Shown in pieces: positions 1-64,000 of a DNA stretch of 64,000 nt. Source of the stretch: Bacteroidales bacterium (GTDB taxonomy: Bacteria; Bacteroidota; Bacteroidia; Bacteroidales; UBA932); assembly GCA_017477335.1 (NCBI GenBank), contig JAFUVY010000015.1, forward strand, positions 19,791 to 83,790, written 5' to 3'. The notes below the pieces were generated by a model that saw nothing but the letters and a program-made list of their open reading frames with translations, was not told where the DNA came from and searched no databases. Each line of letters begins with the position of its first letter. Within the stretch, counting starts at the first letter, position 1. Made by a program: the position numbers and the translations under genes.

Positions 1-343
1 AGTTGGCATCGGCAATTGCCGGCTCTGCAACCAGGTCTTCCAGGACGTGGCGGTTTTCAATTTCAGAAACGCCAAGTACCGTGTGCCATACTTTGTTGTC
101 TTCTTTCATGGCGGCAATTACGCGGGCCATGTTCTTGAGCTTTATGACGTACTTTTCAGGGGTCCACTCGTTGGCGCCGTCGGGAAGGTACTCGTAGTCG
201 TTCTTGCCCTCGTCATGATATGTGTCAAACAGGTTCTCAAGATTGTAAAAACCAATCACGTGAGAGTTGGGGCCCTTCTGTTGTGCCGCTGCGGGCAGCA
301 GAAGGATGAGGAGTGCGGTCAGCGAAAGCAGCAGTTTTTTCAT
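1..343 (-). CDS. Exported endonuclease/exonuclease/phosphatase family protein, N-terminal part
   Basis: The reading frame opens at the ATG whose complement is at 341-343 and runs off the left edge, so only about 114 N-terminal residues are visible. It starts with a typical signal peptide (MKKLLLSLTALLILLLPAAA), then FYNLENLFDT, which fits the conserved Asn-containing first motif of the EEP fold, and later SEIEN, which carries the expected metal-binding Glu. The protein should be exported and is probably a nuclease or phosphodiesterase. It lies 6 bases downstream of the NUC1-type nuclease gene, so it is probably the last gene of the same transcript. The C-terminal catalytic Asp/His motifs are outside the window, so activity cannot be judged. 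Confidence 0.85.
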   Translation of the reverse strand, partial: MKKLLLSLTALLILLLPAAAQQKGPNSHVIGFYNLENLFDTYHDEGKNDYEYLPDGANEWTPEKYVIKLKNMARVIAAMKEDNKVWHTVLGVSEIENRHVLEDLVAEPAIADAN

Positions 344-349
344 AGGTTA

Positions 350-1549
350 TCAGTTATTCCAGAATGGGGTTAATTCAGATTCAATTTGGTTTGCCACCGA
401 ACTGCCCACCTTAAGGGCAAGATTGGGGAAGAAATCAATGCCGGTGAGCTCTTCCAACTCGTCAACGGTCATGATATAGTTCATGAAATTCTCATTTGCA
501 AGTTTGCCATCGTGCTCAAGATAGAAAGCTGCGGCTATATAGCCACCGGTCTTGGAAGCATGCGTGCTGCTCCCCTTGTAAAGCAGGGCCTTGAAATAAT
601 GAGTGGGGATCTTAACTGCAAATCCGGACTTTCCCGGAGTGGTATTGACGGATTTGTCAAAACAGCAGCCCGTTACCACGTAAAGGGTGTCGCTGCGGTC
701 GGAATAGTTCCTGACCTTGCCTTCCAGCCCCGCCCATGCTCCTCCGTTGAAGTCATAATCCTGCGGAGTCAGGTTGGTAGGATAGAAGGTGGAGATATTG
801 GCCGCTTCGGGAACATATCTGTCGGCCGACGGAAGCTGGTGCCCGCGGGTGCCCCAGCCGTATGTGCCGGCCATGTTGGGCTGCATGGAAGAAGGAATGA
901 TGGGGTCGTAACCGCCCCAGGCATCGCTGCGGGAGCCGGATCCGCGGATGGATTTGTTGAGCGGATAGGCGACCCACAGGGAAAGATGGGCATCGTAGTC
1001 CCAGTAGCAGGACCAGTTGCGAAGCCCGGACTTGGAAGAAGAGACGTACTTGTTTCCCTTCATGTCGTGGACCAGAAGCTCCCTGCCGTCACCTGCCTTG
1101 CAGGCGGGAAGTTCCAGCCAGTCCATGGGAGCGGTGTCGTAACCGTAGCGTCCGGTCTGGCCCTCCCCCTGTCCAAGCTGATGTACATCGACGGAAGTGC
1201 TGGCTCCGCCGGATTTAAGGGTAAATGTAACGTTGCGGGCAGCTCCTGTATTTGCCTCATAACGGAAAAGCACGTCTCCCTTGCTGCCGCTGCCGCTTGT
1301 GGGATCCAGGCTTCCCCAGGATGCGGTCCCCGAGGGATAAGTTGCGGTAAGAGTCCAACTACCCTGTGCCGACACAGACAAATACAGTTTGCCGCCGGCT
1401 GCCTCAAGCGTACTCCTTTTGGGGACAATGGAAATGGCCTCCGTGCCGCCTGTTTTTTCTTCCCCGCCGATAAGGTAGGAGAACTTCTCGCACGAAATCA
1501 CGGAAAGTGAGAGAAGGGCTGCTGCCAGATATTTTACTGTGCCGGACAT
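350..1549 (-). CDS. BACON-domain lipoprotein with DNA/RNA non-specific endonuclease (NUC1) domain
   Basis: This 399-residue lipoprotein starts MSGTVKYLAAALLSLSVISC, with a lipobox Cys at residue 20. The longer in-frame start 48 bases upstream would bury the signal peptide and is not used. Residues about 40-125 form a BACON-like all-beta domain. Around residue 236 is TRGHQLPSADRY, matching the DRGH motif region of beta-beta-alpha metal non-specific nucleases, with the catalytic His present and an Arg-Gly-His form seen in Bacteroidota members. The downstream QDYDFNGGAW region supplies the expected metal-binding Asn. The likely role is outer-surface or periplasmic cleavage of DNA or RNA. It sits in a minus-strand cluster with OB-fold lipoproteins and another nuclease. 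Confidence 0.85.
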   Translation of the reverse strand: MSGTVKYLAAALLSLSVISCEKFSYLIGGEEKTGGTEAISIVPKRSTLEAAGGKLYLSVSAQGSWTLTATYPSGTASWGSLDPTSGSGSKGDVLFRYEANTGAARNVTFTLKSGGASTSVDVHQLGQGEGQTGRYGYDTAPMDWLELPACKAGDGRELLVHDMKGNKYVSSSKSGLRNWSCYWDYDAHLSLWVAYPLNKSIRGSGSRSDAWGGYDPIIPSSMQPNMAGTYGWGTRGHQLPSADRYVPEAANISTFYPTNLTPQDYDFNGGAWAGLEGKVRNYSDRSDTLYVVTGCCFDKSVNTTPGKSGFAVKIPTHYFKALLYKGSSTHASKTGGYIAAAFYLEHDGKLANENFMNYIMTVDELEELTGIDFFPNLALKVGSSVANQIESELTPFWNN

Positions 1550-1576
1550 ATAGTTTAAATTTAAAGCCCAAAAGGG

Positions 1577-1596
1577 TGCCCGGCAAAAGCCGGACA
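1577..1596 (-). terminator. Intercistronic hairpin, weak terminator candidate
   Basis: An 8-bp stem (tgcccggc / gccggaca, one G-U pair in RNA) with a four-base loop lies between the 742-residue lipoprotein gene and the nuclease gene. On the minus strand it is followed by CCCTTTTGGG and CTTT rather than a clean U-run. It may attenuate or stabilise the message. Confidence 0.3.
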
Positions 1597-1622
1597 TCCT
1601 TCAGGGCGTATTGCGGTATAAA

Positions 1623-3851
1623 TTATTTCTTGTAGGTAACGGAAAGCGTTGCTATCCTGACCTGGTTGGTAGAAGCGGTAAAGGAGACGCTTGAAGCGGA
1701 GCCTTCCCATGTTCCGTTCTTGCCGTTGGCCTCAAAGGTGTAACCTTCGGGAGCGCCGGCGCCCCAGCTGCCGGGGCCCTGCTTTGCAGTGCCGTTTGCG
1801 GTGCAGGTCATTTCTATCTTCGTAATAGTGGCGCCATCTGCCTTGATTTCCAGAGTTTGATTCTTATAGACTCGAAGCTCCGTTACAGCGGAGCCACTAG
1901 CGAGATCATAGCTGGTAGAGTTTACAAAAGAGATAACGTCATCCATATTTACCACTGCTCCATTACAAGCGGCATCGGCAAGCTGCTTCTTGTCCCAGGT
2001 AACGGTAACCTCGTCCCCTGCTCCGCTCATATCACGGGCAGCGAAGGAAGCAGATGCGGGACCGTAATCTACCCAGTTGGCGTCTGAGGCTTCAATAGAA
2101 ACGGTGTACTTTGTGCCTACGGTAAACTCGGTGAGGTCGCACCAGCCTTCGAATTCCTCGTCTGCAGCGTCAGAGAAATTGAATACAATCTCGTTGCTGT
2201 ATGCATAGGCGTATGCAACATAGTCCTCAAGGTTGTCGCCTTCATAGAGGTACCAGGTGTAAGAGGAACCTGCACCAACGTTTGTGCACTCTGCGACGAA
2301 ACCGGTCTGGGTCTGAGCAAACTTGGTAACGGAGAAGGGCTTGGGTGCTTCCTCTGCCGTTGTGCCGTTGAGGCTGTAGATATAGGCCTCCTTGTTGGCG
2401 GTCTCAGGAGTATTGCCGTTATAGTTGTAGAGTTTTCCGCAGATGATCACCTCGTCTCCGACTGCTACCTGGAGGTCTCCGTCAACCCATGCACGGTTGC
2501 CAAGATAGTAAACGCCGTAGCAGGTAAACTGGGTAACGCCGCTGGTCTCGCCGGTTTCGGAGATATCGAAGGTGGCGGTGCCGTAATTGGCGCTGAAGGT
2601 ATATTTGACGGACGCAATCTTACCGGCTACATAGAAGTCCTGTTCGCTCTCGGCATTATTGCCAAGGGCTGCTGCTGCATCATAAGCTGCCTTGGGGTTG
2701 AAAGGATCGTCAAGGGTACCGGTTCCGGAAGGAGTGTCGGTGACAGGATCGGGGGTATTGCCGCCCTCGCAGGAGATGATGTATGCATCAACTACCTCGT
2801 GCTGCTGCTTGGACTCGTAGTACTTGTACTTGCCGGCAAGAGTTACGGTTGCGCCGTTTGCAACCTTGCTTGTCCAGGCGTCCTTGTTGGCCACGCTGTA
2901 AACGTAGATGGCGCCGGATGCGTCGGTAAGGTCAAAGCTGCAATACTGTGCATTGAAATTGGAAACGGTGCCGGTAAGCTTGTAGTAATTGGTTTCGTCG
3001 GCCTTTGCAATGAATTCGGCGACAGTGGTTGCGGGGGCGTTTTCGTAGTCGATGGTCTGGCCGCCGGTAGCCTCGGTTTCACCGTTGAGGCTGTAAAGAT
3101 ATGCGCCGGTTTCGGTTTCAACAAGACGGGCCTTACCGTCTGCACCGGTGCCGTAGTACTGGAGCTTACCGTAAATAACGGCAACGTCTCCCTGGGAAAT
3201 CTGCTTGTTGCCTTCTACCCACTTCTTGTTGCCGAGGTAGTTGACGCGGTATGCAGTGAACTGGGTGCCGCTTACGCCGCCGTCATCAGAAAGGGTGAAC
3301 TGAGCGTTTCCATACTGTGCGGTATAGGCCTCCTTGATAGTGGAAATCTTACCAACCACATAGAAGGGACCTACGGTCTCATGATTCTGGGTGGATTCCC
3401 AGGTAAGGTCTTTTACACGCTCAAAAGCCTGAGAAATGTTGTAGGGGTGCTCCAGGGTACCGTCACCTTCTTCAACAACATATTCGCCCAGGGCACCTTT
3501 CTGCTTGATGGTAACAATCTTGGTCCCGTAACCGCCGATGGCGATGGTAACTTCACCGCTACGGTCGTAGTTTGCATTGTCCTCCACGGAGATGCTGAGG
3601 GTCTGGGCTGCGGAGGAAGCATTTCCGCTTTCTGCACCAAGTACAATCCAGGTGTCGCTTGCAACAGCGGTCCACCTATAATTTGCATTGATGGTAACAC
3701 TCTGAGAAGCAGCATCCGTAGCCTCAAAGCTGAGCTCCAGGGGAGATACTGTAAGAGTGGGCTTGGAAGAAGATTCATTGTTCTCCTTCTGACAGGCAAC
3801 AGCCACGCTCAAAGCGGCTGCAGCCACAAGAAACAGGTTTTTGAGTTTCAT
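1623..3851 (-). CDS. BACON / OB-fold repeat lipoprotein
   Basis: This is a 742-residue surface lipoprotein (signal MKLKNLFLVAAAALSVAVAC, lipobox Cys 20). A BACON-like domain covers about 33-115. Two long similar modules follow at about 130-255 and 370-490, each with the order FYVVGKI or FYVAGKI, then a Gly-Asn-rich strand, YLGN, a GDV/GDE turn, GKL, and a closing YLYSLNG or YIYSLNG. Between them, about 262-358, is a shorter OB-fold-like domain (YKLTGTVSNF, then GAIYVYSV). The C-terminal quarter resembles beta-sandwich tails of Bacteroidota secreted proteins. The modules resemble DUF6359/DUF5689-type OB folds, but I cannot confirm the family. Binding of nucleic acid for the neighbouring nucleases and TonB receptor is inference. 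Confidence 0.75.
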   Translation of the reverse strand: MKLKNLFLVAAAALSVAVACQKENNESSSKPTLTVSPLELSFEATDAASQSVTINANYRWTAVASDTWIVLGAESGNASSAAQTLSISVEDNANYDRSGEVTIAIGGYGTKIVTIKQKGALGEYVVEEGDGTLEHPYNISQAFERVKDLTWESTQNHETVGPFYVVGKISTIKEAYTAQYGNAQFTLSDDGGVSGTQFTAYRVNYLGNKKWVEGNKQISQGDVAVIYGKLQYYGTGADGKARLVETETGAYLYSLNGETEATGGQTIDYENAPATTVAEFIAKADETNYYKLTGTVSNFNAQYCSFDLTDASGAIYVYSVANKDAWTSKVANGATVTLAGKYKYYESKQQHEVVDAYIISCEGGNTPDPVTDTPSGTGTLDDPFNPKAAYDAAAALGNNAESEQDFYVAGKIASVKYTFSANYGTATFDISETGETSGVTQFTCYGVYYLGNRAWVDGDLQVAVGDEVIICGKLYNYNGNTPETANKEAYIYSLNGTTAEEAPKPFSVTKFAQTQTGFVAECTNVGAGSSYTWYLYEGDNLEDYVAYAYAYSNEIVFNFSDAADEEFEGWCDLTEFTVGTKYTVSIEASDANWVDYGPASASFAARDMSGAGDEVTVTWDKKQLADAACNGAVVNMDDVISFVNSTSYDLASGSAVTELRVYKNQTLEIKADGATITKIEMTCTANGTAKQGPGSWGAGAPEGYTFEANGKNGTWEGSASSVSFTASTNQVRIATLSVTYKK

Positions 3852-3898
3852 AAAAGATTGAATATTAAAAAATTTTATGGATTCCTCTTAACAGTTTA

Positions 3899-3928
3899 CA
3901 AATATACTAATTTTTCCATAATTACCAA
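3899..3928 (-). promoter_or_regulatory. Bacteroidota-type promoter for the 742-residue lipoprotein gene
   Basis: On the minus strand a TATATTTG box (3899-3906) matches TAnnTTTG and a TTG box (3926-3928) lies 19 bases upstream. It sits just after the terminator of the upstream gene, so this part of the cluster may be transcribed separately. Confidence 0.55.
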
Positions 3929-3932
3929 AGAC

Positions 3933-3963
3933 AAAAAGGACCGGCCCCCGAGGGAGCCGGTCC
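3933..3963 (-). terminator. Rho-independent terminator after the 567-residue lipoprotein gene
   Basis: A perfect 8-bp stem, ggaccggc (3938-3945) with gccggtcc (3956-3963), is followed on the minus strand by five U residues and a further U-rich stretch. It lies 23 bases beyond the stop codon of the gene ending at 3986. Confidence 0.75.
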
Positions 3964-3985
3964 AAAGCATTAAAAAGGATGATTC

Positions 3986-5689
3986 TTATTTGGCGGGTTG
4001 AACTGCCACAAGATAGCCCTTGGTAAGTTCAGGAGTCATATCCCCGTTCTTTACGTACTTCTGGAGATTACCTGTTACGTACACAATGTCGCCTTCCCCG
4101 AAAGCTTCGGCGTCGGTGAAAAGTTCGTTGTCGAAGCTCTTTGCACGGAACACGGTAAGAAGGGAAGCGTCGTCAGAGGCATCGCCGACGGTGAAGGTGG
4201 CATTGCCATACTTGGTATCAATGCCGTTGGCACCCACCACGATACCCTTGACAACATAGGTCTCATCAGTGGTTTTGCCATCGTCAAGGGCGTCAATGAT
4301 TTCCAGAGCCTTTGCTACGGAGATGGGACGGGTAAGAGTGACGATTGAGCTGCCGGTGGAAACCTGAGGGGTAACCACCTCGTTCTTGACATACTTCTGG
4401 AGTACGCCCTTCACGACTACGATGTCACCTGCCTGGATCTGATCCTCTGCAGTGAAATCTGCTCCGTCGATGTACTTGCCGCGATAAACGGTGATGGTTT
4501 CTTCATTCGAACCGTTGTCGGAAATCGTATATCCTGCATTCTTGTAGGAGAGGCTTACTTCGCTGACATTGGCGATGATACCCTTCACATAAACCTCGGT
4601 GGGAGTCTTGCCGCCGTCTGCAAGTGCATTGATAACTTCCAGGGCCTCAGCTACGGTGTAAGGCTTTTCGGCGGTGCCGTTGGCCTGGTAGGCAAGCTGC
4701 TTGAGGGTGAGGACAAGGTCTGCGGCACCGTCGGCCTTGACGGTAAGGGTGGCCACGCGGTCCTCTGCAACCTCGTTGGCGGGGAATTCAACCTCTATGG
4801 TACCGCTCTCGGTGCCGGTCTGGGTGAAGGAAGTGAGCCAGGCAGCGTCGCTGGAAACGGTCCATGCGCCGGTGAGGTTGGCAGCGGTGATGTCAAAGCT
4901 GGCCTTGGTCTCGGATGCTGCAACGGTAACCTCCGCATTCTTTGTGGAAAGGGTGGGCTGGGTGTTCTTCTCCAGGGAGACAAGATAAGCCTTGTTCTGG
5001 GAAGTCTCCGGCGTGCCGCCGTAGTTCATGAGGACACCGTAGATCATCACCTTGTCACCCTTGGCAATGTTCTGCTTGGAAACATCGTCATACTTCTCGT
5101 TGTCAAAGTAGAGGATGCGGTAGCACTGGAACTCGGGAACGTCGGTGGTTCCGTCGGAGGAGATGTTGAAGTTGGCGTTGCCGAACTGGGTGCCGAATTC
5201 CTCTACGATGGAGGTGATGATACCGGTCACGTAGTACTTCTTGGGGGTTTCGGCCTTGTCTGCAAGCTTGCCGCACAAGGCAACTGCCTGCTCTACGGTC
5301 ATTGGATCATCGACGCTGAGGCCGTGCTCAATCTCGCCGGATTCCTGAACCAGGGAGGCCAGTTTGAAATCTCCGTTGGCACCTTTTACGGTAATGACTG
5401 CCGTGCGGCTCTTGGAATCCGTATTGGCGGCAAAGTTGACGTCCAGGGTGGCGTCTCCGTTACCGGACAGGGCAGAGAGCGTGAGCCAGTCACCGGTCTG
5501 AGCGATGGTTGCAGTCCATGCTCCTGAAGCCTTCACCTTGATTTCTGTAGCACCGGCCTCGCGGGGAAGAGCCATATAGGAAGGAGTGATGTCAACAGAC
5601 AGTTCCTTGGTTTTGACGGGCTCGTCCACGGTGCAGGCGGCAAACAGGGATACGCCTGCAATAAAGGAGAGTATATGTCTTAATTTCAT
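3986..5689 (-). CDS. BACON / triple OB-fold repeat lipoprotein
   Basis: This 567-residue lipoprotein (signal MKLRHILSFIAGVSLFAAC, lipobox Cys 19) alternates BACON-like domains at about 35-110 and 245-330 with OB-fold-like modules at about 115-240, 340-450 and 455-567. Each module opens with a helix like VEQAVAL, VAEALEVINAL or VAKALEIIDAL, then a strand such as YYVTGII, VYVKGII or YVVKGIV, and ends with GVL or GNL before a Lys-Tyr-rich turn. The three copies point to internal duplication. It starts 15 bases downstream of the TonB receptor gene, in the position where a SusD-like partner would normally be, so a surface substrate-binding role is likely. The ligand is not shown; nucleic acid is inferred from the neighbours. 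Confidence 0.75.
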   Translation of the reverse strand: MKLRHILSFIAGVSLFAACTVDEPVKTKELSVDITPSYMALPREAGATEIKVKASGAWTATIAQTGDWLTLSALSGNGDATLDVNFAANTDSKSRTAVITVKGANGDFKLASLVQESGEIEHGLSVDDPMTVEQAVALCGKLADKAETPKKYYVTGIITSIVEEFGTQFGNANFNISSDGTTDVPEFQCYRILYFDNEKYDDVSKQNIAKGDKVMIYGVLMNYGGTPETSQNKAYLVSLEKNTQPTLSTKNAEVTVAASETKASFDITAANLTGAWTVSSDAAWLTSFTQTGTESGTIEVEFPANEVAEDRVATLTVKADGAADLVLTLKQLAYQANGTAEKPYTVAEALEVINALADGGKTPTEVYVKGIIANVSEVSLSYKNAGYTISDNGSNEETITVYRGKYIDGADFTAEDQIQAGDIVVVKGVLQKYVKNEVVTPQVSTGSSIVTLTRPISVAKALEIIDALDDGKTTDETYVVKGIVVGANGIDTKYGNATFTVGDASDDASLLTVFRAKSFDNELFTDAEAFGEGDIVYVTGNLQKYVKNGDMTPELTKGYLVAVQPAK

Positions 5690-5704
5690 GGTATATTCCT
5701 GTAA

Positions 5705-8700
5705 TTAGTTGAACAAATATTTCACGCCAAGCTGCAGATACCAGAGCTGGCCGCTGGAGTGAGAGTGTGACCAGGTCTTTGCACCGGCCTTCAGAGGAGT
5801 GTCAAAGATGGGCTGTCCGTCCGGAGTATAACCGCTCAGGGAGAGGATCTGGCCGTTGTTGGCGCTCTTGTCGAAGGTGTTGATTACACTCCAGCTGTTG
5901 TTCAGGAGGTTACCCGCATTCATGAGGTCTGCGCTGAGCTGGATTGTGTGCTTGGTGCTGCCAAGACGGAACTTGATGTCCTGGGAGAGCTTGAGGTCAA
6001 CATAGTGAACCATGGGAGCGTGGACGCCGTAAGCCTCTGCATACTTGCCCTTGTGGGAAGAGAGGTAGGAATCCTGCTCTACGAAAGCCCAGAAGTTGTC
6101 GCGGGCCTCGTCGGAGACAAACAGAATCTCGTTCTTGGAGTTGGGGATGTAGATAAGATCCTGGGAGATGCCGTCACCGTTGACGTCGCCGTCAAACATG
6201 TAGCTGTATCCGGTAGGAACGTATCCCTGATAGAACAGGCCGATGTTGGTGCCCCAGGGCATGCGGTAGGAGATGCTTGCCATTACGCGGTGGGGATTCA
6301 CATAGGTAGAACCGTGCAGGGCGCCGAAGGAAGGACCGTCAACCGTGGGAAGACTCTGATAAACGGAACCTGCGTTGTTTCCGGGCATGCCGGTGATTTC
6401 CTTCTGGTCGTTGAAGGTGTAGGATGCGGTGATCTTGAGGTCCCTTACAGGCTCTGCCGTTGCGGAGAGAACGAAGATATGGCCATAACCCTTGTTGGTG
6501 TTGGTGAGAACGTAAGCGGGAACGCCGGTATAGCCGGAGTAGGCGCTGTTATAGACATGACGGTTGTCAGGACCGGTCCACTGGGGCCAGTTGGCGTTGT
6601 CCGTAACGTTCCAGTCTGCGATAAGGGTGCCGTTGATGGTCTTTTTGAAGGTGTATTCCGCAGTCAAGCTCAGAGGGAAGCTGACGGGAACCTGATAGTC
6701 AATGCCGATGGAAGTCTTCCATACCTGAGGCATCTTGAAGTTGGGGTCAACTGCATTGATAGGGGAAGAAATGGAACCCATGGAAGGATCGATGTTGATG
6801 GGGTTCTTGTCTGCATCGATGCTGTTGAGCTTGTTCAGGATTTCGTCAACGGTAACGGGCATCCTGCCACCGTTGTTGACTGCTGCAAACTGGTCCAGAC
6901 CGGCATTGCGCTCGGTGGGAACACCGTTCTCATAGTGGGTGGTGAGCACGGAGAGGTGCTGGAACATGGCTGCATTGGTAGGCATGTTGGTCATGTAAAC
7001 CAGGGGCAGACGGCCTGCGAACAGACCGGTACCGCCGCGAACCTTAAGGCTCCTGTTGCCAAAGACATCCCATGTGAAGCCAACGCGGGGAGAAATCTGG
7101 ACATTGGTCTTGGGCCAGTGACCGGTGTCGATGTGACGGCCGTTGTAGTCAAGGCCAAGCACGGCGTTGTTGGTCATCAGGTCCTTGTCGTTGTAGAGGA
7201 TGGTATCGAAGCGGATACCTGCGGTGAGCTTGAACCTGTCGGTCACATCCCACTCGTCCTGACCGTAAAGGCCAATCTGGGAATACTGGATACGGGCACT
7301 GGGAGTGTCACCCATGCCGTTGTTCTTGTAACCGTAGGTGAGGGCGACGGTTTCAGGAGCTGCGCCGTTTATAAAGTCGTCCACGCTGCGGAAGCGGTAA
7401 TAACCGGTACCTTCACGGAGGTAGGCGTTGTCTGCGAACTGGTATTCAAAGTTTACACCGCCGGTGATCTTGTGGTTGCCGGCATAGTAGGTAAGGTCAT
7501 CCTTGGCGTTGAAAACGCGGTTGTGGACACCATTGTACCAGGTGAAGAGTTCGTAGCCTGCGGAGATGTAGGGTTCCAGGGTCTGCTTCTTGACGGAACC
7601 GTCTGGATTTGCCTCATAACCATTCAGGATGTCGATGAAGGGGAAGGGCTTGGAGTCCGACCCGCGGATATCCTCAATGTTGGAATAGGTAATAAGCAGC
7701 TGGTTGGAGAGGTTCTGGGTGAAGCGGCTGTTCAGATCCAGGGAGTAGGAGCGGACGTCATTGCGCATCGAGTAAATGGAATTGACGTAGGCCATGGAAT
7801 ACTCGGACAGTCGGTTCAGGCTGAGACGGGTACCCTTGAGTTCCTCAAGGGAGCCGTCCTTGGTGCTGCTGAAGTCCGCGGAGTTACCGTTTGTACCCAC
7901 CCAGTCCTGATTGGAGGTGTAGTTGAAACGGAAGGCAAGGTGATGGTTGTCGGTTATATTCCAGTCCAGCTTGGCCAGAACCTTAAGGTTGCTGGTAGGC
8001 TTGTTGTAACCGGAAAGGTCCCAACCGCCGGTGTCGTATCCGTAAACGTCGCGGAGGTGGTTGGATACCCTCTCCATGTCGGCCACGGTGGTCTGTGCGA
8101 TGTATGCGTCCTTATTCTTTACGCCGTCAGTGGAAGGCTGCCACTGGCTAACCTGCTTCTTGGAGCCGGAATATTCCGCACTTGCAAAGAAGAAGAGTTT
8201 GTTCTTTACGATGGGGAAGCCCACGGTGCCGCCGAAAACAGTCTGGGGATCACGGCCGACCACCACGGACTCGCCGTCAATCTTGTTTCCGGAGAGTTTG
8301 CCGCTCTGGTGGTAAGCGTAAGCGGTGACCTTGGGAGTGTTGGTACCGGACTTGGTGATTGCGTTTACTCCGCCGCCGATGAAGTTGGACTGACGTACGT
8401 CAAAGGGAGATACCACAATCTGAACTTCCTCAATTGCATCCATGGAAACGGGCATGCCGCCGCCGGGCAGATAGGAAGAAAGGCCGAAGTTGTTGTTGAA
8501 GTTTGCACCGTCAATGGTAAAGTTGACGCTACGGCCGTCACCGCCGGCTACGTTCATGCCGTTACCGCCGTAAGGGGAGAGCTTCACGATATCGGTAATG
8601 CTGCGGTTTGCGGTGGGGAGAGCCAGGATGTCGTCATTGGAGATGTTGGTGACGGCACCGGTCTTTTCCTGTGCTGCGAACTTGGAGGTGGGGGAAGCCA

Positions 8701-9067
8701 CGAACACAAGTGCATCCAGGAATTCCGAGGACTCGTTGAGAAGGGCGTCCAGCACAAAGGCCTGGCCCAGCTTGAGGCTGATGTCAGTGTAAGCGACAGA
8801 CTGGTAGCCAAGGTTGGAAATCTCCACCTTGTAAGGACCACCGGTACGCATACCCTGAATGGTGTAACGACCCTCGTTGTTGGTAATTACGCCATAGTGA
8901 GTACCTGAGGGCTCATGGGTTGCCTGTACGGCAGCACCGGGTACGGGAATTCCGTCCTGATCCACCACGCGGCCCGTGAGGGTTGCGGTGGTGACCTGAG
9001 CATAGGCAACAGTGCCCGCAATCATCATTGTGAAAGCGAGCAGAATGCTTTTGAAAGCGTTTCTCAT
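5705..9067 (-). CDS. Oar-like TonB-dependent outer-membrane receptor
   Basis: This 1120-residue protein has a signal peptide (about 1-23, ending AYAQ), a carboxypeptidase-regulatory-like beta-sandwich domain at about 27-105 (TGRVVDQDGIPVPGA, then NNEGRYTIQGM), a plug domain at about 130-240 and a long beta-barrel ending in KYLFN. The architecture matches Oar/SusC-type receptors of Bacteroidota, which import large substrates with TonB energy. No SusD homologue is adjacent; instead two OB-fold/BACON lipoproteins and two nucleases follow on the same strand. The substrate may therefore be nucleic-acid fragments or nucleotides, which is inference. The size is normal for the family and there is no sign of damage. 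Confidence 0.92.
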   Translation of the reverse strand: MRNAFKSILLAFTMMIAGTVAYAQVTTATLTGRVVDQDGIPVPGAAVQATHEPSGTHYGVITNNEGRYTIQGMRTGGPYKVEISNLGYQSVAYTDISLKLGQAFVLDALLNESSEFLDALVFVASPTSKFAAQEKTGAVTNISNDDILALPTANRSITDIVKLSPYGGNGMNVAGGDGRSVNFTIDGANFNNNFGLSSYLPGGGMPVSMDAIEEVQIVVSPFDVRQSNFIGGGVNAITKSGTNTPKVTAYAYHQSGKLSGNKIDGESVVVGRDPQTVFGGTVGFPIVKNKLFFFASAEYSGSKKQVSQWQPSTDGVKNKDAYIAQTTVADMERVSNHLRDVYGYDTGGWDLSGYNKPTSNLKVLAKLDWNITDNHHLAFRFNYTSNQDWVGTNGNSADFSSTKDGSLEELKGTRLSLNRLSEYSMAYVNSIYSMRNDVRSYSLDLNSRFTQNLSNQLLITYSNIEDIRGSDSKPFPFIDILNGYEANPDGSVKKQTLEPYISAGYELFTWYNGVHNRVFNAKDDLTYYAGNHKITGGVNFEYQFADNAYLREGTGYYRFRSVDDFINGAAPETVALTYGYKNNGMGDTPSARIQYSQIGLYGQDEWDVTDRFKLTAGIRFDTILYNDKDLMTNNAVLGLDYNGRHIDTGHWPKTNVQISPRVGFTWDVFGNRSLKVRGGTGLFAGRLPLVYMTNMPTNAAMFQHLSVLTTHYENGVPTERNAGLDQFAAVNNGGRMPVTVDEILNKLNSIDADKNPINIDPSMGSISSPINAVDPNFKMPQVWKTSIGIDYQVPVSFPLSLTAEYTFKKTINGTLIADWNVTDNANWPQWTGPDNRHVYNSAYSGYTGVPAYVLTNTNKGYGHIFVLSATAEPVRDLKITASYTFNDQKEITGMPGNNAGSVYQSLPTVDGPSFGALHGSTYVNPHRVMASISYRMPWGTNIGLFYQGYVPTGYSYMFDGDVNGDGISQDLIYIPNSKNEILFVSDEARDNFWAFVEQDSYLSSHKGKYAEAYGVHAPMVHYVDLKLSQDIKFRLGSTKHTIQLSADLMNAGNLLNNSWSVINTFDKSANNGQILSLSGYTPDGQPIFDTPLKAGAKTWSHSHSSGQLWYLQLGVKYLFN

Positions 9068-9118
9068 AAATTTGGTGAATAATTATTGATTTGAGTTTAC
9101 CGTCAACAATAACGGGGA

Positions 9119-9149
9119 CAAATTTAGTACTTTTTTAATACTTACGCAA
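9119..9149 (-). promoter_or_regulatory. Bacteroidota-type promoter for the TonB receptor cluster
   Basis: On the minus strand TAAATTTG (9119-9126) matches the -7 consensus and TTG (9147-9149) lies 20 bases upstream within a T-rich run. It leaves a leader of roughly 45 bases before the TonB receptor start codon. Confidence 0.6.
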
Positions 9150-9153
9150 AAAT

Positions 9154-9609
9154 TTAATAACCATTTCTCTCCATTTCCCTCCTGACGTCTTTTGCCTTTA
9201 TGGATTCGCGTTTGTCGTATTCGTGTTTACCCTTTGCCAGGGCTATTACAAGCTTTGCATAACCGCCCTCGGAAATAAACAGCCGCACCGCCACTATGGT
9301 GAGGCCCTTTTTCTTGTCCTCCGCCAGAAGGTGACGCAGTTCCCGCCTGTTAAGGAGGAGTTTACGATCCCTCACCGGCTCATGCTGTCCCCAGCTTCCC
9401 CAGTGATACTGGGCTATGTTCATGCCGCGGACATACAGTTCCCCGCCGGAGAAAAAACAGTATGCATCCTGCAGGGAAACCTTTCCCGCACGGATGGATT
9501 TTATCTCCGTACCCACAAGCCGGATACCGGCCGTATAGGTCTCCAGGAACTCGTAATCGTACGAGGCCCGGCGGTTTTTTACCTGTATGCTGCTTTTGGC
9601 TTTTGGCAT
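9154..9609 (-). CDS. smpB: SsrA-binding protein SmpB
   Basis: This 151-residue protein starts MPKAKSSIQVKNRRASYDYE and contains the SmpB signatures AGIRLVGTEIKSIRAGKVSLQDAY and YAKLVIALAKGKHEYDKRES (both described here in full only up to 20 residues) followed by a basic tail that would be ordered on the ribosome. SmpB delivers tmRNA to stalled ribosomes. The frame is open further upstream, but that extension overlaps the divergent miaA gene and is not conserved in type, so the ATG at 9607-9609 is chosen; a TATCTTTG box (9617-9624, minus strand) sits directly before it. The length is typical of the family. Confidence 0.95.
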   Translation of the reverse strand: MPKAKSSIQVKNRRASYDYEFLETYTAGIRLVGTEIKSIRAGKVSLQDAYCFFSGGELYVRGMNIAQYHWGSWGQHEPVRDRKLLLNRRELRHLLAEDKKKGLTIVAVRLFISEGGYAKLVIALAKGKHEYDKRESIKAKDVRREMERNGY

Positions 9610-9616
9610 GGCGTTG

Positions 9617-9624
9617 CAAAGATA
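9617..9624 (-). promoter_or_regulatory. -7 box for smpB
   Basis: TATCTTTG on the minus strand matches TAnnTTTG, eight bases before the smpB ATG, implying a very short leader. No clear TTG is seen at the -33 position. Confidence 0.4.
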
Positions 9625-9630
9625 AGCTTT

Positions 9631-9662
9631 TTTGCGATTTTTTCCAGTATTGGTTAATTTTG
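9631..9662 (+). promoter_or_regulatory. Promoter for miaA
   Basis: TTTG (9631-9634) and TAATTTTG (9655-9662) are separated by 20 bases, a good Bacteroidota promoter. Transcription would begin near 9668, at or just after the first miaA ATG (9667), so either the message is leaderless or a later ATG (9712 or 9721) is used. Confidence 0.5.
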
Positions 9663-9666
9663 CAGC

Positions 9667-10467
9667 ATGAACAGGACAGAGCTTTTGCCGGACAGGCCGG
9701 GAATCCCGCCCATGGCACCCATGCCTGAGCCGGAGCAGATAGACATACCCGCCCTTGCCGATGCCCTGAGCCACGGAGAATACGACCTCGTATGCATCCT
9801 TGGGCCCACGGCGTCCGGAAAAACGCGTTATGCCGTTTCCCTTGCAAAGGCCCTGGGGAATGCGGAAATCCTCTCGGCCGATTCCAGGCAGGTGTACCGG
9901 GGAATGGATATCGGCACAGGAAAGGACCTGGCGGAATACGGGGATGTCCCCTACCACCTTATAGATATAGTCCCCGCCGGGGAAAAATTCAATATCTACC
10001 AGTACCAGGAGGCGTTTGCCGATGCCTGGGACTCTGTCCGCAGACGCGGAGCCGTCCCCGTCCTGTGCGGCGGATCCGGACTTTACATAGAGGCCGTCAC
10101 TCGCGGGTACAAGTTTGACAAGGGAAACGGGCTGCCTCCGGAGAGGCTTCCTCAAAGCGTATATTATTTAGGTACGCTGGTCTCCCGGGAAGAACGCGTC
10201 CGCAGGATAGACGTCCGCCTGGAAGAGAGGCTCCGGGAAGGGCTGGTAGAAGAGGTCCGCGGCCTTCTGGAAAGCGTCAAGGCCGACGACCTAATCTACT
10301 ACGGACTTGAATATAAATTTGTTACGGAATTTATCCTGGGCAAGTACGGCTACCAGGAGATGACAATACGCCTTGGTAACGCCATCCACCAGTTTGCCAA
10401 ACGCCAGATGACCTGGTTCCGCGGCATGGAACGCGACGGTATCAAAATCCATTGGACAAAGCCATGA
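9667..10467 (+). CDS. miaA: tRNA dimethylallyltransferase (short form)
   Basis: This 266-residue protein has the P-loop GPTASGKT at 46-53, the DSRQVYRGMDIGT motif at about 71-83 and the substrate loop HLIDIV. MiaA transfers a dimethylallyl group to A37 of tRNAs reading UNN codons. It is shorter than the roughly 300-residue classical MiaA and lacks most of the tRNA-binding insertion domain, as in one of the two MiaA forms commonly found in Bacteroidales. The first about 40 residues before the P-loop strand are Pro-rich and atypical, and the promoter spacing suggests the real start may be at 9712 or 9721. It overlaps the next gene by four bases (ATGA). Confidence 0.85.
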   Translation: MNRTELLPDRPGIPPMAPMPEPEQIDIPALADALSHGEYDLVCILGPTASGKTRYAVSLAKALGNAEILSADSRQVYRGMDIGTGKDLAEYGDVPYHLIDIVPAGEKFNIYQYQEAFADAWDSVRRRGAVPVLCGGSGLYIEAVTRGYKFDKGNGLPPERLPQSVYYLGTLVSREERVRRIDVRLEERLREGLVEEVRGLLESVKADDLIYYGLEYKFVTEFILGKYGYQEMTIRLGNAIHQFAKRQMTWFRGMERDGIKIHWTKP

Positions 10468-11171
10468 GTATCTACAGAAGTTTATCGGAACGGGAATTTG
10501 AAGACATCCGGCAGAGGATACTGCTGGAGGACAATCACATAATTGTATTCAACAAAAAGGTTGGAGAGATTGTGCAGGGAGACAAGACGGGGGACGAACC
10601 GCTTGGGGAGACTCTCAAGGCCTTTGTGGCGCAGAGGGACGGAAAGCCCGGACAGGTGTTCATGGGCGTACCGCACCGCCTGGACAGGCCGGTTGCGGGA
10701 GTGGTCCTCTTTGCAAAGACTTCCAAGGCCCTGGAAAGGCTGAACGCCATGCTCCGTGACGGAGAGATTCACAAAACCTACTGGGCCCTCACGGGAAGCC
10801 GCCCGCCCAAGGATAGCGATACCCTTACGGACTATCTTGTGAGAAACGAAAAGCAGAACAAGTCCTACATAACGGGGAAAAGCGCATCGGCCAAGGAAGC
10901 CCGGCTTAAATATACCCTTATCCAGACCACGGAAAGATATTTCCTCCTGGAGGTGGAGCTGTTTACGGGCAGGCACCATCAGATACGCTGCCAGCTTGCA
11001 GGGATGGGCTGCCCCATCAAGGGAGACCTCAAGTACGGCGCACCCCGCTCCAATCCGGACGGAGGAATCAGCCTTCTTGCCAGGCGGATACAGTTTGTCC
11101 ACCCGGTCAAAAAGACGCAGGTGGACATTACCGCTCCGGTCCCTTCCTCGTGGAAGGGCGTATCGGACTAA
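10464..11171 (+). CDS. RluA-family pseudouridine synthase
   Basis: The 235-residue protein carries the RluA signature [13 protein letters not shown], with the catalytic Asp in HRLD, and the C-terminal [11 protein letters not shown] segment that contacts RNA. It converts a uridine in rRNA or tRNA to pseudouridine; the exact site cannot be told. There is no S4 domain, as in RluA/TruC-like short members. The start is taken at the ATG overlapping the miaA stop (ATGA), which implies translational coupling; a TTG 12 bases upstream is less likely. It ends 3 bases into the convergent metK gene. Confidence 0.9.
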
Positions 11172-12475
11172 AGCCCGAAGGCTTCCTTCACAGCAGGCAC
11201 GCTGTCCAGAAGCTCCCAGCCAAAGAATTGCACAATACGGTCCCGTCCCTGGACGCGGACTGTTTTTGTATAAGGTTTGCGGCCCATGTGGCCATAGGCT
11301 GCGGTGGGGGCGAAGATGGGATTCTTGAGACCGAACTTACGCACGATGGCCGCGGGCCTGAGGTCAAAGATTTCTTCCACCTTGCGGGCGATTTCCCCGT
11401 CGGAGAGGCCTGAGGCGGCGGTTCCGTAGGTATCCACGAACACGCTCACGGGCTTTGCCACGCCAATGGCATAGGCCAGCTGGACCAGGCATTCGTCGGC
11501 CACGCCGGCGGCAACCAGGTTCTTGGCTATGTAGCGGGCGGCATAGGCGGCGCTGCGGTCCACCTTGGAGGAGTCCTTTCCGGAGAAAGCTCCGCCGCCG
11601 TGGGCACCCTTGCCTCCGTAGGTATCCACGATTATCTTCCGGCCGGTAAGGCCGGTATCCCCGTGGGGGCCGCCAATGACAAACTTGCCGGTGGGGTTCA
11701 CGTGAAGGATGAATTCCCCGAACAGCGCGGCTGTTTCTGCGGGCAGGGATGCCTTGAGCTCCGGGATAAGGATGTTTTCCACATCCTCGCGGATTTTTGC
11801 CTGCATGGCGGCGTCAACCGTTGCCTGGCCATACTGGGCGACAGCCTCCTCATAAGTCATCCGGCCCAGGGAGTCGGGGACAAATTCGTCGTGCTGGGTG
11901 CTCAGGACTATGGTGTGTACCTTTACTGGACGGCCGCTTTCCCCGTCATATTCAATGGTGAACTGGCTCTTTGCGTCCGGACGCAGGTAGGGCATCAGGG
12001 CAAGGCGGTTGTGGCGGATATCGGCAAGGATTTCCAGGATTTTGTGGCTCAGGTAAAGGGGCAGAGGCATATAGTCCTCCGTGTCGCGGCAGGCATAGCC
12101 GAACATCATGCCCTGGTCCCCGGCCCCCTGGTCGTCGGCCGATGCACGCTCCACGCCGCGGTTGATGTCCGGAGACTGCTCGTGAAGGGCGCTCAGGACA
12201 CCGCAGCTGGAGGCATCGAACATGTAATCGGCCTTGGTGTATCCTATGCGGCGGATGGTGTCGCGGACCGTGTTCTGGATGTCCACGTAGGCTTCGGCCT
12301 TGACCTCGCCCATGACCACCACCATTCCGGTGGAACAGAAGGATTCGCAGGCCACCTTTGCCTCGGGGTCCTGCTTCAGGAATTCGTCCAGGATGGCGTC
12401 AGAAATCTGATCCGCCACTTTGTCGGGGTGTCCCTCGGACACTGATTCCGACGTGAAAAGGTAATTTTTTAGCAT
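11168..12475 (-). CDS. metK: S-adenosylmethionine synthetase
   Basis: The 435-residue enzyme makes S-adenosylmethionine from methionine and ATP. Visible signatures are [18 protein letters not shown] near the N-terminus (metal and ATP contacts), the [17 protein letters not shown] motif, the [13 protein letters not shown] stretch and the P-loop-like [19 protein letters not shown]. The length matches Bacteroidota MetK. The ATG at 12473-12475 puts the conserved [11 protein letters not shown] at residue 6; the longer in-frame start is rejected. It follows trpB on the same strand but has its own -7 box overlapping the end of trpB. Confidence 0.97.
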
Positions 12476-12486
12476 TTTTTCTCTTT

Positions 12487-12522
12487 CCGGTGGTTGCAAG
12501 TAATCGTAAATCCGTCCACCGG
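12487..12522 (-). promoter_or_regulatory. Leader hairpin upstream of metK
   Basis: CCGGTGG (12487-12493) and CCACCGG (12516-12522) form a perfect 7-bp stem with a 22-base loop in the short metK leader, directly before the GGAAAGAG region that could act as ribosome-binding site. It could influence translation, but it lacks the core of any SAM riboswitch I know. Confidence 0.35.
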
Positions 12523-12527
12523 GGCCG

Positions 12528-12535
12528 CAAAGGTA
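12528..12535 (-). promoter_or_regulatory. -7 box for metK
   Basis: TACCTTTG on the minus strand matches TAnnTTTG, about 52 bases before the metK start codon. There is no good -33 TTG. Confidence 0.4.
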
Positions 12536-12546
12536 AGAAATAATTT

Positions 12547-13908
12547 TTAATTAAGTTCGTCGGCAGACTTTATAAAGCCGGCAAGGTCCTCGTCGGAAAC
12601 ATGGTAATTCTGCATTTCTCCGGAGAAATATTTGTCGTAGGAGGCCATATCCACGAATCCGTGACCGGAAAGGCAGAACAGGATGGTCTTGGGTTCACCG
12701 GTTTCCTTGCACTTTTCCGCTTCCTTAATGGTTGCGGCAATGGCGTGGCAGCTTTCCGGAGCGGGGATGATGCCCTCCGTACGGGCAAACAGCACGCCGG
12801 CCTTGAAGGAATCCAGCTGCTCTATGTCCATGGCCTCCATATAGCCGTCTTTCATGAGCTGGGAAAGCATTACGCCGGCACCGTGGTAGCGCAGTCCGCC
12901 GGCATGGATGGAAGCGGGTTTGAAGCTGTGGCCAAGGGTGTACATGGGAAGGAGCGGAGTCATGCCGGCTTCGTCGCCAAAGTCATATTCAAATTTGCCG
13001 CGGGTGAGCTTGGGGCAGGAACAGGGTTCTGCCGCGATGAAGCGGGTATTGCGGGTGCCGTCCATGTTGTGACGCATGAAGGGCAGGGCAATGCCGCAGA
13101 AGTTGGAGCCGCCGCCAAAGCAGGCTATCACAGTGTCCGGATACTCCCCGGCCAGGGCCATCTGCTTTTCCGCCTCCAGGCCGATAACGCTCTGGTGCAT
13201 ACATACGTGGTTCATCACGGAGCCGAGGGCGTACTTGCAGTTGGGAGTGGTCATGGCCAGTTCTATAGCCTCTGAAATGGCGCAGCCAAGAGAACCGCGG
13301 TCATTGGGGTTGCGGGTAAGGATGTCCTTCCCGGCCCTTGTGGACATGGAGGGAGAAGGAGTCACCGTGGCCCCGAAAGCCTGCATGATGGAGCGGCGGA
13401 ATGGCTTCTGCTCATAGCTCACCTTTACCATATAGACGGCGCAGTCAATGCCGAACTTGCTTGTGGCATAGCTGAGGGCGCCGCCCCACTGGCCGGCTCC
13501 GGTTTCCGTGGTAAGGTTGGTGATTCCCTGATTCTTGGCATACCATGCCTGGGCGATGGCGGAATTAAGTTTGTGGCTACCCGCCGGAGACACGCTCTCA
13601 TTCTTATAATATATATGCGCGGGAGTCCCAAGGGCCGCCTCCAGTTCATAGGCCCTCACCAGCGGAGTGCAGCGGTATGCGGCATACTGTTCACGCACCG
13701 GTTCGGGGATGGGAATCCAGACATCCGTCTGATTGAGTTCCTGACGTGCACACTCCTCGCAGAAGATGGGATACAGGTCCTCCGGCCTGAGCGGAGCCTT
13801 GGTCTGTGGATGCAAAAAAGGCAGCGGCTTGTTGGGCATAACGGCCTGCATGTTGAAATAGTGCGTGGGAATCTCCGATTCCGGAAGCATGAATTTTTTC
13901 TGTCTCAT
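12547..13908 (-). CDS. trpB: Tryptophan synthase beta chain, TrpB2 type
   Basis: The 453-residue protein is a PLP enzyme joining indole and serine. The PLP lysine lies in [11 protein letters not shown], the phosphate-binding loop is CFGGGSNF, and [10 protein letters not shown] and [10 protein letters not shown] are also typical. The long N-terminal region ([14 protein letters not shown] and later [11 protein letters not shown]) and the total length mark it as TrpB2, a class usually found outside the trp operon that does not pair with TrpA in the usual way. No trpA or other trp genes are nearby. The start is the ATG at 13906-13908, only 18 bases after a strong terminator, and no promoter box is visible between them. 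Confidence 0.95.
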
Positions 13909-13925
13909 AACTATACTGTGTTTGT

Positions 13926-13963
13926 AAAAAAAATGAGGCCTGCAAGCTATCCGGCAGGCCTCA
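13926..13963 (-). terminator. Strong intrinsic terminator between frdC and trpB
   Basis: A perfect 10-bp stem, tgaggcctgc (13934-13943) with gcaggcctca (13954-13963), and a 10-base loop are followed on the minus strand by eight U residues (13926-13933). It ends transcripts of the cytochrome b gene just before trpB. Confidence 0.85.
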
Positions 13964-13993
13964 TAGTACATTCCTTTCAATTAATTGCACCCG

Positions 13994-14755
13994 TTAAAAC
14001 TTTGCAAGGAGGGGTGCCGTGTACTGGGCCGATGCCGTGGTGAAGTTTGCCTCTATAAAAGCGTTCACAGCAGCGCATACGAAAAGACCTACGATAACGG
14101 CGGCAACAACAATACCGATTACCTTGGTCCGCTTCTGCCACTTCTTGTTGCTCCAACCGATGGTCTGGAACATGCTCCAGAAGCCGTGCTCAAGATGCAG
14201 GAAGATTGCGCAGAACCACACCAGGTAAAGGGCCAGGACCCACCAGTGACGGAAGGTAGAGAGAAGGAGGAAATAAGGATTCTCGGCTTCTCCGCCCATG
14301 AACTCCTGAAGCTGCATCTTGGCCCAGAAATGAGTAAGGTGGAAGGCCAGGAAGCCCAGGATGATGATACCCAGGACAAACATATTCTTTGCAGCCCAGC
14401 TGTCGTTCTTTGCCTTGGAAGCGACCTCGTAACGCTTGACGCCGCCGCGGCGGGAGAAATTCTGTACGCTGAGCCAAACACCGTAGCCGATATGGACCAT
14501 GATGCCCAGTGCAAGGATGGGAACCATGATGTCAATCACGGGAGAGGACATGAAGTCGCAGCCAAGCTGGAACCATCCGTCTCCGTGGGTATAAGGGTGG
14601 GCGTCTTCTGCCACCTTGCCGAACACTCCGCGGGCAGAGTCAATTACAGAGAAAAAATTAATGGTGCCGTGCAGCAGCAGGAATATGATGAGGAAGGCTC
14701 CGCTGATGCTCTGGATAAACTTCTTGCCGATTGAAGATGTCAGAAAATTTGCCAT
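13994..14755 (-). CDS. frdC: Fumarate reductase/succinate dehydrogenase cytochrome b subunit
   Basis: The 253-residue membrane protein has about five transmembrane helices (around 15-35, 75-100, 125-145, 170-195 and 215-240) and several His residues placed for di-haem binding, including LLHGTINFF, MVHIGYGVW, LAFHLTHFWA and FLHLEHGFW. This is the Bacteroidota type of membrane anchor that links quinol oxidation to fumarate reduction. The flavoprotein and iron-sulfur subunits normally follow it, but here a terminator and trpB come next, so frdA and frdB must be elsewhere or missing. It has its own promoter overlapping that of pyrH. Confidence 0.92.
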   Translation of the reverse strand: MANFLTSSIGKKFIQSISGAFLIIFLLLHGTINFFSVIDSARGVFGKVAEDAHPYTHGDGWFQLGCDFMSSPVIDIMVPILALGIMVHIGYGVWLSVQNFSRRGGVKRYEVASKAKNDSWAAKNMFVLGIIILGFLAFHLTHFWAKMQLQEFMGGEAENPYFLLLSTFRHWWVLALYLVWFCAIFLHLEHGFWSMFQTIGWSNKKWQKRTKVIGIVVAAVIVGLFVCAAVNAFIEANFTTASAQYTAPLLAKF

Positions 14756-14797
14756 GTTAAGTTAACTGTACGTTTATTCGTTATTGGTTCAAACATG

Positions 14798-14828
14798 CAA
14801 ATATAAATCTTTCTTGGAAGTTTCCCAA
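14798..14828 (-). promoter_or_regulatory. Promoter for frdC
   Basis: On the minus strand TATATTTG (14798-14805) and TTG (14826-14828) are 20 bases apart. It overlaps the divergent pyrH promoter almost completely. Confidence 0.6.
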
Positions 14829-14844
14829 CAAATCGGTACTTTTG
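14814..14844 (+). promoter_or_regulatory. Promoter for pyrH
   Basis: TTG (14814-14816) and TACTTTTG (14837-14844) are 20 bases apart and precede the pyrH ATG (14866) by a short AT-rich leader. The site interlocks with the opposite frdC promoter. Confidence 0.6.
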
Positions 14845-14865
14845 TTAAATCAAATTTTGTTAAAA

Positions 14866-15570
14866 ATGTACAAAAGAGTATTGCTTAAGCTCAGCGGAGA
14901 GAGCCTCGGAGGCCCCGCAGGAAAAGGTCTTGACACAGCCTGGCTGGAGGCCTATGCAAAAGAAATAGCCGCAGCCGCAAAGGCCGGCATGCAGATAGCC
15001 ATAGTCAACGGCGGAGGAAATATCTTCCGCGGCCTGCAGGGCGTGGGCAAGGGTTTCGACCGCGTGGACGGCGACAAGATGGGAATGCTTGCAACCGTTA
15101 TCAACTCCCTGGCTCTGAGCATGTTCATAAAGGCCGAGGGCGTGGATGCGGTGGTCTTCACCTCCACCCCCATGGAGCCCCACGCAAAGTACTACATGAG
15201 GGACGATGCAGTGGCGGTCCTGGAACGCGGCGGCGTGGCACTCATAGCCGGCGGAACAGGCAATCCTTTCTTTACCACGGACTCCGGAGCCGCCCTCAGG
15301 GCTCTTGAAATAGGGGCCGACGCCCTCCTTAAAGGCACGCGCGTTGACGGCGTTTACACCGCAGACCCTGAAAAAGACCCGAATGCAGTGAAATACGACA
15401 GCCTGTCCTTTGACGAGGCCATATCCAAACATCTGAAAGTGATGGACCAGACCGCCTATGCCCTCTGCCAGGACGGCAACATGCCCATCATAGTCTTTGA
15501 CATGAACGCTTCCGGCAACCTCACCCGCCTCCTTGCAGGCGAGAAAGTAGGCACCCTGGTCCACCCGTAA
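14866..15570 (+). CDS. pyrH: UMP kinase
   Basis: The 234-residue amino-acid-kinase-fold enzyme phosphorylates UMP to UDP. It begins MYKRVLLKLSGESLGGPAGK, contains the nucleotide loop NGGGNIFRG, and ends with GTRVDGVYTADPEKDP and NMPIIVFDMN, all UMP-kinase signatures. The ATG at 14866 is preferred over an in-frame start 24 bases upstream because it places the conserved KLSGE motif at the usual position and lies in a typical AT-rich Bacteroidota leader. The gene is monocistronic; its stop lies 6 bases from the convergent M23-domain gene. Confidence 0.96.
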   Translation: MYKRVLLKLSGESLGGPAGKGLDTAWLEAYAKEIAAAAKAGMQIAIVNGGGNIFRGLQGVGKGFDRVDGDKMGMLATVINSLALSMFIKAEGVDAVVFTSTPMEPHAKYYMRDDAVAVLERGGVALIAGGTGNPFFTTDSGAALRALEIGADALLKGTRVDGVYTADPEKDPNAVKYDSLSFDEAISKHLKVMDQTAYALCQDGNMPIIVFDMNASGNLTRLLAGEKVGTLVHP

Positions 15571-15576
15571 CGGGCA

Positions 15577-16476
15577 TCAGTCCATGGCCTGGGTGGTGGA
15601 AGCGGACAGATAAAGCAATTTTGAGTACTCTTCCGGCGTAATACTGGCAAAGAGGTGATTCACCGGGTCCAGGACTACACTGTCCCTATAGACTTCGTAG
15701 TGAAGGTGCGGTGCGGACACGGAAGGCGTTATGCCTACGGTTCCTATCCGCTGGCCCTGCTTTACATGTTTCCCGCGTGAAGTAAATACGTCTCCAAGAA
15801 GGCAGTAGCGGGTTTTGTAGCCGTTGCCGTGGTCAATTTCCACCGTGTTGCCAAGCCCGCGGTGGGTACGGGTGACGGAGCAGACCACTCCGTTTGCCGC
15901 CGCATAGACGGGCGTACCCTGGGGGGCTATGAGGTCCAGGCCGTCGTGCCGGAGTTCAAGGCCGTGGACGGGATTGTGCTTCTGCCCCACGGAGGCGCCG
16001 GTCTGGACGTAAGACAGGTTCTCCAGCGGGCGGGTGAGGGGCGGGATGGAATCGGCCCGGGAGGAGAGGAGGGCGAAGATGTCGGCAAAGCGGCGGTCCA
16101 CGCTTGCGGCTTTTTCCAGGACCTTGCCGGCGGTGGTTTCGGCCGATGCCAGGTAGAAACTCTCCGACAGGGAATCACTGTCCGCTATGATTTCCGCGGC
16201 GGTGACATTGTCCAGTGACGGGGCCTTGGCAGAGAAGAGGGTTTCGTAGATGGAACCGTCCTTTTCCACCAGACCGTCAATCACGTCTTCTATAAGTTCC
16301 TCACGCTCGGACATTTCCTTGAACATGGAGGCATAAAGACGGTTTTCCCTTGCAAGGCGGCTTTCCTCCGCCGTGGAGAAAAACAGGGCGAAGAGGGCAT
16401 AAAACAAAATCGCAAACGCCAGGGAGAAAACCAGGTAGCGGAGCACCGCCGATACCATTTTGGGAAACTTCGCCAT
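15577..16476 (-). CDS. Membrane-anchored LytM/M23 domain protein lacking one catalytic His
   Basis: The 299-residue protein has one N-terminal membrane segment (about 8-32), a helical, probably coiled-coil region (about 35-160) and a C-terminal LytM/M23 domain. The zinc ligands are kept: His and Asp in LRHDGLDL and the His pair in APHLHYEV. The His of the usual RYAHL motif is replaced (RYCLLGD), so peptidoglycan cleavage may be lost, as in LytM factors that act as amidase activators. Its start overlaps the stop of the paralogous upstream gene by one base, so the two are cotranscribed and probably work together at the cell envelope. Confidence 0.88.
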   Translation of the reverse strand: MAKFPKMVSAVLRYLVFSLAFAILFYALFALFFSTAEESRLARENRLYASMFKEMSEREELIEDVIDGLVEKDGSIYETLFSAKAPSLDNVTAAEIIADSDSLSESFYLASAETTAGKVLEKAASVDRRFADIFALLSSRADSIPPLTRPLENLSYVQTGASVGQKHNPVHGLELRHDGLDLIAPQGTPVYAAANGVVCSVTRTHRGLGNTVEIDHGNGYKTRYCLLGDVFTSRGKHVKQGQRIGTVGITPSVSAPHLHYEVYRDSVVLDPVNHLFASITPEEYSKLLYLSASTTQAMD

Positions 16477-17429
16477 TACTTTTCCGGCCTCCTTACCAGT
16501 GCTTTGTAGTCCTCCGGAGAAAGGTCCAGGTCCATGTAATATGCGGGATTCACAAAGTCCTTGCGGTACAGCACCTCGTAATGGAGGTGAGCTCCGGTAA
16601 CCCTGCCGCTCCTGCCGCTGAGACCGATGAAGTCTCCCCTCGTGAGACGGTCACCTTCCTGGACGTCAATTCTGGACATGTGCGCATAACGGGTGCGGTA
16701 ACCGAAGCCGTGATCCACGATGACGTGGTTTCCGTAGCCTTTTCTTTCATGGGCCACTTTTGTTACAACGCCGTCTCCGGTAACGTAGATTGGATTGCCC
16801 ACCTTACAGGAAAAGTCCATTCCGGTGTGACGCTTGCGCCGGCCGTTGAGAGGGTCGGCCCTGTAGCCGAAGGGACTGGACATCCTGTACGTTGAGCGGT
16901 CCGTGCTTATGGGCGATATAGCCGGGATGTGCGCCGCAAGGTCACCGGCCGACTGCTGCAGGAGGGAGATATCGTCAAAGGATTTGGACTGGATGTAGGC
17001 CCGCTTTTCCAGCACGTCCAGCTGTCCGTTGAGTTTCTTGAGGGCGGTTCCTTCCAGATTCTGGTGGCGGCCGATGTCTCCCAGACCGGAGAGGCGGACT
17101 TCCCGGGGGATTTCGTCCATGCCGTAAACCGAGCGGTAGATCTTGTCGTCCCTGACCTCCAGCATGGAGAGCATGTCGCCGCTGCGGGCCATGCGACCGG
17201 AGAGGCGGTCGGCCCGGATGTTCCAATCGGCATTCTGCCTGCGGAGGATGGCGGTCTTGGGAAGTTCCAGCCCGGGGGCGGTTACGTTTACCCACAGGAA
17301 GAGCAGGAAAAACACAAGCCCGCCGGCCATTACGGCAAGCAGTTGTCCCGCCGTATGGTTTCCCCTCTCACGGATTTCTGCCATGAGCGTGCTGGGATTC
17401 AGTTCGTACCTGTCCTTTTTTGATGCCAT
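16476..17429 (-). CDS. Membrane-anchored M23 metallopeptidase
   Basis: The 317-residue protein has a cytoplasmic N-terminus, one membrane helix (about 25-50), a helical linker (about 60-170) and a complete M23 domain: HTGMDF (zinc His and Asp), RYAHMS (catalytic His) and AHLHYEV (His-x-His). It should cut peptide cross-bridges or stem peptides of peptidoglycan in the periplasm. It is divergent from alaS, an arrangement known in many Bacteroidota, and is followed by a paralogue with a changed active site. Family-typical size; start ATG chosen because it begins with a normal MASKKDRYELNP tail before the membrane helix. Confidence 0.93.
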   Translation of the reverse strand: MASKKDRYELNPSTLMAEIRERGNHTAGQLLAVMAGGLVFFLLFLWVNVTAPGLELPKTAILRRQNADWNIRADRLSGRMARSGDMLSMLEVRDDKIYRSVYGMDEIPREVRLSGLGDIGRHQNLEGTALKKLNGQLDVLEKRAYIQSKSFDDISLLQQSAGDLAAHIPAISPISTDRSTYRMSSPFGYRADPLNGRRKRHTGMDFSCKVGNPIYVTGDGVVTKVAHERKGYGNHVIVDHGFGYRTRYAHMSRIDVQEGDRLTRGDFIGLSGRSGRVTGAHLHYEVLYRKDFVNPAYYMDLDLSPEDYKALVRRPEK

Positions 17430-17456
17430 TCCTGCAAATATAAGGATTTTTTTGAC

Positions 17457-17464
17457 TATTTTTG
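17457..17464 (+). promoter_or_regulatory. -7 box for alaS
   Basis: TATTTTTG matches TAnnTTTG, 34 bases before the alaS ATG. No clear -33 TTG is present at the expected distance. Confidence 0.45.
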
Positions 17465-17498
17465 CAGGCTATTGTGACTATAAAGAATATAAGACTAT

Positions 17499-20111
17499 AT
17501 GACATCTAAGGAAATCCGGCAGAAGTATCTTGACTTCTTTGCTTCAAAGGGCCATACCGTAGTGCCCTCGGCGCCCATGGTTATCAAGAATGACCCCACC
17601 CTCATGTTCACCAACGCTGGTATGAACCAGTTCAAGGATATTTTCCTTGGCAACACGGCGCCCAAATTCCCCAGGGCGACAGACTCCCAGAAATGCCTGA
17701 GGGTAAGCGGCAAGCATAACGACCTGGAGGCGGTTGGCCATGACGGCCGCCACCACACCATGTTCGAGATGCTGGGTAACTGGAGCTTCGGGGACTATTT
17801 CAAGTCCGAGGCCATTGACTGGGCATGGGAACTTCTCACAGAGGTTTACAAGATAGACAAGACCAAACTGTACGCAACCGTGTTCGAGGGCAGCGCCGAA
17901 GACGGCACCACCCTGGACACCGAGGCTCGCGAAGCCTGGCTGCGTCACCTCCCGGAGGACCACGTCCTTACCGGAAACAAGCACGACAATTTCTGGGAAA
18001 TGGGCGACACCGGCCCCTGCGGCCCCTGCTCGGAGATCCACATCGACCTCCGCTCCGACGAGGAGATTGCCCGCATCCCCGGCCGCGAACTGGTGAATAC
18101 GGACAACGACGAGGTCATTGAAATCTGGAACCTGGTGTTCATGCAGTACGAACGCAAAGCCGACGGCCACCTGGAACCCCTTCCCGCCAACAACATTGAT
18201 ACCGGCATGGGTTTCGAGCGCCTTTGCATGATACTCCAGAACAAGAAGAGCAACTACGAGACGGACGTGTTCAGCGGCCTTATCGGCAAGGTGGAGGAAT
18301 TCTCCGGCCATAAATATGCCGAGGGCGGCAACGTGGAGGTTGCCATGAGGGTCATAGCGGACCACATCCGCGCAATCGCCTTCTCCATTGCTGACGGCCA
18401 GCTGCCCTCCAACGTGAAGGCCGGCTACGTAATCAGGCGCATCCTCCGCCGTGCAGTCCGCTACGGATATACTTTCCTTGGATTCGGCGAACCCTTCCTC
18501 TGCCGTCTCATCCCCCAGCTGGTTGCAGACATGGGCGAGGCCTATCCCGAACTGAAGGCTCAGCAGCAGCTCATCTCCAACGTCATCCGCGAAGAGGAGA
18601 ACGCCTTCCTCCGCACCCTGGACCGCGGTATCCGCATGCTGGAGGACAACATGGCCCGCAACGCGGACACCAAGGTGGTTGCCGGCAAGGACGCTTTTGT
18701 CCTTTACGACACCTACGGCTTCCCCATCGACCTTACGGAACTCATTGCCGCGGAAAAAGGCTATACCGTGGACATCAAGGGCTTCAACGTGGAGCTGGAC
18801 AAGCAGAAAGAGCGTGCCCGCAACGCCACCGCCAACGAGTTTGGTGACTGGATGGTATTCAGGGAGGCCGATGTGGTATTTGAAGGTTATGACACCCTGA
18901 GGGTTGACGGTGCCCGCCTCCTGAAGCAGCGTACCGTAAAGCAGAAGAACAAGGAGTACTTCCAGCTGGTCTTTGACCGCACTCCTTTCTATGCGGAAAT
19001 GGGCGGCCAGGTTGGCGACACCGGTTACATTGAAGGTGAAAACGGCGAACGCATCCAGATCCTGAACACCGTAAAGGAAAACAACCTTACCATACATCTT
19101 GCAGAACGTCTGCCTTCCCACAGCACGCAGAGTTTCTCCCTGGTGGTGGACAATGTTCGCCGCCGCCACATCCAGAACAACCACAGCTGCACGCACCTGC
19201 TGCACCAGGCCCTGAGGGTTGTGCTTGGAACACACGTGGAGCAGAAGGGCTCCTTTGTGGGTCCTGACTACTTCCGCTTTGACTTCTCCCACTTCCAGAA
19301 GATGAGTGACGAGGAGCTCAGGAATGTGGAAATAAGGGTGAACCAGCTCATCCGCTCGGACTTCCCGCTCGTAGAAAAGCGTGACGCCACAATGGACGAG
19401 GCCAAGGCCATGGGCGCCATGGCCCTGTTTGGAGAAAAGTACGGCGACGTGGTACGCGTAGTCCGCTTTGGAGACTCCGTAGAGCTTTGCGGCGGAACCC
19501 ATACGCCCAGAACAGGCACTATAGGCCTGTTCAAGATTGTATCCGAAAGCGCAGTTGCCGCCGGCGTCCGCCGCATAGAGGCCGTCACCGGCGCCAAGGC
19601 TTTGGAGGCAATCCATAACATGGAGGACGTCCTGAAGGGTCTCAAGAACCTTATGAACAATGTGCCTGACCTCCCCGCCGCGATTGAAAAGCTGCTGGCG
19701 GAGAATGCCGAAGCCCACAAGAAACTGGAAGCCGTCGCCTCAGAGAAGGCAGCTGCTCTTGCAGAGAAGCTTTACGCCCGGGCGGAGACCGTGAACGGAA
19801 TCAGGCTCATCCGCTTTGACTCCAGCATAGATCCCCAGATGGCCCGCGTGGTTGCTGCCAACCTTCAGAAGAAGGCGGAAAATCTGGCCCTGGCAGGGGC
19901 TTTCGCCTATGACAACAAGCCCAATCTGCTGCTGATGTATTCCGCAGACCTTGTAGCAAAGGGCAAGAACGCCGGCAAGGACATCCGCGAAGCCGCCAAG
20001 TTCATTCAGGGCGGTGGCGGCGGACAGCCCGCACTTGCTACCGCGGGCGGACGCCTTGTGGAAGGCCTCCCGGAAGCCCTTGAGGCACTTGTAAACATTG
20101 CCGTGAAGTAA
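17499..20111 (+). CDS. alaS: Alanyl-tRNA synthetase
   Basis: The 870-residue class II synthetase charges tRNA-Ala. It shows the N-terminal catalytic signatures ([26 protein letters not shown]-like segment; [13 protein letters not shown]), the editing domain zinc motif [10 protein letters not shown] with CGGTH further on, and the C-terminal DHHA1 region with [14 protein letters not shown]. Full length for the family and no defects. Its stop codon directly abuts the ATG of the downstream LptF/G-Fmt gene, so the two form an operon. Confidence 0.98.
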
Positions 20112-22547
20112 ATGAGTAAACTGGACCGGTTTCTGCTGCGTAGCTTCGTGGGATCGTTTCTGGCGATCTTCGGGATAGTTACGTTCATACTGGTCCTTCA
20201 GTTCTTGTGGCTGTACATTGACGAGCTGGTGGGAAAGGGCCTGGAGTTCAAGGTGATACTTGAATTCATGATGTGGGGCAGTTGTCAGACTCTCCCCCTG
20301 GCCATCCCCCTTGCAACGCTGCTCTCTTCCATGATGACACTGGGTCAGATGGGAGAGCAGTTTGAGCTTACGGCCATGAAGGCTTCCGGCATTTCGCTGG
20401 TTCGCATTTTGGCGCCGATGATTGCGGTGGCCGTAATAATAAGCGTAGGAGCATTCTACATCGGCGACCGGCTCGTTCCCTATTCCATCAACCAGATTTA
20501 CACCATGAGGGACGATATCGGCCGGACAAAATCCGAGATTAAAATCCCTACCGGAACTTTCTACGACGGCATAGAGGGCTATATCCTCAGGGTGGGCAGC
20601 CGGGACGAGGGCGGCATGATGCACGACATCCAGGTGTACGACCACACGGTAGGAAAGGGCAACACCCGCATCACGGTGGCGGACAGCGGCATGATAAAGA
20701 TGTCAAAGAGCAAGGACTACCTTACCTTTGAACTTTACAGCGGCACCAACTATACGGAGAACAACAAACGGCGCTACAGGGATACTACCCTGGCCCTGCA
20801 GAGGCTCCATTTCCAGAAGCAGGGGCTGGTGATACCGCTGGAAAACTACGCTTTCCATCATTCCGATTCCGCCCGTTACGGGGAACAGGTGCGTTCCATG
20901 AGCCTGCACGACCTGCATCACGGGCACGATTCCCTGTCGGCCCTTGTGGACAGTGGTACGGAAAGGCATATAAAGGAGTTCTACAACCAGGCCGGGCTCA
21001 GCTTCACAAAGCAGCTGGACACCACCTGGAAAAACTACGGATCTTCCCTGCCCGTACCGGAGGAATCCAGGTGGAAGGATGACAAGGACAAACTGCGCTC
21101 ACTGGAATCGGCCGCAGCGGCTGCGGGACAGTATGCCGCGGTCCTTCGCTCGCAGAGCATAGATTCCTACGACTACACCAGGCTCATTCACCGTACGGAC
21201 GTGGAGATTTGGAAAAAGTACGCCCAGGCACTGGCATGCCTGCTGCTGTTTTTCATTGGAGCGCCCGTCGGAGCCATCCTCAAAAAGGGCGGCCTGGGCA
21301 CGCCGGCAATCATAAGCATGCTCTTCTTCGTGCTCTACTGGGTGGTGGACATTACCGGGGAGAGGCTGGCCAACAATGGCACCGTGAATGCGTTCCTGGG
21401 CAAGTTCGTATCGGCCTTTGTGCTGGCGCCGATAGGCGGATTCCTGACCGCGAAAGCCGTACAGGACAAGAGCGTGTTCAACCTGGACGGCGGCAAGATA
21501 TGGTTCAGGAGAGTAAAAAGCAAATTAATACGTATGTTCAGAAAGACAAGAATAGTTTACATGGGCACGCCGGAGTTCTCCGTGGGACCTCTGGATGCAC
21601 TCAGGAAGAAAGGATACAATGTGGTTGGCGTGGTTACCGCACCGGACAAGCCCAGCGGACGCGGGCTCAAGGTGAACCAATCGGCCGTAAAGGTTTATGC
21701 CGATGCCAACGGCATCCCTACCCTGCAACCCGAGAAGCTCAAGGACGAGGAATTCCTGAAAGCCCTTGGTGCCTGGAAGGCCGATATGTTTGTGGTGGTG
21801 GGCTTCCGCATGCTGCCGGAGGTGGTCTGGAGAATGCCCAGGCTTGGAACCTTCAACCTGCACGCCGCCCTGCTGCCGCAGTACCGCGGCGCCGCTCCAA
21901 TCAACTGGGCTGTCATTAACGGAGAGAACATAAGCGGTGTCACTACCTTTATGATTGATGCAAAGATAGATACCGGCGGGATTATCCTCAGGAGCGAATG
22001 CCGAATTGAGCCGGACGACACCGCCGGAACCCTGCATGACAAGCTCATGGAGATTGGCTCCGAACTGGTTGTGGAAACGGTAGAGGGCATCATACAGCAC
22101 AATATTGAAACCCGTACGCAGAGGAGCTTCATCCAGGGCGACGAACTTCTGAAGCCTGCTCCCAAGCTCACTCACGAGTTGCAGCACATCCAGTGGGACG
22201 CTCCCACAAAGACAGTGTTCAATCTTATCCGCGGTCTGTCCCCTTACCCCTGCGCCTATACGGAACTGGTAAAGGACGGGAACGCCACCATGCTCAAGAT
22301 TTTCTACGGAGAAATGCGTTACGACCTTCACGCCGCTCCCGGAACGGTGCTCAGCGACGGAAAGAGCTACATCGCAATAGCCACCGCAGACGGTGCGATA
22401 GAACTACGTGACATCCAGCTTGCCGGCAAGAGGCGCATGGATGCAAAGGCTTTCCTTCTTGGCTTCCGTGAACCTGAGAGTTACACTACTTCCGAGGGTA
22501 CTTCCAACGCAGAGCTGGAAAAGGCCAAGCCCATTCCCAATGAGTAG
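20112..22547 (+). CDS. fmt: LptF/LptG-family permease fused to methionyl-tRNA formyltransferase
   Basis: One uninterrupted 811-codon frame joins two proteins. Residues 1-474 are a YjgP/YjgQ-type LPS-export permease: membrane helices near 12-115, a soluble periplasmic domain (about 125-355) and three more helices (about 365-450). Residues 475-811 are a full Fmt: YMGTPEFSVGPL, the catalytic Asn and His in FNLHAALLPQYRGAAPINW, the Asp in KIDTGGII, and a C-terminal OB-type domain. There is an ATG at 21534 exactly at the Fmt start with an AT-rich stretch before it, so separate translation of Fmt is possible. The permease C-terminus is cytoplasmic, so a real fusion would keep Fmt in the correct compartment. 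Confidence 0.88.
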   Translation: MSKLDRFLLRSFVGSFLAIFGIVTFILVLQFLWLYIDELVGKGLEFKVILEFMMWGSCQTLPLAIPLATLLSSMMTLGQMGEQFELTAMKASGISLVRILAPMIAVAVIISVGAFYIGDRLVPYSINQIYTMRDDIGRTKSEIKIPTGTFYDGIEGYILRVGSRDEGGMMHDIQVYDHTVGKGNTRITVADSGMIKMSKSKDYLTFELYSGTNYTENNKRRYRDTTLALQRLHFQKQGLVIPLENYAFHHSDSARYGEQVRSMSLHDLHHGHDSLSALVDSGTERHIKEFYNQAGLSFTKQLDTTWKNYGSSLPVPEESRWKDDKDKLRSLESAAAAAGQYAAVLRSQSIDSYDYTRLIHRTDVEIWKKYAQALACLLLFFIGAPVGAILKKGGLGTPAIISMLFFVLYWVVDITGERLANNGTVNAFLGKFVSAFVLAPIGGFLTAKAVQDKSVFNLDGGKIWFRRVKSKLIRMFRKTRIVYMGTPEFSVGPLDALRKKGYNVVGVVTAPDKPSGRGLKVNQSAVKVYADANGIPTLQPEKLKDEEFLKALGAWKADMFVVVGFRMLPEVVWRMPRLGTFNLHAALLPQYRGAAPINWAVINGENISGVTTFMIDAKIDTGGIILRSECRIEPDDTAGTLHDKLMEIGSELVVETVEGIIQHNIETRTQRSFIQGDELLKPAPKLTHELQHIQWDAPTKTVFNLIRGLSPYPCAYTELVKDGNATMLKIFYGEMRYDLHAAPGTVLSDGKSYIAIATADGAIELRDIQLAGKRRMDAKAFLLGFREPESYTTSEGTSNAELEKAKPIPNE

Positions 22548-23178
22548 GGTCTGTATAGTCTGTGACGGGGAGTTCCCATCAGGCGAGTATCCGCTGTATC
22601 TGCTGGAGTCGGCAGACCGCGTGGTGTGCTGCGACGGGGCCCTGGAGAAAATCCTGCAATGGGGCCGGCGGGAGCCGGACGCCGTGGTAGGAGACATGGA
22701 CACTTTGCCGGAGGATCTGTGCCGGAAGTATTCACATATTATATATAAGGTAGATGAGCAGGACTACAATGACCTTGTAAAGGCCATGCGCTTTGTCCTT
22801 GCCACCTGGCCGGACACCTTGCAGATTGATATTCTGGGGGCATCCGGCATGAGGGAAGACCACACTATAGGCAACTACGGACTGTTGATGGATTTCCCGC
22901 GGATTCTGCCGCTGGGGGACATCTCCGTGGAAATGGTCTCCGACTACGGAACCGCTTTCTGCGTTACGGACAGCTGCGAGTTGCATCTTGGAGAAGGCCG
23001 ACGGATTTCCCTTTTCAGTGCGGACAACAGCCTGAGCCTTCATTCAGAAGGACTTGAGTGGCCCACAGACGGCGTGGTGTTCGACGCCTGGTGGAAAGCC
23101 ACCCTCAACCGCACATCCGCCCCCGTCATCAAACTCAGCTTCTCCCACCCTTCCCGCCTCCTTGTAATCATTGACTGA
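22540..23178 (+). CDS. Thiamine pyrophosphokinase
   Basis: The 212-residue protein transfers pyrophosphate from ATP to thiamine. The catalytic-domain signatures are CDGA in VVCCDGALEKI, VVGDMDTLP, the EDQYNDLVKAM-like segment (DEQDYNDLVKAM) and GASGMREDHTIGN, which equals the family GGRxDHxLGN motif. The C-terminal beta domain (SLFSADNSLSLHSEGLEW) completes the enzyme. The ATG at 22540 overlaps the end of the Fmt frame by eight bases; an upstream in-frame start lies inside fmt and is rejected. Last gene of the alaS transcript. Confidence 0.93.
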   Translation: MSRVCIVCDGEFPSGEYPLYLLESADRVVCCDGALEKILQWGRREPDAVVGDMDTLPEDLCRKYSHIIYKVDEQDYNDLVKAMRFVLATWPDTLQIDILGASGMREDHTIGNYGLLMDFPRILPLGDISVEMVSDYGTAFCVTDSCELHLGEGRRISLFSADNSLSLHSEGLEWPTDGVVFDAWWKATLNRTSAPVIKLSFSHPSRLLVIID

Positions 23179-23267
23179 TTTTCTTTTCCTGACGGCCGCG
23201 GGCCCCTCCCGTTCACAAAGCCACGGGCGGCTATGCCGTCCGAAGCCCTATCCCCTTCCTGACTAAA

Positions 23268-25094
23268 TCAAGACTGGTGTGAGGAGACGGTCATCTCGCA
23301 GGTGGAGCAGTGGAAGCGGAGGGTAAGTTTGCTGCCGGAGTTTAGGAGGAAGAGGGGGGCGGAGGTGCCGGAGCCTTGTTTTGGGCAGAGACCAAGCTCG
23401 TGGCGGACACAGTAGCGGGAACGCATGAGCTCGGCGTCGGGGCTGGGGGAAAGCTCGTAAGCGGGCCTTATGGAGGATGTGCCGCGGGAGCTATACTCAA
23501 TAGCAGAGACTTTGTTTGCCACGTTATATTTGTAATCTACGCTCTCCGGAGAGGAAACGGAAGTGTCTGCATCCCGGTGGCGGAGGGGAAGCATTTGTGG
23601 CAGGATGGCGTCAAGAGACTGCGCGAGTTCCCTTCTTACGGAATTCAGGAAGGATGCGGGAAGTATGGGAATGAATTCCCTGGCATCCACCCGGCCTACG
23701 GTAAATGAGTAAACAGAAGCCTTTTTGCCAATTTGGCTGCAGATGAGAGACTCCATGCGGGCAGGGTCCCGGGCAGGCTCTGCGCCGGCACAGTCAAAGC
23801 TCCGCTCAACCCCTCTGCCGTCTTCCGATACGGCGCGGGCAAGGAGCCGGCCAGGCTCCTGGAAGGATACGGAGACCGAGACGCCTATGAGGCGGGCGGG
23901 GCGGGCGGACGAGAGCATACGGTCAAAGGCCACGCTGGAGTTGCGGTAGATCTTGGTACCGCGGGTAAGATGTTGCGGGACTTTGCAGCGGATGCGGGAG
24001 GCGTCGCAGACATCGGCACGGAAACCAAGTACGCCCTGACCGGGGGCGGAGAAGGCAAGGCCGTCGCCATTGGAAAGGACTGTGCCGGAGGGAATGTCCC
24101 GGAGGATAATCCCGTCCGCCGTCATGCGTTCCACAGTGCCGACGTACTCCCCCATGGACTTAGGGGCATCCATGGAAGACCAGCTTCCACGCTCTCCGTC
24201 AAGGTAAAGTTCCGTGTAACCCCTGTTGAAAGTCTTGGAAAGGTCCGGGACAAAACCGCCGGAGGCGCGCCCGAAGGAGGAACGCCGGTAAAGCCCGGGG
24301 TGTCTTGCGACAAGGGCGTCCAGGGCGTCCGAATATGCCCGTACGGTATTCATCACGTAGTCCATGCCCTTGAGGCGGCCTTCTATCTTGAAGGAGCAGA
24401 TTCCCGCCGATGCCAGATCTTCCAGGCGGAGAAGGAGGTTGTAGTCCTTGAGGGAAAGGAGAGCCTTGCTCCGGACAATGGTCTTTCCGGAGGCGTCCTG
24501 AAGGTCGTAAAGGCTGCGGCAGGGCTGGGCGCATTCTCCCCTGTTGGCGCTGCGGCCGGTAAGGTAACTGGAAAGGTAGCACTGACCGCTGTAGCAAACG
24601 CAGAGAGCCCCGTGGACAAAGAATTCCAGTTCTGCATCCACCGCCTCCCGGACAGCGCGAATCTCCTCCAGGGACATCTGCCTTTCCAGGACCAGGCGGC
24701 CGAAGCCCATGCTTTCCACAAGGCGGGCCTTGTCAGGAGTTTTTACGGCGCACTGGGTGGAAGCGTGAAGTGCCATACGGCCGGACTGCATACGGAGCAC
24801 CGCCGGGTCCTGAACTATAAGGGCATCCACACCGGCATTTTCAAGAGCCTGGACAAGGCGCTCCACCTCCTGGAGCTCCGAATCATACACTATGGTATTT
24901 ACCGTGGCGTAGATACGCACTCCAAAGCGGTGGGCATACTCACACAGGCGGGCGATGTCCTCTACACTGTTTCCGGCGGCGGCACGGGCACCGAAGCCGG
25001 GGCCTGCGATATATACGGCATCGGCACCGCAGTCAATTGCCGCGATGCCGATTTCCGCCGTCCTGGCGGGAGCAAGTAACTCCAGTGCCGTCAA
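23268..25094 (-). CDS. U32-family peptidase-like protein (RlhA/TrhP group)
   Basis: The 608-residue protein begins ELLAPARTAEIGIAAIDCGADAVYIAG, the TIM-barrel start of U32 proteins, and has the Cys cluster CVCYSGQC, then GECAQPCRSLYDL, plus EGRLKGMDYV. Members of this group are now known as RNA hydroxylation factors (for example RlhA on 23S rRNA, TrhP on tRNA) rather than proteases; which RNA is modified here is unknown. The C-terminal half matches the long form of the family, and a last Cys pair (FHCSTCEM) may bind a metal. It lies 3 bases downstream of a TPR protein gene. Confidence 0.9.
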   Translation of the reverse strand: MTALELLAPARTAEIGIAAIDCGADAVYIAGPGFGARAAAGNSVEDIARLCEYAHRFGVRIYATVNTIVYDSELQEVERLVQALENAGVDALIVQDPAVLRMQSGRMALHASTQCAVKTPDKARLVESMGFGRLVLERQMSLEEIRAVREAVDAELEFFVHGALCVCYSGQCYLSSYLTGRSANRGECAQPCRSLYDLQDASGKTIVRSKALLSLKDYNLLLRLEDLASAGICSFKIEGRLKGMDYVMNTVRAYSDALDALVARHPGLYRRSSFGRASGGFVPDLSKTFNRGYTELYLDGERGSWSSMDAPKSMGEYVGTVERMTADGIILRDIPSGTVLSNGDGLAFSAPGQGVLGFRADVCDASRIRCKVPQHLTRGTKIYRNSSVAFDRMLSSARPARLIGVSVSVSFQEPGRLLARAVSEDGRGVERSFDCAGAEPARDPARMESLICSQIGKKASVYSFTVGRVDAREFIPILPASFLNSVRRELAQSLDAILPQMLPLRHRDADTSVSSPESVDYKYNVANKVSAIEYSSRGTSSIRPAYELSPSPDAELMRSRYCVRHELGLCPKQGSGTSAPLFLLNSGSKLTLRFHCSTCEMTVSSHQS

Positions 25095-25097
25095 AAT

Positions 25098-26045
25098 TTA
25101 AAGAGCCCTGAGCTGAGCTTCTGCCTGGGCGCCATACTTGGCGTTGCCCTTGAGCATGTTGTAGTATTCCTTTGCAATTGCCTTGTCGCCGGCCTTCTGG
25201 GCGGTAGCGGCAATGGTGAACTGAATGTCGGCTGCATCCTTTGCGTTAGGCTGAACCTCCAGATACTTCTTGTAAGCATCGATGGCAGCGCTGCTCTTGC
25301 CAGACTTGAGGTTTGCACTGGCCAGGAGCTTGTATGCATTGCCGGAGGGGATATATTCGTTGGATTTCTCCAGGGCCTGGATAGCTTCTGCGTTCTTGCC
25401 GGCCTTGAGGTAAGCCTGACCTTTCTTGAGGTAGCAGTTTGAAAGGAGCTTGGCTGCATTGGCCTGACCAAGGTCGTTTGCCTTCTCGAATGCTGCGATT
25501 GCTCCGTCCAGGTCTCCCGTCTTCATGGTTGCCTGTCCAAGGAGAAGATAGGAAGTGCCGTCTTCCGGATTCTGGGCGATTACGTCGTTCCAGGCGGCTA
25601 TGGCTGCGGTGTAGTCTTCTGCCTTCATGAGGCTGTTGGCCTTCTGCTTGTAAACAGCGGGGATGAGTTCCTTGGCGGACTCAACGTCTTCCGCTACGCC
25701 ATATTCTTCACCTTTGGCGATGGTTTTGTCCAGGAGTGCGAGAGCCTCTTCATACTTTGCATCCCTGATATTTTCCTTTGCAAGGCCAAGGAGAGACTTT
25801 ACGATGAGGTCTTTGCACTGTGCCTTATATTCGTTGAGCTGCTCCAGCTGCTCTGCGTCTTCGGGTTCTTCCACGGCCTCGAAGATACCGAGGGCCTCTG
25901 TGAACTGGTTGCAGGCAAGTTCTTTGTTTTCTGCGAAAGATTCAACGCCGGCCTTAAGGATTTCTACGCCGGCCTGGACATCCTGTCCGAGTGCTGCTGC
26001 GGCAAAAAAGCCGAGAGCTGCAAGTGTAACAAACAATCTCTTCAT
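25098..26045 (-). CDS. Exported TPR-repeat protein
   Basis: The 315-residue protein has a cleavable signal peptide (MKRLFVTLAALGFFAAAALG) and then at least five tetratricopeptide repeats, seen in NSLMKAEDYTAAIAAWNDVI, LGQATMKTGDLDGAIAAFEK, GQAYLKAGKNAEAIQALEKS and ASANLKSGKSSAAIDAYKKY. Such periplasmic or outer-membrane TPR proteins serve as scaffolds; no specific partner is indicated. It ends 3 bases before the U32 gene, so they are probably cotranscribed. A TAAATTTG box (26068-26075, minus strand) lies 22 bases before the start codon and overlaps the divergent promoter of the M16-like gene. Confidence 0.9.
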   Translation of the reverse strand: MKRLFVTLAALGFFAAAALGQDVQAGVEILKAGVESFAENKELACNQFTEALGIFEAVEEPEDAEQLEQLNEYKAQCKDLIVKSLLGLAKENIRDAKYEEALALLDKTIAKGEEYGVAEDVESAKELIPAVYKQKANSLMKAEDYTAAIAAWNDVIAQNPEDGTSYLLLGQATMKTGDLDGAIAAFEKANDLGQANAAKLLSNCYLKKGQAYLKAGKNAEAIQALEKSNEYIPSGNAYKLLASANLKSGKSSAAIDAYKKYLEVQPNAKDAADIQFTIAATAQKAGDKAIAKEYYNMLKGNAKYGAQAEAQLRAL

Positions 26046-26064
26046 CGTTAATAGCGTTTAATTC

Positions 26065-26097
26065 TTGCAAATTTAATAAAAATAAGTTGTAATTTTG
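26065..26097 (+). promoter_or_regulatory. Promoter for the M16-like gene
   Basis: TTG (26065-26067) and TAATTTTG (26090-26097) are 22 bases apart, just before the ATG at 26108. It interlocks with the opposite -7 box of the TPR gene. Confidence 0.5.
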
Positions 26098-26107
26098 CGA
26101 CCGTTAT

Positions 26108-28636
26108 ATGACAAAAGTACTAAAATACTTCCTGCCGGTTGCGGCGGCACTCTTTTTTTCAATAATTGTGCCAGCAGCCGTCCTTCCAACACTTCCCGAC
26201 GAAGCCAGGTTCCAACGCGGCACCCTGGGCTCCGGCGTATCCTATTATATGGTTCCCAATACATCGGCCAGGGGTTATGCCGATATCGCAATAGTCCGGA
26301 GGGACGAAGCCCCCACCCCCGAAACGCTCTCTTCCCTTGATCCCGGATTCTTTTCCAGGATGGGCATCGAGCCCGGCAGGGAAGGATACGTCAGGGATAC
26401 CGACGGCTCCACCGTAATCAGGTACAGGAACCTTGCATTCTATGACCGGCAGGTACTGGATTCCACGCTGCTGTTCACCTTTTCCCAGATTGCCCTTTCC
26501 CGTGCGGAGCAGGCCATCATAGTGAGCGGAGACATAGACCCGGTGGAACTCAAGAAAAAGATGGATATCTTCTCAATGCTGGTACCCAGGATAATGGTAA
26601 CGCAGGCCAGGTCCACGGACTATGTATGGGAACCTTCCCCCGCCCCTTCCGTGACCGTGAACCCGCCCCTGACGGGATTGCTTCCGCAGGTGAGGGTGAG
26701 CTATGCATCGGCCCGGACACCGCAGAGGCTCATGAATACGGCCCAGCTGCTGGTAACCGGCATCATGGGACAGGAACTTAAGGTGATTGCGCTACACCGC
26801 CTGGAGAGGAATCTCCGGGACGCCGGGGTGCCGTACTCGGGGGTGGACTTCGTGGTAATCGGCAGTGAATCCACATCCGGGGACGAAAGCTACTCCGTAA
26901 TTGTAAGAACCGGGGAGGAGCACCTGGACGCGGCCATGAAGATTATAGCCTCCACCCTTGGGGAGCTTGACAGCTTCGGGGCCGGGGAGACGGAATTTAT
27001 AGATGCCAAACGCATCCTTACGCCATCCTACAGGATCATGGCTTCACGCAAATCCCCAAGCCGGGAAGAAGACGTGACAAGGTGCATTTCCAACTTCCTG
27101 TATGGAGCCCCGCTTGCTCCAAGCTCGGAAAACGAAAGGCTTTTCGCAAGGAAAATGGTTCCGGACAGCCTCCAGACAAGGCATTTCAATAATTTTGCCG
27201 GAGCAATCGTGGAGCAGCTGTCGAACCTGACGCTCTCCTATCGGACCGGCAACGACTCCCTGGACCGGGACGACGCCCTCTTCCAGTACAATCTGGCATA
27301 TCTGTACGGCTCCGTAGCTCAGAGCGGCAAGGATTACACCTGGCATTACGGGGACACCCTTGGGATGGAACCCATATGCCCAAAAATCAAGATCAAGACT
27401 GAAAAGGCAGACCCCGTGACCGGCGGCAAGATATGGACTTTCACCAACGGCATAAAGGTGGTGTACAAGGAAATCCCCGGCAGCAGGATGTTCGGCTACA
27501 GCTACGTGCTGGGCGGAGGCCTTTCCAAGATTGACAAGTTGAGGCCCGGCGAGGGCGGATACATTGCCGATGTGCTTTCCCTGTACGATGCCGGCGGCCT
27601 TTCGGCTCCGGCCTTCAGGGACGTAGTGAAAGCGGGAGGCCTGCAGATGGAGGCATCGGCCGGAGTTAACAGCACCATGCTATACGGCCGGGGGATGTCA
27701 AACTCTTTCCCCTTCTTCCTTAAAGCCCTTGTTTCCATTGCCGGAGACAAAAGCCTGAACCGCAGGGAATGCGACATTTACCTCAGGAACCGCAGGGAGG
27801 ACAGGATTTCTCCGGAGGACAGCATGAGGCTTCTGATGGCTCCCGAATTTGCCTGCTCCCTCACCCGCAACCCCGAGGTCCTGGACCAGGAGACCATCCG
27901 GAAGGCCGATGAGTTCTTCCGCGAGCACTTCTCCCGCATGAACGACGGCACCCTTATCATTGCCGGAGACCTTCAGGAGTCCGAGGTTAAAAAGGCTCTG
28001 TGCCGATACCTGGGCGCCCTTCAGACCGTGAAGGTGGTACCCCTCCGTCCGTATGTGGAGTACCAGCCCATAGCAGGGACAAAGACTTTTGATGCAAGCG
28101 CCTTCCCTGCCGGCATCAGGGTGCTCATGGACACGGACTACCCCGTCACCGCACTCAGCTACTACACTGCGCAGGTAGCAGAAAAGGCCATAGAGAAGGC
28201 CCTGGTCCGCCATCTTGCTCCTTACGGATTCTCGGTAAGCGTGAAGACCAGGTTCATGATACAGCCTCAGGAAAGGTACTCCGTTTACATTGAATGCCTG
28301 CCCGCAAATCCCGCCGGACTCCCGAGGGAAACCGGAACCCCGGACGCGGCAAGGGCCATATCGGCGGTCAGGGCCGCCATAAAGGAGGCTGCGGGAAGCC
28401 AGCCATCGGCACTGGACCTCAACGCATGGAAGCATATGACCCTGTCCGCCATAAGCGACCAGCTGTCCCAGCCGGAGGGCATAGCAAAGACCCTTACTGC
28501 AAGGTACGCAGGCGGCAAGGACATCACTTCCCGCTATGTGGAAAGCATAGGCGCCATATCGGCAGACAATGTGACGGCATACATAAATGCACTTGCCCGC
28601 GGAGGAAGGATAGAGTTCATAGGCAATGGGAAGTAA
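26108..28636 (+). CDS. Exported M16-peptidase-like protein without the zinc motif
   Basis: The 842-residue protein has a signal peptide (about 1-25) and the outline of an insulinase/M16 protein: an opening LGSGVSYYMVPN strand, a repeated peptidase-like fold (GGKIWTFTNGIKVVYKEIPGSRMFGYSYVLGGGLSKI near 440-475, described here as one stretch) and C-terminal M16 middle-domain features such as GTLIIAGDLQES. The HxxEH zinc-binding motif is not found in either half: the region after the first strand is shortened and continues straight into RRDEAP. It is therefore probably a non-catalytic family member, perhaps a subunit or chaperone for an active M16 protease. It overlaps the next gene by 11 bases. 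Confidence 0.75.
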   Translation: MTKVLKYFLPVAAALFFSIIVPAAVLPTLPDEARFQRGTLGSGVSYYMVPNTSARGYADIAIVRRDEAPTPETLSSLDPGFFSRMGIEPGREGYVRDTDGSTVIRYRNLAFYDRQVLDSTLLFTFSQIALSRAEQAIIVSGDIDPVELKKKMDIFSMLVPRIMVTQARSTDYVWEPSPAPSVTVNPPLTGLLPQVRVSYASARTPQRLMNTAQLLVTGIMGQELKVIALHRLERNLRDAGVPYSGVDFVVIGSESTSGDESYSVIVRTGEEHLDAAMKIIASTLGELDSFGAGETEFIDAKRILTPSYRIMASRKSPSREEDVTRCISNFLYGAPLAPSSENERLFARKMVPDSLQTRHFNNFAGAIVEQLSNLTLSYRTGNDSLDRDDALFQYNLAYLYGSVAQSGKDYTWHYGDTLGMEPICPKIKIKTEKADPVTGGKIWTFTNGIKVVYKEIPGSRMFGYSYVLGGGLSKIDKLRPGEGGYIADVLSLYDAGGLSAPAFRDVVKAGGLQMEASAGVNSTMLYGRGMSNSFPFFLKALVSIAGDKSLNRRECDIYLRNRREDRISPEDSMRLLMAPEFACSLTRNPEVLDQETIRKADEFFREHFSRMNDGTLIIAGDLQESEVKKALCRYLGALQTVKVVPLRPYVEYQPIAGTKTFDASAFPAGIRVLMDTDYPVTALSYYTAQVAEKAIEKALVRHLAPYGFSVSVKTRFMIQPQERYSVYIECLPANPAGLPRETGTPDAARAISAVRAAIKEAAGSQPSALDLNAWKHMTLSAISDQLSQPEGIAKTLTARYAGGKDITSRYVESIGAISADNVTAYINALARGGRIEFIGNGK

Positions 28637-29237
28637 AGATTTTGGAACCATCATAGAGATTGGCGACATCCTTGTGAGCGAGGATGTCGTGACGGAGTTT
28701 TTCGCCTGCGATTATCCCGTGTGCAAGGGCGCGTGCTGCATTATCGGAGACAGCGGAGCCCCGCTGAAGGAGGAGGAACTGGAGCAGATAGAAAGCAATT
28801 ACTCCGCCTTTGAACCAATGATGACAGGCGAGGGAAGGGAAACTGTCCGGAGAACCGGCTTTTTTGAGATAGACAGGGACGGAGACCTTGTTACGCCGGT
28901 GGTGCCGGGGCTGCCCGGACGGGAAGAGTGCGCCTACTGTCACTTTGAGGGGGCTAGTTGCCTCTGCGCCATGGAAATCCAGCACCGGAAGGGCCTGTCC
29001 CGCTTCAAAAAGCCCATCTCATGCAGTCTGTATCCCATCCGGGTGGTGGATCTGGGAGGGGGCCGCATCGGCCTTAATCTTCACAAGTGGGATATATGCA
29101 GGGACGCTTTTGCCAAGGGTGCAAAAGAAAAGGTCCGCGTGTATGAATTTTTACGCGAACCTTTAATTGAAGCCTTTGGGGAAGAATTCTACTCCGCACT
29201 GTCTACAGCGGCAATGATGTTGATTGCCTCTGAGTAA
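28626..29237 (+). CDS. DUF3109 family protein
   Basis: The 203-residue protein matches the Bacteroidota family DUF3109: ACDYPVCKGACCIIGDSGAPL near the N-terminus, ECAYCHFEGASCLCAMEIQH in the middle and ISCSLYPIRV with WDICRDAF towards the end. The regular Cys spacing (VCKGACC, CAYC, CLC, SC, IC) suggests metal or iron-sulfur binding similar to YkgJ-type proteins. Function unknown. It is translationally coupled to the M16-like gene by an overlap, and its 3' end overlaps the convergent DUF2007 gene by 49 bases. Confidence 0.88.
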   Translation: MGSKDFGTIIEIGDILVSEDVVTEFFACDYPVCKGACCIIGDSGAPLKEEELEQIESNYSAFEPMMTGEGRETVRRTGFFEIDRDGDLVTPVVPGLPGREECAYCHFEGASCLCAMEIQHRKGLSRFKKPISCSLYPIRVVDLGGGRIGLNLHKWDICRDAFAKGAKEKVRVYEFLREPLIEAFGEEFYSALSTAAMMLIASE

Positions 29238-29413
29238 TCTTCTTCATTCACCTTTACCTGGATGCTGGAAGCATAGCCAAGCGAAGGGTAGGAGGAGTCG
29301 GCGCCAAAGACGCCCGCAGGGATGCCGTGGTCTCCGAGCAGAGCGGCACAGATGTCGGCCTGGACCTTGTCATTGAAGGTGGCGACAGTCTTGAATCCTT
29401 GTGAATCAGTCAT
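29189..29413 (-). CDS. DUF2007 family small protein
   Basis: This 74-residue soluble protein (FKTVATFNDKVQADICAALL, then IQVKVNEEDYSEAINII) fits the DUF2007 'putative signal-transducing' family, which has a ferredoxin-like fold. Function unknown. It is the last gene of a minus-strand operon, overlapping the membrane protein gene upstream by eight bases and the end of the convergent DUF3109 gene by 49 bases. Confidence 0.8.
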   Translation of the reverse strand: MTDSQGFKTVATFNDKVQADICAALLGDHGIPAGVFGADSSYPSLGYASSIQVKVNEEDYSEAINIIAAVDSAE

Positions 29414-29870
29414 GTTCTGAAGTGTTACGTTCTATGGTCATTATTACCCTTGAAAGGTCACGGACGAGGCCTTCCACACGGAAGCCCCCAAGGACCTGAG
29501 TAATCGTAATTGTGTCCTCCCACATGCGTGCAGCCCTGTTTACGGGAGAGGCAAGGCGGTATTTATACACCCCGTCTTCACTGCTTACGGGGACGTAACC
29601 GCGGGTATTCATGGCCTTTTCTATCCCGGGAAGGTAGCCTGCCGGATCACCTTTGGCATAGACCATCCTTTCCGCGTAGCCAAAGAAGGGATACACGGCG
29701 GCCATCACAAGGAAAAGGCCGGCTATCCACAGGATGGAAGTCCAGCCGCTGCGGAATGCCACATTCACATCCGTCTGTACGTAACCAAGGGCCATGAGGG
29801 CGCCGATGATAACGACGAACATTATCACCAGCTGGCAAAAATATTTTACTGAGCGTCGCAGGTGGGTCAT
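29406..29870 (-). CDS. Small membrane protein of unknown function
   Basis: The 154-residue protein has two membrane helices (about 10-32 and 43-65), then a soluble alpha-beta domain (about 75-150) with the features AMNTRGYVPVSSEDGVYKYR and EDTITITQVLGGFRVEGL. I do not recognise a family; the pattern fits Bacteroidales proteins encoded next to hemW. Its start overlaps the hemW stop by four bases, and it overlaps DUF2007 by eight, so the genes are translated together. Confidence 0.75.
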   Translation of the reverse strand: MTHLRRSVKYFCQLVIMFVVIIGALMALGYVQTDVNVAFRSGWTSILWIAGLFLVMAAVYPFFGYAERMVYAKGDPAGYLPGIEKAMNTRGYVPVSSEDGVYKYRLASPVNRAARMWEDTITITQVLGGFRVEGLVRDLSRVIMTIERNTSEHD

Positions 29871-30943
29871 ATAAGTTCCCTTATTATTTCGTCCGAAACG
29901 AAGAATCGGCTTTCCGGGATGCGGAACCTTCCGCCCTGGCGGACAAGGGCCCCTTCACCGACAAGGCTGTCTATAACGCTTTCGGAGCAGTTTTTAAAAA
30001 GATAAGATGCGTCTATCCCGCGGGCGGTCCTGAGGGAAAGCATTATGTTTTCCACGCGGATGTCCTCCGGGGAGAGTTCCTCTGATGTTGCACGATAGCC
30101 GGAAATGACAGAGGAGTTCCAGCTCCGGCGGTTGCCAAGGTAGGAATGGGCCGACGGGCCAAGCCCCACGTAGGGTATCCGCTGCCAATAACCGGAGTTG
30201 TGGACGGATTCAAAGCCAGGAAGGGCGAAATTGGAAATCTCGTAATGGGAATATCCGGCCTCGTCCGCCTTGGAACAGAGGGTGTAATACTGTTTCCAGC
30301 ACTTCTCGTCCTCCATGGGGGCGTATTTGCCGCTCTGGATCATATCGGCAAGAGGGGTGTCGTCCTCTATGGAAAGCTGGTAGCAGGAGATGTGCTCCGG
30401 CTTCAGGGCCAGGGCTTTGTCCACGGTTTCTTCCCATACGGAGTCCTCCAGATTGGACATGCCGAACATGAGGTCCAGGCTCACGTTGGCAAAGCCCGCC
30501 TCCCGGACCATACGGAAGGCTTCCTCCGCCCTGGCGGCGTTGTGGCGGCGGTTCATCCAGCGGAGCATATCGTCATTGAACGACTGCACGCCTATGCTTA
30601 TCCTGTCCACTCCAAGAAGCTTAAGGGATTCCAGATAGGAAGGGCCCAGGACAACGATGTCCTCCGGATTCACTTCCATAGTGAATTCCGCATAGGGTCC
30701 GCCGTGCCCCACAGATTCCAGGGCAAGGAGTATTTCCGTAAGCTGTTTTACGGGAAGTTTGGAGGGGGTGCCCCCGCCGAAATACAAAGTGCGGAGGGAG
30801 TCGTCAAACTCCTCCGCACGGTCATGGATTTCTTTACATACAGCCTTTGCATAGGCTTCCGCCTTGCCGGCACCGCACAGTTCCGAATAAAATCCGCAGT
30901 AGGTGCAGAAGGTCTCGCAAAACGGAACATGTACGTAAATCAT
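29867..30943 (-). CDS. hemW: Haem chaperone / radical-SAM protein HemW
   Basis: The 358-residue protein starts MIYVHVPFCETFCTYCGFYS, with the radical-SAM CxxxCxxC motif, and has the FGGGTPS glycine motif, the ISIGVQSF strand and the HNSGYWQ motif that separates HemW from the true coproporphyrinogen oxidase HemN. HemW binds haem and is thought to insert it into membrane proteins. The C-terminal HemW domain (LRTARGIDASYLF) is present and length is normal. It lies 2 bases after the stop of the coiled-coil membrane gene and overlaps the next gene. Confidence 0.95.
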   Translation of the reverse strand: MIYVHVPFCETFCTYCGFYSELCGAGKAEAYAKAVCKEIHDRAEEFDDSLRTLYFGGGTPSKLPVKQLTEILLALESVGHGGPYAEFTMEVNPEDIVVLGPSYLESLKLLGVDRISIGVQSFNDDMLRWMNRRHNAARAEEAFRMVREAGFANVSLDLMFGMSNLEDSVWEETVDKALALKPEHISCYQLSIEDDTPLADMIQSGKYAPMEDEKCWKQYYTLCSKADEAGYSHYEISNFALPGFESVHNSGYWQRIPYVGLGPSAHSYLGNRRSWNSSVISGYRATSEELSPEDIRVENIMLSLRTARGIDASYLFKNCSESVIDSLVGEGALVRQGGRFRIPESRFFVSDEIIRELI

Positions 30944-30945
30944 AA

Positions 30946-31857
30946 TTATCGGAGCATGCAGTCGGCCTTGCCAAGGATGGCCTTATCCGTATATACCTCA
31001 ACGCTGTAAATACCCTTGACGTATTCTCCGGTGTCCTTCACGTAGATGGTGAGGTCTATCTCCGAGCCTTCGTAGTCCACGGTGCGGGAGGCACTGGCCT
31101 GGAGGGTTTCACCGTCCACGGTAAAATCTGCGGATTCGTTGTTGATCAGGAGGATTCCCTCCGGGTCCTTCACCCTTACATACACGGTCACGGGGCCGCG
31201 GTCGGCAATGGCGTTCTCAACAAGGGTGAGGTTTGTAACCATGTAACGGGCACGGCTGTGACGGTCCGTAACCTTGTCCGAGGAGGAGTAGGCCGTAAGG
31301 GAGATGTTTCTTGCACGGAGAATCTTGCCGGCACTCACCTGGGAGGAGAGGTCTTCCACCTGCTGGGAGAGCTGCTCGTTGGCGCGGCGGCTTTCTTCCG
31401 CTTCCGCACGGGCGGCACGGGCGTCGGCCGTAAGGCGCTTGTTGAGGGTGTTCAGGGAATCAATCTGGACTATGTAGCTCTTCATGATGGTCCTGAGGGT
31501 GCCAAGTTCCTTTTCATACTGGCGGATCTTGGCCCTGTTGGTAGCCTGGGTCTTGTTGAGCTTTTCTATCAGGAGGGCGACCTGCTCACGGGAGGTGTCC
31601 AGCTGATGGTTAATATTCTCATAGTCCGAGCTGAGGGAGTTGAAGTCTGACTGGAGTTCCGACATCTGGGCTGCCAGTTCCGCCTTTTCTCCTTCCAGCT
31701 GCTTTACAAGGCCGTTCCTCTGGTAAAGCATGTAACCAAGCACTGCACCAAGGGCAACGGCAATGCAGATAAGTATATACAGGGTTGTACGGAGACCTCC
31801 GTTCTGCTGTTTTTCACGCTCCTGGCGTGCAATTCTCTCGAGTGGATCTTCTGCCAT
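30946..31857 (-). CDS. Coiled-coil membrane protein
   Basis: The 303-residue protein has one membrane helix (about 24-45), a long coiled coil (about 50-175, rich in Leu, Glu, Gln and Ala heptads) and a C-terminal beta domain (about 185-303) that resembles Ig-like domains with charged strands. I place the start at MAEDPLERIARQ (31857); the frame is open further upstream but that stretch covers the divergent promoter. Related proteins are widespread and unnamed in Bacteroidales; the exported domain suggests an envelope role. First gene of the operon leading to hemW. Confidence 0.75.
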   Translation of the reverse strand: MAEDPLERIARQEREKQQNGGLRTTLYILICIAVALGAVLGYMLYQRNGLVKQLEGEKAELAAQMSELQSDFNSLSSDYENINHQLDTSREQVALLIEKLNKTQATNRAKIRQYEKELGTLRTIMKSYIVQIDSLNTLNKRLTADARAARAEAEESRRANEQLSQQVEDLSSQVSAGKILRARNISLTAYSSSDKVTDRHSRARYMVTNLTLVENAIADRGPVTVYVRVKDPEGILLINNESADFTVDGETLQASASRTVDYEGSEIDLTIYVKDTGEYVKGIYSVEVYTDKAILGKADCMLR

Positions 31858-31901
31858 GATTGTTTTTTTATCTATATCTGTGCAAATATAACGATTATTT
31901 T

Positions 31902-31909
31902 TAACTTTG
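31902..31909 (+). promoter_or_regulatory. -7 box for the M24 peptidase gene
   Basis: TAACTTTG matches TAnnTTTG and lies 19 bases before the ATG at 31928. No good -33 box is seen. Confidence 0.4.
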
Positions 31910-31927
31910 GGCAAATATCCAAGGCTT

Positions 31928-33742
31928 ATGAGTATTTATTCCGAAAGAGTGGAAGCCGTGAGGTCCCTTATGAGGGAAAACGGCTGGGACATAGTGATAA
32001 TCGGGGGCGGAGACCCCCACTTCAGCGAATATCCCGCAGCTCGCTGGCATCAGGTAAAATACATATCCGGCTTCACGGGCGAGGCCGGAGACCTTGTAAT
32101 AACCCACACTCACGCCGGACTGTGGACAGACACCCGTTACTTTATCCAGGCCCTGCGGCAACTGGAAGGCAGCGGAATAGTCCTTCACAAGACCCGCGTT
32201 CCGGATCAGGTACTTATCCCGGAGTGGATTGCCTCCCTGCAGATGGACGAACCGGTGATAGCCGTGGACGGCCTGTGCACCAGCGTGGAGGCTGCAAGGG
32301 AGCTGCAGGGGGCGGTGCCATCGGCAATAATTACCGCAGTGCCGGATTTGCTGGGGCCGATATGGCCGGACCGTCCGTCCATTCCCTCCACGCCCATCAT
32401 CACCCTTGGGGAGGAGCTCACCGGGGAAAGCCGGGACGAGCGGCTGCGCTTTGTCCGCAAATGGCTCATGCTGCAAGGGGCCGATGCCATTTTCATCAGC
32501 GTCCTGGACCAGATTGCCTGGCTGCTGAACGTGAGGGGAAACGACGTGCAGTACAATCCCGTGGTGATTTCCCACCTGCTTGTAACCATGGACGATGCGC
32601 AGTGGTTTGTCCGCAAAGACGCCTACTCGGACCCCGATTCCGAGACGCAGGCTTCCTTTGAAGAGCTGGAGGCCGACGGCATTACCATCCGGGACTACGA
32701 CCAGGCCGCCTTCGCCCTCTCTTCCCTGCGGCTGGATGGAGTGGACAAAATATGCATAGACCCGGCCAATCTGAACCTCTGCCTGAGAGAAGCCCTGGAA
32801 GACGGGGACCTTCTTCCGGAAATAGTGGAGGACGCAGGGCCGGTACCCGCAAAAAAGGCCGTGAAGAATCCCGCCGAATGCGACGGCATGAGGGAAGCCC
32901 ACCTGGAGGACGGCCTTGCCATGGAAAAATTCCTCTACTGGGTGGAGCAGAACGCCGGAAGGGTGAACGAATGGGAGGCGGCCTGCAAACTGGGCGAGTT
33001 CCGGGCCGAAATCCCGGGATACCGGGGAGACAGCTTTGAGACCATATCGGCCTGGGGACAGGGAGCCGCCCTGCCGCATTACCTTACGCCCCCTACCGGA
33101 GGGTCCATGCTGGAGCGGAGGGGGCTGTACCTGGTGGACTCCGGAGGGCAGTACCTGTTTGGCACCACGGATATCACCCGGACCGTCCCGCTGGGGCCTT
33201 GCACGGAGCTGGAAATAACAGACTATACCATTGACCTTAAGGGACATATAGACCTTGCCATGGCCATATTCCCCGCCGGGACTGCCGGATGTCAGATAGA
33301 CGCACTTGCAAGGGGACCGCTATGGCAACGGAAACGGAATTTCGGGCACGGGACGGGACACGGCGTGGGCTTTTTCCTTTGCGTCCACGAAGGCCCCCAG
33401 GATATAAGGCAGAACTTTAATTCCCAACCCCTGCTGCCCGGGATGATATGCTCCATAGAACCCGGAATATACCGCGAGGGAATGCACGGGGTGCGGCACG
33501 AAAACCTTTACCTCGTAAGGGAAGACGGAGAAAACGAATTTGGCCGATGGCTGTGCTTCGAGACACTTACCCTCTGCCATATAGACACTTCCTGCCTTAA
33601 TGCGGAACTCCTCACGGATGAGGAACTGGACTGGCTCAACGCCTACAACCGCAGAGTGTACGACACCCTGCAGGAGAGACTTCCGCAGCAGGTGAGAGAG
33701 TGGCTGCGGGAAAAGACAAGGCCGGTTCAGCGGCCGGAATAA
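31928..33742 (+). CDS. Xaa-Pro aminopeptidase (M24B family)
   Basis: The 604-residue protein has two creatinase-N-like domains (about 1-310) and a C-terminal metallopeptidase domain. Metal ligands are all visible: the two Asp in VDSGGQYLFGTTDITRTV, the His in GHGTGHGVGF, and two Glu in SIEPGIY and FETLTL. It removes an N-terminal residue preceding proline. The length fits the three-domain aminopeptidase P of eukaryotic type found in Bacteroidota. The ATG at 31928 is used; the TTG 21 bases upstream lies in the promoter. The 3' end overlaps the convergent Lrp gene by 16 bases. Confidence 0.94.
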   Translation: MSIYSERVEAVRSLMRENGWDIVIIGGGDPHFSEYPAARWHQVKYISGFTGEAGDLVITHTHAGLWTDTRYFIQALRQLEGSGIVLHKTRVPDQVLIPEWIASLQMDEPVIAVDGLCTSVEAARELQGAVPSAIITAVPDLLGPIWPDRPSIPSTPIITLGEELTGESRDERLRFVRKWLMLQGADAIFISVLDQIAWLLNVRGNDVQYNPVVISHLLVTMDDAQWFVRKDAYSDPDSETQASFEELEADGITIRDYDQAAFALSSLRLDGVDKICIDPANLNLCLREALEDGDLLPEIVEDAGPVPAKKAVKNPAECDGMREAHLEDGLAMEKFLYWVEQNAGRVNEWEAACKLGEFRAEIPGYRGDSFETISAWGQGAALPHYLTPPTGGSMLERRGLYLVDSGGQYLFGTTDITRTVPLGPCTELEITDYTIDLKGHIDLAMAIFPAGTAGCQIDALARGPLWQRKRNFGHGTGHGVGFFLCVHEGPQDIRQNFNSQPLLPGMICSIEPGIYREGMHGVRHENLYLVREDGENEFGRWLCFETLTLCHIDTSCLNAELLTDEELDWLNAYNRRVYDTLQERLPQQVREWLREKTRPVQRPE

Positions 33743-34218
33743 CTGGTTTTCTTGAAATCCTTCACCCAGACCTGGCGTTCGATGGGAGCGTCAAGGGTTA
33801 TCATGGTGTCCGTGGACTGGATGGAAGGGATTTTCTGGATAGTGTTCAGAAGCACCTCCATAAGGTGGTCGTTGTCTATGCAGAACAGCTTCACCAGGAG
33901 GGCATACTTTCCGGTAACAAAATGGCATTCTACCACTTCCGGAATTTTCTTAAGCTGGGCGATAACCTCCGGATACTTGGTGGACTCCGTAAGGGCAATG
34001 TTCACAAAAGCACAGACGTTAAGGCCGATAGCCTGGGGTTTCACCAAAAGGCGGGAGCCCAGTATGACTCCGTTCTTTTCCATGCGCCTCACCCTCTGGT
34101 GAATTGCAGCTCCGGATACGCCGCATTCCCTGGCTATTTCCAGAAACGGGATACGGGCGTTTTTTACAAGAAGGGAAAGGATTTTCTTGTCGATGTCATC
34201 CAATTGAAAGGTTTCCAT
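33727..34218 (-). CDS. Lrp/AsnC-family transcriptional regulator
   Basis: The 163-residue protein has an N-terminal winged helix-turn-helix (DIDKKILSLLVKNARIPFLE, then GVSGAAIHQRVRRMEKNGVI) and a C-terminal RAM/AsnC ligand-binding domain (VCAFVNIALTE, YHFVTGKYALLVK-like segment). Members sense amino acids and form octamers. The trigger and targets are unknown. It begins 2 bases after the topA stop codon, so the regulator is expressed with topoisomerase I. Confidence 0.92.
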   Translation of the reverse strand: METFQLDDIDKKILSLLVKNARIPFLEIARECGVSGAAIHQRVRRMEKNGVILGSRLLVKPQAIGLNVCAFVNIALTESTKYPEVIAQLKKIPEVVECHFVTGKYALLVKLFCIDNDHLMEVLLNTIQKIPSIQSTDTMITLDAPIERQVWVKDFKKTSYSGR

Positions 34219-34220
34219 AG

Positions 34221-36497
34221 CTATTTTTTCTTGCGTGCGGCAGGTGCCGATGCTATTATCTGTTCACAGTCTTCCTTTGTAAGCGAAGCGGCGTCCCGGC
34301 CCTTGGGGATGCGGTAATTGTCGCCGCCTTTCTTTATGTAAGGGCCGTATCGGCCATTGAGGACGCGGATGTCGCCAAAATCGGATATGGCTTCCGCCTG
34401 GGCCGACGCGGCTTTAATCATGGCCTCGCACTCTTCCAGGGTCACGGTCATGGGATCCTTGCCGCGGGGCAGGCTCACGTTGGTGGAACCGTACTTGAGA
34501 TAAGGGCCGAACTTGCCCTTGGTGGCCACAACCTCTACGCCGTCCAGGACACCTACCGTGCGGGGCAGGAGGAAGAGCTTGAGGGCGTCTTCCAGGGTGA
34601 GGCTTTCAATGAGCTGATCCTTGCCCAGGGAGGCGCTCTTTGCATTCTCCCCCTCTCCCTTGCGGACGTAGGCTCCGAATTTTCCGAATGCCGCAACCAC
34701 TTTTTCTCCGTCCGGAGCTATACCTATCTCCCTTGAAACCCTGGCGTAGGAGCCCTCTTCCATTACGGAAGAAACATGGGCATGGAAAGGAGTATAGAAG
34801 GCCGATATGGCATCTGTCCACTGCATCCTGCCGGCCGCGACCTCGTCCAGGTCCTTTTCTACCGTAGCAGTGAAGTCATACTCCATTATGTCCGTAAAGT
34901 TGTCGCTGAGGTAGTCGGACACTATTATTCCAAGTTCCACGGGAAGCAGGCGGCCTTTTTCCGCTCCCACCACTTCTGCCTTGGCACTGCGGGAAATCTT
35001 GCCTCCACGGAGGGTGAAATTGATGACCTCCTCTTTGCGGCCGGGCTTGTCCCCAATTACCACATAGCCCCTTGATTTAGTGAGAGTTTCTACGGTTGTA
35101 GCATAAGTGGAAGGACGGCCGATTCCAAGCTCTTCCATCTTCTTGATAAGGGTGGCCTCCGTATATCTGGAAGGGGCCTGGGTAAACTTGCACTGGGCGC
35201 TGACGCTCTTTTCCGTGAGGCGGTCTCCCGGGTGAAGTTCCGGAAGGATGGTTTCCTCGGAGTCCGGGGCGTCGTCGTCCCTGCCCTCCAGGTAAAGCTT
35301 CATGAAGCCGTCAAAAAGTATCTCAACGGACTGCATCTGGTACTTTTCCGGACGGGTGCTCAGGGCAACGTCGGCAGTGGTGTTGAGGATGCGGCTTTCT
35401 GCCATCTGGGATGCCACGGTGCGTTTCCAGATGAGCTGGTAGAGCTTTTTCTCCTGAGTGGTGCCCTCTATGTCCGTATTTGCGATGAAGGTGGGCCTGA
35501 TGGCTTCGTGAGCCTCCTGGGCTCCCTTTGATTTGGTCTTGTACTGACGGGTGTGGAGGTACTCCGGACCATAGTTCTGAAGGATGTACTCCTTGGCGGT
35601 GCCAATGGCAAGGGCCGACAGGTTGGTGGAGTCCGTTCTCATGTAGGTGATGAGACCGCGCTCATACAGGGCCTGGGCCACACGCATGGTTGTGGAAACC
35701 GGGAAACGGAGCTTGCGGGACGCCTCCTGCTGAAGGGTGGAGGTAGTGAAAGGAGCGGCCGGGTTGCGGGTTCCCTCCTTTTTCTGGACGGAGCTCACAG
35801 AATATTCCGCACCTATGCTGTCACGGAGGAAGGCCTCTGCGGCATCTGCCGTTTCAAACCTTGTGTCCAGAAGGGCCTTTACCTGGGAACCGCCGGCAAC
35901 CAGGGTTGCTTCCACCCTGTAATAAGGGGTGTTGCGGAAGGCCATTATTTCCTTCTCCCTGTCCACTATAAGACGCAGGGTGACGCTCTGGACACGGCCT
36001 GCGGAGAGCTTGGGCTGGATTTTGCGCCAGAGGATGGGGGAAAGTTCAAAACCCACCAGGCGGTCCAGCACGCGGCGGGCCTGCTGGGCGTTGACAAGGT
36101 TCATGTCAATTTCCCTGGGGTTTTCTATTGCGTTCAGGATAGCCTGCCTGGTAATCTCGTGGAAGGCGATTCGGCGGGTGTCCTTCCCGGCAAGGCCAAG
36201 GGTCTCGTAAAGGTGCCAGGAGATGGCTTCTCCCTCGCGGTCCTCATCGGAAGCGAGCCACACCACGGGTGCGGCCTGGGCAAGGTTTTTAAGTTGGGAA
36301 ACAGTCCGCTGCTTGTCGGCCGGGATAACGTATTTGGGGGCGAATCCGGAATTTACATCAACTCCAAGCCCGTGCTCTTCCAGGTCCCTGATGTGACCTT
36401 TTGACGCCTGAACGTCGTAATCATCCTTTCCAAGAAACTTCTGTATGGTTTTTGCCTTTTCCGGCGACTCTACAATAACTAGCTGTTTTCCGGCCAT
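34221..36497 (-). CDS. topA: DNA topoisomerase I
   Basis: The 758-residue type IA topoisomerase relaxes negative supercoils. It has the Toprim domain (VIVESPEKAKTIQKFLG at the N-terminus, DEDREGEAISWH), the active-site Tyr in LITYMRTDSTNLS and three C-terminal repeats of the FGKFGAYVRKG / KGKFGPYLKYG / NGRYGPYIKKG kind. The Cys4 zinc fingers of the E. coli enzyme are absent, which is usual in Bacteroidota. A close variant of the -7 box (TACTTTG, one spacer base short) lies in the 60 bases upstream. Downstream gene: an Lrp-type regulator. Confidence 0.97.
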   Translation of the reverse strand: MAGKQLVIVESPEKAKTIQKFLGKDDYDVQASKGHIRDLEEHGLGVDVNSGFAPKYVIPADKQRTVSQLKNLAQAAPVVWLASDEDREGEAISWHLYETLGLAGKDTRRIAFHEITRQAILNAIENPREIDMNLVNAQQARRVLDRLVGFELSPILWRKIQPKLSAGRVQSVTLRLIVDREKEIMAFRNTPYYRVEATLVAGGSQVKALLDTRFETADAAEAFLRDSIGAEYSVSSVQKKEGTRNPAAPFTTSTLQQEASRKLRFPVSTTMRVAQALYERGLITYMRTDSTNLSALAIGTAKEYILQNYGPEYLHTRQYKTKSKGAQEAHEAIRPTFIANTDIEGTTQEKKLYQLIWKRTVASQMAESRILNTTADVALSTRPEKYQMQSVEILFDGFMKLYLEGRDDDAPDSEETILPELHPGDRLTEKSVSAQCKFTQAPSRYTEATLIKKMEELGIGRPSTYATTVETLTKSRGYVVIGDKPGRKEEVINFTLRGGKISRSAKAEVVGAEKGRLLPVELGIIVSDYLSDNFTDIMEYDFTATVEKDLDEVAAGRMQWTDAISAFYTPFHAHVSSVMEEGSYARVSREIGIAPDGEKVVAAFGKFGAYVRKGEGENAKSASLGKDQLIESLTLEDALKLFLLPRTVGVLDGVEVVATKGKFGPYLKYGSTNVSLPRGKDPMTVTLEECEAMIKAASAQAEAISDFGDIRVLNGRYGPYIKKGGDNYRIPKGRDAASLTKEDCEQIIASAPAARKKK

Positions 36498-36558
36498 ATA
36501 AAATCAATCTTTTTTGCAAAGTAAAGCAGAATCCGGGCAATTTTCCAAATTTTCTGAT

Positions 36559-36566
36559 TAATTTTG
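36559..36566 (+). promoter_or_regulatory. -7 box for the class A PBP gene
   Basis: TAATTTTG matches TAnnTTTG about 55 bases before the ATG at 36622. The -33 position has no TTG. Confidence 0.4.
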
Positions 36567-36621
36567 CAAACTGTGTCTTAAGCAAGACCTATGGTCTTGT
36601 AATTTTTTGAGATTTTTGGGC

Positions 36622-38943
36622 ATGACAGAAAATACCAAAGCAACCATAACGAAAGTATTCTGGGCCGCAATCCTGATTCCGGCTGTGGGACTCGCCGTCC
36701 TGCTGGGAGCCGTATGGGCGTTCGCGGACATCCCCTCCCTGGAGGAACTGGAGAACCCGGACACAAAGCTTGCAACCCAGGTAATAGCCGAGGAAGGCGA
36801 AATCCTCACCACCTACCATATAGAGAACCGCACCTTCGTACCTTACGAGGACCTGGCCCCGTCCCTTGTCCAGGCGGCGGTGGCCACGGAGGACAAACGC
36901 TTCTACGAGCACAGCGGCATAGACCTCCAGTCCCTGGGCAGGGTGCTCTTCAAGACCCTCCTTTCCCGGGATTCGTCACAGGGAGGCGGCTCCACCATCA
37001 CCCAGCAGCTTGCAAAGACACTTTATCCCAGGCAGGAAGGCGTGGGCAAACTGGGGCTGATATGGATTAAACTCAAGGAATGGATCACCGCCATCAAACT
37101 GGAAAGGAATTACACCAAGGAAGAGATTGTGGACATGTACCTGAACGCCATCTTCTTCGGATCCAATTCCTACGGCATATCATCGGCCGCAAACCAGTTC
37201 TTTGGGAAACTGCCCTCCGAACTTCTGGTGGAAGAGAGCGCCGTCCTTGTGGGCATGGTAAACAAACCCACCCGCTACAACCCGGCCATCAACCCGGAAA
37301 ACGCCCTCAAGCGCCGTAACCTGGTGCTGGGCAGAATGTACGAAATGGGCTACCTGACTCAGGCGGAAAGGGATTCCCTGAGGGAACTGCCCATCGTCCT
37401 GCACGAAAGGAAGCGGGACCGCACTACCGGCACAGGCCCTTACTTCAGGGACATGCTCCGCCGCACCATGAACGCCAGGAAACCTTCCCGCAAGTCCTAC
37501 AATACCGTGGAGGACTACCGGGTGGACTCCCTCCAGTGGGCCGATGATCCCGTGTACGGCTGGCTTAACAAGAACTTCAAGAGCGACGGCTCCGCCTACG
37601 ACCTGGACCGGGACGGCCTCCGCATCTACACTACCATAAATATAAAGATGCAGAAGTACGCGGAGGAGGCAGTGGCGGAACACCTTGGAAAGGACCTCCA
37701 GAAAGCTTTCTTCAGGGAACTCAAATACCGCCGCAACGCCCCGTTCATGCACGACACGGAAAAGAGCGTGATAGACGCCACCATGAAGCAGGCCCGCCGC
37801 TGGAGCGACCGCACCCGCATGATGAAGGCCTCCGGCCACACGGAGGCGGAAATTGAGGAATCCTTCCGCAAGCCTGCCAAGATGAGGGTATTCAGCTGGA
37901 ACGCAAAGGGTTACCGCGATACCGTGATGACTCCGGACGACTCCATCCGCTACTACAAGTCCTTCTTCCGCGCCGCATTCATGGCAATAGAGCCCGGCAC
38001 CGGATACGTGAAGGCATACGTCGGCGGCCCGGACTACCGCTACTTCAAGTATGACAACGTCCGTCAGGGACGCAGACAGGTGGGTTCCACCATCAAGCCT
38101 TTCATATACACCCTTGCAATGGAGTCCGGCATGACTCCCTGCGACAAGGTGCTGAACGCCCCCGTAGTGCTGGTGGTGAACAAGGACGAGACCTGGACTC
38201 CCCAGGACACCCATGCCGACGGCTCCGTCGTGGACCTCACCTGGGGCCTGGCGCACAGTTCCAATTCCGTATCGGCCTATCTCATGAAACAGCTGGGACC
38301 GGCCGGAATGGTTTCCATGATGAGGAACATGGGCGTGGGCGGCTTCATAGATCCGGTGGTCTCCCTGTGCGTTGGCTCCGCGGACCTGAGCGTATATGAC
38401 ATGGTGACGGCATATAACACCTACCCTTCCGGGGGCACATACACCTCGCCCATGTTCGTTACCAGGATAGAGGACCGCGACGGCAATGTCCTGGGAGAGT
38501 TCAGCCAGAGAAAGCACGAGGCCCTGTCCAAGAAGGCCGCAGGGGAGATGATTCACATGATGAAGGCCGTAGTGGACGACGGTACGGGTGTCCGCCTCCG
38601 CTTCAAATACGGGCTCAAGGGCCAGATTGCCGGAAAGACCGGCACCACCAACGACAACTCCGACGGCTGGTTCATCGGCTACACTCCCAGAATCACCGCA
38701 GGCGTATGGGTCGGGGCCGAGGACCGCTACGTCCACTTTGAGAACAACAACCTGGGCCAGGGTGCCAACATGGCTCTACCCATCTGGGGTATATGGATGA
38801 AGAAAGTTCTTGCCGACAAGACTTTGGGCATATCGGAGGAAGACCTCTTCCCGGAAGAGCTGTCCGGACCTTTCTGCGACAGCGTCCCGGAAGATGAGGC
38901 GGCCCCGGAAAAATCTGATTTGGAGAATTACTATTTCGAATAA
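36622..38943 (+). CDS. mrcA: Bifunctional class A penicillin-binding protein (PBP1A-like)
   Basis: The 773-residue inner-membrane protein has a short cytoplasmic tail, one membrane helix (about 12-35), a GT51 glycosyltransferase domain (EDKRFYEHSGID with the catalytic Glu; GGSTITQQLAKTLY) and a transpeptidase domain with the SxxK motif in GSTIKPFIY, SxN in HSSNSVSAY and KTGTTNDNSDGW. It polymerises and cross-links peptidoglycan. The ATG at 36622 is used; the upstream TTG adds only five residues. Its stop overlaps the ddl start by one base, so the two wall genes are coupled. Confidence 0.96.
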   Translation: MTENTKATITKVFWAAILIPAVGLAVLLGAVWAFADIPSLEELENPDTKLATQVIAEEGEILTTYHIENRTFVPYEDLAPSLVQAAVATEDKRFYEHSGIDLQSLGRVLFKTLLSRDSSQGGGSTITQQLAKTLYPRQEGVGKLGLIWIKLKEWITAIKLERNYTKEEIVDMYLNAIFFGSNSYGISSAANQFFGKLPSELLVEESAVLVGMVNKPTRYNPAINPENALKRRNLVLGRMYEMGYLTQAERDSLRELPIVLHERKRDRTTGTGPYFRDMLRRTMNARKPSRKSYNTVEDYRVDSLQWADDPVYGWLNKNFKSDGSAYDLDRDGLRIYTTINIKMQKYAEEAVAEHLGKDLQKAFFRELKYRRNAPFMHDTEKSVIDATMKQARRWSDRTRMMKASGHTEAEIEESFRKPAKMRVFSWNAKGYRDTVMTPDDSIRYYKSFFRAAFMAIEPGTGYVKAYVGGPDYRYFKYDNVRQGRRQVGSTIKPFIYTLAMESGMTPCDKVLNAPVVLVVNKDETWTPQDTHADGSVVDLTWGLAHSSNSVSAYLMKQLGPAGMVSMMRNMGVGGFIDPVVSLCVGSADLSVYDMVTAYNTYPSGGTYTSPMFVTRIEDRDGNVLGEFSQRKHEALSKKAAGEMIHMMKAVVDDGTGVRLRFKYGLKGQIAGKTGTTNDNSDGWFIGYTPRITAGVWVGAEDRYVHFENNNLGQGANMALPIWGIWMKKVLADKTLGISEEDLFPEELSGPFCDSVPEDEAAPEKSDLENYYFE

Positions 38944-39962
38944 TGAAAAACTATAAGTCAATTGCCGTCATTTACGGCTCCGACTCTTCCGAATGGGAAG
39001 TTTCCTGCAGGAGCGGAGAATTCACCGCCTCCAGGATAGACGAATCCCTGTACGACGTGTACGAGATTTTTGCACGCTTCGGTTCCTGGAAACTGGTTGC
39101 AATGCGTAAAGCCAATTCCATGCGGATGGCCTTCCCGGAAGGGGCCCAGCCGGATGTGGACAAGAGCGACTTCTCCGTCATGGTCCTGGGAGAGAAGATT
39201 AAGTTTGACTTTGCATACATCATGCAGCATGGCGCTCCCGGAGAGACAGGCCTGCTCCAGGGCTATCTGGAAATGATAGGCGTGCCGCATTCCACATGCA
39301 GCGCCTTTGTAACCACGGTTGCCTTTGACAAATACTCCTGCAAGAGCTACCTGCACGGCAGCGGGATAGTGAAAATGGCGCCGGACGCACTTGTACACCG
39401 TGGAGACAACCTGGAGGCCTTCTGTGAAAAAGCCCTGTCCCAGCTGGAGCTGCCCCTGTTTGTAAAACCCACCTCCGGAGGTTCCAGCTTTGGCATTTCA
39501 AAGGTGGAAAAGGCCGATGAACTCCCCGCGGCCGTACGCCTTGCCTTTACGGAGGGGGATACGGTAATTGTAGAATCGGCCATAAAATGCGAGCACGAAC
39601 TCACCTGTGCCGTATATTTTGACGGAACGGATGTGAAAGCCCTGCCGGTGATAGAGATTATCTCCAAAACCGGATGGTTTGACTACGATGCAAAATACAA
39701 CGGCCTGAGCAACGAAGTTTGCCCGGCAGAGATTCCGGAGACCCTCTCCTCCGAGGTTCAGGAGATTTCCAAAAAGATTTACCGCCACCTTGGCTGCAAG
39801 GGTCTTGTGAGAATGGACTATATAAGCGCCCCTGACGGCATTTACTTCCTGGAAGTGAACATTACTCCCGGCATGACCAACGCCTCCCTGGTTCCCAAGA
39901 TGGTACGTAGCGCAGGAATGGATATCACAACATTCCTTTCACAGATAATCCAGAACTCGTAA
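38943..39962 (+). CDS. ddl: D-alanine--D-alanine ligase
   Basis: The 339-residue ATP-grasp enzyme makes the D-Ala-D-Ala dipeptide for peptidoglycan. Signatures are LQGYLEMIGVPHSTCSA, the Lys and Gly-rich loop of FVKPTSGGSSFGISKV, the metal-binding Glu/Asn of FLEVNITPGMT, and RMDYI. The start codon shares one base with the PBP stop (TAATG), and the next gene follows after one base, which makes this a tight wall-synthesis operon. Confidence 0.95.
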   Translation: MKNYKSIAVIYGSDSSEWEVSCRSGEFTASRIDESLYDVYEIFARFGSWKLVAMRKANSMRMAFPEGAQPDVDKSDFSVMVLGEKIKFDFAYIMQHGAPGETGLLQGYLEMIGVPHSTCSAFVTTVAFDKYSCKSYLHGSGIVKMAPDALVHRGDNLEAFCEKALSQLELPLFVKPTSGGSSFGISKVEKADELPAAVRLAFTEGDTVIVESAIKCEHELTCAVYFDGTDVKALPVIEIISKTGWFDYDAKYNGLSNEVCPAEIPETLSSEVQEISKKIYRHLGCKGLVRMDYISAPDGIYFLEVNITPGMTNASLVPKMVRSAGMDITTFLSQIIQNS

Positions 39963-39963
39963 G

Positions 39964-40866
39964 ATGCTCCTCCTGAAAGATTTCATTCAGCAGGGAACTG
40001 CATCCCTTGAGGCCTTGTACCCCGCCCCGGAGGCAAGAAACATAATTTTGATGCTGTGCGAGGAACTTTTGGGCACAAAGAGCTATACTCACATAGTAGA
40101 ACCGGAATTTACCATTGACAATAAACTTGTCGCCCCTCTTGCACAGGCCCTGGAGCGTCTCAAGGCAGGCGAGCCAATCCAGTACGTAACGGGGAAGGCT
40201 GAGTTTTGCGGACGCACTTTCCATGTCAATAAGAATGTCCTTATTCCAAGGCCGGAAACAGAGCTGCTTGTAAAAGAGGCCATTACCTTTGCAGACCGCC
40301 TGAAACGCCAAAGGAGCCCCTACGGGAAGGCCGCCGAGCCGGTCAGAGTCCTGGACCTGTGTACCGGAAGCGGCAACGTAGCCTGGTCCGTGGCCCTGGG
40401 CGTCCCCGGAGCCAGGGTGGTGGGCGTGGACATATCGGAAGAGGCCCTGGAGGTTGCCAGAGGGCAGAAATTCTCCGATGAAATAAAGGCTTCCGGTGGC
40501 GTTGCTCCTACCTTTGTACAGGCCGATGTCCTTGACACCGAACAGGATTTTGACTATGGAAAATTTGACCTCATCCTTTCCAATCCGCCCTACATCATGG
40601 AAAAGGAGAAGGCCCTGATGAGGAAGAACGTAACGGATTTTGAACCCTCCGGCGCCCTGTACGCCCCGGACAACGATCCCCTTCTGTTTTACAGGGCCAT
40701 TGCACGCTGGTCCATCCGCTTCCTTTCCGACGAGGGATGCGGCCTTACGGAGATAAACGAGATGCTGGGAACGGAGACTGAGGAGGTTTTCCGCTCCGCC
40801 GGATACCGCCATACAGAGGCCGTAAAGGACTTTTTTAACAAAAATCGCTTTATTTTGTACTATTAG
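39964..40866 (+). CDS. prmC: Release-factor glutamine N5-methyltransferase
   Basis: The 300-residue SAM-dependent enzyme methylates the GGQ glutamine of RF1 and RF2. It has the N-terminal helical domain, IPRPETELLV, the SAM-binding motif VLDLCTGSGNVAWSVAL and the catalytic NPPYIMEKE (NPPY). Family-typical length. It is separated from ddl by a single base and is probably the last gene of the PBP-ddl-prmC transcript. Confidence 0.95.
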   Translation: MLLLKDFIQQGTASLEALYPAPEARNIILMLCEELLGTKSYTHIVEPEFTIDNKLVAPLAQALERLKAGEPIQYVTGKAEFCGRTFHVNKNVLIPRPETELLVKEAITFADRLKRQRSPYGKAAEPVRVLDLCTGSGNVAWSVALGVPGARVVGVDISEEALEVARGQKFSDEIKASGGVAPTFVQADVLDTEQDFDYGKFDLILSNPPYIMEKEKALMRKNVTDFEPSGALYAPDNDPLLFYRAIARWSIRFLSDEGCGLTEINEMLGTETEEVFRSAGYRHTEAVKDFFNKNRFILYY

Positions 40867-40923
40867 CCGTTTCAAACTTGCTGAAACGGATAGCTATTCG
40901 CTACTTTGCAAAAAGTTATTGTT

Positions 40924-42015
40924 ATGAGAGTGCAAAGTAGTATTCTGGTGATTCTGGCACTGAGTGCCTGCACCGCAAAGTTGGAAGGGCCTGAGATTCA
41001 GCAGGCCGCAATGACTCCTGAAAAAGTTGCCGGGAAACTTGCCCTGGCCATGACGGAAAACTCCCTTATGAAAGAAGTCCGCGACGCAGTGGATATGTCC
41101 GCCCTCAACGGCTACGACGACGAGTATCTCCTGCGGGACGCCATGCTCAACCCCGGGGTCGGCGTTGGCGGACTGCCGGAATCAAAGGCTGCGGCGGAAT
41201 ATCCGGAACCAATGAGGGATATCCTTGCCGCGTACGGCCTGGAATCGGCCGATGAAATGGAGGACCTTCAGATTTACTGGCCCTACTACGAAGACTGGGA
41301 CGGCGAAACCCTGCCGGTAATCACTTATGACCCCGGAAACGGGGCTGACAGCAACGAGGGCTGGCTGCCGGGAGGAGAGAAGGTCCTTGTGGATGAGGAA
41401 ATGGCCCGCGAAAGGCCGGTATGGGTAGTGAACCGCAACTCGGACGCAGCCTTTACATCGCTGGAGATGAAGCGGAGACAGGACCCTTCCTGGGGCACGG
41501 GAGGCGGCACCATAGTGGTGAAGTCCACCCCCGTGGAGCCGGACATCCGCACTCTGGTTCTACGCTCCTTCAAGGCTCACAGGCAGTTTGACAGCTGGCT
41601 TGCCGGAGGCAGCGAATTCTTTGTAAAGACCGGGGCGGTGGAAGACTTTACGGCGTCCACTCCCGCAGAACTCCTTCTGTATCAGCCATCCATCACGGAT
41701 TTCATGATTGTGGTCCGGCGGAAACAGGTAGGGACGGAGATTCCCTTCAATGCCGTCCTGGTGTCTGACTGGTCCCAGAAGCTTGACAACTGTGCATTCA
41801 TGATTACGGAGGACGACGGCGGCACCATTACTTCCTGGAAGTGCAACGCTTTCGTGAGGGTTCAGTCCAAGAGCTACGGCTTTGAAGTTGACCTCCCCCT
41901 GAACTCCAGGGACGACATTGTCTGGCGCGGCAGCCTTACCCGTAAGTACATAGAAAAATACTCCGGGCAGAGGGTCCGCTTCGGAGACGTGGATCTGGTG
42001 CTGGAACTGATTTAG
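40924..42015 (+). CDS. Lipoprotein of unknown function
   Basis: The 363-residue protein has a lipoprotein signal (MRVQSSILVILALSAC, Cys 16). The frame is open 18 bases further upstream, but the ATG at 40924 gives a proper signal. The mature part is acidic at the start and has a middle region with many charged residues and a C-terminal beta-rich segment ending in VRFGDVDLVLELI. I do not recognise a domain. A TA-C-TTTG sequence before the gene is one spacer base short of the -7 consensus. It converges with ispD by a four-base overlap. Confidence 0.7.
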   Translation: MRVQSSILVILALSACTAKLEGPEIQQAAMTPEKVAGKLALAMTENSLMKEVRDAVDMSALNGYDDEYLLRDAMLNPGVGVGGLPESKAAAEYPEPMRDILAAYGLESADEMEDLQIYWPYYEDWDGETLPVITYDPGNGADSNEGWLPGGEKVLVDEEMARERPVWVVNRNSDAAFTSLEMKRRQDPSWGTGGGTIVVKSTPVEPDIRTLVLRSFKAHRQFDSWLAGGSEFFVKTGAVEDFTASTPAELLLYQPSITDFMIVVRRKQVGTEIPFNAVLVSDWSQKLDNCAFMITEDDGGTITSWKCNAFVRVQSKSYGFEVDLPLNSRDDIVWRGSLTRKYIEKYSGQRVRFGDVDLVLELI

Positions 42016-42701
42016 CGCAGGAGGCGCTCTGCGAGGGACAGGTCTTCCGGGGTGGTGATTTTGATGTTGGTGCGCTCTCCGGGGAGCATTTTCACCGGGA
42101 TGCCGGCGGCAAGGACAACGGAAGCGTCGTCCGTAAAGGCCGTGCTGTAGCCCTGAGAATAGGCTTTTTTAAGGACTTCGCTTTGGAATATCTGAGGAGT
42201 CTGGACAGAGAACACGCTGCTGCGGTCCAGGGGCTCTGCGGAGGCTTCCAGAGTGCCGTCTTCCCGGCGCAGCCCGAACTTCAGGGTATCAAAGGAAGGG
42301 AGGGCGGGGATAACGGCCGGGAACTGCTCCGCGGCGGCAAAAAGATCCCTTACGAGTTTTACGGAAACAAGGGGGCGAACGCCGTCATGCACGGCCACGA
42401 GTGCTCCGTCCGGCACTTTTTCAAGTCCGTTTTTCACAGAATGGAAACGGGTAAAGCCACCGGTCACTATCTTCTGGGAAAATATCAGGTTCTCTGACAG
42501 GCAATAGTCTTTCCAATAGCGGACGGACTCCCTTGGGAGCACCGTAATTACGTGTATATCAGGGTCTGCTTCCAGGAACCTCTCTATGGTGAGGCGGAGG
42601 ATGGGCTTGCCGCCCAAAAGCAAAAATTGCTTGGGTACGGCCGCCCCCATTCTCTGTCCGGAGCCGCCGGCAGGAACAATTAGATATTTTTCTTTTGCCA
42701 T
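42012..42701 (-). CDS. ispD: 2-C-methyl-D-erythritol 4-phosphate cytidylyltransferase
   Basis: The 229-residue enzyme joins CTP to MEP in the non-mevalonate isoprenoid pathway. It starts MAKEKYLIVPAGGSGQRMG, with the CTP-binding GGSGxRMG loop, and carries PKQFLLLGGKPIL, VAVHDGVRPLVS and the TDDASVVLAAG motif. The start is chosen at the ATG at 42699-42701; the longer frame would overlap mreB and the promoter. The -7 box ends only four bases before this ATG, so the message may be nearly leaderless. Confidence 0.96.
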   Translation of the reverse strand: MAKEKYLIVPAGGSGQRMGAAVPKQFLLLGGKPILRLTIERFLEADPDIHVITVLPRESVRYWKDYCLSENLIFSQKIVTGGFTRFHSVKNGLEKVPDGALVAVHDGVRPLVSVKLVRDLFAAAEQFPAVIPALPSFDTLKFGLRREDGTLEASAEPLDRSSVFSVQTPQIFQSEVLKKAYSQGYSTAFTDDASVVLAAGIPVKMLPGERTNIKITTPEDLSLAERLLR

Positions 42702-42726
42702 AGGGCAAAAATACGAAATATTTTTG
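42694..42726 (+). promoter_or_regulatory. Promoter for the mreB operon
   Basis: TTTG (42694-42697) and TATTTTTG (42719-42726) are 21 bases apart and lie 34 bases before the mreB ATG. The -33 element overlaps the ispD start region. Confidence 0.6.
42706..42713 (-). promoter_or_regulatory. -7 box for ispD
   Basis: TATTTTTG on the minus strand lies four bases from the ispD ATG (42701), so the expected start of transcription falls at or inside the start codon. It overlaps the mreB promoter. Confidence 0.45.
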
Positions 42727-42760
42727 TTAAATTTGGAATTCCAACCTAATTGTAATTTAC

Positions 42761-43783
42761 ATGGCATTCAGCTTTTTGAATCAAGAACTCGCTATAGACC
42801 TTGGAACGGCCAACACCGTCATTTTCCAGAATGACCAGATTGTCCTGGACGAACCCTCCATCGTCGCCATAGAAAACCAGACGGGAAAGTGCATCGCACT
42901 TGGCCAGAAGGCTAAAATGATGCACGAAAAGACAAACCCCGGCATCAAGACCGTACGTCCCCTCAGAGACGGCGTCATCGCAGACTTCAATGCCGCAGAA
43001 ATGATGATCCGCGGCTTCATCAAGCAGGTAAACTCCAAGAGGAGAAGCATCTTCACCCCCAACCTCAAACTAGTCGTAGGCATTCCCTCCGGCTCCACGG
43101 AAGTTGAAATCCGTGCTGTCCGCGACTCTTCGGAGCACGCCGGCGGCCGCGACGTCTATCTCATCTTTGAACCCATGGCGGCAGCCCTGGGTATCGGCAT
43201 GGACGTGGAAGCCCCTAAGGGGAACATGGTGGTTGACATCGGCGGCGGCACTACGGAAATCGCCGTCATCTCCCTGGGCGGTATCGTAAAACAGGATTCC
43301 GTCCGCGTGGCCGGCGATGTCTTTACGGAGGACATCCGCAATTACATGCGTCAGCAGCACGTCATTAAGGTGGGTGAGACCACGGCAGAGAGAATCAAGA
43401 TTGCCGTAGGTTCCGTACTCCCCCAGCTGGACGTAGAACCGGAGCCCATGATTGTACGCGGTCCCAACATCATGACCGGACATCCCGTGGAAACCGTAGT
43501 CCCCTATCAGGAGATTGCCCACTGCCTGGACAAATCCATCGCCCGCCTGGAAACCTCAATCCAGCAGGTCCTGGAGCAGACTCCCCCGGAACTTTACTCG
43601 GACATTGTGGAGAACGGCATCTTCCTGAGCGGAGGCGGTGCCCTTCTCAGAGGCCTGGACAAGCGCCTGTCGGAGAAAATGAACATACCTTTCCACGTTG
43701 CCGAAGATCCGCTTAAGGCCGTTGCCCGCGGAACCTGCATCGCCCTCAAGAATACGGACAACTATTCCTTCCTCATGCGATGA
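42761..43783 (+). CDS. mreB: Rod-shape protein MreB
   Basis: The 340-residue bacterial actin homologue polymerises under the inner membrane and guides wall synthesis. Visible are the phosphate-1 loop IDLGTANTVIF, the phosphate-2 loop VDIGGGTTEIAVIS, the VVGIPSGSTEVE strand and the FLSGGGALLRGLD adenosine motif. Full length. First gene of the mreBCD-PBP2-rodA operon, with its own promoter; mreC overlaps its end by four bases. Confidence 0.97.
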   Translation: MAFSFLNQELAIDLGTANTVIFQNDQIVLDEPSIVAIENQTGKCIALGQKAKMMHEKTNPGIKTVRPLRDGVIADFNAAEMMIRGFIKQVNSKRRSIFTPNLKLVVGIPSGSTEVEIRAVRDSSEHAGGRDVYLIFEPMAAALGIGMDVEAPKGNMVVDIGGGTTEIAVISLGGIVKQDSVRVAGDVFTEDIRNYMRQQHVIKVGETTAERIKIAVGSVLPQLDVEPEPMIVRGPNIMTGHPVETVVPYQEIAHCLDKSIARLETSIQQVLEQTPPELYSDIVENGIFLSGGGALLRGLDKRLSEKMNIPFHVAEDPLKAVARGTCIALKNTDNYSFLMR

Positions 43784-44592
43784 AATCCCGCAGTTGGATA
43801 TCGGTTGCAGCAGAATTGGCGGTCTTTTTTTCACTGGAGGCCGCCTCGCTGTATATGATATCCAACAACGGAGACCTCCAGAAAAACGCCGTCGCAAGGG
43901 CCATTCACAACGTTAGCGGCACGCTCTGGGGCGGGATAAACTCCACCGCGTCCTACTTCTCCCTTGCCAAAGAAAACCAAAGGCTGGCAGAGGAGAACTC
44001 CAAACTTACCGCCCTTGTCCTGGACCTGGAGGGAGCCTTGGCCGACATCCATACGGACACCATGGCCTTTCCCGCCAAAGCCAGGGGCTTTGAGTATATC
44101 AACGCCCAGGTGGTAAAGTCCAGCCACGCCAAAAAGCACAACTACTTTATCATCAACCGGGGCTACCTGGACGGTGTAAAGGAAAAATCCGGGGTGGTGA
44201 CAAGCGACGGAGTCGTGGGCATAGTGGATGCCGTAAGCGCACACCATGCGTACGCCTTTTCCTTCTTCAACACGGAGGTGTCCATAAGTGCAAGAATAGG
44301 CCATGAAGGGGCCATGGGGCCCCTGATTTGGGACGGCATTCACAGCAACAGGGCCATCCTTAAGGAGATTCCGCTCCAGTTCAAGTATCATGAGGGCGAC
44401 ACCGTTTATACCAGCGGCAATTCCCTGCTCTTCCCTCCGGATCTGCCCCTGGGAGTGGCCGGAAAGGCCAGGATAGTAAACGGCGCAACCAACGACATAG
44501 AAATCACCCTGTTCCGTGATTACTCCGCCGTACGCTACGTTACGGTTGTACACAATCTTTCATTTGACGAAATAGAGGAGTTTGGCAAATGA
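43780..44592 (+). CDS. mreC: Rod-shape-determining protein MreC
   Basis: The 270-residue protein has one N-terminal membrane helix (about 8-30), a coiled coil (about 60-95, LAKENQRLAEENSKLTALVL) and two periplasmic beta domains with the family features INRGYLDGVKEKSGVVTSDGVVGIV (shown here as one region) and DTVYTSGNSLLFPPDLPLGV. MreC links cytoplasmic MreB to the wall synthases. It overlaps mreB and mreD by four bases each. Confidence 0.93.
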   Translation: MKSRSWISVAAELAVFFSLEAASLYMISNNGDLQKNAVARAIHNVSGTLWGGINSTASYFSLAKENQRLAEENSKLTALVLDLEGALADIHTDTMAFPAKARGFEYINAQVVKSSHAKKHNYFIINRGYLDGVKEKSGVVTSDGVVGIVDAVSAHHAYAFSFFNTEVSISARIGHEGAMGPLIWDGIHSNRAILKEIPLQFKYHEGDTVYTSGNSLLFPPDLPLGVAGKARIVNGATNDIEITLFRDYSAVRYVTVVHNLSFDEIEEFGK

Positions 44593-45101
44593 GGAAAGTG
44601 AATTTTTGGCTTGTCTATGCACTCACGCTTGCAGTGCAGCTTCTCATAAGCAATCTTGTGGGCATTTCTCCGCTTGTGGGCATTTCCCTGCTCCCGGTAA
44701 TGATTCTTTGCCTGCCGGGCCGCATTGGAACCATCCCGGGGATGCTGGTGGCCTTTGTTACCGGACTTGCCGTTGACTTACTGGCCGATGGCCTCCCGGG
44801 CCTCAACGCCCTTGCCCTGGTCCCCGTGGCCGCACTAAGGCGGCCCATCATAGGCATGGTGTTCGGCTCCGGCCTTTTTGCCAGAAACGAAGATTTCTCC
44901 GCAAGGCACGGCAGCTACGGGAAAGTCTTCATGGCGCTCCTGCTTTCCCAGCTGGTATTCTGCACCGTTTACGTATGGGCCGATTCCGGCTTCCCCGCCT
45001 TCCGCTGGGACACTCTCCTTGGCATCGTCCTTTCCACCGCGGCGGGCGTTACAGTGTCGCTCTTTGCTATCGGCAATCTTGCTCCTGACAGCAAGAGATG
45101 A
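44589..45101 (+). CDS. mreD: Rod-shape-determining protein MreD
   Basis: The 170-residue membrane protein has about five hydrophobic helices (MRKVNFWLVYALTLAVQLLI to the final FAIGNLAPDSKR). Sequence is weakly conserved in this family; the assignment rests on size, topology, the motif DLLADGLPGLNALALV and the place between mreC and PBP2. Overlaps both neighbours by four bases. Confidence 0.85.
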   Translation: MRKVNFWLVYALTLAVQLLISNLVGISPLVGISLLPVMILCLPGRIGTIPGMLVAFVTGLAVDLLADGLPGLNALALVPVAALRRPIIGMVFGSGLFARNEDFSARHGSYGKVFMALLLSQLVFCTVYVWADSGFPAFRWDTLLGIVLSTAAGVTVSLFAIGNLAPDSKR

Positions 45102-46936
45102 GTACCGACGACAGGCATATCTGGCTTTTGGTGGGCCTGGGAGCGGCTGTTGCAGTGCTGCTTTGGAAGCTTTTCTCCATCCAGATTCTGGACAGCCACT
45201 ACAAGGAAGATGCAAGCCGCAATTCCATGGTTTACGAGACCATATACCCCACCCGCGGCATCATCTACGACCGCAACGGCGACATCCTGGTGGGCAACAA
45301 AGTGGCGTACGACATTGTGGTTACCCCGCGTGAGGTCACGGCGTTCGACACCACCGCCCTGGCCCAGGTGCTGGGCGTGAGCAAGGAATTCATCGAGGGA
45401 AAGATGGAGGATTTTGCCCGCAGGCGCAGGTCCATCGGCTACCAGTCCGTTACCATGATGAGGATGGTCCCTTCGGAGACTTACATGCGTTTTGACGAGG
45501 TCAAGTACAAGTTCCCCGGATTCAGGGGACAGGTGCGCGGCATCAGGGATTACCCGGTAAATGCCGGAGGAAACCTGCTGGGGTACGTGTCGGAGGTCAA
45601 CCAGAGGTATATAGACCGGCATAACGGGGAGTATCAGAAGGGAGACTACGCCGGCATGACCGGCATTGAGGCGGCAAGAGAGGCGGACCTACGCGGGGAA
45701 AAAGGTTATCACATCTACCTCAGGAATTCCAAGAACCAGATAGAGCAGTCCTACAACGACGGGGCCTCCGACAAGGAAGCCATTCCCGGCAGGGACATAA
45801 TGACCACCATAGACGCCGCCCTGCAGCAGTACGGGCAGGAGCTCATGAAAAACAAGGTAGGCTCCATCGTGGCCATAGAACCTTCCACCGGCGAAATCCT
45901 GGCCCTTGTATCCTCCCCCGGCATAGACGTGGAGCAACTGGCCGATATAGGCAAGTACTACAACGAGATTGCGGCCAATCCCTATAAGCCCATGTACAAC
46001 AGGGCCGTATCGGCCTCTTATCCTCCCGGATCCGTATTCAAGCTGGTGAACGGGCTGGTGGGCCTGGAAGACGGCGTCCTGCGGCCGGAAATGATGTATC
46101 CCTGCCACCAGGGGTATTATTTTGGGGCAGGGCACAAGCTGGGATGCCATGCACACCGTTCGCCCATCAACATGGAGGAATCCATCATGATGAGCTGCAA
46201 CGCCTATTACTGCTACGTGCTCAAGAACATCCTGGACCAGAAGCAGTTTGACTCCGTGTCCGAAGGGCTGGACCACTGGAGGGAGATGGTGATGAGCTTT
46301 GGATTCGGCCGCAAACTGGGGAGCGATTTCCCGGCCGAACTCAGCGGTAACATACCCACTTCCAAATACTACAACAGGGCCTACCGCGGCAGCTGGAATT
46401 CCACCACGGTAATCTCCCTCTCCATAGGACAGGGTGAGATTCTGGCAACGCCCATGCATCTTGCAAACCTCTGTGCCACAATTGCAAACAGGGGATATTA
46501 CTATATTCCGCACATTATCAAGGAGTCGGAGGGGGTGGAGATTGAGCCCCGCTTCAAAGAAAAACAATACACCAAGGTATCCCAAGAGCATTTCCCCAAG
46601 GTGATACGGGGCATGTGGAGGGCCGTGAATGCAGAGCCTGGAGCCGGCGGAACGGCAAGAATTGCCCATCTGGACGGACTTGACATCTGCGGGAAAACGG
46701 GAACTGCACAGAACCCGCGAGGCGCGGACAATTCCGTTTTCATCTGCTTTGCGCCCATGGACAATCCCAAGATTGCCGTGGCGGCTTATGTGGAAAACGG
46801 CGGCTTTGGGGCAACCTACGCGGCTCCAATGGCATCCCTCATGGTGGAGAAGTATCTCACCGGGGAGATTTCCAGGAAAGACCTGGAAAAGCGTATGAAA
46901 GAAAGCAATCTCATGTCCAGGGTAAAACGTGATTGA
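45098..46936 (+). CDS. mrdA: Penicillin-binding protein 2
   Basis: The 612-residue class B PBP has one membrane helix (about 8-28), a dimerisation/pedestal domain (GIIYDRNGDILVGN; YVSEVNQRYIDRH) and a transpeptidase domain: SVFK in YPPGSVFKLVNG, SCN in MMSCNAYYC and KTGTAQNP. It cross-links peptidoglycan during elongation together with RodA. Normal length. The rodA gene starts 8 bases before its stop. Confidence 0.96.
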   Translation: MSTDDRHIWLLVGLGAAVAVLLWKLFSIQILDSHYKEDASRNSMVYETIYPTRGIIYDRNGDILVGNKVAYDIVVTPREVTAFDTTALAQVLGVSKEFIEGKMEDFARRRRSIGYQSVTMMRMVPSETYMRFDEVKYKFPGFRGQVRGIRDYPVNAGGNLLGYVSEVNQRYIDRHNGEYQKGDYAGMTGIEAAREADLRGEKGYHIYLRNSKNQIEQSYNDGASDKEAIPGRDIMTTIDAALQQYGQELMKNKVGSIVAIEPSTGEILALVSSPGIDVEQLADIGKYYNEIAANPYKPMYNRAVSASYPPGSVFKLVNGLVGLEDGVLRPEMMYPCHQGYYFGAGHKLGCHAHRSPINMEESIMMSCNAYYCYVLKNILDQKQFDSVSEGLDHWREMVMSFGFGRKLGSDFPAELSGNIPTSKYYNRAYRGSWNSTTVISLSIGQGEILATPMHLANLCATIANRGYYYIPHIIKESEGVEIEPRFKEKQYTKVSQEHFPKVIRGMWRAVNAEPGAGGTARIAHLDGLDICGKTGTAQNPRGADNSVFICFAPMDNPKIAVAAYVENGGFGATYAAPMASLMVEKYLTGEISRKDLEKRMKESNLMSRVKRD

Positions 46937-48461
46937 GAGCATAGGAAATAAAAGGAGCCTGAAGCATTCCATAGACTGGGTGGTGATAGGCATTTATCTG
47001 GCACTGGTTTTCATAGGCTGGATAAACATCTATGCGTCCATTCATTCCACGGAGCCTCCGTCCATCTTTTACTGGGGAGCCCGCAGCGGCAAGCAGTTTG
47101 TGTGGATGCTCACTTCCTTCGGCCTGGCTGCAATTATCCTGTTTTTGATACCGCCACGGTGGTGGGAAGGGCTGTCTGTACCGCTGTACCTGCTTGTACT
47201 TGGGCTTCTGGTGCTGGTGATTTTTGTGTCCAAGGACGTCAAGGGCTCACATTCCTGGTTTGAACTTGGGCCCGTGAAGTTCCAGCCTGCGGAGATTTCC
47301 AAAATAACCACTTCCCTGCTGCTCGCAACGGTACTGAGCATGCAGGGCTTCAAGATGACCCGCATAAAGGACTTCCTTAAGGCGGCGGCCCTGATTGCCG
47401 TGCCCATGCTGGTCATCATTGCCGAGAGTGAAACCGGATCGGCCCTGGTGTATGCAGGATTTATCTTTGTACTGTACAGGGAAGGACTGTCCGGATGGTG
47501 GCTGGGTGCCGTAGGGCTGGTGATAGCCCTGTTCGTTTTTACCCTCTTTTCCGGGGCATATACGTCTTTCCTTATACTTGCCGGCGTGCTGTACCTGTGC
47601 TACGTCCTGGCCGGGGAAGTCAAAAAGCCCGGGCGGATGCTGCTTGCCGGCATTGCAGGGATGGTGTTCCTTATTTTTGTTCCGGACATTCTGGGCTGGG
47701 TTTCCTCCCTTGCCCAGGCCCGCATGGAGTGGATGAGAAATGTTGTCTGGGTACCCCAGGCCGGAGAAACCCAGGACCTGTCATGGGGCTTTGTCACGGA
47801 GATTACCCCGGAGAGCGTGTTCCTTGTCCTTACTGCGATAGCCCTGCCTGTCCTTGGCGCATACACACTGCGGAAAAGGGAATTCTTCCTGGCGGCACTG
47901 ATAGGAGTATTCCTTCTGGGCGTAGGGCTGGTATTCTCTACGGACTACATTTTTGACAATGTGCTGCAGCCACACCAGAGGGGCAGGATAGAGGTTCTTC
48001 TGGGAATAAAGGAAGACCTTGCGGGCGTCGGGTACAATGTGAACCAGTCCAAGATTGCCATCGGCTCGGGAGGGCTGCTGGGGAAGGGCTTCCTTCAGGG
48101 GACGCAGACCACTTACGGTTTTGTGCCGGAGCAGTCCACGGACTTTATCTTCTGCACCATAGGGGAGGAATGGGGCTTTGTTGGCTGCCTGATTGTGATT
48201 TTGCTGTATGCCTTCCTGATTGTCCGCATTATCCTGGACGCGGAGGACTGCCGTTCCGCCTTTACCCGGGTCTATGGATACTGCGTTGCCGCCTGCATTT
48301 TCATGCATCTTTTCATAAACATCGGCATGACGGTGGGGCTGATGCCCGTTATCGGCATACCCCTGCCGCTGCTTTCCTACGGTGGATCGTCACTGTGGGC
48401 CTTTACAATATTGATTTTTATATTCCTAGCCCTTTACAGAGATGAAAAGAAATACTTCTAA
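46929..48461 (+). CDS. rodA: Rod-shape protein RodA (SEDS glycosyltransferase)
   Basis: The 510-residue polytopic protein polymerises glycan strands from lipid II with PBP2. It shows about ten membrane helices and the SEDS signatures KGSHSWFELGPVKFQPAEISK, GKGFLQGTQTTYGFVPEQSTDFIF and the C-terminal PLPLLSYGGSSLWAF. The start is a GTG overlapping the PBP2 stop by eight bases. There is a longer than usual periplasmic section (around 230-310), common in Bacteroidota RodA. It overlaps the SDR gene by 20 bases. Confidence 0.95.
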   Translation: MIESIGNKRSLKHSIDWVVIGIYLALVFIGWINIYASIHSTEPPSIFYWGARSGKQFVWMLTSFGLAAIILFLIPPRWWEGLSVPLYLLVLGLLVLVIFVSKDVKGSHSWFELGPVKFQPAEISKITTSLLLATVLSMQGFKMTRIKDFLKAAALIAVPMLVIIAESETGSALVYAGFIFVLYREGLSGWWLGAVGLVIALFVFTLFSGAYTSFLILAGVLYLCYVLAGEVKKPGRMLLAGIAGMVFLIFVPDILGWVSSLAQARMEWMRNVVWVPQAGETQDLSWGFVTEITPESVFLVLTAIALPVLGAYTLRKREFFLAALIGVFLLGVGLVFSTDYIFDNVLQPHQRGRIEVLLGIKEDLAGVGYNVNQSKIAIGSGGLLGKGFLQGTQTTYGFVPEQSTDFIFCTIGEEWGFVGCLIVILLYAFLIVRIILDAEDCRSAFTRVYGYCVAACIFMHLFINIGMTVGLMPVIGIPLPLLSYGGSSLWAFTILIFIFLALYRDEKKYF

Positions 48462-49302
48462 GCGGATACTCATAACAGGTGCTTCCAGCGGGATTGGTTT
48501 TGATGCGGCCAAGGCACTTGCCCAACAGGGACATACCGTATTTGCCGCGGCAAGGCGTGTGGCACTTATGGAGCCGCTGCGGGAATTTGGCGTTACGCCT
48601 GTAGCCCTGGACGTGACGGACCAGGCCTCCATAGCCGCGTGCCTTGAGGCCGTGGGGGAAGTGGACGTTCTCATCAACAATGCCGGCTACGGATATTTTG
48701 GGCCGATAGAGGTGGTCTCCGACCAGGAAGCCCGAAGGCAGCTGGACGTGAACCTCTTTGGCCTTGCGGCACTTTGCCGGGCAGTTCTTCCCGGTATGAG
48801 GGAACGCGGAAGCGGAAGGATAATCAACGTGGCGTCAGTGGCCGGCAGGGCCTGTCTATACTTTGGAGGCTGGTACAACGTGTCCAAGTTTGCCGTGGAG
48901 GCCTTTTCCGATGCCCTCCGCATGGAGGTTTCCCCCTTCGGGATAGACGTGGTTCTTATTGAGCCCGGCGGCATCAAGACCGAATGGGGCATAATTGCCG
49001 CCGATCACCTTTCCGAATGTACCGCCGGTACGGCCTACGAAGCCCCCGCCCTCAGGGAGGCCGGCGTCATGAAGACCGGCTACACCATCGACCTTCTCTC
49101 CAAGCCTTCCACGGTGACACGGGGGATTGTGCGTGCGGTAAAGGCCCGTCGGCCCCGTGCACGATATCACATGGGAGCAGGCTCCGGATCCATAATCTTC
49201 TGGCATACGGTGCTGCCCACCCGCCTGTGGGACGCCATAATGAGGATGCTGGCACATCCGGGCATTGCCAAGTTTGTATCAAAGCTTAACAAACGGACAT
49301 AG
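48442..49302 (+). CDS. Short-chain dehydrogenase/reductase
   Basis: The 286-residue Rossmann-fold oxidoreductase has the dinucleotide loop TGASSGIG, the NNAGYGYFG motif, a catalytic Ser (SVAG), and YNVSK with the catalytic Tyr and Lys. The substrate is unknown. It overlaps the end of rodA by 20 bases, so it is translated with the shape operon, although no role in shape is known; the coupling may just reflect gene order. It is the last gene before the intron-containing tRNA and the mobile element. Confidence 0.92.
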   Translation: MKRNTSKRILITGASSGIGFDAAKALAQQGHTVFAAARRVALMEPLREFGVTPVALDVTDQASIAACLEAVGEVDVLINNAGYGYFGPIEVVSDQEARRQLDVNLFGLAALCRAVLPGMRERGSGRIINVASVAGRACLYFGGWYNVSKFAVEAFSDALRMEVSPFGIDVVLIEPGGIKTEWGIIAADHLSECTAGTAYEAPALREAGVMKTGYTIDLLSKPSTVTRGIVRAVKARRPRARYHMGAGSGSIIFWHTVLPTRLWDAIMRMLAHPGIAKFVSKLNKRT

Positions 49303-49331
49303 GGACAGGCTTGATGATGGGGTTATCGGCG

Positions 49332-49365
49332 TTGTGGCATATATTGGGAAAAAGTATTATCTTTG
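49332..49365 (+). promoter_or_regulatory. Promoter for the tRNA-Leu gene
   Basis: TTG (49332-49334) and TATCTTTG (49358-49365) are 23 bases apart and lie 14 bases before the tRNA 5' end, as expected for Bacteroidota tRNA genes. Confidence 0.55.
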
Positions 49366-49379
49366 CATCCCCAACCCCT

Positions 49380-49786
49380 GCCTTGGTGGTGGAATGGTAG
49401 ACACGAGGGACTTAGACACGTTCTTTGAAATAATTATTTGTAAGAGACAAAAGTTAAGACTATACATAAATGGCAATAATGTGTCCCAATTGCCATGCCC
49501 TTACAAGTAATTATCGAGGAAGAGCACAATTGAGTGCACTCTCTGAAAAGAGAGATGTAGAATGTCGTAAATTCAAGGAAACCATAACGGGTAAAGCCGA
49601 TGGCAATCTTGAGCCAAGCCTCTGAAAGGAGGAAGGTGCAGAGACTAGACACGACACACCTAAAGAGCATAGCTCCACGGTGAAGGAATAGTCCAGACCA
49701 CAAACAGAAATGGTGGCGAAAGCCATAGTGGTAAGAAAATCCCTTGGCCCGAAACGGCCGTGCGGGTTCGATTCCCGCCCGAGGCA
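49380..49786 (+). tRNA. tRNA-Leu(UAA), interrupted by a group I intron
   Basis: The 5' exon is 49380-49413 and the 3' exon 49736-49786. Joined, they give an 85-nt class II tRNA: acceptor GCCTTGG pairs with CCGAGGC (one G-U) and discriminator A; D-stem GTG/CAC; anticodon stem AGGGA/TCCCT; loop C-T-T-A-A-A-A with anticodon TAA; long variable arm around GGCC-CGAAAC-GGCC; T-arm GCGGG-TTCGATT-CCCGC. CCA is not encoded. The long variable arm and A73 fit leucine. The intron sits after the first anticodon base (U34), the same place as in cyanobacterial and plastid trnL(UAA). Splicing is needed for a working tRNA. Confidence 0.93.
49414..49735 (+). ncRNA. Group I intron in tRNA-Leu(UAA)
   Basis: The 322-nt insert begins after the U of the anticodon and ends in G, the expected last base. 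The conserved core is clear: P element AATTCAAGGAAACC (49570-49583), Q element AATCTTGAGCCAAGCC (49605-49620), R element GTGCAGAGACTA (49636-49647) and S element AAGGAATAGTCC (49683-49694). GACTA in R pairs with TAGTC in S to make P7. A hairpin ATGGCAAT/ATTGCCAT (49470-49496) holds GTGTCCC in its loop, which can pair with the exon GGGAC-UU around a U-G pair at the 5' splice site, so it may be the guide sequence. The core resembles the plastid/cyanobacterial trnL intron (IC3 group). There is no open frame for a homing endonuclease. Confidence 0.92.
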
Positions 49787-49793
49787 CAAATTT

Positions 49794-49843
49794 TCTCCGT
49801 ATCTTATTGGAATCCAATTTGATACGGAGATTTGTTTTGTTTT
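49794..49843 (+). terminator. Terminator behind tRNA-Leu
   Basis: TCTCCGTATC (49794-49803) and GATACGGAGA (49821-49830) form a perfect 10-bp stem, with an inner ATTGG/CCAAT extension, followed by a T-rich run (49831-49843). It should end the tRNA transcript. It may also be part of the attachment region of the element. Confidence 0.75.
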
Positions 49844-49914
49844 CACCCCACCCGCACCCCACCAAATTTCCGGGTGTGGTTTCTGCACCTTTTATGACTC
49901 TTTTGCCAAGCGGA

Positions 49915-49946
49915 TTTGGACAGGCGGAAAAGCTTCGCTAAATTTG
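49915..49946 (+). promoter_or_regulatory. Promoter for the first element gene
   Basis: TTTG (49915-49918) and TAAATTTG (49939-49946) are 20 bases apart, 18 bases before the ATG at 49965. Confidence 0.6.
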
Positions 49947-49964
49947 TACGCAAACTAATGACGA

Positions 49965-50621
49965 ATGGCGTATTGGTATGACATATTCTCTCCGCTTTCG
50001 AAGGAGATTATAAAGGACGATGAAAGGCTCAATCGGACAAACCGTGTTATCGCAGTCATCGTCTTCCTTGTCACCGTCGTCATTCTTGTGCTCACATTTG
50101 TCAGCGATTCGGCCTCCCTGACCGACGGCATCAACTATCCTTTCCATGTGTTTTTTGTCAGCCTGGCAAAGGTGGCGCTATACCTGATAGGATACGTTGC
50201 CGTTTGCTGGGCAGTCCGCACCATCGCACATATTCTCACTCCAAAGGGAGCGCCCGTTCAGGTGCAGGAAGAAACTGCCATCCGACCGCTTGAAAAGCTC
50301 CTCGTCCCCAGCGAAAAGAGCATAAAAGACGTCATTATTGATAAATCCATGGTGTTTCTCAACGACTATCATGACGGGAAAGCCGTTGCCTGTCTCTTTG
50401 AAGCCCTGCAAGAAAGGCATTTTATCGAGGGTGACAATCAGACTGCCTTTTTCAATGCCGCCAAAGCGACCTTCCCGGATTCCATAACAATCAATCTCAG
50501 GGCATTCCAGATGGCTTACAGCACACTCTCAGAGGATCTGTTCGAAGGGAAAGCCATGAAAACGGTCGATAAGATGAGGGATGTTTTGGACGAACTTTTG
50601 AACCAAATCCCTGCAGAATAA
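49965..50621 (+). CDS. Two-helix membrane protein of unknown function
   Basis: The 218-residue protein has two membrane helices (about 27-48 and 63-88) near the N-terminus and a soluble helical domain (about 110-218). No domain is recognised. It stands alone between the tRNA terminator and the mobilisation genes with its own promoter and a terminator behind it, so it is an independent unit, possibly the first gene of the element. Codon use and composition do not look damaged. Confidence 0.75.
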   Translation: MAYWYDIFSPLSKEIIKDDERLNRTNRVIAVIVFLVTVVILVLTFVSDSASLTDGINYPFHVFFVSLAKVALYLIGYVAVCWAVRTIAHILTPKGAPVQVQEETAIRPLEKLLVPSEKSIKDVIIDKSMVFLNDYHDGKAVACLFEALQERHFIEGDNQTAFFNAAKATFPDSITINLRAFQMAYSTLSEDLFEGKAMKTVDKMRDVLDELLNQIPAE

Positions 50622-50625
50622 TTTG

Positions 50626-50658
50626 CGCGCAATTTGCGCGTTGCAATCCGCAATTTAA
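50626..50658. repeat. Short GCGC-centred repeats
   Basis: AATTTGCGCG occurs twice in 21 bases, overlapping the palindrome TTGCGCGCAA, and a related CCGCAATTT follows. This cluster lies between the membrane protein gene and the excisionase-like gene and could be an operator or a DNA-bending/excision site. No function is shown. Confidence 0.35.
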
Positions 50659-50675
50659 CCCACTTTATTTTTGCG

Positions 50676-50710
50676 CCATCACCCAGGTCGGGTGGTGGCT
50701 TTTTCGTTTT
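50676..50710 (+). terminator. Terminator or attenuator before the HTH gene
   Basis: CCATCACCC (50676-50684) and GGGTGGTGG (50690-50698) pair with one G-U, followed by CTTTTTCGTTTT. A TATTTTTG promoter-like box (50666-50673) lies directly in front, so the hairpin may terminate the upstream gene or, if that box is used, act in a leader. Confidence 0.65.
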
Positions 50711-50764
50711 GTACCGGCCGGACCGAAAGCCTGGATAAAGACCGGTTGATAAAACTATAACGCC

Positions 50765-51079
50765 ATGTGTGAAGATTTATTGAGGCTGTTGGAAAACGGC
50801 GAAACCTCCCGGATTACCATCCAGATAACCGGGGAAGAACTGATGAGTCTCATCCGGGAAACCGCGAAAGAACTCAGCGAATTATCCAGAACGAAAAGTA
50901 AGGGGGATGAGGATTACTTGCCAAAGAAAGAGGTAATGGCAATCCTCGGAGTTTGCGACACCACTCTTTGGCTATGGGCAAAGAACAATTACTTGAAACC
51001 CGCCAAGGCCGGGCGTAAGGTGATGTACCGCAAATCAGATGTCCTGCGCCTGCTTGAAACGAAGGAGGACCGTGTATGA
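50765..51079 (+). CDS. Helix-turn-helix protein, excisionase-like
   Basis: The 104-residue protein has a helical N-terminal part (about 1-50) and a MerR/excisionase-type HTH of the HTH_17 kind (about 55-98: YLPKKEVMAILGVCDTTLWLW, then the wing VMYRKSDVLRLL; both shown only in part). Such proteins commonly precede mobilisation genes in Bacteroides elements and act as excision or regulatory factors. It is 156 bases upstream of the MobC-like gene, separated by the oriT-like palindromes. Confidence 0.8.
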   Translation: MCEDLLRLLENGETSRITIQITGEELMSLIRETAKELSELSRTKSKGDEDYLPKKEVMAILGVCDTTLWLWAKNNYLKPAKAGRKVMYRKSDVLRLLETKEDRV

Positions 51080-51090
51080 GGGGCTGACTA

Positions 51091-51144
51091 TCCCTTCGTA
51101 TGAAGGGTAGCGAGGTTATGTTTCGGTAAACCGAAACCACCTCG
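51091..51144. other. oriT-like region with nested palindromes
   Basis: Two hairpins lie just upstream of the mobilisation genes: CCCTTC-GTAT-GAAGGG (51092-51107) and a longer one, CGAGGT ... TTTCGGT-AA-ACCGAAA-CC-ACCTCG (51111-51144). Their position next to mobC and the relaxase is typical of a transfer origin. The nic site cannot be read from sequence alone. The last 18 bases also occur at the integrase stop codon. Confidence 0.5.
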
Positions 51145-51235
51145 CAGCCTGCTCCCGGTGGTCGCAGACTGACCGCTGCCGCGCAGGCCATCCCATGACG
51201 ATGAGAAAGAAAAAGATGAAAAGAAGAATGCAACC

Positions 51236-51601
51236 ATGAAAACAAAAAAGAATAAGGGCGGCCGCCCGAAGGTAAGGGAAACGCGCAGGAAGCAATTCCG
51301 CGTCTCCATAGCCCTTGACATCATCGACAAGCAGCGGCTGGATTACAACATCAAAAAGTCAGGACTTCGCAGGGCCGATTACCTGCGTGAGGCCATCTTT
51401 GACGGCGTCATCCGAGAGGCTCTGACGCAGGAGGAGACACACCTCATCCGCCAGACGTACAAACTGGGCCAACTGCTAGCCCTGCTCTTCACGCAAGGGC
51501 GCCTGAATAAAGACGTCAACGCCAAGGCGGAATTCGCCAAGGCAATTGCCGCCATCAATGAAATCAGCGAATACTTCTTAACCAAAATCTCCAGAAAATG
51601 A
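51236..51601 (+). CDS. MobC-like mobilisation protein
   Basis: The 121-residue basic protein begins with a GRPKVRETRRKQFRVSIAL stretch that resembles a ribbon-helix-helix DNA-binding domain, followed by helical residues including GLRRADYLREAIF and a C-terminal helix. This is the pattern of MobC/relaxosome accessory proteins, which melt or bend oriT for the relaxase. The relaxase start overlaps its stop by four bases (ATGA), implying coupled synthesis. Confidence 0.85.
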   Translation: MKTKKNKGGRPKVRETRRKQFRVSIALDIIDKQRLDYNIKKSGLRRADYLREAIFDGVIREALTQEETHLIRQTYKLGQLLALLFTQGRLNKDVNAKAEFAKAIAAINEISEYFLTKISRK

Positions 51602-52548
51602 TCGCGAAACTCGGAAAAGGCGCGGGCTTCGGCGGCTGCGCCAAATATGATCTGGATCAGAACCATAGGAACAACAAGGATGCACGCCTGCTTGCCGCGG
51701 AAGGCGTCCCGCTCAAGGTAAACCCGGACGGCAGCATAAGCGTCGATGCCCGGGATATCGGCAGGGCTTTCCGCGCCCAGGCGTTGGCCCTGAACCCTGA
51801 CATCAAACAACCTGTCGGCAGGGCGATGCTGGCATTCAACCCCAAAGATACTCCACGCCTCACAGATGAATACATGGTGAAGATCGCCCGGGAGTATATG
51901 GAACGGATGGGCATCATTAACACGCAGTACACCATCGTTCGGCATAGCGAGAAAGAGCACCAGCATGTGCACATCATCTACAATCGTGTGGACAACGACG
52001 GAAAACTCATCAGCGACAGCAACAACTATTACCGGAGTGCCGATATCTGCAAGGGCATCACCCTCAGGGAGGGCCTGGCGATGGGCGAAAGCAAGACGCA
52101 GTCCCGGTCCATCCCCAACGACCCGGAAGAGCGGCTGCGATATGAGATGGCCAAAACTGTCAACAAATGCATCAGCACCGTCAACAGTCTGAAGGGGCTG
52201 CAGATATCCACCGCCCGACATGGAATTACCACGACCATCAAGACCAACCCTAACACCGGAAGCCCCAACGGCATCAGTTTCACGGCCAAGGACGAAAATG
52301 GAACGCCTCATACCTTCAAAGGTTCGTCCCTCGACCGCAGCCTCTCCATCGGCAATATCATGAAAGCCATTTACGGAGAGGACTATGCCCAGACGCAGGC
52401 GACAACGCTGGAAACACAGTCCCATAAAGAAACCCACGGAAGAGGTGCCGATGTCGCCTCCGGCATCGCCGAAATGTTCGGCGAGCGTTCGCGCCGGGAT
52501 GAAGATGAACAAATCGGCCAGAAGAAAGGCCGGGGAATGCATATGTAA
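51598..52548 (+). CDS. MobA/VirD2-type relaxase
   Basis: The 316-residue protein matches the relaxase/mobilisation nuclease family: MIAKLGKGAGFGGCAKYDL at the start, and the three-His metal site HSEKEHQHVHIIYNRVD (HxxxHxHVH type) at about 118-134. The family Tyr nucleophile is most likely one of the Tyr near the N-terminus. It nicks oriT and leads the strand into a recipient through a host conjugation pore, since no transfer genes are present here. The C-terminal region is low-complexity and basic. Confidence 0.9.
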   Translation: MIAKLGKGAGFGGCAKYDLDQNHRNNKDARLLAAEGVPLKVNPDGSISVDARDIGRAFRAQALALNPDIKQPVGRAMLAFNPKDTPRLTDEYMVKIAREYMERMGIINTQYTIVRHSEKEHQHVHIIYNRVDNDGKLISDSNNYYRSADICKGITLREGLAMGESKTQSRSIPNDPEERLRYEMAKTVNKCISTVNSLKGLQISTARHGITTTIKTNPNTGSPNGISFTAKDENGTPHTFKGSSLDRSLSIGNIMKAIYGEDYAQTQATTLETQSHKETHGRGADVASGIAEMFGERSRRDEDEQIGQKKGRGMHM

Positions 52549-52569
52549 TAACCTTAAATACAAAGTATT

Positions 52570-52971
52570 ATGTCGAAAACTAAAGAAATGACCGATGTCG
52601 AGTTCAAGGAAATCGTCATCGGCGAATACGGTCCCAACATTGAAAAGACGCTTAAGCAGGCGGAAGACAACAAGGCCAGGATTATTGCAATAGTCAATGG
52701 CTATAATCAGCAAGTGGAGTATTTGAACCGTCTTTTGAAAGAACGCAAGACCACAGCCGAAGCTGTTCAGTCCCTGGAGAATGAAATCCGTTCAGTAAAT
52801 GCCTCAGTGCGGGATATCAAGTCCGAATTGCAGGAAGTCTCCGGTATCCTCAAGGGAAAGGATTTCAAGGAGCTCACCCGACAACGCACGGACACAGAGT
52901 GGCTTTGGCAGAAGCTTGCCATCTTCTTTATGGTTGCCTTCGGGGTTTCCTGCATCATTGGACTGTTTTAG
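52570..52971 (+). CDS. Coiled-coil membrane protein, mobilisation-linked
   Basis: The 133-residue protein is mostly helical, with a likely coiled coil (about 20-95) and one C-terminal membrane helix (LAIFFMVAFGVSCIIGLF, about 112-130). No family is recognised. It follows the relaxase by 21 bases on the same strand and is probably cotranscribed; similar small tail-anchored proteins accompany mob genes in Bacteroidota elements, but a function is not established. Confidence 0.7.
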   Translation: MSKTKEMTDVEFKEIVIGEYGPNIEKTLKQAEDNKARIIAIVNGYNQQVEYLNRLLKERKTTAEAVQSLENEIRSVNASVRDIKSELQEVSGILKGKDFKELTRQRTDTEWLWQKLAIFFMVAFGVSCIIGLF

Positions 52972-53057
52972 TAGCCGGCTCTGTGAACCATACACGATAA
53001 AAGGCAGATTCTTAGCGAGCACCAATAAAAGATAAACCTTATATGGTAGCAAGTCGC

Positions 53058-53088
53058 TTGGAATTCAGGGAAAAAACATGTACATTTG
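53058..53088 (+). promoter_or_regulatory. Promoter for the structured RNA region
   Basis: TTG (53058-53060) and TACATTTG (53081-53088) are 20 bases apart. The expected start of transcription, near 53095, lies just upstream of a series of nested inverted repeats. Confidence 0.6.
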
Positions 53089-53094
53089 TAAAGT

Positions 53095-53320
53095 TGCCCA
53101 AATGGCGACACGACATACTTAGAAAGCGTTTAGCGATTCCTTACAACTGAATCTGGACAATTCACTATGAACGGGATGAGTGCGACGCTTGCACTGGCTA
53201 TTTCCAGGGCTCATGCCCTTGCTATAGCAGAAAGTGTGAGCATTTCCATTCTTATTCGTTCATAGGCCGTCCAGAGCCGAGTTGTAGGATAAGAGCTAAG
53301 GTGGCCCGCACTTTCTTTTT
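53095..53320 (+). ncRNA. Putative structured RNA (leader or independent sRNA)
   Basis: This region has no good reading frame but many nested complements. Going inward: GAAAG (53122-53126) with CTTTC (53311-53315); TTAGC (53030+100: 53130-53134) with GCTAA (53295-53299); CTTACAACT (53040+100: 53140-53148) with AGTTGTAGG (53280-53288, one G-U); TCTGGAC (53152-53158) with GTCCAGA (53269-53275); CTATGAACG (53165-53173) with CGTTCATAG (53257-53265). Small hairpins AGTGC/GCACT (53179-53195) and AGGGC/GCCCT (53206-53219) sit in the centre. A run of Ts follows the outer stem. This is far more pairing than random sequence shows. It lies 53 bases before the next gene, so it may regulate that gene or be a separate RNA. 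Confidence 0.55.
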
Positions 53321-53372
53321 GTACTTATATTTTAAATCTCGGTCTGGGCTATGCCGGGATGGCAAAATACTT

Positions 53373-54293
53373 ATGGCGAATCGTGTCCCAAAATTACTAT
53401 CAACAGTAATTCTCATGTTCGTATCTATCATGGCCTCTGCGCAAGTTCAGGTGGTCATATGGACTAATCAAAACCTCCATGGAACGATAAAGGTCTACTA
53501 CAACAATAGGTACGCCGGAACTATTACGAAGTATTATTCGTCAGCGCCGGGACCCGGAGCAGCCGGGTGTGTCACTCTTACCATTTCCGGTAATGGGAAT
53601 ACATTTTATGGAGAAGCCCAAGACGGGACCCGATGGTATAGCGAAAAGATGACGTTACATTCCGGTAACTATTATACGATTCGTCTTTATAGTAGTGGAG
53701 CAACTTCTTCTCAGAACAATAGAACTACTTCATATAACAGGACCGGCGGTTCAAGTTCTGGCTATGGGTCTGGATATAGCAATTCAAACGAAAGCGCTGC
53801 ATCTAGAATTGGAGGCCAAATTGGATCAGGGATAGCAAACACTCTCGGTAGTGCCGCAATGCACGCTTCAACAATAAGTATGGAGGGGTACCCGAACCTG
53901 CAGGTGCAAATGGGCTATTCTTCTATGGCAGGGGAATTTGTTGGTGTCGGAACCGATCTGGGCGGATTGGGAGGCGCGTACTTCCAAGGTGCAATATACA
54001 AGAATCTGCTTGCTAAAGATAAAACGAAAGGGCTCGACGCTTGGGCATTGAAAGTTGGTTTTTACGGCGGCAATGAGAAGAATACTTTCAGGTTTAATAT
54101 TTCTCTACCTTACATTTATCGCCTACCCAAAAAGATGGCCGTTGGTATAGAATTGGAGTACGCCCGATATTTCACATCCCGATTAGGCGTGCTTGGAGGT
54201 GTTGGCTTCCATGGATATGATAAAGAGAACCATAAAAGTGGTTTTTTGTTTGATGCAAACATCTGTCTTGTATATAAGATCTTAAGCAATTGA
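53373..54293 (+). CDS. Exported protein of unknown function
   Basis: The 306-residue protein has a signal peptide (MANRVPKLLSTVILMFVSIM to ASAQ). I start at 53373; the frame is open 72 bases further, but that would include the structured RNA tail. The mature part has an N-terminal beta region (about 25-105), a Ser/Asn/Gly-rich linker (about 110-150) and a C-terminal region with repeated aromatic strands (about 180-306) that could be a small beta-barrel or beta-sandwich. No family recognised. It begins a same-strand block of four secreted or lipoprotein genes. Confidence 0.75.
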   Translation: MANRVPKLLSTVILMFVSIMASAQVQVVIWTNQNLHGTIKVYYNNRYAGTITKYYSSAPGPGAAGCVTLTISGNGNTFYGEAQDGTRWYSEKMTLHSGNYYTIRLYSSGATSSQNNRTTSYNRTGGSSSGYGSGYSNSNESAASRIGGQIGSGIANTLGSAAMHASTISMEGYPNLQVQMGYSSMAGEFVGVGTDLGGLGGAYFQGAIYKNLLAKDKTKGLDAWALKVGFYGGNEKNTFRFNISLPYIYRLPKKMAVGIELEYARYFTSRLGVLGGVGFHGYDKENHKSGFLFDANICLVYKILSN

Positions 54294-54297
54294 CAAT

Positions 54298-55782
54298 ATG
54301 GTACATTTTCGAGCAACAAGAGTTATAGTTATCGTGATATGCTTATGTCGGTGCTTGACAGGAGGTTTTGCGCAAGCACCTGTGCATTCCATAGAAGTCG
54401 GGTATATCGATAATTTCAACCGCGGTGACCTCGTTATTATTGATTCTCACTACATTGAGTACTACCTGTACAATTCTAAAAATCAACTTCAGGGAGATAA
54501 ACGTTCCTTCGCGCTTACATGGTCCCCGGTTGATATAGAGAACAATCAATACAAACCCGGGCTTCTCGCCCCAGGAACAGCAATTGCTGAAATAAATGGT
54601 ATCCCCACTAAGAGTATGAGCATTGAACGCTTTTACTCGATAATGGATGAAAAAGATACGTTCTCGCTGGGAGTTGTAGAACATAGGACAGGACTTGTCA
54701 AGACAGTTTATCTTGAAAAACGCAGCCCGATTCAATCTGACGTAGTAAGAGAATGGCTTCCTACCAATATTCAGAGTTATCCAGGATCTCGAAACTGGGA
54801 TATCTACCCACAATCGTATAATAGTTTCTATGGGGGACTGATATCTGTTTCAAAGAAAGAAGCGAGGCAGATTATCTGCGATGAAACAGATATGTGGATA
54901 GAAGAGTATGTAGACGATTCGTTTGATTTCGGCCTTTGTCGGACATATTCTGTAGAGCATCCGGATAGTGATGATGAACAGATCTTCTGGTACTATCTAC
55001 CGATGCCGGATATGATTAGGGTCCAAGGAAATGCCGATTTGCGTTTTTCTGTTGTAAACAAGGGCGCTGCGCCCTATCAAGAAACCCAGAACTACGCTAC
55101 CATTACGAAATACGTTGTGTCATTGGAAATAGTCGCAAAGAATAGGGAAGATGCCGTGGTGTGGAAAATGACAGGGACTTACAACACTGCTAACAGCACC
55201 AGATCTTCTTGGGATTACAGGCCGCTTTGCGAGTGGGCTTGTATTCCTCCAAACGACAGGTCCGTCGTAATTAGAAGAAGTTATATAAAGCGTTGTGGAA
55301 TTATACAGGACGAATCAACGCCCTCAGTCATAGCTTATGTTGAGCCGGGGTCAAGAGCCGAGAAGGCAGGCTTCCAGCCTGGAGATATATTGGTAAAAGC
55401 AGAAGCCGAGGCTAGTTATGAAAAAGCAGACCGTAGTTGGGGGTTAAGAAACGGTCATGGTGATGGAAAGAGTATTAAAATTAAAGTTAATACTTTCCCC
55501 TATGGCTTCTTTGATGACACTACTGCACAATGGGTGCAATCGGATGAGTTCCTTCCGTATCTTGACATTGATGGAATGGAATACCCATATGCTTTGTCTG
55601 TTTGGTTAAATAGTCAGAGGTTCCAGGCCTCCGTTCTCCCTTGGGGGTGTGCCCCAGGGCAGAAAAGTGCCTTTCTAGACTGGCATGTCACTGTAAAAAG
55701 AAACAATCGTAACGTAAAACTGATTCTTCCGCGTGCGCTTAACGACGGATATTTAGTTGTATTAACCAGCTATATACCATGA
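54298..55782 (+). CDS. Secreted PDZ-domain protein
   Basis: The 494-residue protein has a signal peptide (about 1-27, ending GFAQA). A PDZ-like segment is visible near 70-140 (PGTAIAEINGIPTKSMSIER) and a clearer one near 335-400 (YVEPGSRAEKAGFQPGDILV). PDZ domains bind C-terminal peptides, usually in protease or scaffold proteins; no protease catalytic motif is seen. It starts 4 bases after the previous stop and overlaps the next gene by four bases, so the block is one operon. Confidence 0.78.
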   Translation: MVHFRATRVIVIVICLCRCLTGGFAQAPVHSIEVGYIDNFNRGDLVIIDSHYIEYYLYNSKNQLQGDKRSFALTWSPVDIENNQYKPGLLAPGTAIAEINGIPTKSMSIERFYSIMDEKDTFSLGVVEHRTGLVKTVYLEKRSPIQSDVVREWLPTNIQSYPGSRNWDIYPQSYNSFYGGLISVSKKEARQIICDETDMWIEEYVDDSFDFGLCRTYSVEHPDSDDEQIFWYYLPMPDMIRVQGNADLRFSVVNKGAAPYQETQNYATITKYVVSLEIVAKNREDAVVWKMTGTYNTANSTRSSWDYRPLCEWACIPPNDRSVVIRRSYIKRCGIIQDESTPSVIAYVEPGSRAEKAGFQPGDILVKAEAEASYEKADRSWGLRNGHGDGKSIKIKVNTFPYGFFDDTTAQWVQSDEFLPYLDIDGMEYPYALSVWLNSQRFQASVLPWGCAPGQKSAFLDWHVTVKRNNRNVKLILPRALNDGYLVVLTSYIP

Positions 55783-57602
55783 GACAGACTGTAATAGCTT
55801 TGTTTACTGTTTCTATACTGAGCATCTGTCTTTCTTGTAAGAAGGAAGAGGTCATCGAAGAAACGGTAGTTGTTGATGAGATTGCGCAATGGCATATAAC
55901 CCTCGCTGCTAACGCAAAAGAGATGACGTGGTATGATCCATATATAATAGCCAGAAACGGTCATGAAATGTCGGCTCTGTTCCACGACCAAGAGCAGCCG
56001 GGAATGACAGTAATGCTATATGTCAATGCGTGTGAGCGGCTGCAGATACTTCTTGCGGCTACGGATAACAGTGTTATGGTAATGCCGCTAAACTATACAA
56101 CAGATCCAGATGGGAATATTGGACCGGCCATAGTTTTTGACTGCAATGATAAGTTTATGACACTCTCAAGCGGGTATATTTCAGGGGACAACGGGGCTTT
56201 TATCGTTACGGGATCTGTTCCCATGGAAAACACTCAAGTTCAGACCAAAGGGAACCTTGATCCTTGGAATCGCTCGATTATGGATAGTTTCGCCGAGATA
56301 TACAATGATTCTTTCGCTGGCGAAACAATGGAAAAATGGGCCAATCAGCAAGATTTCTTTACCGGCCTTGGAACATATACCCGCTACTTTTTACGTTTTG
56401 CCACCGCAGCAGGGACCGTGTCGCTTTATGAGAATGTTGACAGGGACGAACAACAGAACGCCGCAGACGAATACTATGAGTTTGTAATGAAAGATATGCT
56501 GTTGAAAATAGTTCTCTCTCCTATTCAAGCTCTTCCGGCATCAAATGCTTTATCAACAATGGCTCAACTATTTGCAGAAGAATTATGCGAGGCGTATGGT
56601 TCACAGATCTCTAAAGAAAAGGCAGAAAGTAAAACGACAGAGTGGACAACCATGTCCAGGGCCCTGAGCGAAAGTATGCGCCAGGCTCAAGTACTAAAAA
56701 CAGACAACGCCATTCCCTTTAAAGTTAGTGTCGATATCAGTGATATTGAGGAGACTTCTGCCATGATAAAAGGAGTAGCAGAATATGTGCCGGGAGTCAA
56801 CACTGTGGACATGACAGTTATTGAGAAGGGGTTTTCTGTAACGAGTAAAACGCAGTCTTGGACCATAACTTCGGACGATTTGACTTCCGTAAAGTTAGCG
56901 CTGGAACCTTCAACGCTTTATACAGTAAGGGCTTACGTGAAGACTCTGCGGGGCACATGGGAAAGCAGCGCGAAATCTTTCTATACAAAAGGAATAAAGT
57001 TTGTGTGCTCGCCGGGAAGTTTTGTTTTTAATTACAACGGAGGCAAGGCCTCGACAACTGTTTCTGCAGGAGACGGGGTTAGTTGGCGAGTATTGAAGGG
57101 GCCTTCGTGGTGCACGCTGCAGTGCACGAGATCCGCTATCTATTTATCCGTAGAACAAGCTAAGAAGGACAGATCGGGAGAGATCATTATAGAAGTACAG
57201 AACCACTATGGCGACAAGGAGAAGTACAGTTTGAGCATTGCTCAAGAAGAGTCTTCCTGGGATAATACATCCTGGATTCTTAAAGGGGTGTATTATTGGG
57301 ATGGTTCACCAAGAGATGTCGAAGAGGAGGTAACATTCAAGACAATCAGTACGGGCTATACTGAACATGGTGACGGTTATACATATGATTATTTTGTAAA
57401 TGAATCCGGGCAGGCTATTATGGTATATACTGAACCACATCCTTATTACCCCGATTTAAAGATGGTAGAAACATATTACTTCACCAGAACCGGGGCCGAT
57501 TCTGCAATCGCGACTCTGTCCGGTTATTCTGAGAATCCCGGATTCAATAGCGTTGTTATTGTTAAAACAAGTGGAGAATTCACATGTACAAGAAAGAGAT
57601 AA
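55779..57602 (+). CDS. BACON-like surface lipoprotein
   Basis: The 607-residue protein has a lipoprotein signal (MRQTVIALFTVSILSICLSC, Cys 20). The N-terminal 300 residues are of unknown type; about 310-395 resembles a fibronectin-like region (PSTLYTVRAYVKTLRGTW), and about 400-490 matches a BACON domain (FVCSPGSFVFNYNGGKAS, then SIAQEE). The C-terminal part (about 495-607) is a small beta domain. Function unknown; the build is that of Bacteroidota surface lipoproteins. It overlaps the neighbouring genes by 4 and 19 bases. Confidence 0.75.
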   Translation: MRQTVIALFTVSILSICLSCKKEEVIEETVVVDEIAQWHITLAANAKEMTWYDPYIIARNGHEMSALFHDQEQPGMTVMLYVNACERLQILLAATDNSVMVMPLNYTTDPDGNIGPAIVFDCNDKFMTLSSGYISGDNGAFIVTGSVPMENTQVQTKGNLDPWNRSIMDSFAEIYNDSFAGETMEKWANQQDFFTGLGTYTRYFLRFATAAGTVSLYENVDRDEQQNAADEYYEFVMKDMLLKIVLSPIQALPASNALSTMAQLFAEELCEAYGSQISKEKAESKTTEWTTMSRALSESMRQAQVLKTDNAIPFKVSVDISDIEETSAMIKGVAEYVPGVNTVDMTVIEKGFSVTSKTQSWTITSDDLTSVKLALEPSTLYTVRAYVKTLRGTWESSAKSFYTKGIKFVCSPGSFVFNYNGGKASTTVSAGDGVSWRVLKGPSWCTLQCTRSAIYLSVEQAKKDRSGEIIIEVQNHYGDKEKYSLSIAQEESSWDNTSWILKGVYYWDGSPRDVEEEVTFKTISTGYTEHGDGYTYDYFVNESGQAIMVYTEPHPYYPDLKMVETYYFTRTGADSAIATLSGYSENPGFNSVVIVKTSGEFTCTRKR

Positions 57603-58300
57603 ACACGTTCATCCGGCTATTAACTGTAGGATTTATCCTCCCAGTGTTCTTCCTTTCATGCTCAGAAGAAAAACACGAGGATGCTCCGAAATATACTGTG
57701 ATTGACAAAGGTTTATATGGAGAGAATTCAGATGTTGATGAATTCAATCCGCTGAATGGTCACGATGCGGTCGACCTGGGACTAAGTGTTGACTGGGCTT
57801 CGAACAATCTCGGCGCAAATGTGCCAGAGGATTACGGTAATTACTATGCCTGGGGCGAGACTGAGACTAAAACAGAGTTCAGTTGGTCTACGTATTCCTT
57901 GTGGAAAAGCGATAATAAGAAATATGATGGAGAGGATAATCTTACAATTCTCGAAGATGAAGACGATGCCGCACATGTTCAGTGGGGTGGATTCTGGCGG
58001 ATGCCGACTTCTGAAGAATGGCAGGAGTTGATCGATAATTGCGCGTGGGAGGATTCTGAGCTTAACGGCGTATCAGGAATTCTGATATCCGCAACAAATG
58101 GCAATTCCATTTTTCTCCCCAAGGCCGGGCATAAATATGAGGGCGGCAGCTACTATAGAAGGGGACACGTATGCGATTATTGGGCATCTACTTTAGATGA
58201 ATCATCACCGAAAAAAGGATGTGCAATAAGGGACAACACAATACGGTCTGACTGGAGATACAATGGGTTCGCGATTAGAGCAGTCCTTGACCTTTTTTGA
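57584..58300 (+). CDS. Lipoprotein with Fibrobacter-type paralogous domain
   Basis: The 238-residue lipoprotein (lipobox near FLSC, about residue 26) has a domain (about 60-238) that starts HDAVDLGLSVDWASNNLGAN and continues with YYAWGETETK and WRMPTSEEWQELIDNC, ending in FAIRAVLDLF. This pattern is common in large paralogous families of Bacteroidota and Fibrobacter secreted proteins, often linked to adhesion or ligand binding. It overlaps the previous gene by 19 bases and converges on the defence-like operon. Confidence 0.8.
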   Translation: MYKKEINTFIRLLTVGFILPVFFLSCSEEKHEDAPKYTVIDKGLYGENSDVDEFNPLNGHDAVDLGLSVDWASNNLGANVPEDYGNYYAWGETETKTEFSWSTYSLWKSDNKKYDGEDNLTILEDEDDAAHVQWGGFWRMPTSEEWQELIDNCAWEDSELNGVSGILISATNGNSIFLPKAGHKYEGGSYYRRGHVCDYWASTLDESSPKKGCAIRDNTIRSDWRYNGFAIRAVLDLF

Positions 58301-58324
58301 GTAACAGCGTTATCTTCATCGGGA

Positions 58325-61174
58325 CTATCTATTCCATATGTCAAGCATATACTCCAACATTTCCGATGCAATCACAGGCGCCAGCACTCTCATCACATTA
58401 TCCTCCTCTTTGTAATGGCATCCCGCCAGATCAATGCTGCCAAACCAGAGTAAGGACCGGTCAATAACAGCTGCGCGGATAGGCTGCCGCTCTGTTTCGA
58501 CAAGTTTAACCCCAGCCTTGATAAAGTCTTCGTCCCGAGACGATGGCTTTCGGATAATAATACAACACTCCACTCCACGGACGCCCAGCGATTGCAGCGC
58601 CTTTGCCAAAGCCACCTTCATATACTGCACCGACTCGCAGGAAAGGACAACCGAGGACTGTGCCGCTTCAATATCGCCGACCAGAACCGGAAGGAAAGAT
58701 TCCGGACCAAGAACGATGTTCTGGGGAATCTGATCCAAAACTTCGGACACTTGCCTGGCATAGCCGATAGGTGCATAGCATTTCAGTCGCTTGCCGTACA
58801 TATTGGCAATGACCGGGACATGGATGTCGATATAATCGTAAACCCGTACTTCAGTCTTGCCCTCATAATCCCGATGGAGGCGTCCCGTGTATTGCTGGAC
58901 GATGTTCGGATAGGCAACCGGAAGGGCGATAAAGAGTGTGTCCAGTCTGGGATAATTGAAGCCCTCGCCCACATACTTTCCAGTAGCGATAACTATCAGA
59001 GGCTCCGTCTCAGGGATACTCTTGAGCCGCTCCATCGCCTGGCGCTTCTCCTTGGCCGATGCCGTGCCGACCAATTGAACCATGTTCCTGCAGTAGGGAG
59101 CCAGCATATCAGCTAGGATGGAGATATGGTCTTTCCGCTTGGTCAGGATAATCGGTGTCCGACCTTCGTTCAGCTCGGCCACAGCATCCTGCACAATCAT
59201 TTCATTTCTGGCGCGGTCATTGGCCAGGTCGCCAAGGTATTGCAGGGCGTTTCCTCTCTCCTCTATTGCCCGGAATGGCGTGAATCTCGGAATCAAAACT
59301 CTGCTAAATGATTGCCTGGACATCTGGGCCTTTGCGTCCGACTTATATCGAATGGGCCCGCACTGCATGAAAACGATGGGCGTCATCCCATCTTGACGGG
59401 TGGGAGTTGCCGAAAGCCCGTACACGTATCGAGCATTCACATACTTCAGCACACGCTCATAGCCGATGGCGCCAGAGTGATGGCATTCGTCGGCAATTAC
59501 CATCCCGTAGTTGCGGACAAATGGCTTGACAGCATCTTCCGACAAAGCGGAATTGAATACGGCGATATCTATGATTCCGTGTAATGTGTTCCGGCTTCCG
59601 TCCAGAAGGCCGACCGGAGAAAACGCCTTCCTTCTTCCCCGACCTTTCTTCTCTTCGATGGCAGGCCCTGGTTCATTGATAATCAAAAACTTCTCTATTT
59701 CTTCTTTCCACTGTTCCAGCAGCGCCTTGGAATGGACCAGTATCAGCGTATTTATCCTTCGCCTTGCAATCATTCCAATGGCAGCGACCGTTTTGCCGAA
59801 TGCGGTGGTCGCAGCAAGCACACCGTTATTGTATGAAAGCACTCTTTGGACTGCCGCCTCCTGCTCCGGCCGCAGTTCTCCGGAGAAAGAAACGTCGATT
59901 GTCCTTCCTGCGTTGGTTTGGTCATCCTCCTCCCATGCCGAGAAATTGCTCTGGAGCAGTTCTATCACGGCATCCTCGCATCCCCTTGGCAGTTTGAGGT
60001 AATCCTCTGTCATCTCATAACAACTCACAAGAGACGGTGTATGATAGAGCGGTTTTCTTGCATTGAGCAGTTCATAGTATTTGGGATTCCGGAAGGATGC
60101 CAGGCCTTTCAGGTGCCTGAGCACCTTTCCGGAAACGCTCATAATAGGCACATACAATCCATTCGCCCGGACAAGTTTGACAGGGCCACAAAAATCTTCA
60201 AATGAGATTCTGTCCGGTCTGGGTGTTTCCCATGGTTTTGTCTCAGATGACGAGGACAACTCTATCTGATATGCGTGATTTGCCAGAATAGTTTTAACCT
60301 CATATGCAGTGAGTTTCCGTACCGATGATAAAAACGACCATTGGTCCTTGAAAGCCATGAAGCCCTCATCCACAAATACACTGTTGTCGTTTTTCCGGGC
60401 CAAGCCCTGCAACGGGAGCGCAATCAGGTTCCCGAAGCCACCCTTTGGCAAAAAGTCTTGATTCGGCAAGAATCTGTCATAGGATTTCATATCCAGACGG
60501 ACATTGCTTTCCATGGCGGCACCGATGATAGCGAAGCCTAACCTCCGAGCGTCAGCAGCCAAGACTGGCTCTTCGAAGAATACCCATACATGGGCGCCCT
60601 TGCCGGATCGTGAGCGCTCGATGTACGCAGGGATACCCCAATCTTTACAGACGCGTACGTACGAAAGGATGTCGTCCTGGTAGCCATGCTCACAGTTCTT
60701 GTCATCGAAATCGGCGCACAAGAAGAGAACCGTATTGTCCTCAAGGATAGGATAAATGCCAATTACATCCTTCTCCCTTGCTTCTTTATCCAGATGCTGG
60801 CGAATGACCGATTCCTCAAGTGGGACAAACTCTCTGAAGGGGCAGCCCTCACACTTGTATTTATGCTCTACACATCCATCCGACCACCGATTCTTGCATA
60901 CTGGTTGATAGCCTGCTTTGCCCGCCTTGGAAACAAAGCGCTGAGCAAACACATCTTCCCGACCTCGGAACAAACCCCGGAAAATATCCAGCCGCCGTTG
61001 GATTTCTGTGTTCCTGTCCCGTTCCAGCCGCACAAGGCCACTACCATATTGTGGCGGCTCCGGTTCGCACAACAACGAAGAGCCAGAACCTTTCAGACGG
61101 GCATTCTCCTGCTCCAATTCACGGATACGCGTACGCAAGCGAATGTTTTCGGCCAGAAGTTCTTCGTAAGTCAT
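58325..61174 (-). CDS. Archaeo-eukaryotic primase / superfamily 2 helicase / PLD-like protein (TOTE type)
   Basis: The 949-residue protein starts with a coiled coil (about 1-30) and a Cys cluster (CKNRWSDGC, YKCEGC, about 92-112). Next is an archaeo-eukaryotic primase domain (about 120-290) with FLCADFDDKNC (metal acids), SRSGKGAHVW and LPKGGFGNLIALPLQG, as in TOTE conflict-system proteins. A helicase follows (about 430-800): ATTAFGKT, DECHH, SATPTR, GEGFNYPRLD and QYTGRLHR. The last 110 residues look PLD-like (RAAVIDRSLLWFGSIDL) but the His of the HKD motif is not seen. Its start overlaps the rloB stop by four bases. DNA-linked defence is the likely role. Confidence 0.85.
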   Translation of the reverse strand: MTYEELLAENIRLRTRIRELEQENARLKGSGSSLLCEPEPPQYGSGLVRLERDRNTEIQRRLDIFRGLFRGREDVFAQRFVSKAGKAGYQPVCKNRWSDGCVEHKYKCEGCPFREFVPLEESVIRQHLDKEAREKDVIGIYPILEDNTVLFLCADFDDKNCEHGYQDDILSYVRVCKDWGIPAYIERSRSGKGAHVWVFFEEPVLAADARRLGFAIIGAAMESNVRLDMKSYDRFLPNQDFLPKGGFGNLIALPLQGLARKNDNSVFVDEGFMAFKDQWSFLSSVRKLTAYEVKTILANHAYQIELSSSSETKPWETPRPDRISFEDFCGPVKLVRANGLYVPIMSVSGKVLRHLKGLASFRNPKYYELLNARKPLYHTPSLVSCYEMTEDYLKLPRGCEDAVIELLQSNFSAWEEDDQTNAGRTIDVSFSGELRPEQEAAVQRVLSYNNGVLAATTAFGKTVAAIGMIARRRINTLILVHSKALLEQWKEEIEKFLIINEPGPAIEEKKGRGRRKAFSPVGLLDGSRNTLHGIIDIAVFNSALSEDAVKPFVRNYGMVIADECHHSGAIGYERVLKYVNARYVYGLSATPTRQDGMTPIVFMQCGPIRYKSDAKAQMSRQSFSRVLIPRFTPFRAIEERGNALQYLGDLANDRARNEMIVQDAVAELNEGRTPIILTKRKDHISILADMLAPYCRNMVQLVGTASAKEKRQAMERLKSIPETEPLIVIATGKYVGEGFNYPRLDTLFIALPVAYPNIVQQYTGRLHRDYEGKTEVRVYDYIDIHVPVIANMYGKRLKCYAPIGYARQVSEVLDQIPQNIVLGPESFLPVLVGDIEAAQSSVVLSCESVQYMKVALAKALQSLGVRGVECCIIIRKPSSRDEDFIKAGVKLVETERQPIRAAVIDRSLLWFGSIDLAGCHYKEEDNVMRVLAPVIASEMLEYMLDIWNR

Positions 61175-61872
61175 TTAGACAAAGAATTAATCCGCTCAAT
61201 TACGTTTTCAGGATTGTTTAATTCATTAACCAGCCTGTAAACTGTAGTACAAGGTTTATGTGAAGCGTAGTCGTTACCTACATACCGGTTCTCCAGAGCT
61301 TTGGCGCTCTTAATGGCTTGCTCTTGGTTTCCAATTTCGGTTAGAAGTTGGTATATACCCTCATCGTTCTTTCTATACTCAAACTGCGGATACACTTTTC
61401 TTACTTCACGCGTGAGCATTTCTATGTACTGATGACGGCCAACCTGTGTGTCCAAATACTGAAAATGCAGGTAATACCAGAGTTCAAAGGCCTCATTGGA
61501 CCATGCGGGGTTAACTCCATTTGATTTGGCATACTCAATGGCTTCATTGAAATCCACGAAATCATCCTTGTCAAATACCGCCCAGGTAACGTCAAAGTGG
61601 ATGGGAGAAAGAGCGCGTCTCTTTATAGCAATATCTATCAAAGACTTTGTATTAGCCCCTTCTCCCTCGATTGTAGCTGTGAGGACTTGTGAGTTACGGC
61701 CCTTCACAAGCGCTTTGAAGTAATTGGGCTCTGTCTTTTCACCCTCGCAGACAATCAAATAGTTCAAGTGCGTGAGCCTGCTGGCCACCTTGATTTTCTT
61801 TTCAAGGTGGTGGGCCTTTCGCTCCCGCTCTCTCATCTCACGGATAGCCTTCCCTGATATAGCTTTTCCCAT
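61171..61872 (-). CDS. rloB: RloB-family protein
   Basis: The 233-residue protein contains LNYLIVCEGEKTEPNYFKAL, the RloB signature with a Toprim-like Glu, followed by NTKSLIDIAIKRR and WAVFDKDDFVDFNEAIEYA, which carries the acidic DxD of the Toprim fold. RloB proteins pair with AAA ATPases in defence modules such as AbiL and some restriction loci. Here the AAA gene ends just one base upstream and the primase-helicase gene starts within the rloB stop (ATGA). Probable nuclease component; activity is not proven. Confidence 0.88.
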   Translation of the reverse strand: MGKAISGKAIREMRERERKAHHLEKKIKVASRLTHLNYLIVCEGEKTEPNYFKALVKGRNSQVLTATIEGEGANTKSLIDIAIKRRALSPIHFDVTWAVFDKDDFVDFNEAIEYAKSNGVNPAWSNEAFELWYYLHFQYLDTQVGRHQYIEMLTREVRKVYPQFEYRKNDEGIYQLLTEIGNQEQAIKSAKALENRYVGNDYASHKPCTTVYRLVNELNNPENVIERINSLSK

Positions 61873-61873
61873 A

Positions 61874-63082
61874 CTAATCCTCCCAATCGTAATTCAGATA
61901 AGGGATGGCACCGTATTTCCCCTGGATGTAATCCTTTTCGAAACTGCGGTCATTACGCACCTTCACACCCTCAGCATCCTTGAATTCAGCAAGGCAATAA
62001 AGATCGGAAGATTCCGTTTTGTCTTTCTCAACGAACCAGATTTGGTCGCGCCGGAAAATCTTGGAACTGAGGAGGTTGGTATCATGCGTCGTAAATATCA
62101 ACTGGGCACCTTTAGGGTTTGTCTTGGCATTATTGAAGAGCCCGATTACATATTTTGTAATCAAAGGATGCATCGCCCGGTCAACTTCGTCAACAACCAA
62201 AGGAGATCCTTCCGAAAGTGCACTCATAATCAGATATATAATATCGAATAAACGGTTTGTACCTGCCGATTCGGATGTTTTCATTGAAAACCGCTTGCTT
62301 CCTATGACGTGCCCATTGTCATCATAGACATTATGCGTTGTCCAAGCCTTCACCGCCTTGGCTTCTTCAACTGAAGAGGGTATTTCAAAGGAAGTAAAGC
62401 CAAAGTCAAGATTCTTGAAAACCTTTATGACATCCTCGGAATAAACCTCCTTGGCGGCTTGAATGAATGCAAGTTGTGCATCAAACAGCTCCTGCGGATT
62501 ATCAGGAAGAGGCGGAATCACGATGCTATGGACCAGTTCTTTTGCAATCGGCCCATTAAAAGCATCGCACACTGAAAGAAATAGTGCGTTGCTACGCGTT
62601 CTTTCCTCCAAGCCTTTACCCTCATTGAATGATGACGAAACGCCTATATTTTCTCCTTCACGGATGAAAAGGTTTTTCTCGGAGCGGCTGCCAATCCTAT
62701 ACAGCCACTCCCGTACAATAATTTCTTGCGTACACTCAAATCCGTAGCGGTAGTGATTAAGCGAAGGTGTAATAACTTCAATTTCAAAGAAAGATGGCTC
62801 CTTTTCACTGCTCGCATCCAAAAGAAAAGGAATTACTGGCAAACGCGTAATGGAGCTACTGGAAGATGATTTATTTACCATAACCGATAGCGCTCCTAAT
62901 GCATGAAGAAAATTACTCTTCCCGCTGGAGTTTGCACCATACAGGGCAGCCGAAGGAAGAAGTTGAAGCCTTCCGACCTCAATAATCTGACTCCCGCTAT
63001 CTTTTATTGGCGCTGCCTCCAGGCTCAGTGTTTTCTTTTCCCGGAATGAAAGGTAGTTTCCGACAGTGAAATAAACAAGCAT
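61874..63082 (-). CDS. AAA-family ATPase (RloA/AbiLi-like)
   Basis: The 402-residue ATPase begins MLVYFTVGNYLSFREKKTLS and has Walker A GANSSGKSNF (about 49-58), Walker B PLVVDEVDRAMHP (about 305-317) and the H-loop FTTHDTNLL (about 343-351), the build of ABC-like OLD/SMC-type ATPases (AAA_15/AAA_21). With RloB it matches AbiL-like two-gene defence modules, where the ATPase senses the trigger and controls the Toprim partner. First gene of the three-gene operon; the 74-base gap to the integrase holds only a palindrome. Confidence 0.88.
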   Translation of the reverse strand: MLVYFTVGNYLSFREKKTLSLEAAPIKDSGSQIIEVGRLQLLPSAALYGANSSGKSNFLHALGALSVMVNKSSSSSSITRLPVIPFLLDASSEKEPSFFEIEVITPSLNHYRYGFECTQEIIVREWLYRIGSRSEKNLFIREGENIGVSSSFNEGKGLEERTRSNALFLSVCDAFNGPIAKELVHSIVIPPLPDNPQELFDAQLAFIQAAKEVYSEDVIKVFKNLDFGFTSFEIPSSVEEAKAVKAWTTHNVYDDNGHVIGSKRFSMKTSESAGTNRLFDIIYLIMSALSEGSPLVVDEVDRAMHPLITKYVIGLFNNAKTNPKGAQLIFTTHDTNLLSSKIFRRDQIWFVEKDKTESSDLYCLAEFKDAEGVKVRNDRSFEKDYIQGKYGAIPYLNYDWED

Positions 63083-63134
63083 AGCAAATTCTATTTTTCA
63101 CAAAGAACGCATTTTTTCACCAAATATGCAAATA

Positions 63135-63155
63135 TTTTGAGAAAATCTCTCAAAA
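63135..63155 (-). terminator. Palindrome after the integrase gene
   Basis: TTTTGAGA (63135-63142) and TCTCAAAA (63148-63155) form an 8-bp stem with a five-base loop directly after the integrase stop codon on the minus strand. It is AT-rich but lacks a clear U-run, so it is a weak terminator or a binding site. Confidence 0.35.
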
Positions 63156-63156
63156 C

Positions 63157-64000
63157 TTAAACCGAAACCACCTCGAACCTGTCATCTACTTTGTATTGCT
63201 CCTCCCCAAACGCCACGCACATCAGGGCAAATCGATCCCTGAGTTCCAGCATAGTATAGCGCTGGACGGCCTTGCTGCCCTGGCGGTGTAGTCCGGCGGC
63301 GTAGAGGTCCACCTGTACCTTGTTCATCAGGTCCACGTGGGTTTTACGGGCCAGCTTGCTGCTGCCCACTTCGTACAGGGGCAGGTATTTGTTCTCCCCG
63401 GCAGCTTCATCAAACACAGCCACCTTGCGGTCAATGCCTGCAACTTCCAGAAGTTGCTTAATCTTCTTGTTGTAGCCACTCTTCCCGGAAGGATAGCGAA
63501 GAATCGGCAGGTTGAAACCTGTTTTCTTGATGATTTCCAGTGCCGATTGCATTAGTGGCGTCTCCACCTCATGATTATCGCCCTGAGTGTTCTTGGTCTT
63601 CTGCGGCAGGTAATGGATGTAGGGAATCCCTTCCGGGGAGACGGCCACGTTGTCCATCGTCATCTTCTGGAAGTCTCCCACCCGGCAGCCAATGGCGCAA
63701 TGCAGGATGAACGCATCCTTGGTTTCTTTCAGCGATTCGGGCACGTCGGCGGCCATTACCGCCTTCAGTTCTTCCTTGCGCAGAAATACAGGGTCATCGT
63801 AAGTGGTTTTCATAACGGTCTTGCGCCGCTCTGAGCCAAGCTTTCGAAAAGGAGACTTGCCAATTTCATCCCGGTCCTCCAGCTCGCCGAAGAAGGTGCG
63901 CAGGAATTTCATTTCGCCGACCACCGTATTCCCCTTGCGGCGCTCTGTGGGGATATCGCGGTCTTTCATCTCCTTGTAGACGGCAGGATAGCGCTCCACA
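63157..64000 (-). CDS. Tyrosine recombinase (integrase), C-terminal part
   Basis: The visible part is about 281 residues and the frame is still open at the right edge, so the start codon and N-terminal region are missing. It contains a SAM-like DNA-binding segment (VVGEMKFLRTFFGEL) and the catalytic domain: Arg in IGCRVGDF, Lys in QKTKNTQGD, ARKTHVDLMN for the second Arg/His region, and LHRQGSKAVQRYT with the His and the nucleophile Tyr. The spacing is that of Bacteroidota mobile-element integrases, with a shorter than usual HLR region. It would insert the element, most likely at the tRNA-Leu site. Confidence 0.88.
   Translation of the reverse strand, partial: VERYPAVYKEMKDRDIPTERRKGNTVVGEMKFLRTFFGELEDRDEIGKSPFRKLGSERRKTVMKTTYDDPVFLRKEELKAVMAADVPESLKETKDAFILHCAIGCRVGDFQKMTMDNVAVSPEGIPYIHYLPQKTKNTQGDNHEVETPLMQSALEIIKKTGFNLPILRYPSGKSGYNKKIKQLLEVAGIDRKVAVFDEAAGENKYLPLYEVGSSKLARKTHVDLMNKVQVDLYAAGLHRQGSKAVQRYTMLELRDRFALMCVAFGEEQYKVDDRFEVVSV

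Follow-up and report, generated by a model that had tools for sequence, protein, structure and literature searches.

A tRNA-Leu(UAA) gene interrupted by a group I intron

The stretch of DNA analysed here, called the window throughout (64,000 nucleotides), comes from a genome of the genus Cryptobacteroides (Bacteroidales) and contains, at 49380-49787, a tRNA-Leu(UAA) gene interrupted after U34 by a group I intron (Table 1). An earlier sequence-only reading had described the break after U34, an insert ending in G and exons joining into a class II tRNA, and had expected a gene finder to miss the gene. Run without introns, ARAGORN indeed returned no tRNA in the whole window; run with introns, it called tRNA-Leu(taa) with a 322-nt intron, the joined exons folding as a class II tRNA-Leu(UAA). 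The gene end proposed in that reading, 49786, was one base short. Downstream of the tRNA, positions 49965-64000 appear to be an integrated mobilizable element, with a relaxase (51598-52548; Pfam Relaxase) and a tyrosine-recombinase-like frame on the reverse strand (63157-63999) that Pfam did not confirm.

Table 1. Features of the interrupted tRNA-Leu(UAA) gene in window coordinates
Feature	Position	Strand	Evidence or remark
tRNA-Leu(UAA) exon 1	49380..49413	+	Ends in U34; terminal bases ACUU are the P1 5' strand
Group I intron, 322 nt, last base G	49414..49735	+	ARAGORN; RF00028; covariance model R1, 192.3 bits
P1 loop	49430..49514	+	Long helix 49430-49444 / 49500-49514 around scar; endonuclease gene there in relatives
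HNH endonuclease frame remnant	49482..49625	+	CPNCHALTSNYRG... to UGA in the P6a loop, entering the ribozyme core
TTGAGTGC, including internal guide sequence GAGU	49530..49537	+	Pairs with exon ACUU, U.G at the splice site
P2 hairpin	49539..49554	+	CUCUCU-GAAA-AGAGAG
P3 5' strand, UGUCGU	49563..49568	+	3' strand 49651-49656; covariation
P4-P5	49573..49612	+	P4 49573-49578 / 49607-49612
P6 and P6a	49613..49637	+	
P7 5' strand, in R	49643..49647	+	3' strand UAGUC 49689-49693, in S
P8	49657..49682	+	
P9	49697..49732	+	Includes GAAA-capped P9b hairpin 49714-49725
tRNA-Leu(UAA) exon 2	49736..49787	+	ARAGORN

At its gathering threshold, Rfam missed the window intron. The group I covariance search suggested in the sequence-only reading did give a match to RF00028 when an E-value threshold was applied (47.9 bits, E 3e-11), below the gathering cut-off of 50, which is a curated threshold and no defining trait of group I introns; in a search of relatives this cut-off was passed in eight of 61 genomes, all eight in the window's genus. 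The minimum-energy fold of 49400-49745 reached -101.1 kcal/mol (z = -7.05; as low in none of 100 shuffles) and showed, unguided, recognisable P1, P2, P3, P4, P5, P6, P8 and P9. P7 pairs GACUA of R with UAGUC of S, as had been proposed, giving a group I core of P3-P8; P1 consists of exon ACUU and guide GAGU, with a U.G pair at the splice site, and GAAA loops cap P2 and P9b. GNRA loops on P2 and P9 are a feature of subgroup IC3, with which the window intron agrees in these loop sequences.

Among 28 distinct Cryptobacteroides-type introns, we observed pairs changed on both sides in P2, P3, P5, P5a, P6a, P8, P8a, P9 and P9b. Standard pairs made up 100% of P3, P4, P6, P7 and P8, with P4, P6 and P7 invariant, and lower shares of P8a (89.6%), P9 (87.9%) and P5 (83.0%); P1 is uninformative in this count, its 5' exon having been entered by hand, and P7, a pseudoknot, was checked through these pairing counts, without variation there. 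When 34 related introns (29 called trnL(UAA) by ARAGORN) were aligned, compensatory changes appeared at 41 of 50 consensus pairs, and the covariance model R1 built from this alignment gave the window intron, itself one of the 34 rows, the score listed in Table 1. Together with the ARAGORN call and the z score of the fold, these changes bear out the group I intron of the sequence-only reading.

That reading had also raised the matter of a second intact tRNA-Leu(UAA), and none was found. An uninterrupted trnL(UAA) junction (at most one mismatch) was seen in none of 12 intron-bearing genomes and once in each of six intronless controls; completeness is listed as 91-98% for seven of the 12, and the window's own genome is a 60% complete MAG, so that a second copy may lie outside its assembly. 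Because the 12 genomes hold no uninterrupted copy, splicing very probably works, and on its structure and this missing second copy we judge the window intron very probably capable of group I splicing. Should the split gene instead be a dead remnant, with UUA decoded by another tRNA, the degenerate endonuclease part in the window would be accounted for, but neither the intact exons, nor core helices conserved with compensatory changes, nor the 12 genomes devoid of an uninterrupted junction would be, and we consider this extremely improbable.

An endonuclease gene in the P1 loop and its decay

Introns in Cryptobacteroides measure 210-739 nt, that of Candidatus Cryptobacteroides onthequi (L251) having 733 nt, and the long ones contain an HNH frame in the P1 loop. 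Six copies were compared in 15 pairs; two of them (L014 and L017) are cut by a contig end, and L014 has no visible ATG start. The endonuclease proper differs at 0.65-1.04 of synonymous sites, which are near saturation, and at 0.06-0.25 of nonsynonymous sites, rates that indicate strong purifying selection in the sister species. Where the frame overlaps the ribozyme core the values are 0.05-0.31 and 0-0.13, with an unsteady ratio (0 to 1.55); low synonymous change is as expected there if the RNA is also constrained.

Sister copies thus hold an intact, selected HNH endonuclease, a frameshift or deletion breaks the copies L006, L010 and L018, and the window copy has no intact endonuclease: most of the gene is gone through at least two deletions, as judged by eye against the copy in genome G005, and what remains of the frame runs from 49482 to a UGA at 49623. 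Just before the endonuclease frame, the G005 copy has a Bacteroides-type promoter, TTTG-20-TATCTTTG, as judged by eye. In the P1 loop of L007, an inverted-repeat-like insertion replaces the endonuclease gene (by eye), and L221 has a similar translated stretch. The long trnL introns L190, L193, L228, L260, L095 and L178 have no forward frame of at least 90 aa and an opposite-strand frame of 154-198 aa, which in several of them looks endonuclease-like by eye.

We believe that the window intron belongs to a mobile group I intron inserted after U34 of the Cryptobacteroides tRNA-Leu(UAA), as a copy that can still splice but has lost its endonuclease, and give the whole explanation set out here a joint probability of about 0.86.

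Scattered presence and recent transfer

An intron occupies the trnL(UAA) site in 22 of 37 typed Cryptobacteroides genomes. On a host tree built from one protein, PBP2, 41 genomes divide into 20 with the window-type intron, two with a divergent intron (G021 and G140), 15 with an uninterrupted gene and four in which no gene was found. These states need 15 changes on the tree, against a mean of 13.6 for shuffled labels, and 178 of 200 shuffles need no more than that; its starred branches force 10-11 changes, and tree neighbours differ in intron state (G008/G015, G005/G138 and G017/G033). Intron presence among the 37 typed species fits this one-protein tree no better than chance. As for introns that spread by HNH homing, presence is scattered and intronless alleles exist at the same site.

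The G005 intron is 98.7% identical to the window intron over 309 nt, PBP2 of the two being only 79% identical, and the flanks show no alignment past about 30 nt upstream; judged by these comparisons, the pair is a recent transfer between species. Genome G138 (L383) has an intact intronless trnL at 1891-1977 and, 7 kb downstream, a decayed intron with an exon 2 relic (8878-9132; 62 bits with R1), and because of this relic its species was probably once intron-bearing.

Across the order, R1 matched three of 295 genomes: that of the window, a second with a match in trnL(UAA) and a third with a match in tRNA-Ile(UAU). This search used stricter filters, with which weak matches are lost. The same intron family lies inside the tRNA-Ile(UAU) of another Bacteroidales genome (G372; L388, 1461-1747). 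A match in G059, from another family of the order, was rejected as a coding chance match that overlaps no tRNA. The intron had been called unusual in its phylum, which holds for the rest of the order, where it is rare, and is wrong or incomplete for Cryptobacteroides itself and for the bacterial matches listed below, 24 of 119 of which have Bacteroidota titles.

A reading frame through the ribozyme core

A scan of viral contigs with an endonuclease profile yielded 91 relatives among 184 candidates, 80 of which were kept. Twelve of the 25 loci read (22 from endonuclease searches and three from an intron pattern scan) are tRNA-Leu(UAA) genes split by a 713-993-nt intron (nine distinct contigs; three share the same 964-nt intron), and the viral core is up to 91.7% identical to that of a Cryptobacteroides intron over 132 nt. 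PHROG matches near the L067 intron include a DNA polymerase and a helicase. Those near L391 and L396 are DNA methyltransferase, ferredoxin-like and DNA-binding families, and L393 has one weak lipoprotein match; with no hallmark genes among these neighbours, the viral status of the three contigs rests mainly on the collection.

L391, L396 and L393 each have one frame, 277-285 codons long, that begins near intron nt 87-91, runs through the guide, P2-P7 and P8, and ends with the S-element UAG. In L391, L393, L396, L398 and L399, R1 matched the core as two separate halves, the pattern that an insertion in P8 would give, whereas its match to the core was continuous in L397, L407 and L418. It found no core in L402, L403, L410 and L413, though their proteins share the domain order; the linkers of these proteins vary in length and lack the core-coded motif GNLEPSL..GAETRH. 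A description of them as intronless endonuclease relatives without a linker was rejected on this alignment. The C-terminal Zn-ribbon and helix-turn-helix, named by motifs with weak Pfam support, are kept in several phage copies and absent from the Cryptobacteroides copies.

Among testable introns (50 others were left out, and relatedness inflates the counts), the frame reaches the S element in five of six phage endonuclease introns, L397 being closed, and in seven of ten Cryptobacteroides introns whose endonuclease gene is complete or broken; these ten include one duplicate, and among the three closed is the G005 copy, 99% kin to that of the window. Of 20 Cryptobacteroides introns that lack the gene, 12 are open as far as the S element and eight, the window intron included, are closed; the open share is 5/57 for other bacterial introns, 1/15 for cyanobacterial introns and 0/63 for endonuclease-free phage introns. 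Given this higher open-frame share, the core that can be read in Cryptobacteroides seems to be a fossil left by the composite. We put at even odds, taken jointly, a scenario in which a ribozyme core would lie inside a protein gene, with the HNH domain in the P1 loop, P2-P7 and P8 as inter-domain linker, the Zn-ribbon/helix-turn-helix in the P8 loop and the stop at the S-element UAG; this composite would be phage-borne between gut Bacteroidota, and all Cryptobacteroides trnL introns of the clade would descend from it, many keeping the frame as a core fossil.

In the endonuclease tree, which is midpoint-rooted and has its relatives from the profile search of viral contigs, the eight Cryptobacteroides proteins group together as a clade (100/100), and their closest neighbours are four phage proteins (81/79). 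Since Cryptobacteroides forms one clade in both the endonuclease and the intron trees, one entry into the genus suffices. These relationships suggest that the window intron is a tRNA-Leu intron common to Cryptobacteroides and phages, and that transfer probably went from phage to bacterium. The reverse, in which phages acquired the intron from bacteria and had no role in its spread, would suit a family that is wide in bacteria too (at least 119 stretches), and the profile survey covered viral contigs alone; it is unlikely given the single Cryptobacteroides clade beside phage proteins under the midpoint root, and the C-terminal part that several phage copies keep and Cryptobacteroides lacks. The sequence-only reading had missed that the window intron derives, by deletion, from a mobile intron with an endonuclease that phages have too.

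Relatives in phages and bacteria and the intron tree

A pattern made of the intron 3' end and exon 2 picked out 118 stretches in viral contigs, a collection that may include provirus or host DNA, and 90 of them are ARAGORN-called tRNA-Leu(UAA) genes with an intron. The same pattern gave at least 119 stretches in bacterial genomes, 87 of those listed being clean calls. By their titles, the 119 listed matches are mostly Proteobacteria, then Bacteroidota, Acidobacteriota, few others and one cyanobacterium, with Thiotrichaceae and Thioploca loci among them. In the class of that cyanobacterium, RF00028 was found in 50 of 77 genomes, and 29 of 31 loci examined are trnL(UAA) introns by ARAGORN. Two huge phages also have trnL(UAA) introns. 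RF00028 at E 0.01 gave no match to the Lak, G021, G140 and huge-phage introns (one match in seven sources), which R1 did match, and two scans of the viral contigs returned no canonical cyanobacterial 3' end or core.

Some of these relatives are unusual in themselves. In the Prevotella phages Lak-B2 (L059, 1326-2069) and Lak-C1 (L060, 1335-2069), the tRNA-Leu(UAA) is apparently interrupted twice, by a group I intron in the D loop and by another after U34; R1 matches both in each phage (33.5-40 bits), RF00028 at E 0.01 matches neither, and ARAGORN reports one intron and anticodon GAG. A second type of intron, divergent from the first, occupies this trnL site in L037 (G021) and L384 (G140), and that of G021 groups with the Lak introns (SH-aLRT 99, long branches), a possible second link between phage and bacterium. 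An enterobacterial IncI-type plasmid carries a relative of the intron (L057, 1448-1668; 190 bits with R1) with an odd ARAGORN tRNA call, and blastn with the window's tRNA-intron stretch matches 1273 plasmid records, though not every one is of this kind.

We placed 253 introns in a tree without plastid rows, leaving out 18 of the 237 pattern stretches, for want of an intron boundary, together with 13 untrimmable long introns and one duplicate. The tree is poorly resolved, with 89 of 214 inner branches open and a program warning of long branches. The clade that contains the window intron has 210 rows (SH-aLRT 85): introns of phages, Proteobacteria and Bacteroidota, with one of the 27 cyanobacterial rows (Myxacorys). 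The other 26 lie outside together with 17 phage rows. The 29 Bacteroidales rows, of which L251 and L010 are one genome and others may be too, form one clade (SH-aLRT 100) whose sister is the viral-contig intron L067 (95).

The insertion point is that of the cyanobacterial trnL intron, as the sequence-only reading had said; membership of the window intron in the canonical cyanobacterial/plastid lineage, its other proposal, is not supported. An old, vertically inherited intron of that lineage, which the genus would have lost repeatedly and which otherwise only decayed, could explain the shared site, and loss probably occurs, as in G138 with its intronless gene and relic. Yet the position of the window outside 26 of 27 cyanobacterial introns, an intron divergence far below that of the hosts (pair G000/G005), purifying selection on the endonuclease and the occurrence in only two further genomes among 295 of the order make this very unlikely. 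Of the two origins that had been offered, transfer or a very old shared intron, the first is therefore involved and the second, in the form of an old cyanobacterial lineage, is not favoured.

Proposed mechanism

If the window intron is a mobile intron that has lost its endonuclease, its RNA would fold with P1 from exon ACUU and guide GAGU, a P3-P8 core and a terminal G, and guanosine attack followed by exon ligation, the standard group I route, would restore a tRNA reading UUA. The ancestral intron would have carried an HNH homing endonuclease with its gene in the P1 loop and the frame continuing into the ribozyme core; the enzyme would be expected to cut intronless trnL, upon which repair would copy the intron in. 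We infer homing from a selected HNH gene, scattered presence and recent transfer taken together. Spread between species, deletion of the endonuclease and loss of the whole intron would recur. Phages, whose tRNA-Leu(UAA) genes share the composite, would be the likeliest vehicles between cells, and this is the most tentative step of the mechanism.

Comparison with known introns

To our knowledge, accounts of the trnL(UAA) intron usually describe an old and quiet element without an endonuclease. Our data indicate that the same site hosts a mobile intron, with endonuclease decay, intron loss and recent transfer visible among sister species. Three rows of canonical cyanobacterial trnL introns share with the window the site after U34, a UUGAG-like guide region and a group I core. 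They differ in the S element (GAGAGUCCRAU or GAGGGUCCAAU, against AUAGUCCAGAC in the window) and in the 3' end (GAGAAUG, GAGGAUG or GAAGGUG, against GUAAG), and the canonical introns belong to a different clade; two long cyanobacterial trnL introns examined had no forward ORF of 90 aa. A title cited in PMC4476775 describes the plastid trnL intron as vertically transmitted, and a reference title in PMC3984707 argues for horizontal transfer of the intron in cyanobacteria.

Single points related to ours are in print, namely the Beggiatoaceae tRNA-Leu-TAA introns and the endonuclease and core overlap of the fMet intron, and searches of open-licence papers returned neither the combination described here nor any account of introns in phage trnL genes or in Cryptobacteroides. 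According to the 2014 review PMC3984707, all phage introns until then were in protein-coding genes despite the many phage tRNA genes, with which the 118 viral-contig stretches contrast, 90 of them being clean trnL(UAA) introns; PMC10580990 deals with a DNA polymerase intron. Beggiatoaceae and Thiomargarita resemble the window in having a non-cyanobacterial tRNA-Leu-TAA interrupted by putative group I introns, described in the excerpt of PMC4853749 without an endonuclease, mobility or a phage link.

Closer in build, the Synechocystis tRNA-fMet group I intron (Table 1 of PMC3073962) is also a bacterial tRNA intron with an endonuclease in P1, with a 61-nt intron overlap; it differs in the tRNA and in the nuclease family, PD-(D/E)-XK there and HNH here, and in some phages the frame described here spans the core. 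In the phage T4 td intron with I-TevI, treated under 'core creep' in the excerpt of PMC3073962, the endonuclease frame overlaps the ribozyme core, and the five overlaps tabulated there are 0-81 nt, whereas in the viral composite one frame opens in the P1 loop, crosses P2-P8 and extends to the S element. As coreless relatives, fused forms and truncated stages all exist, this core-spanning frame makes the question of how an endonuclease and an intron merge directly testable.
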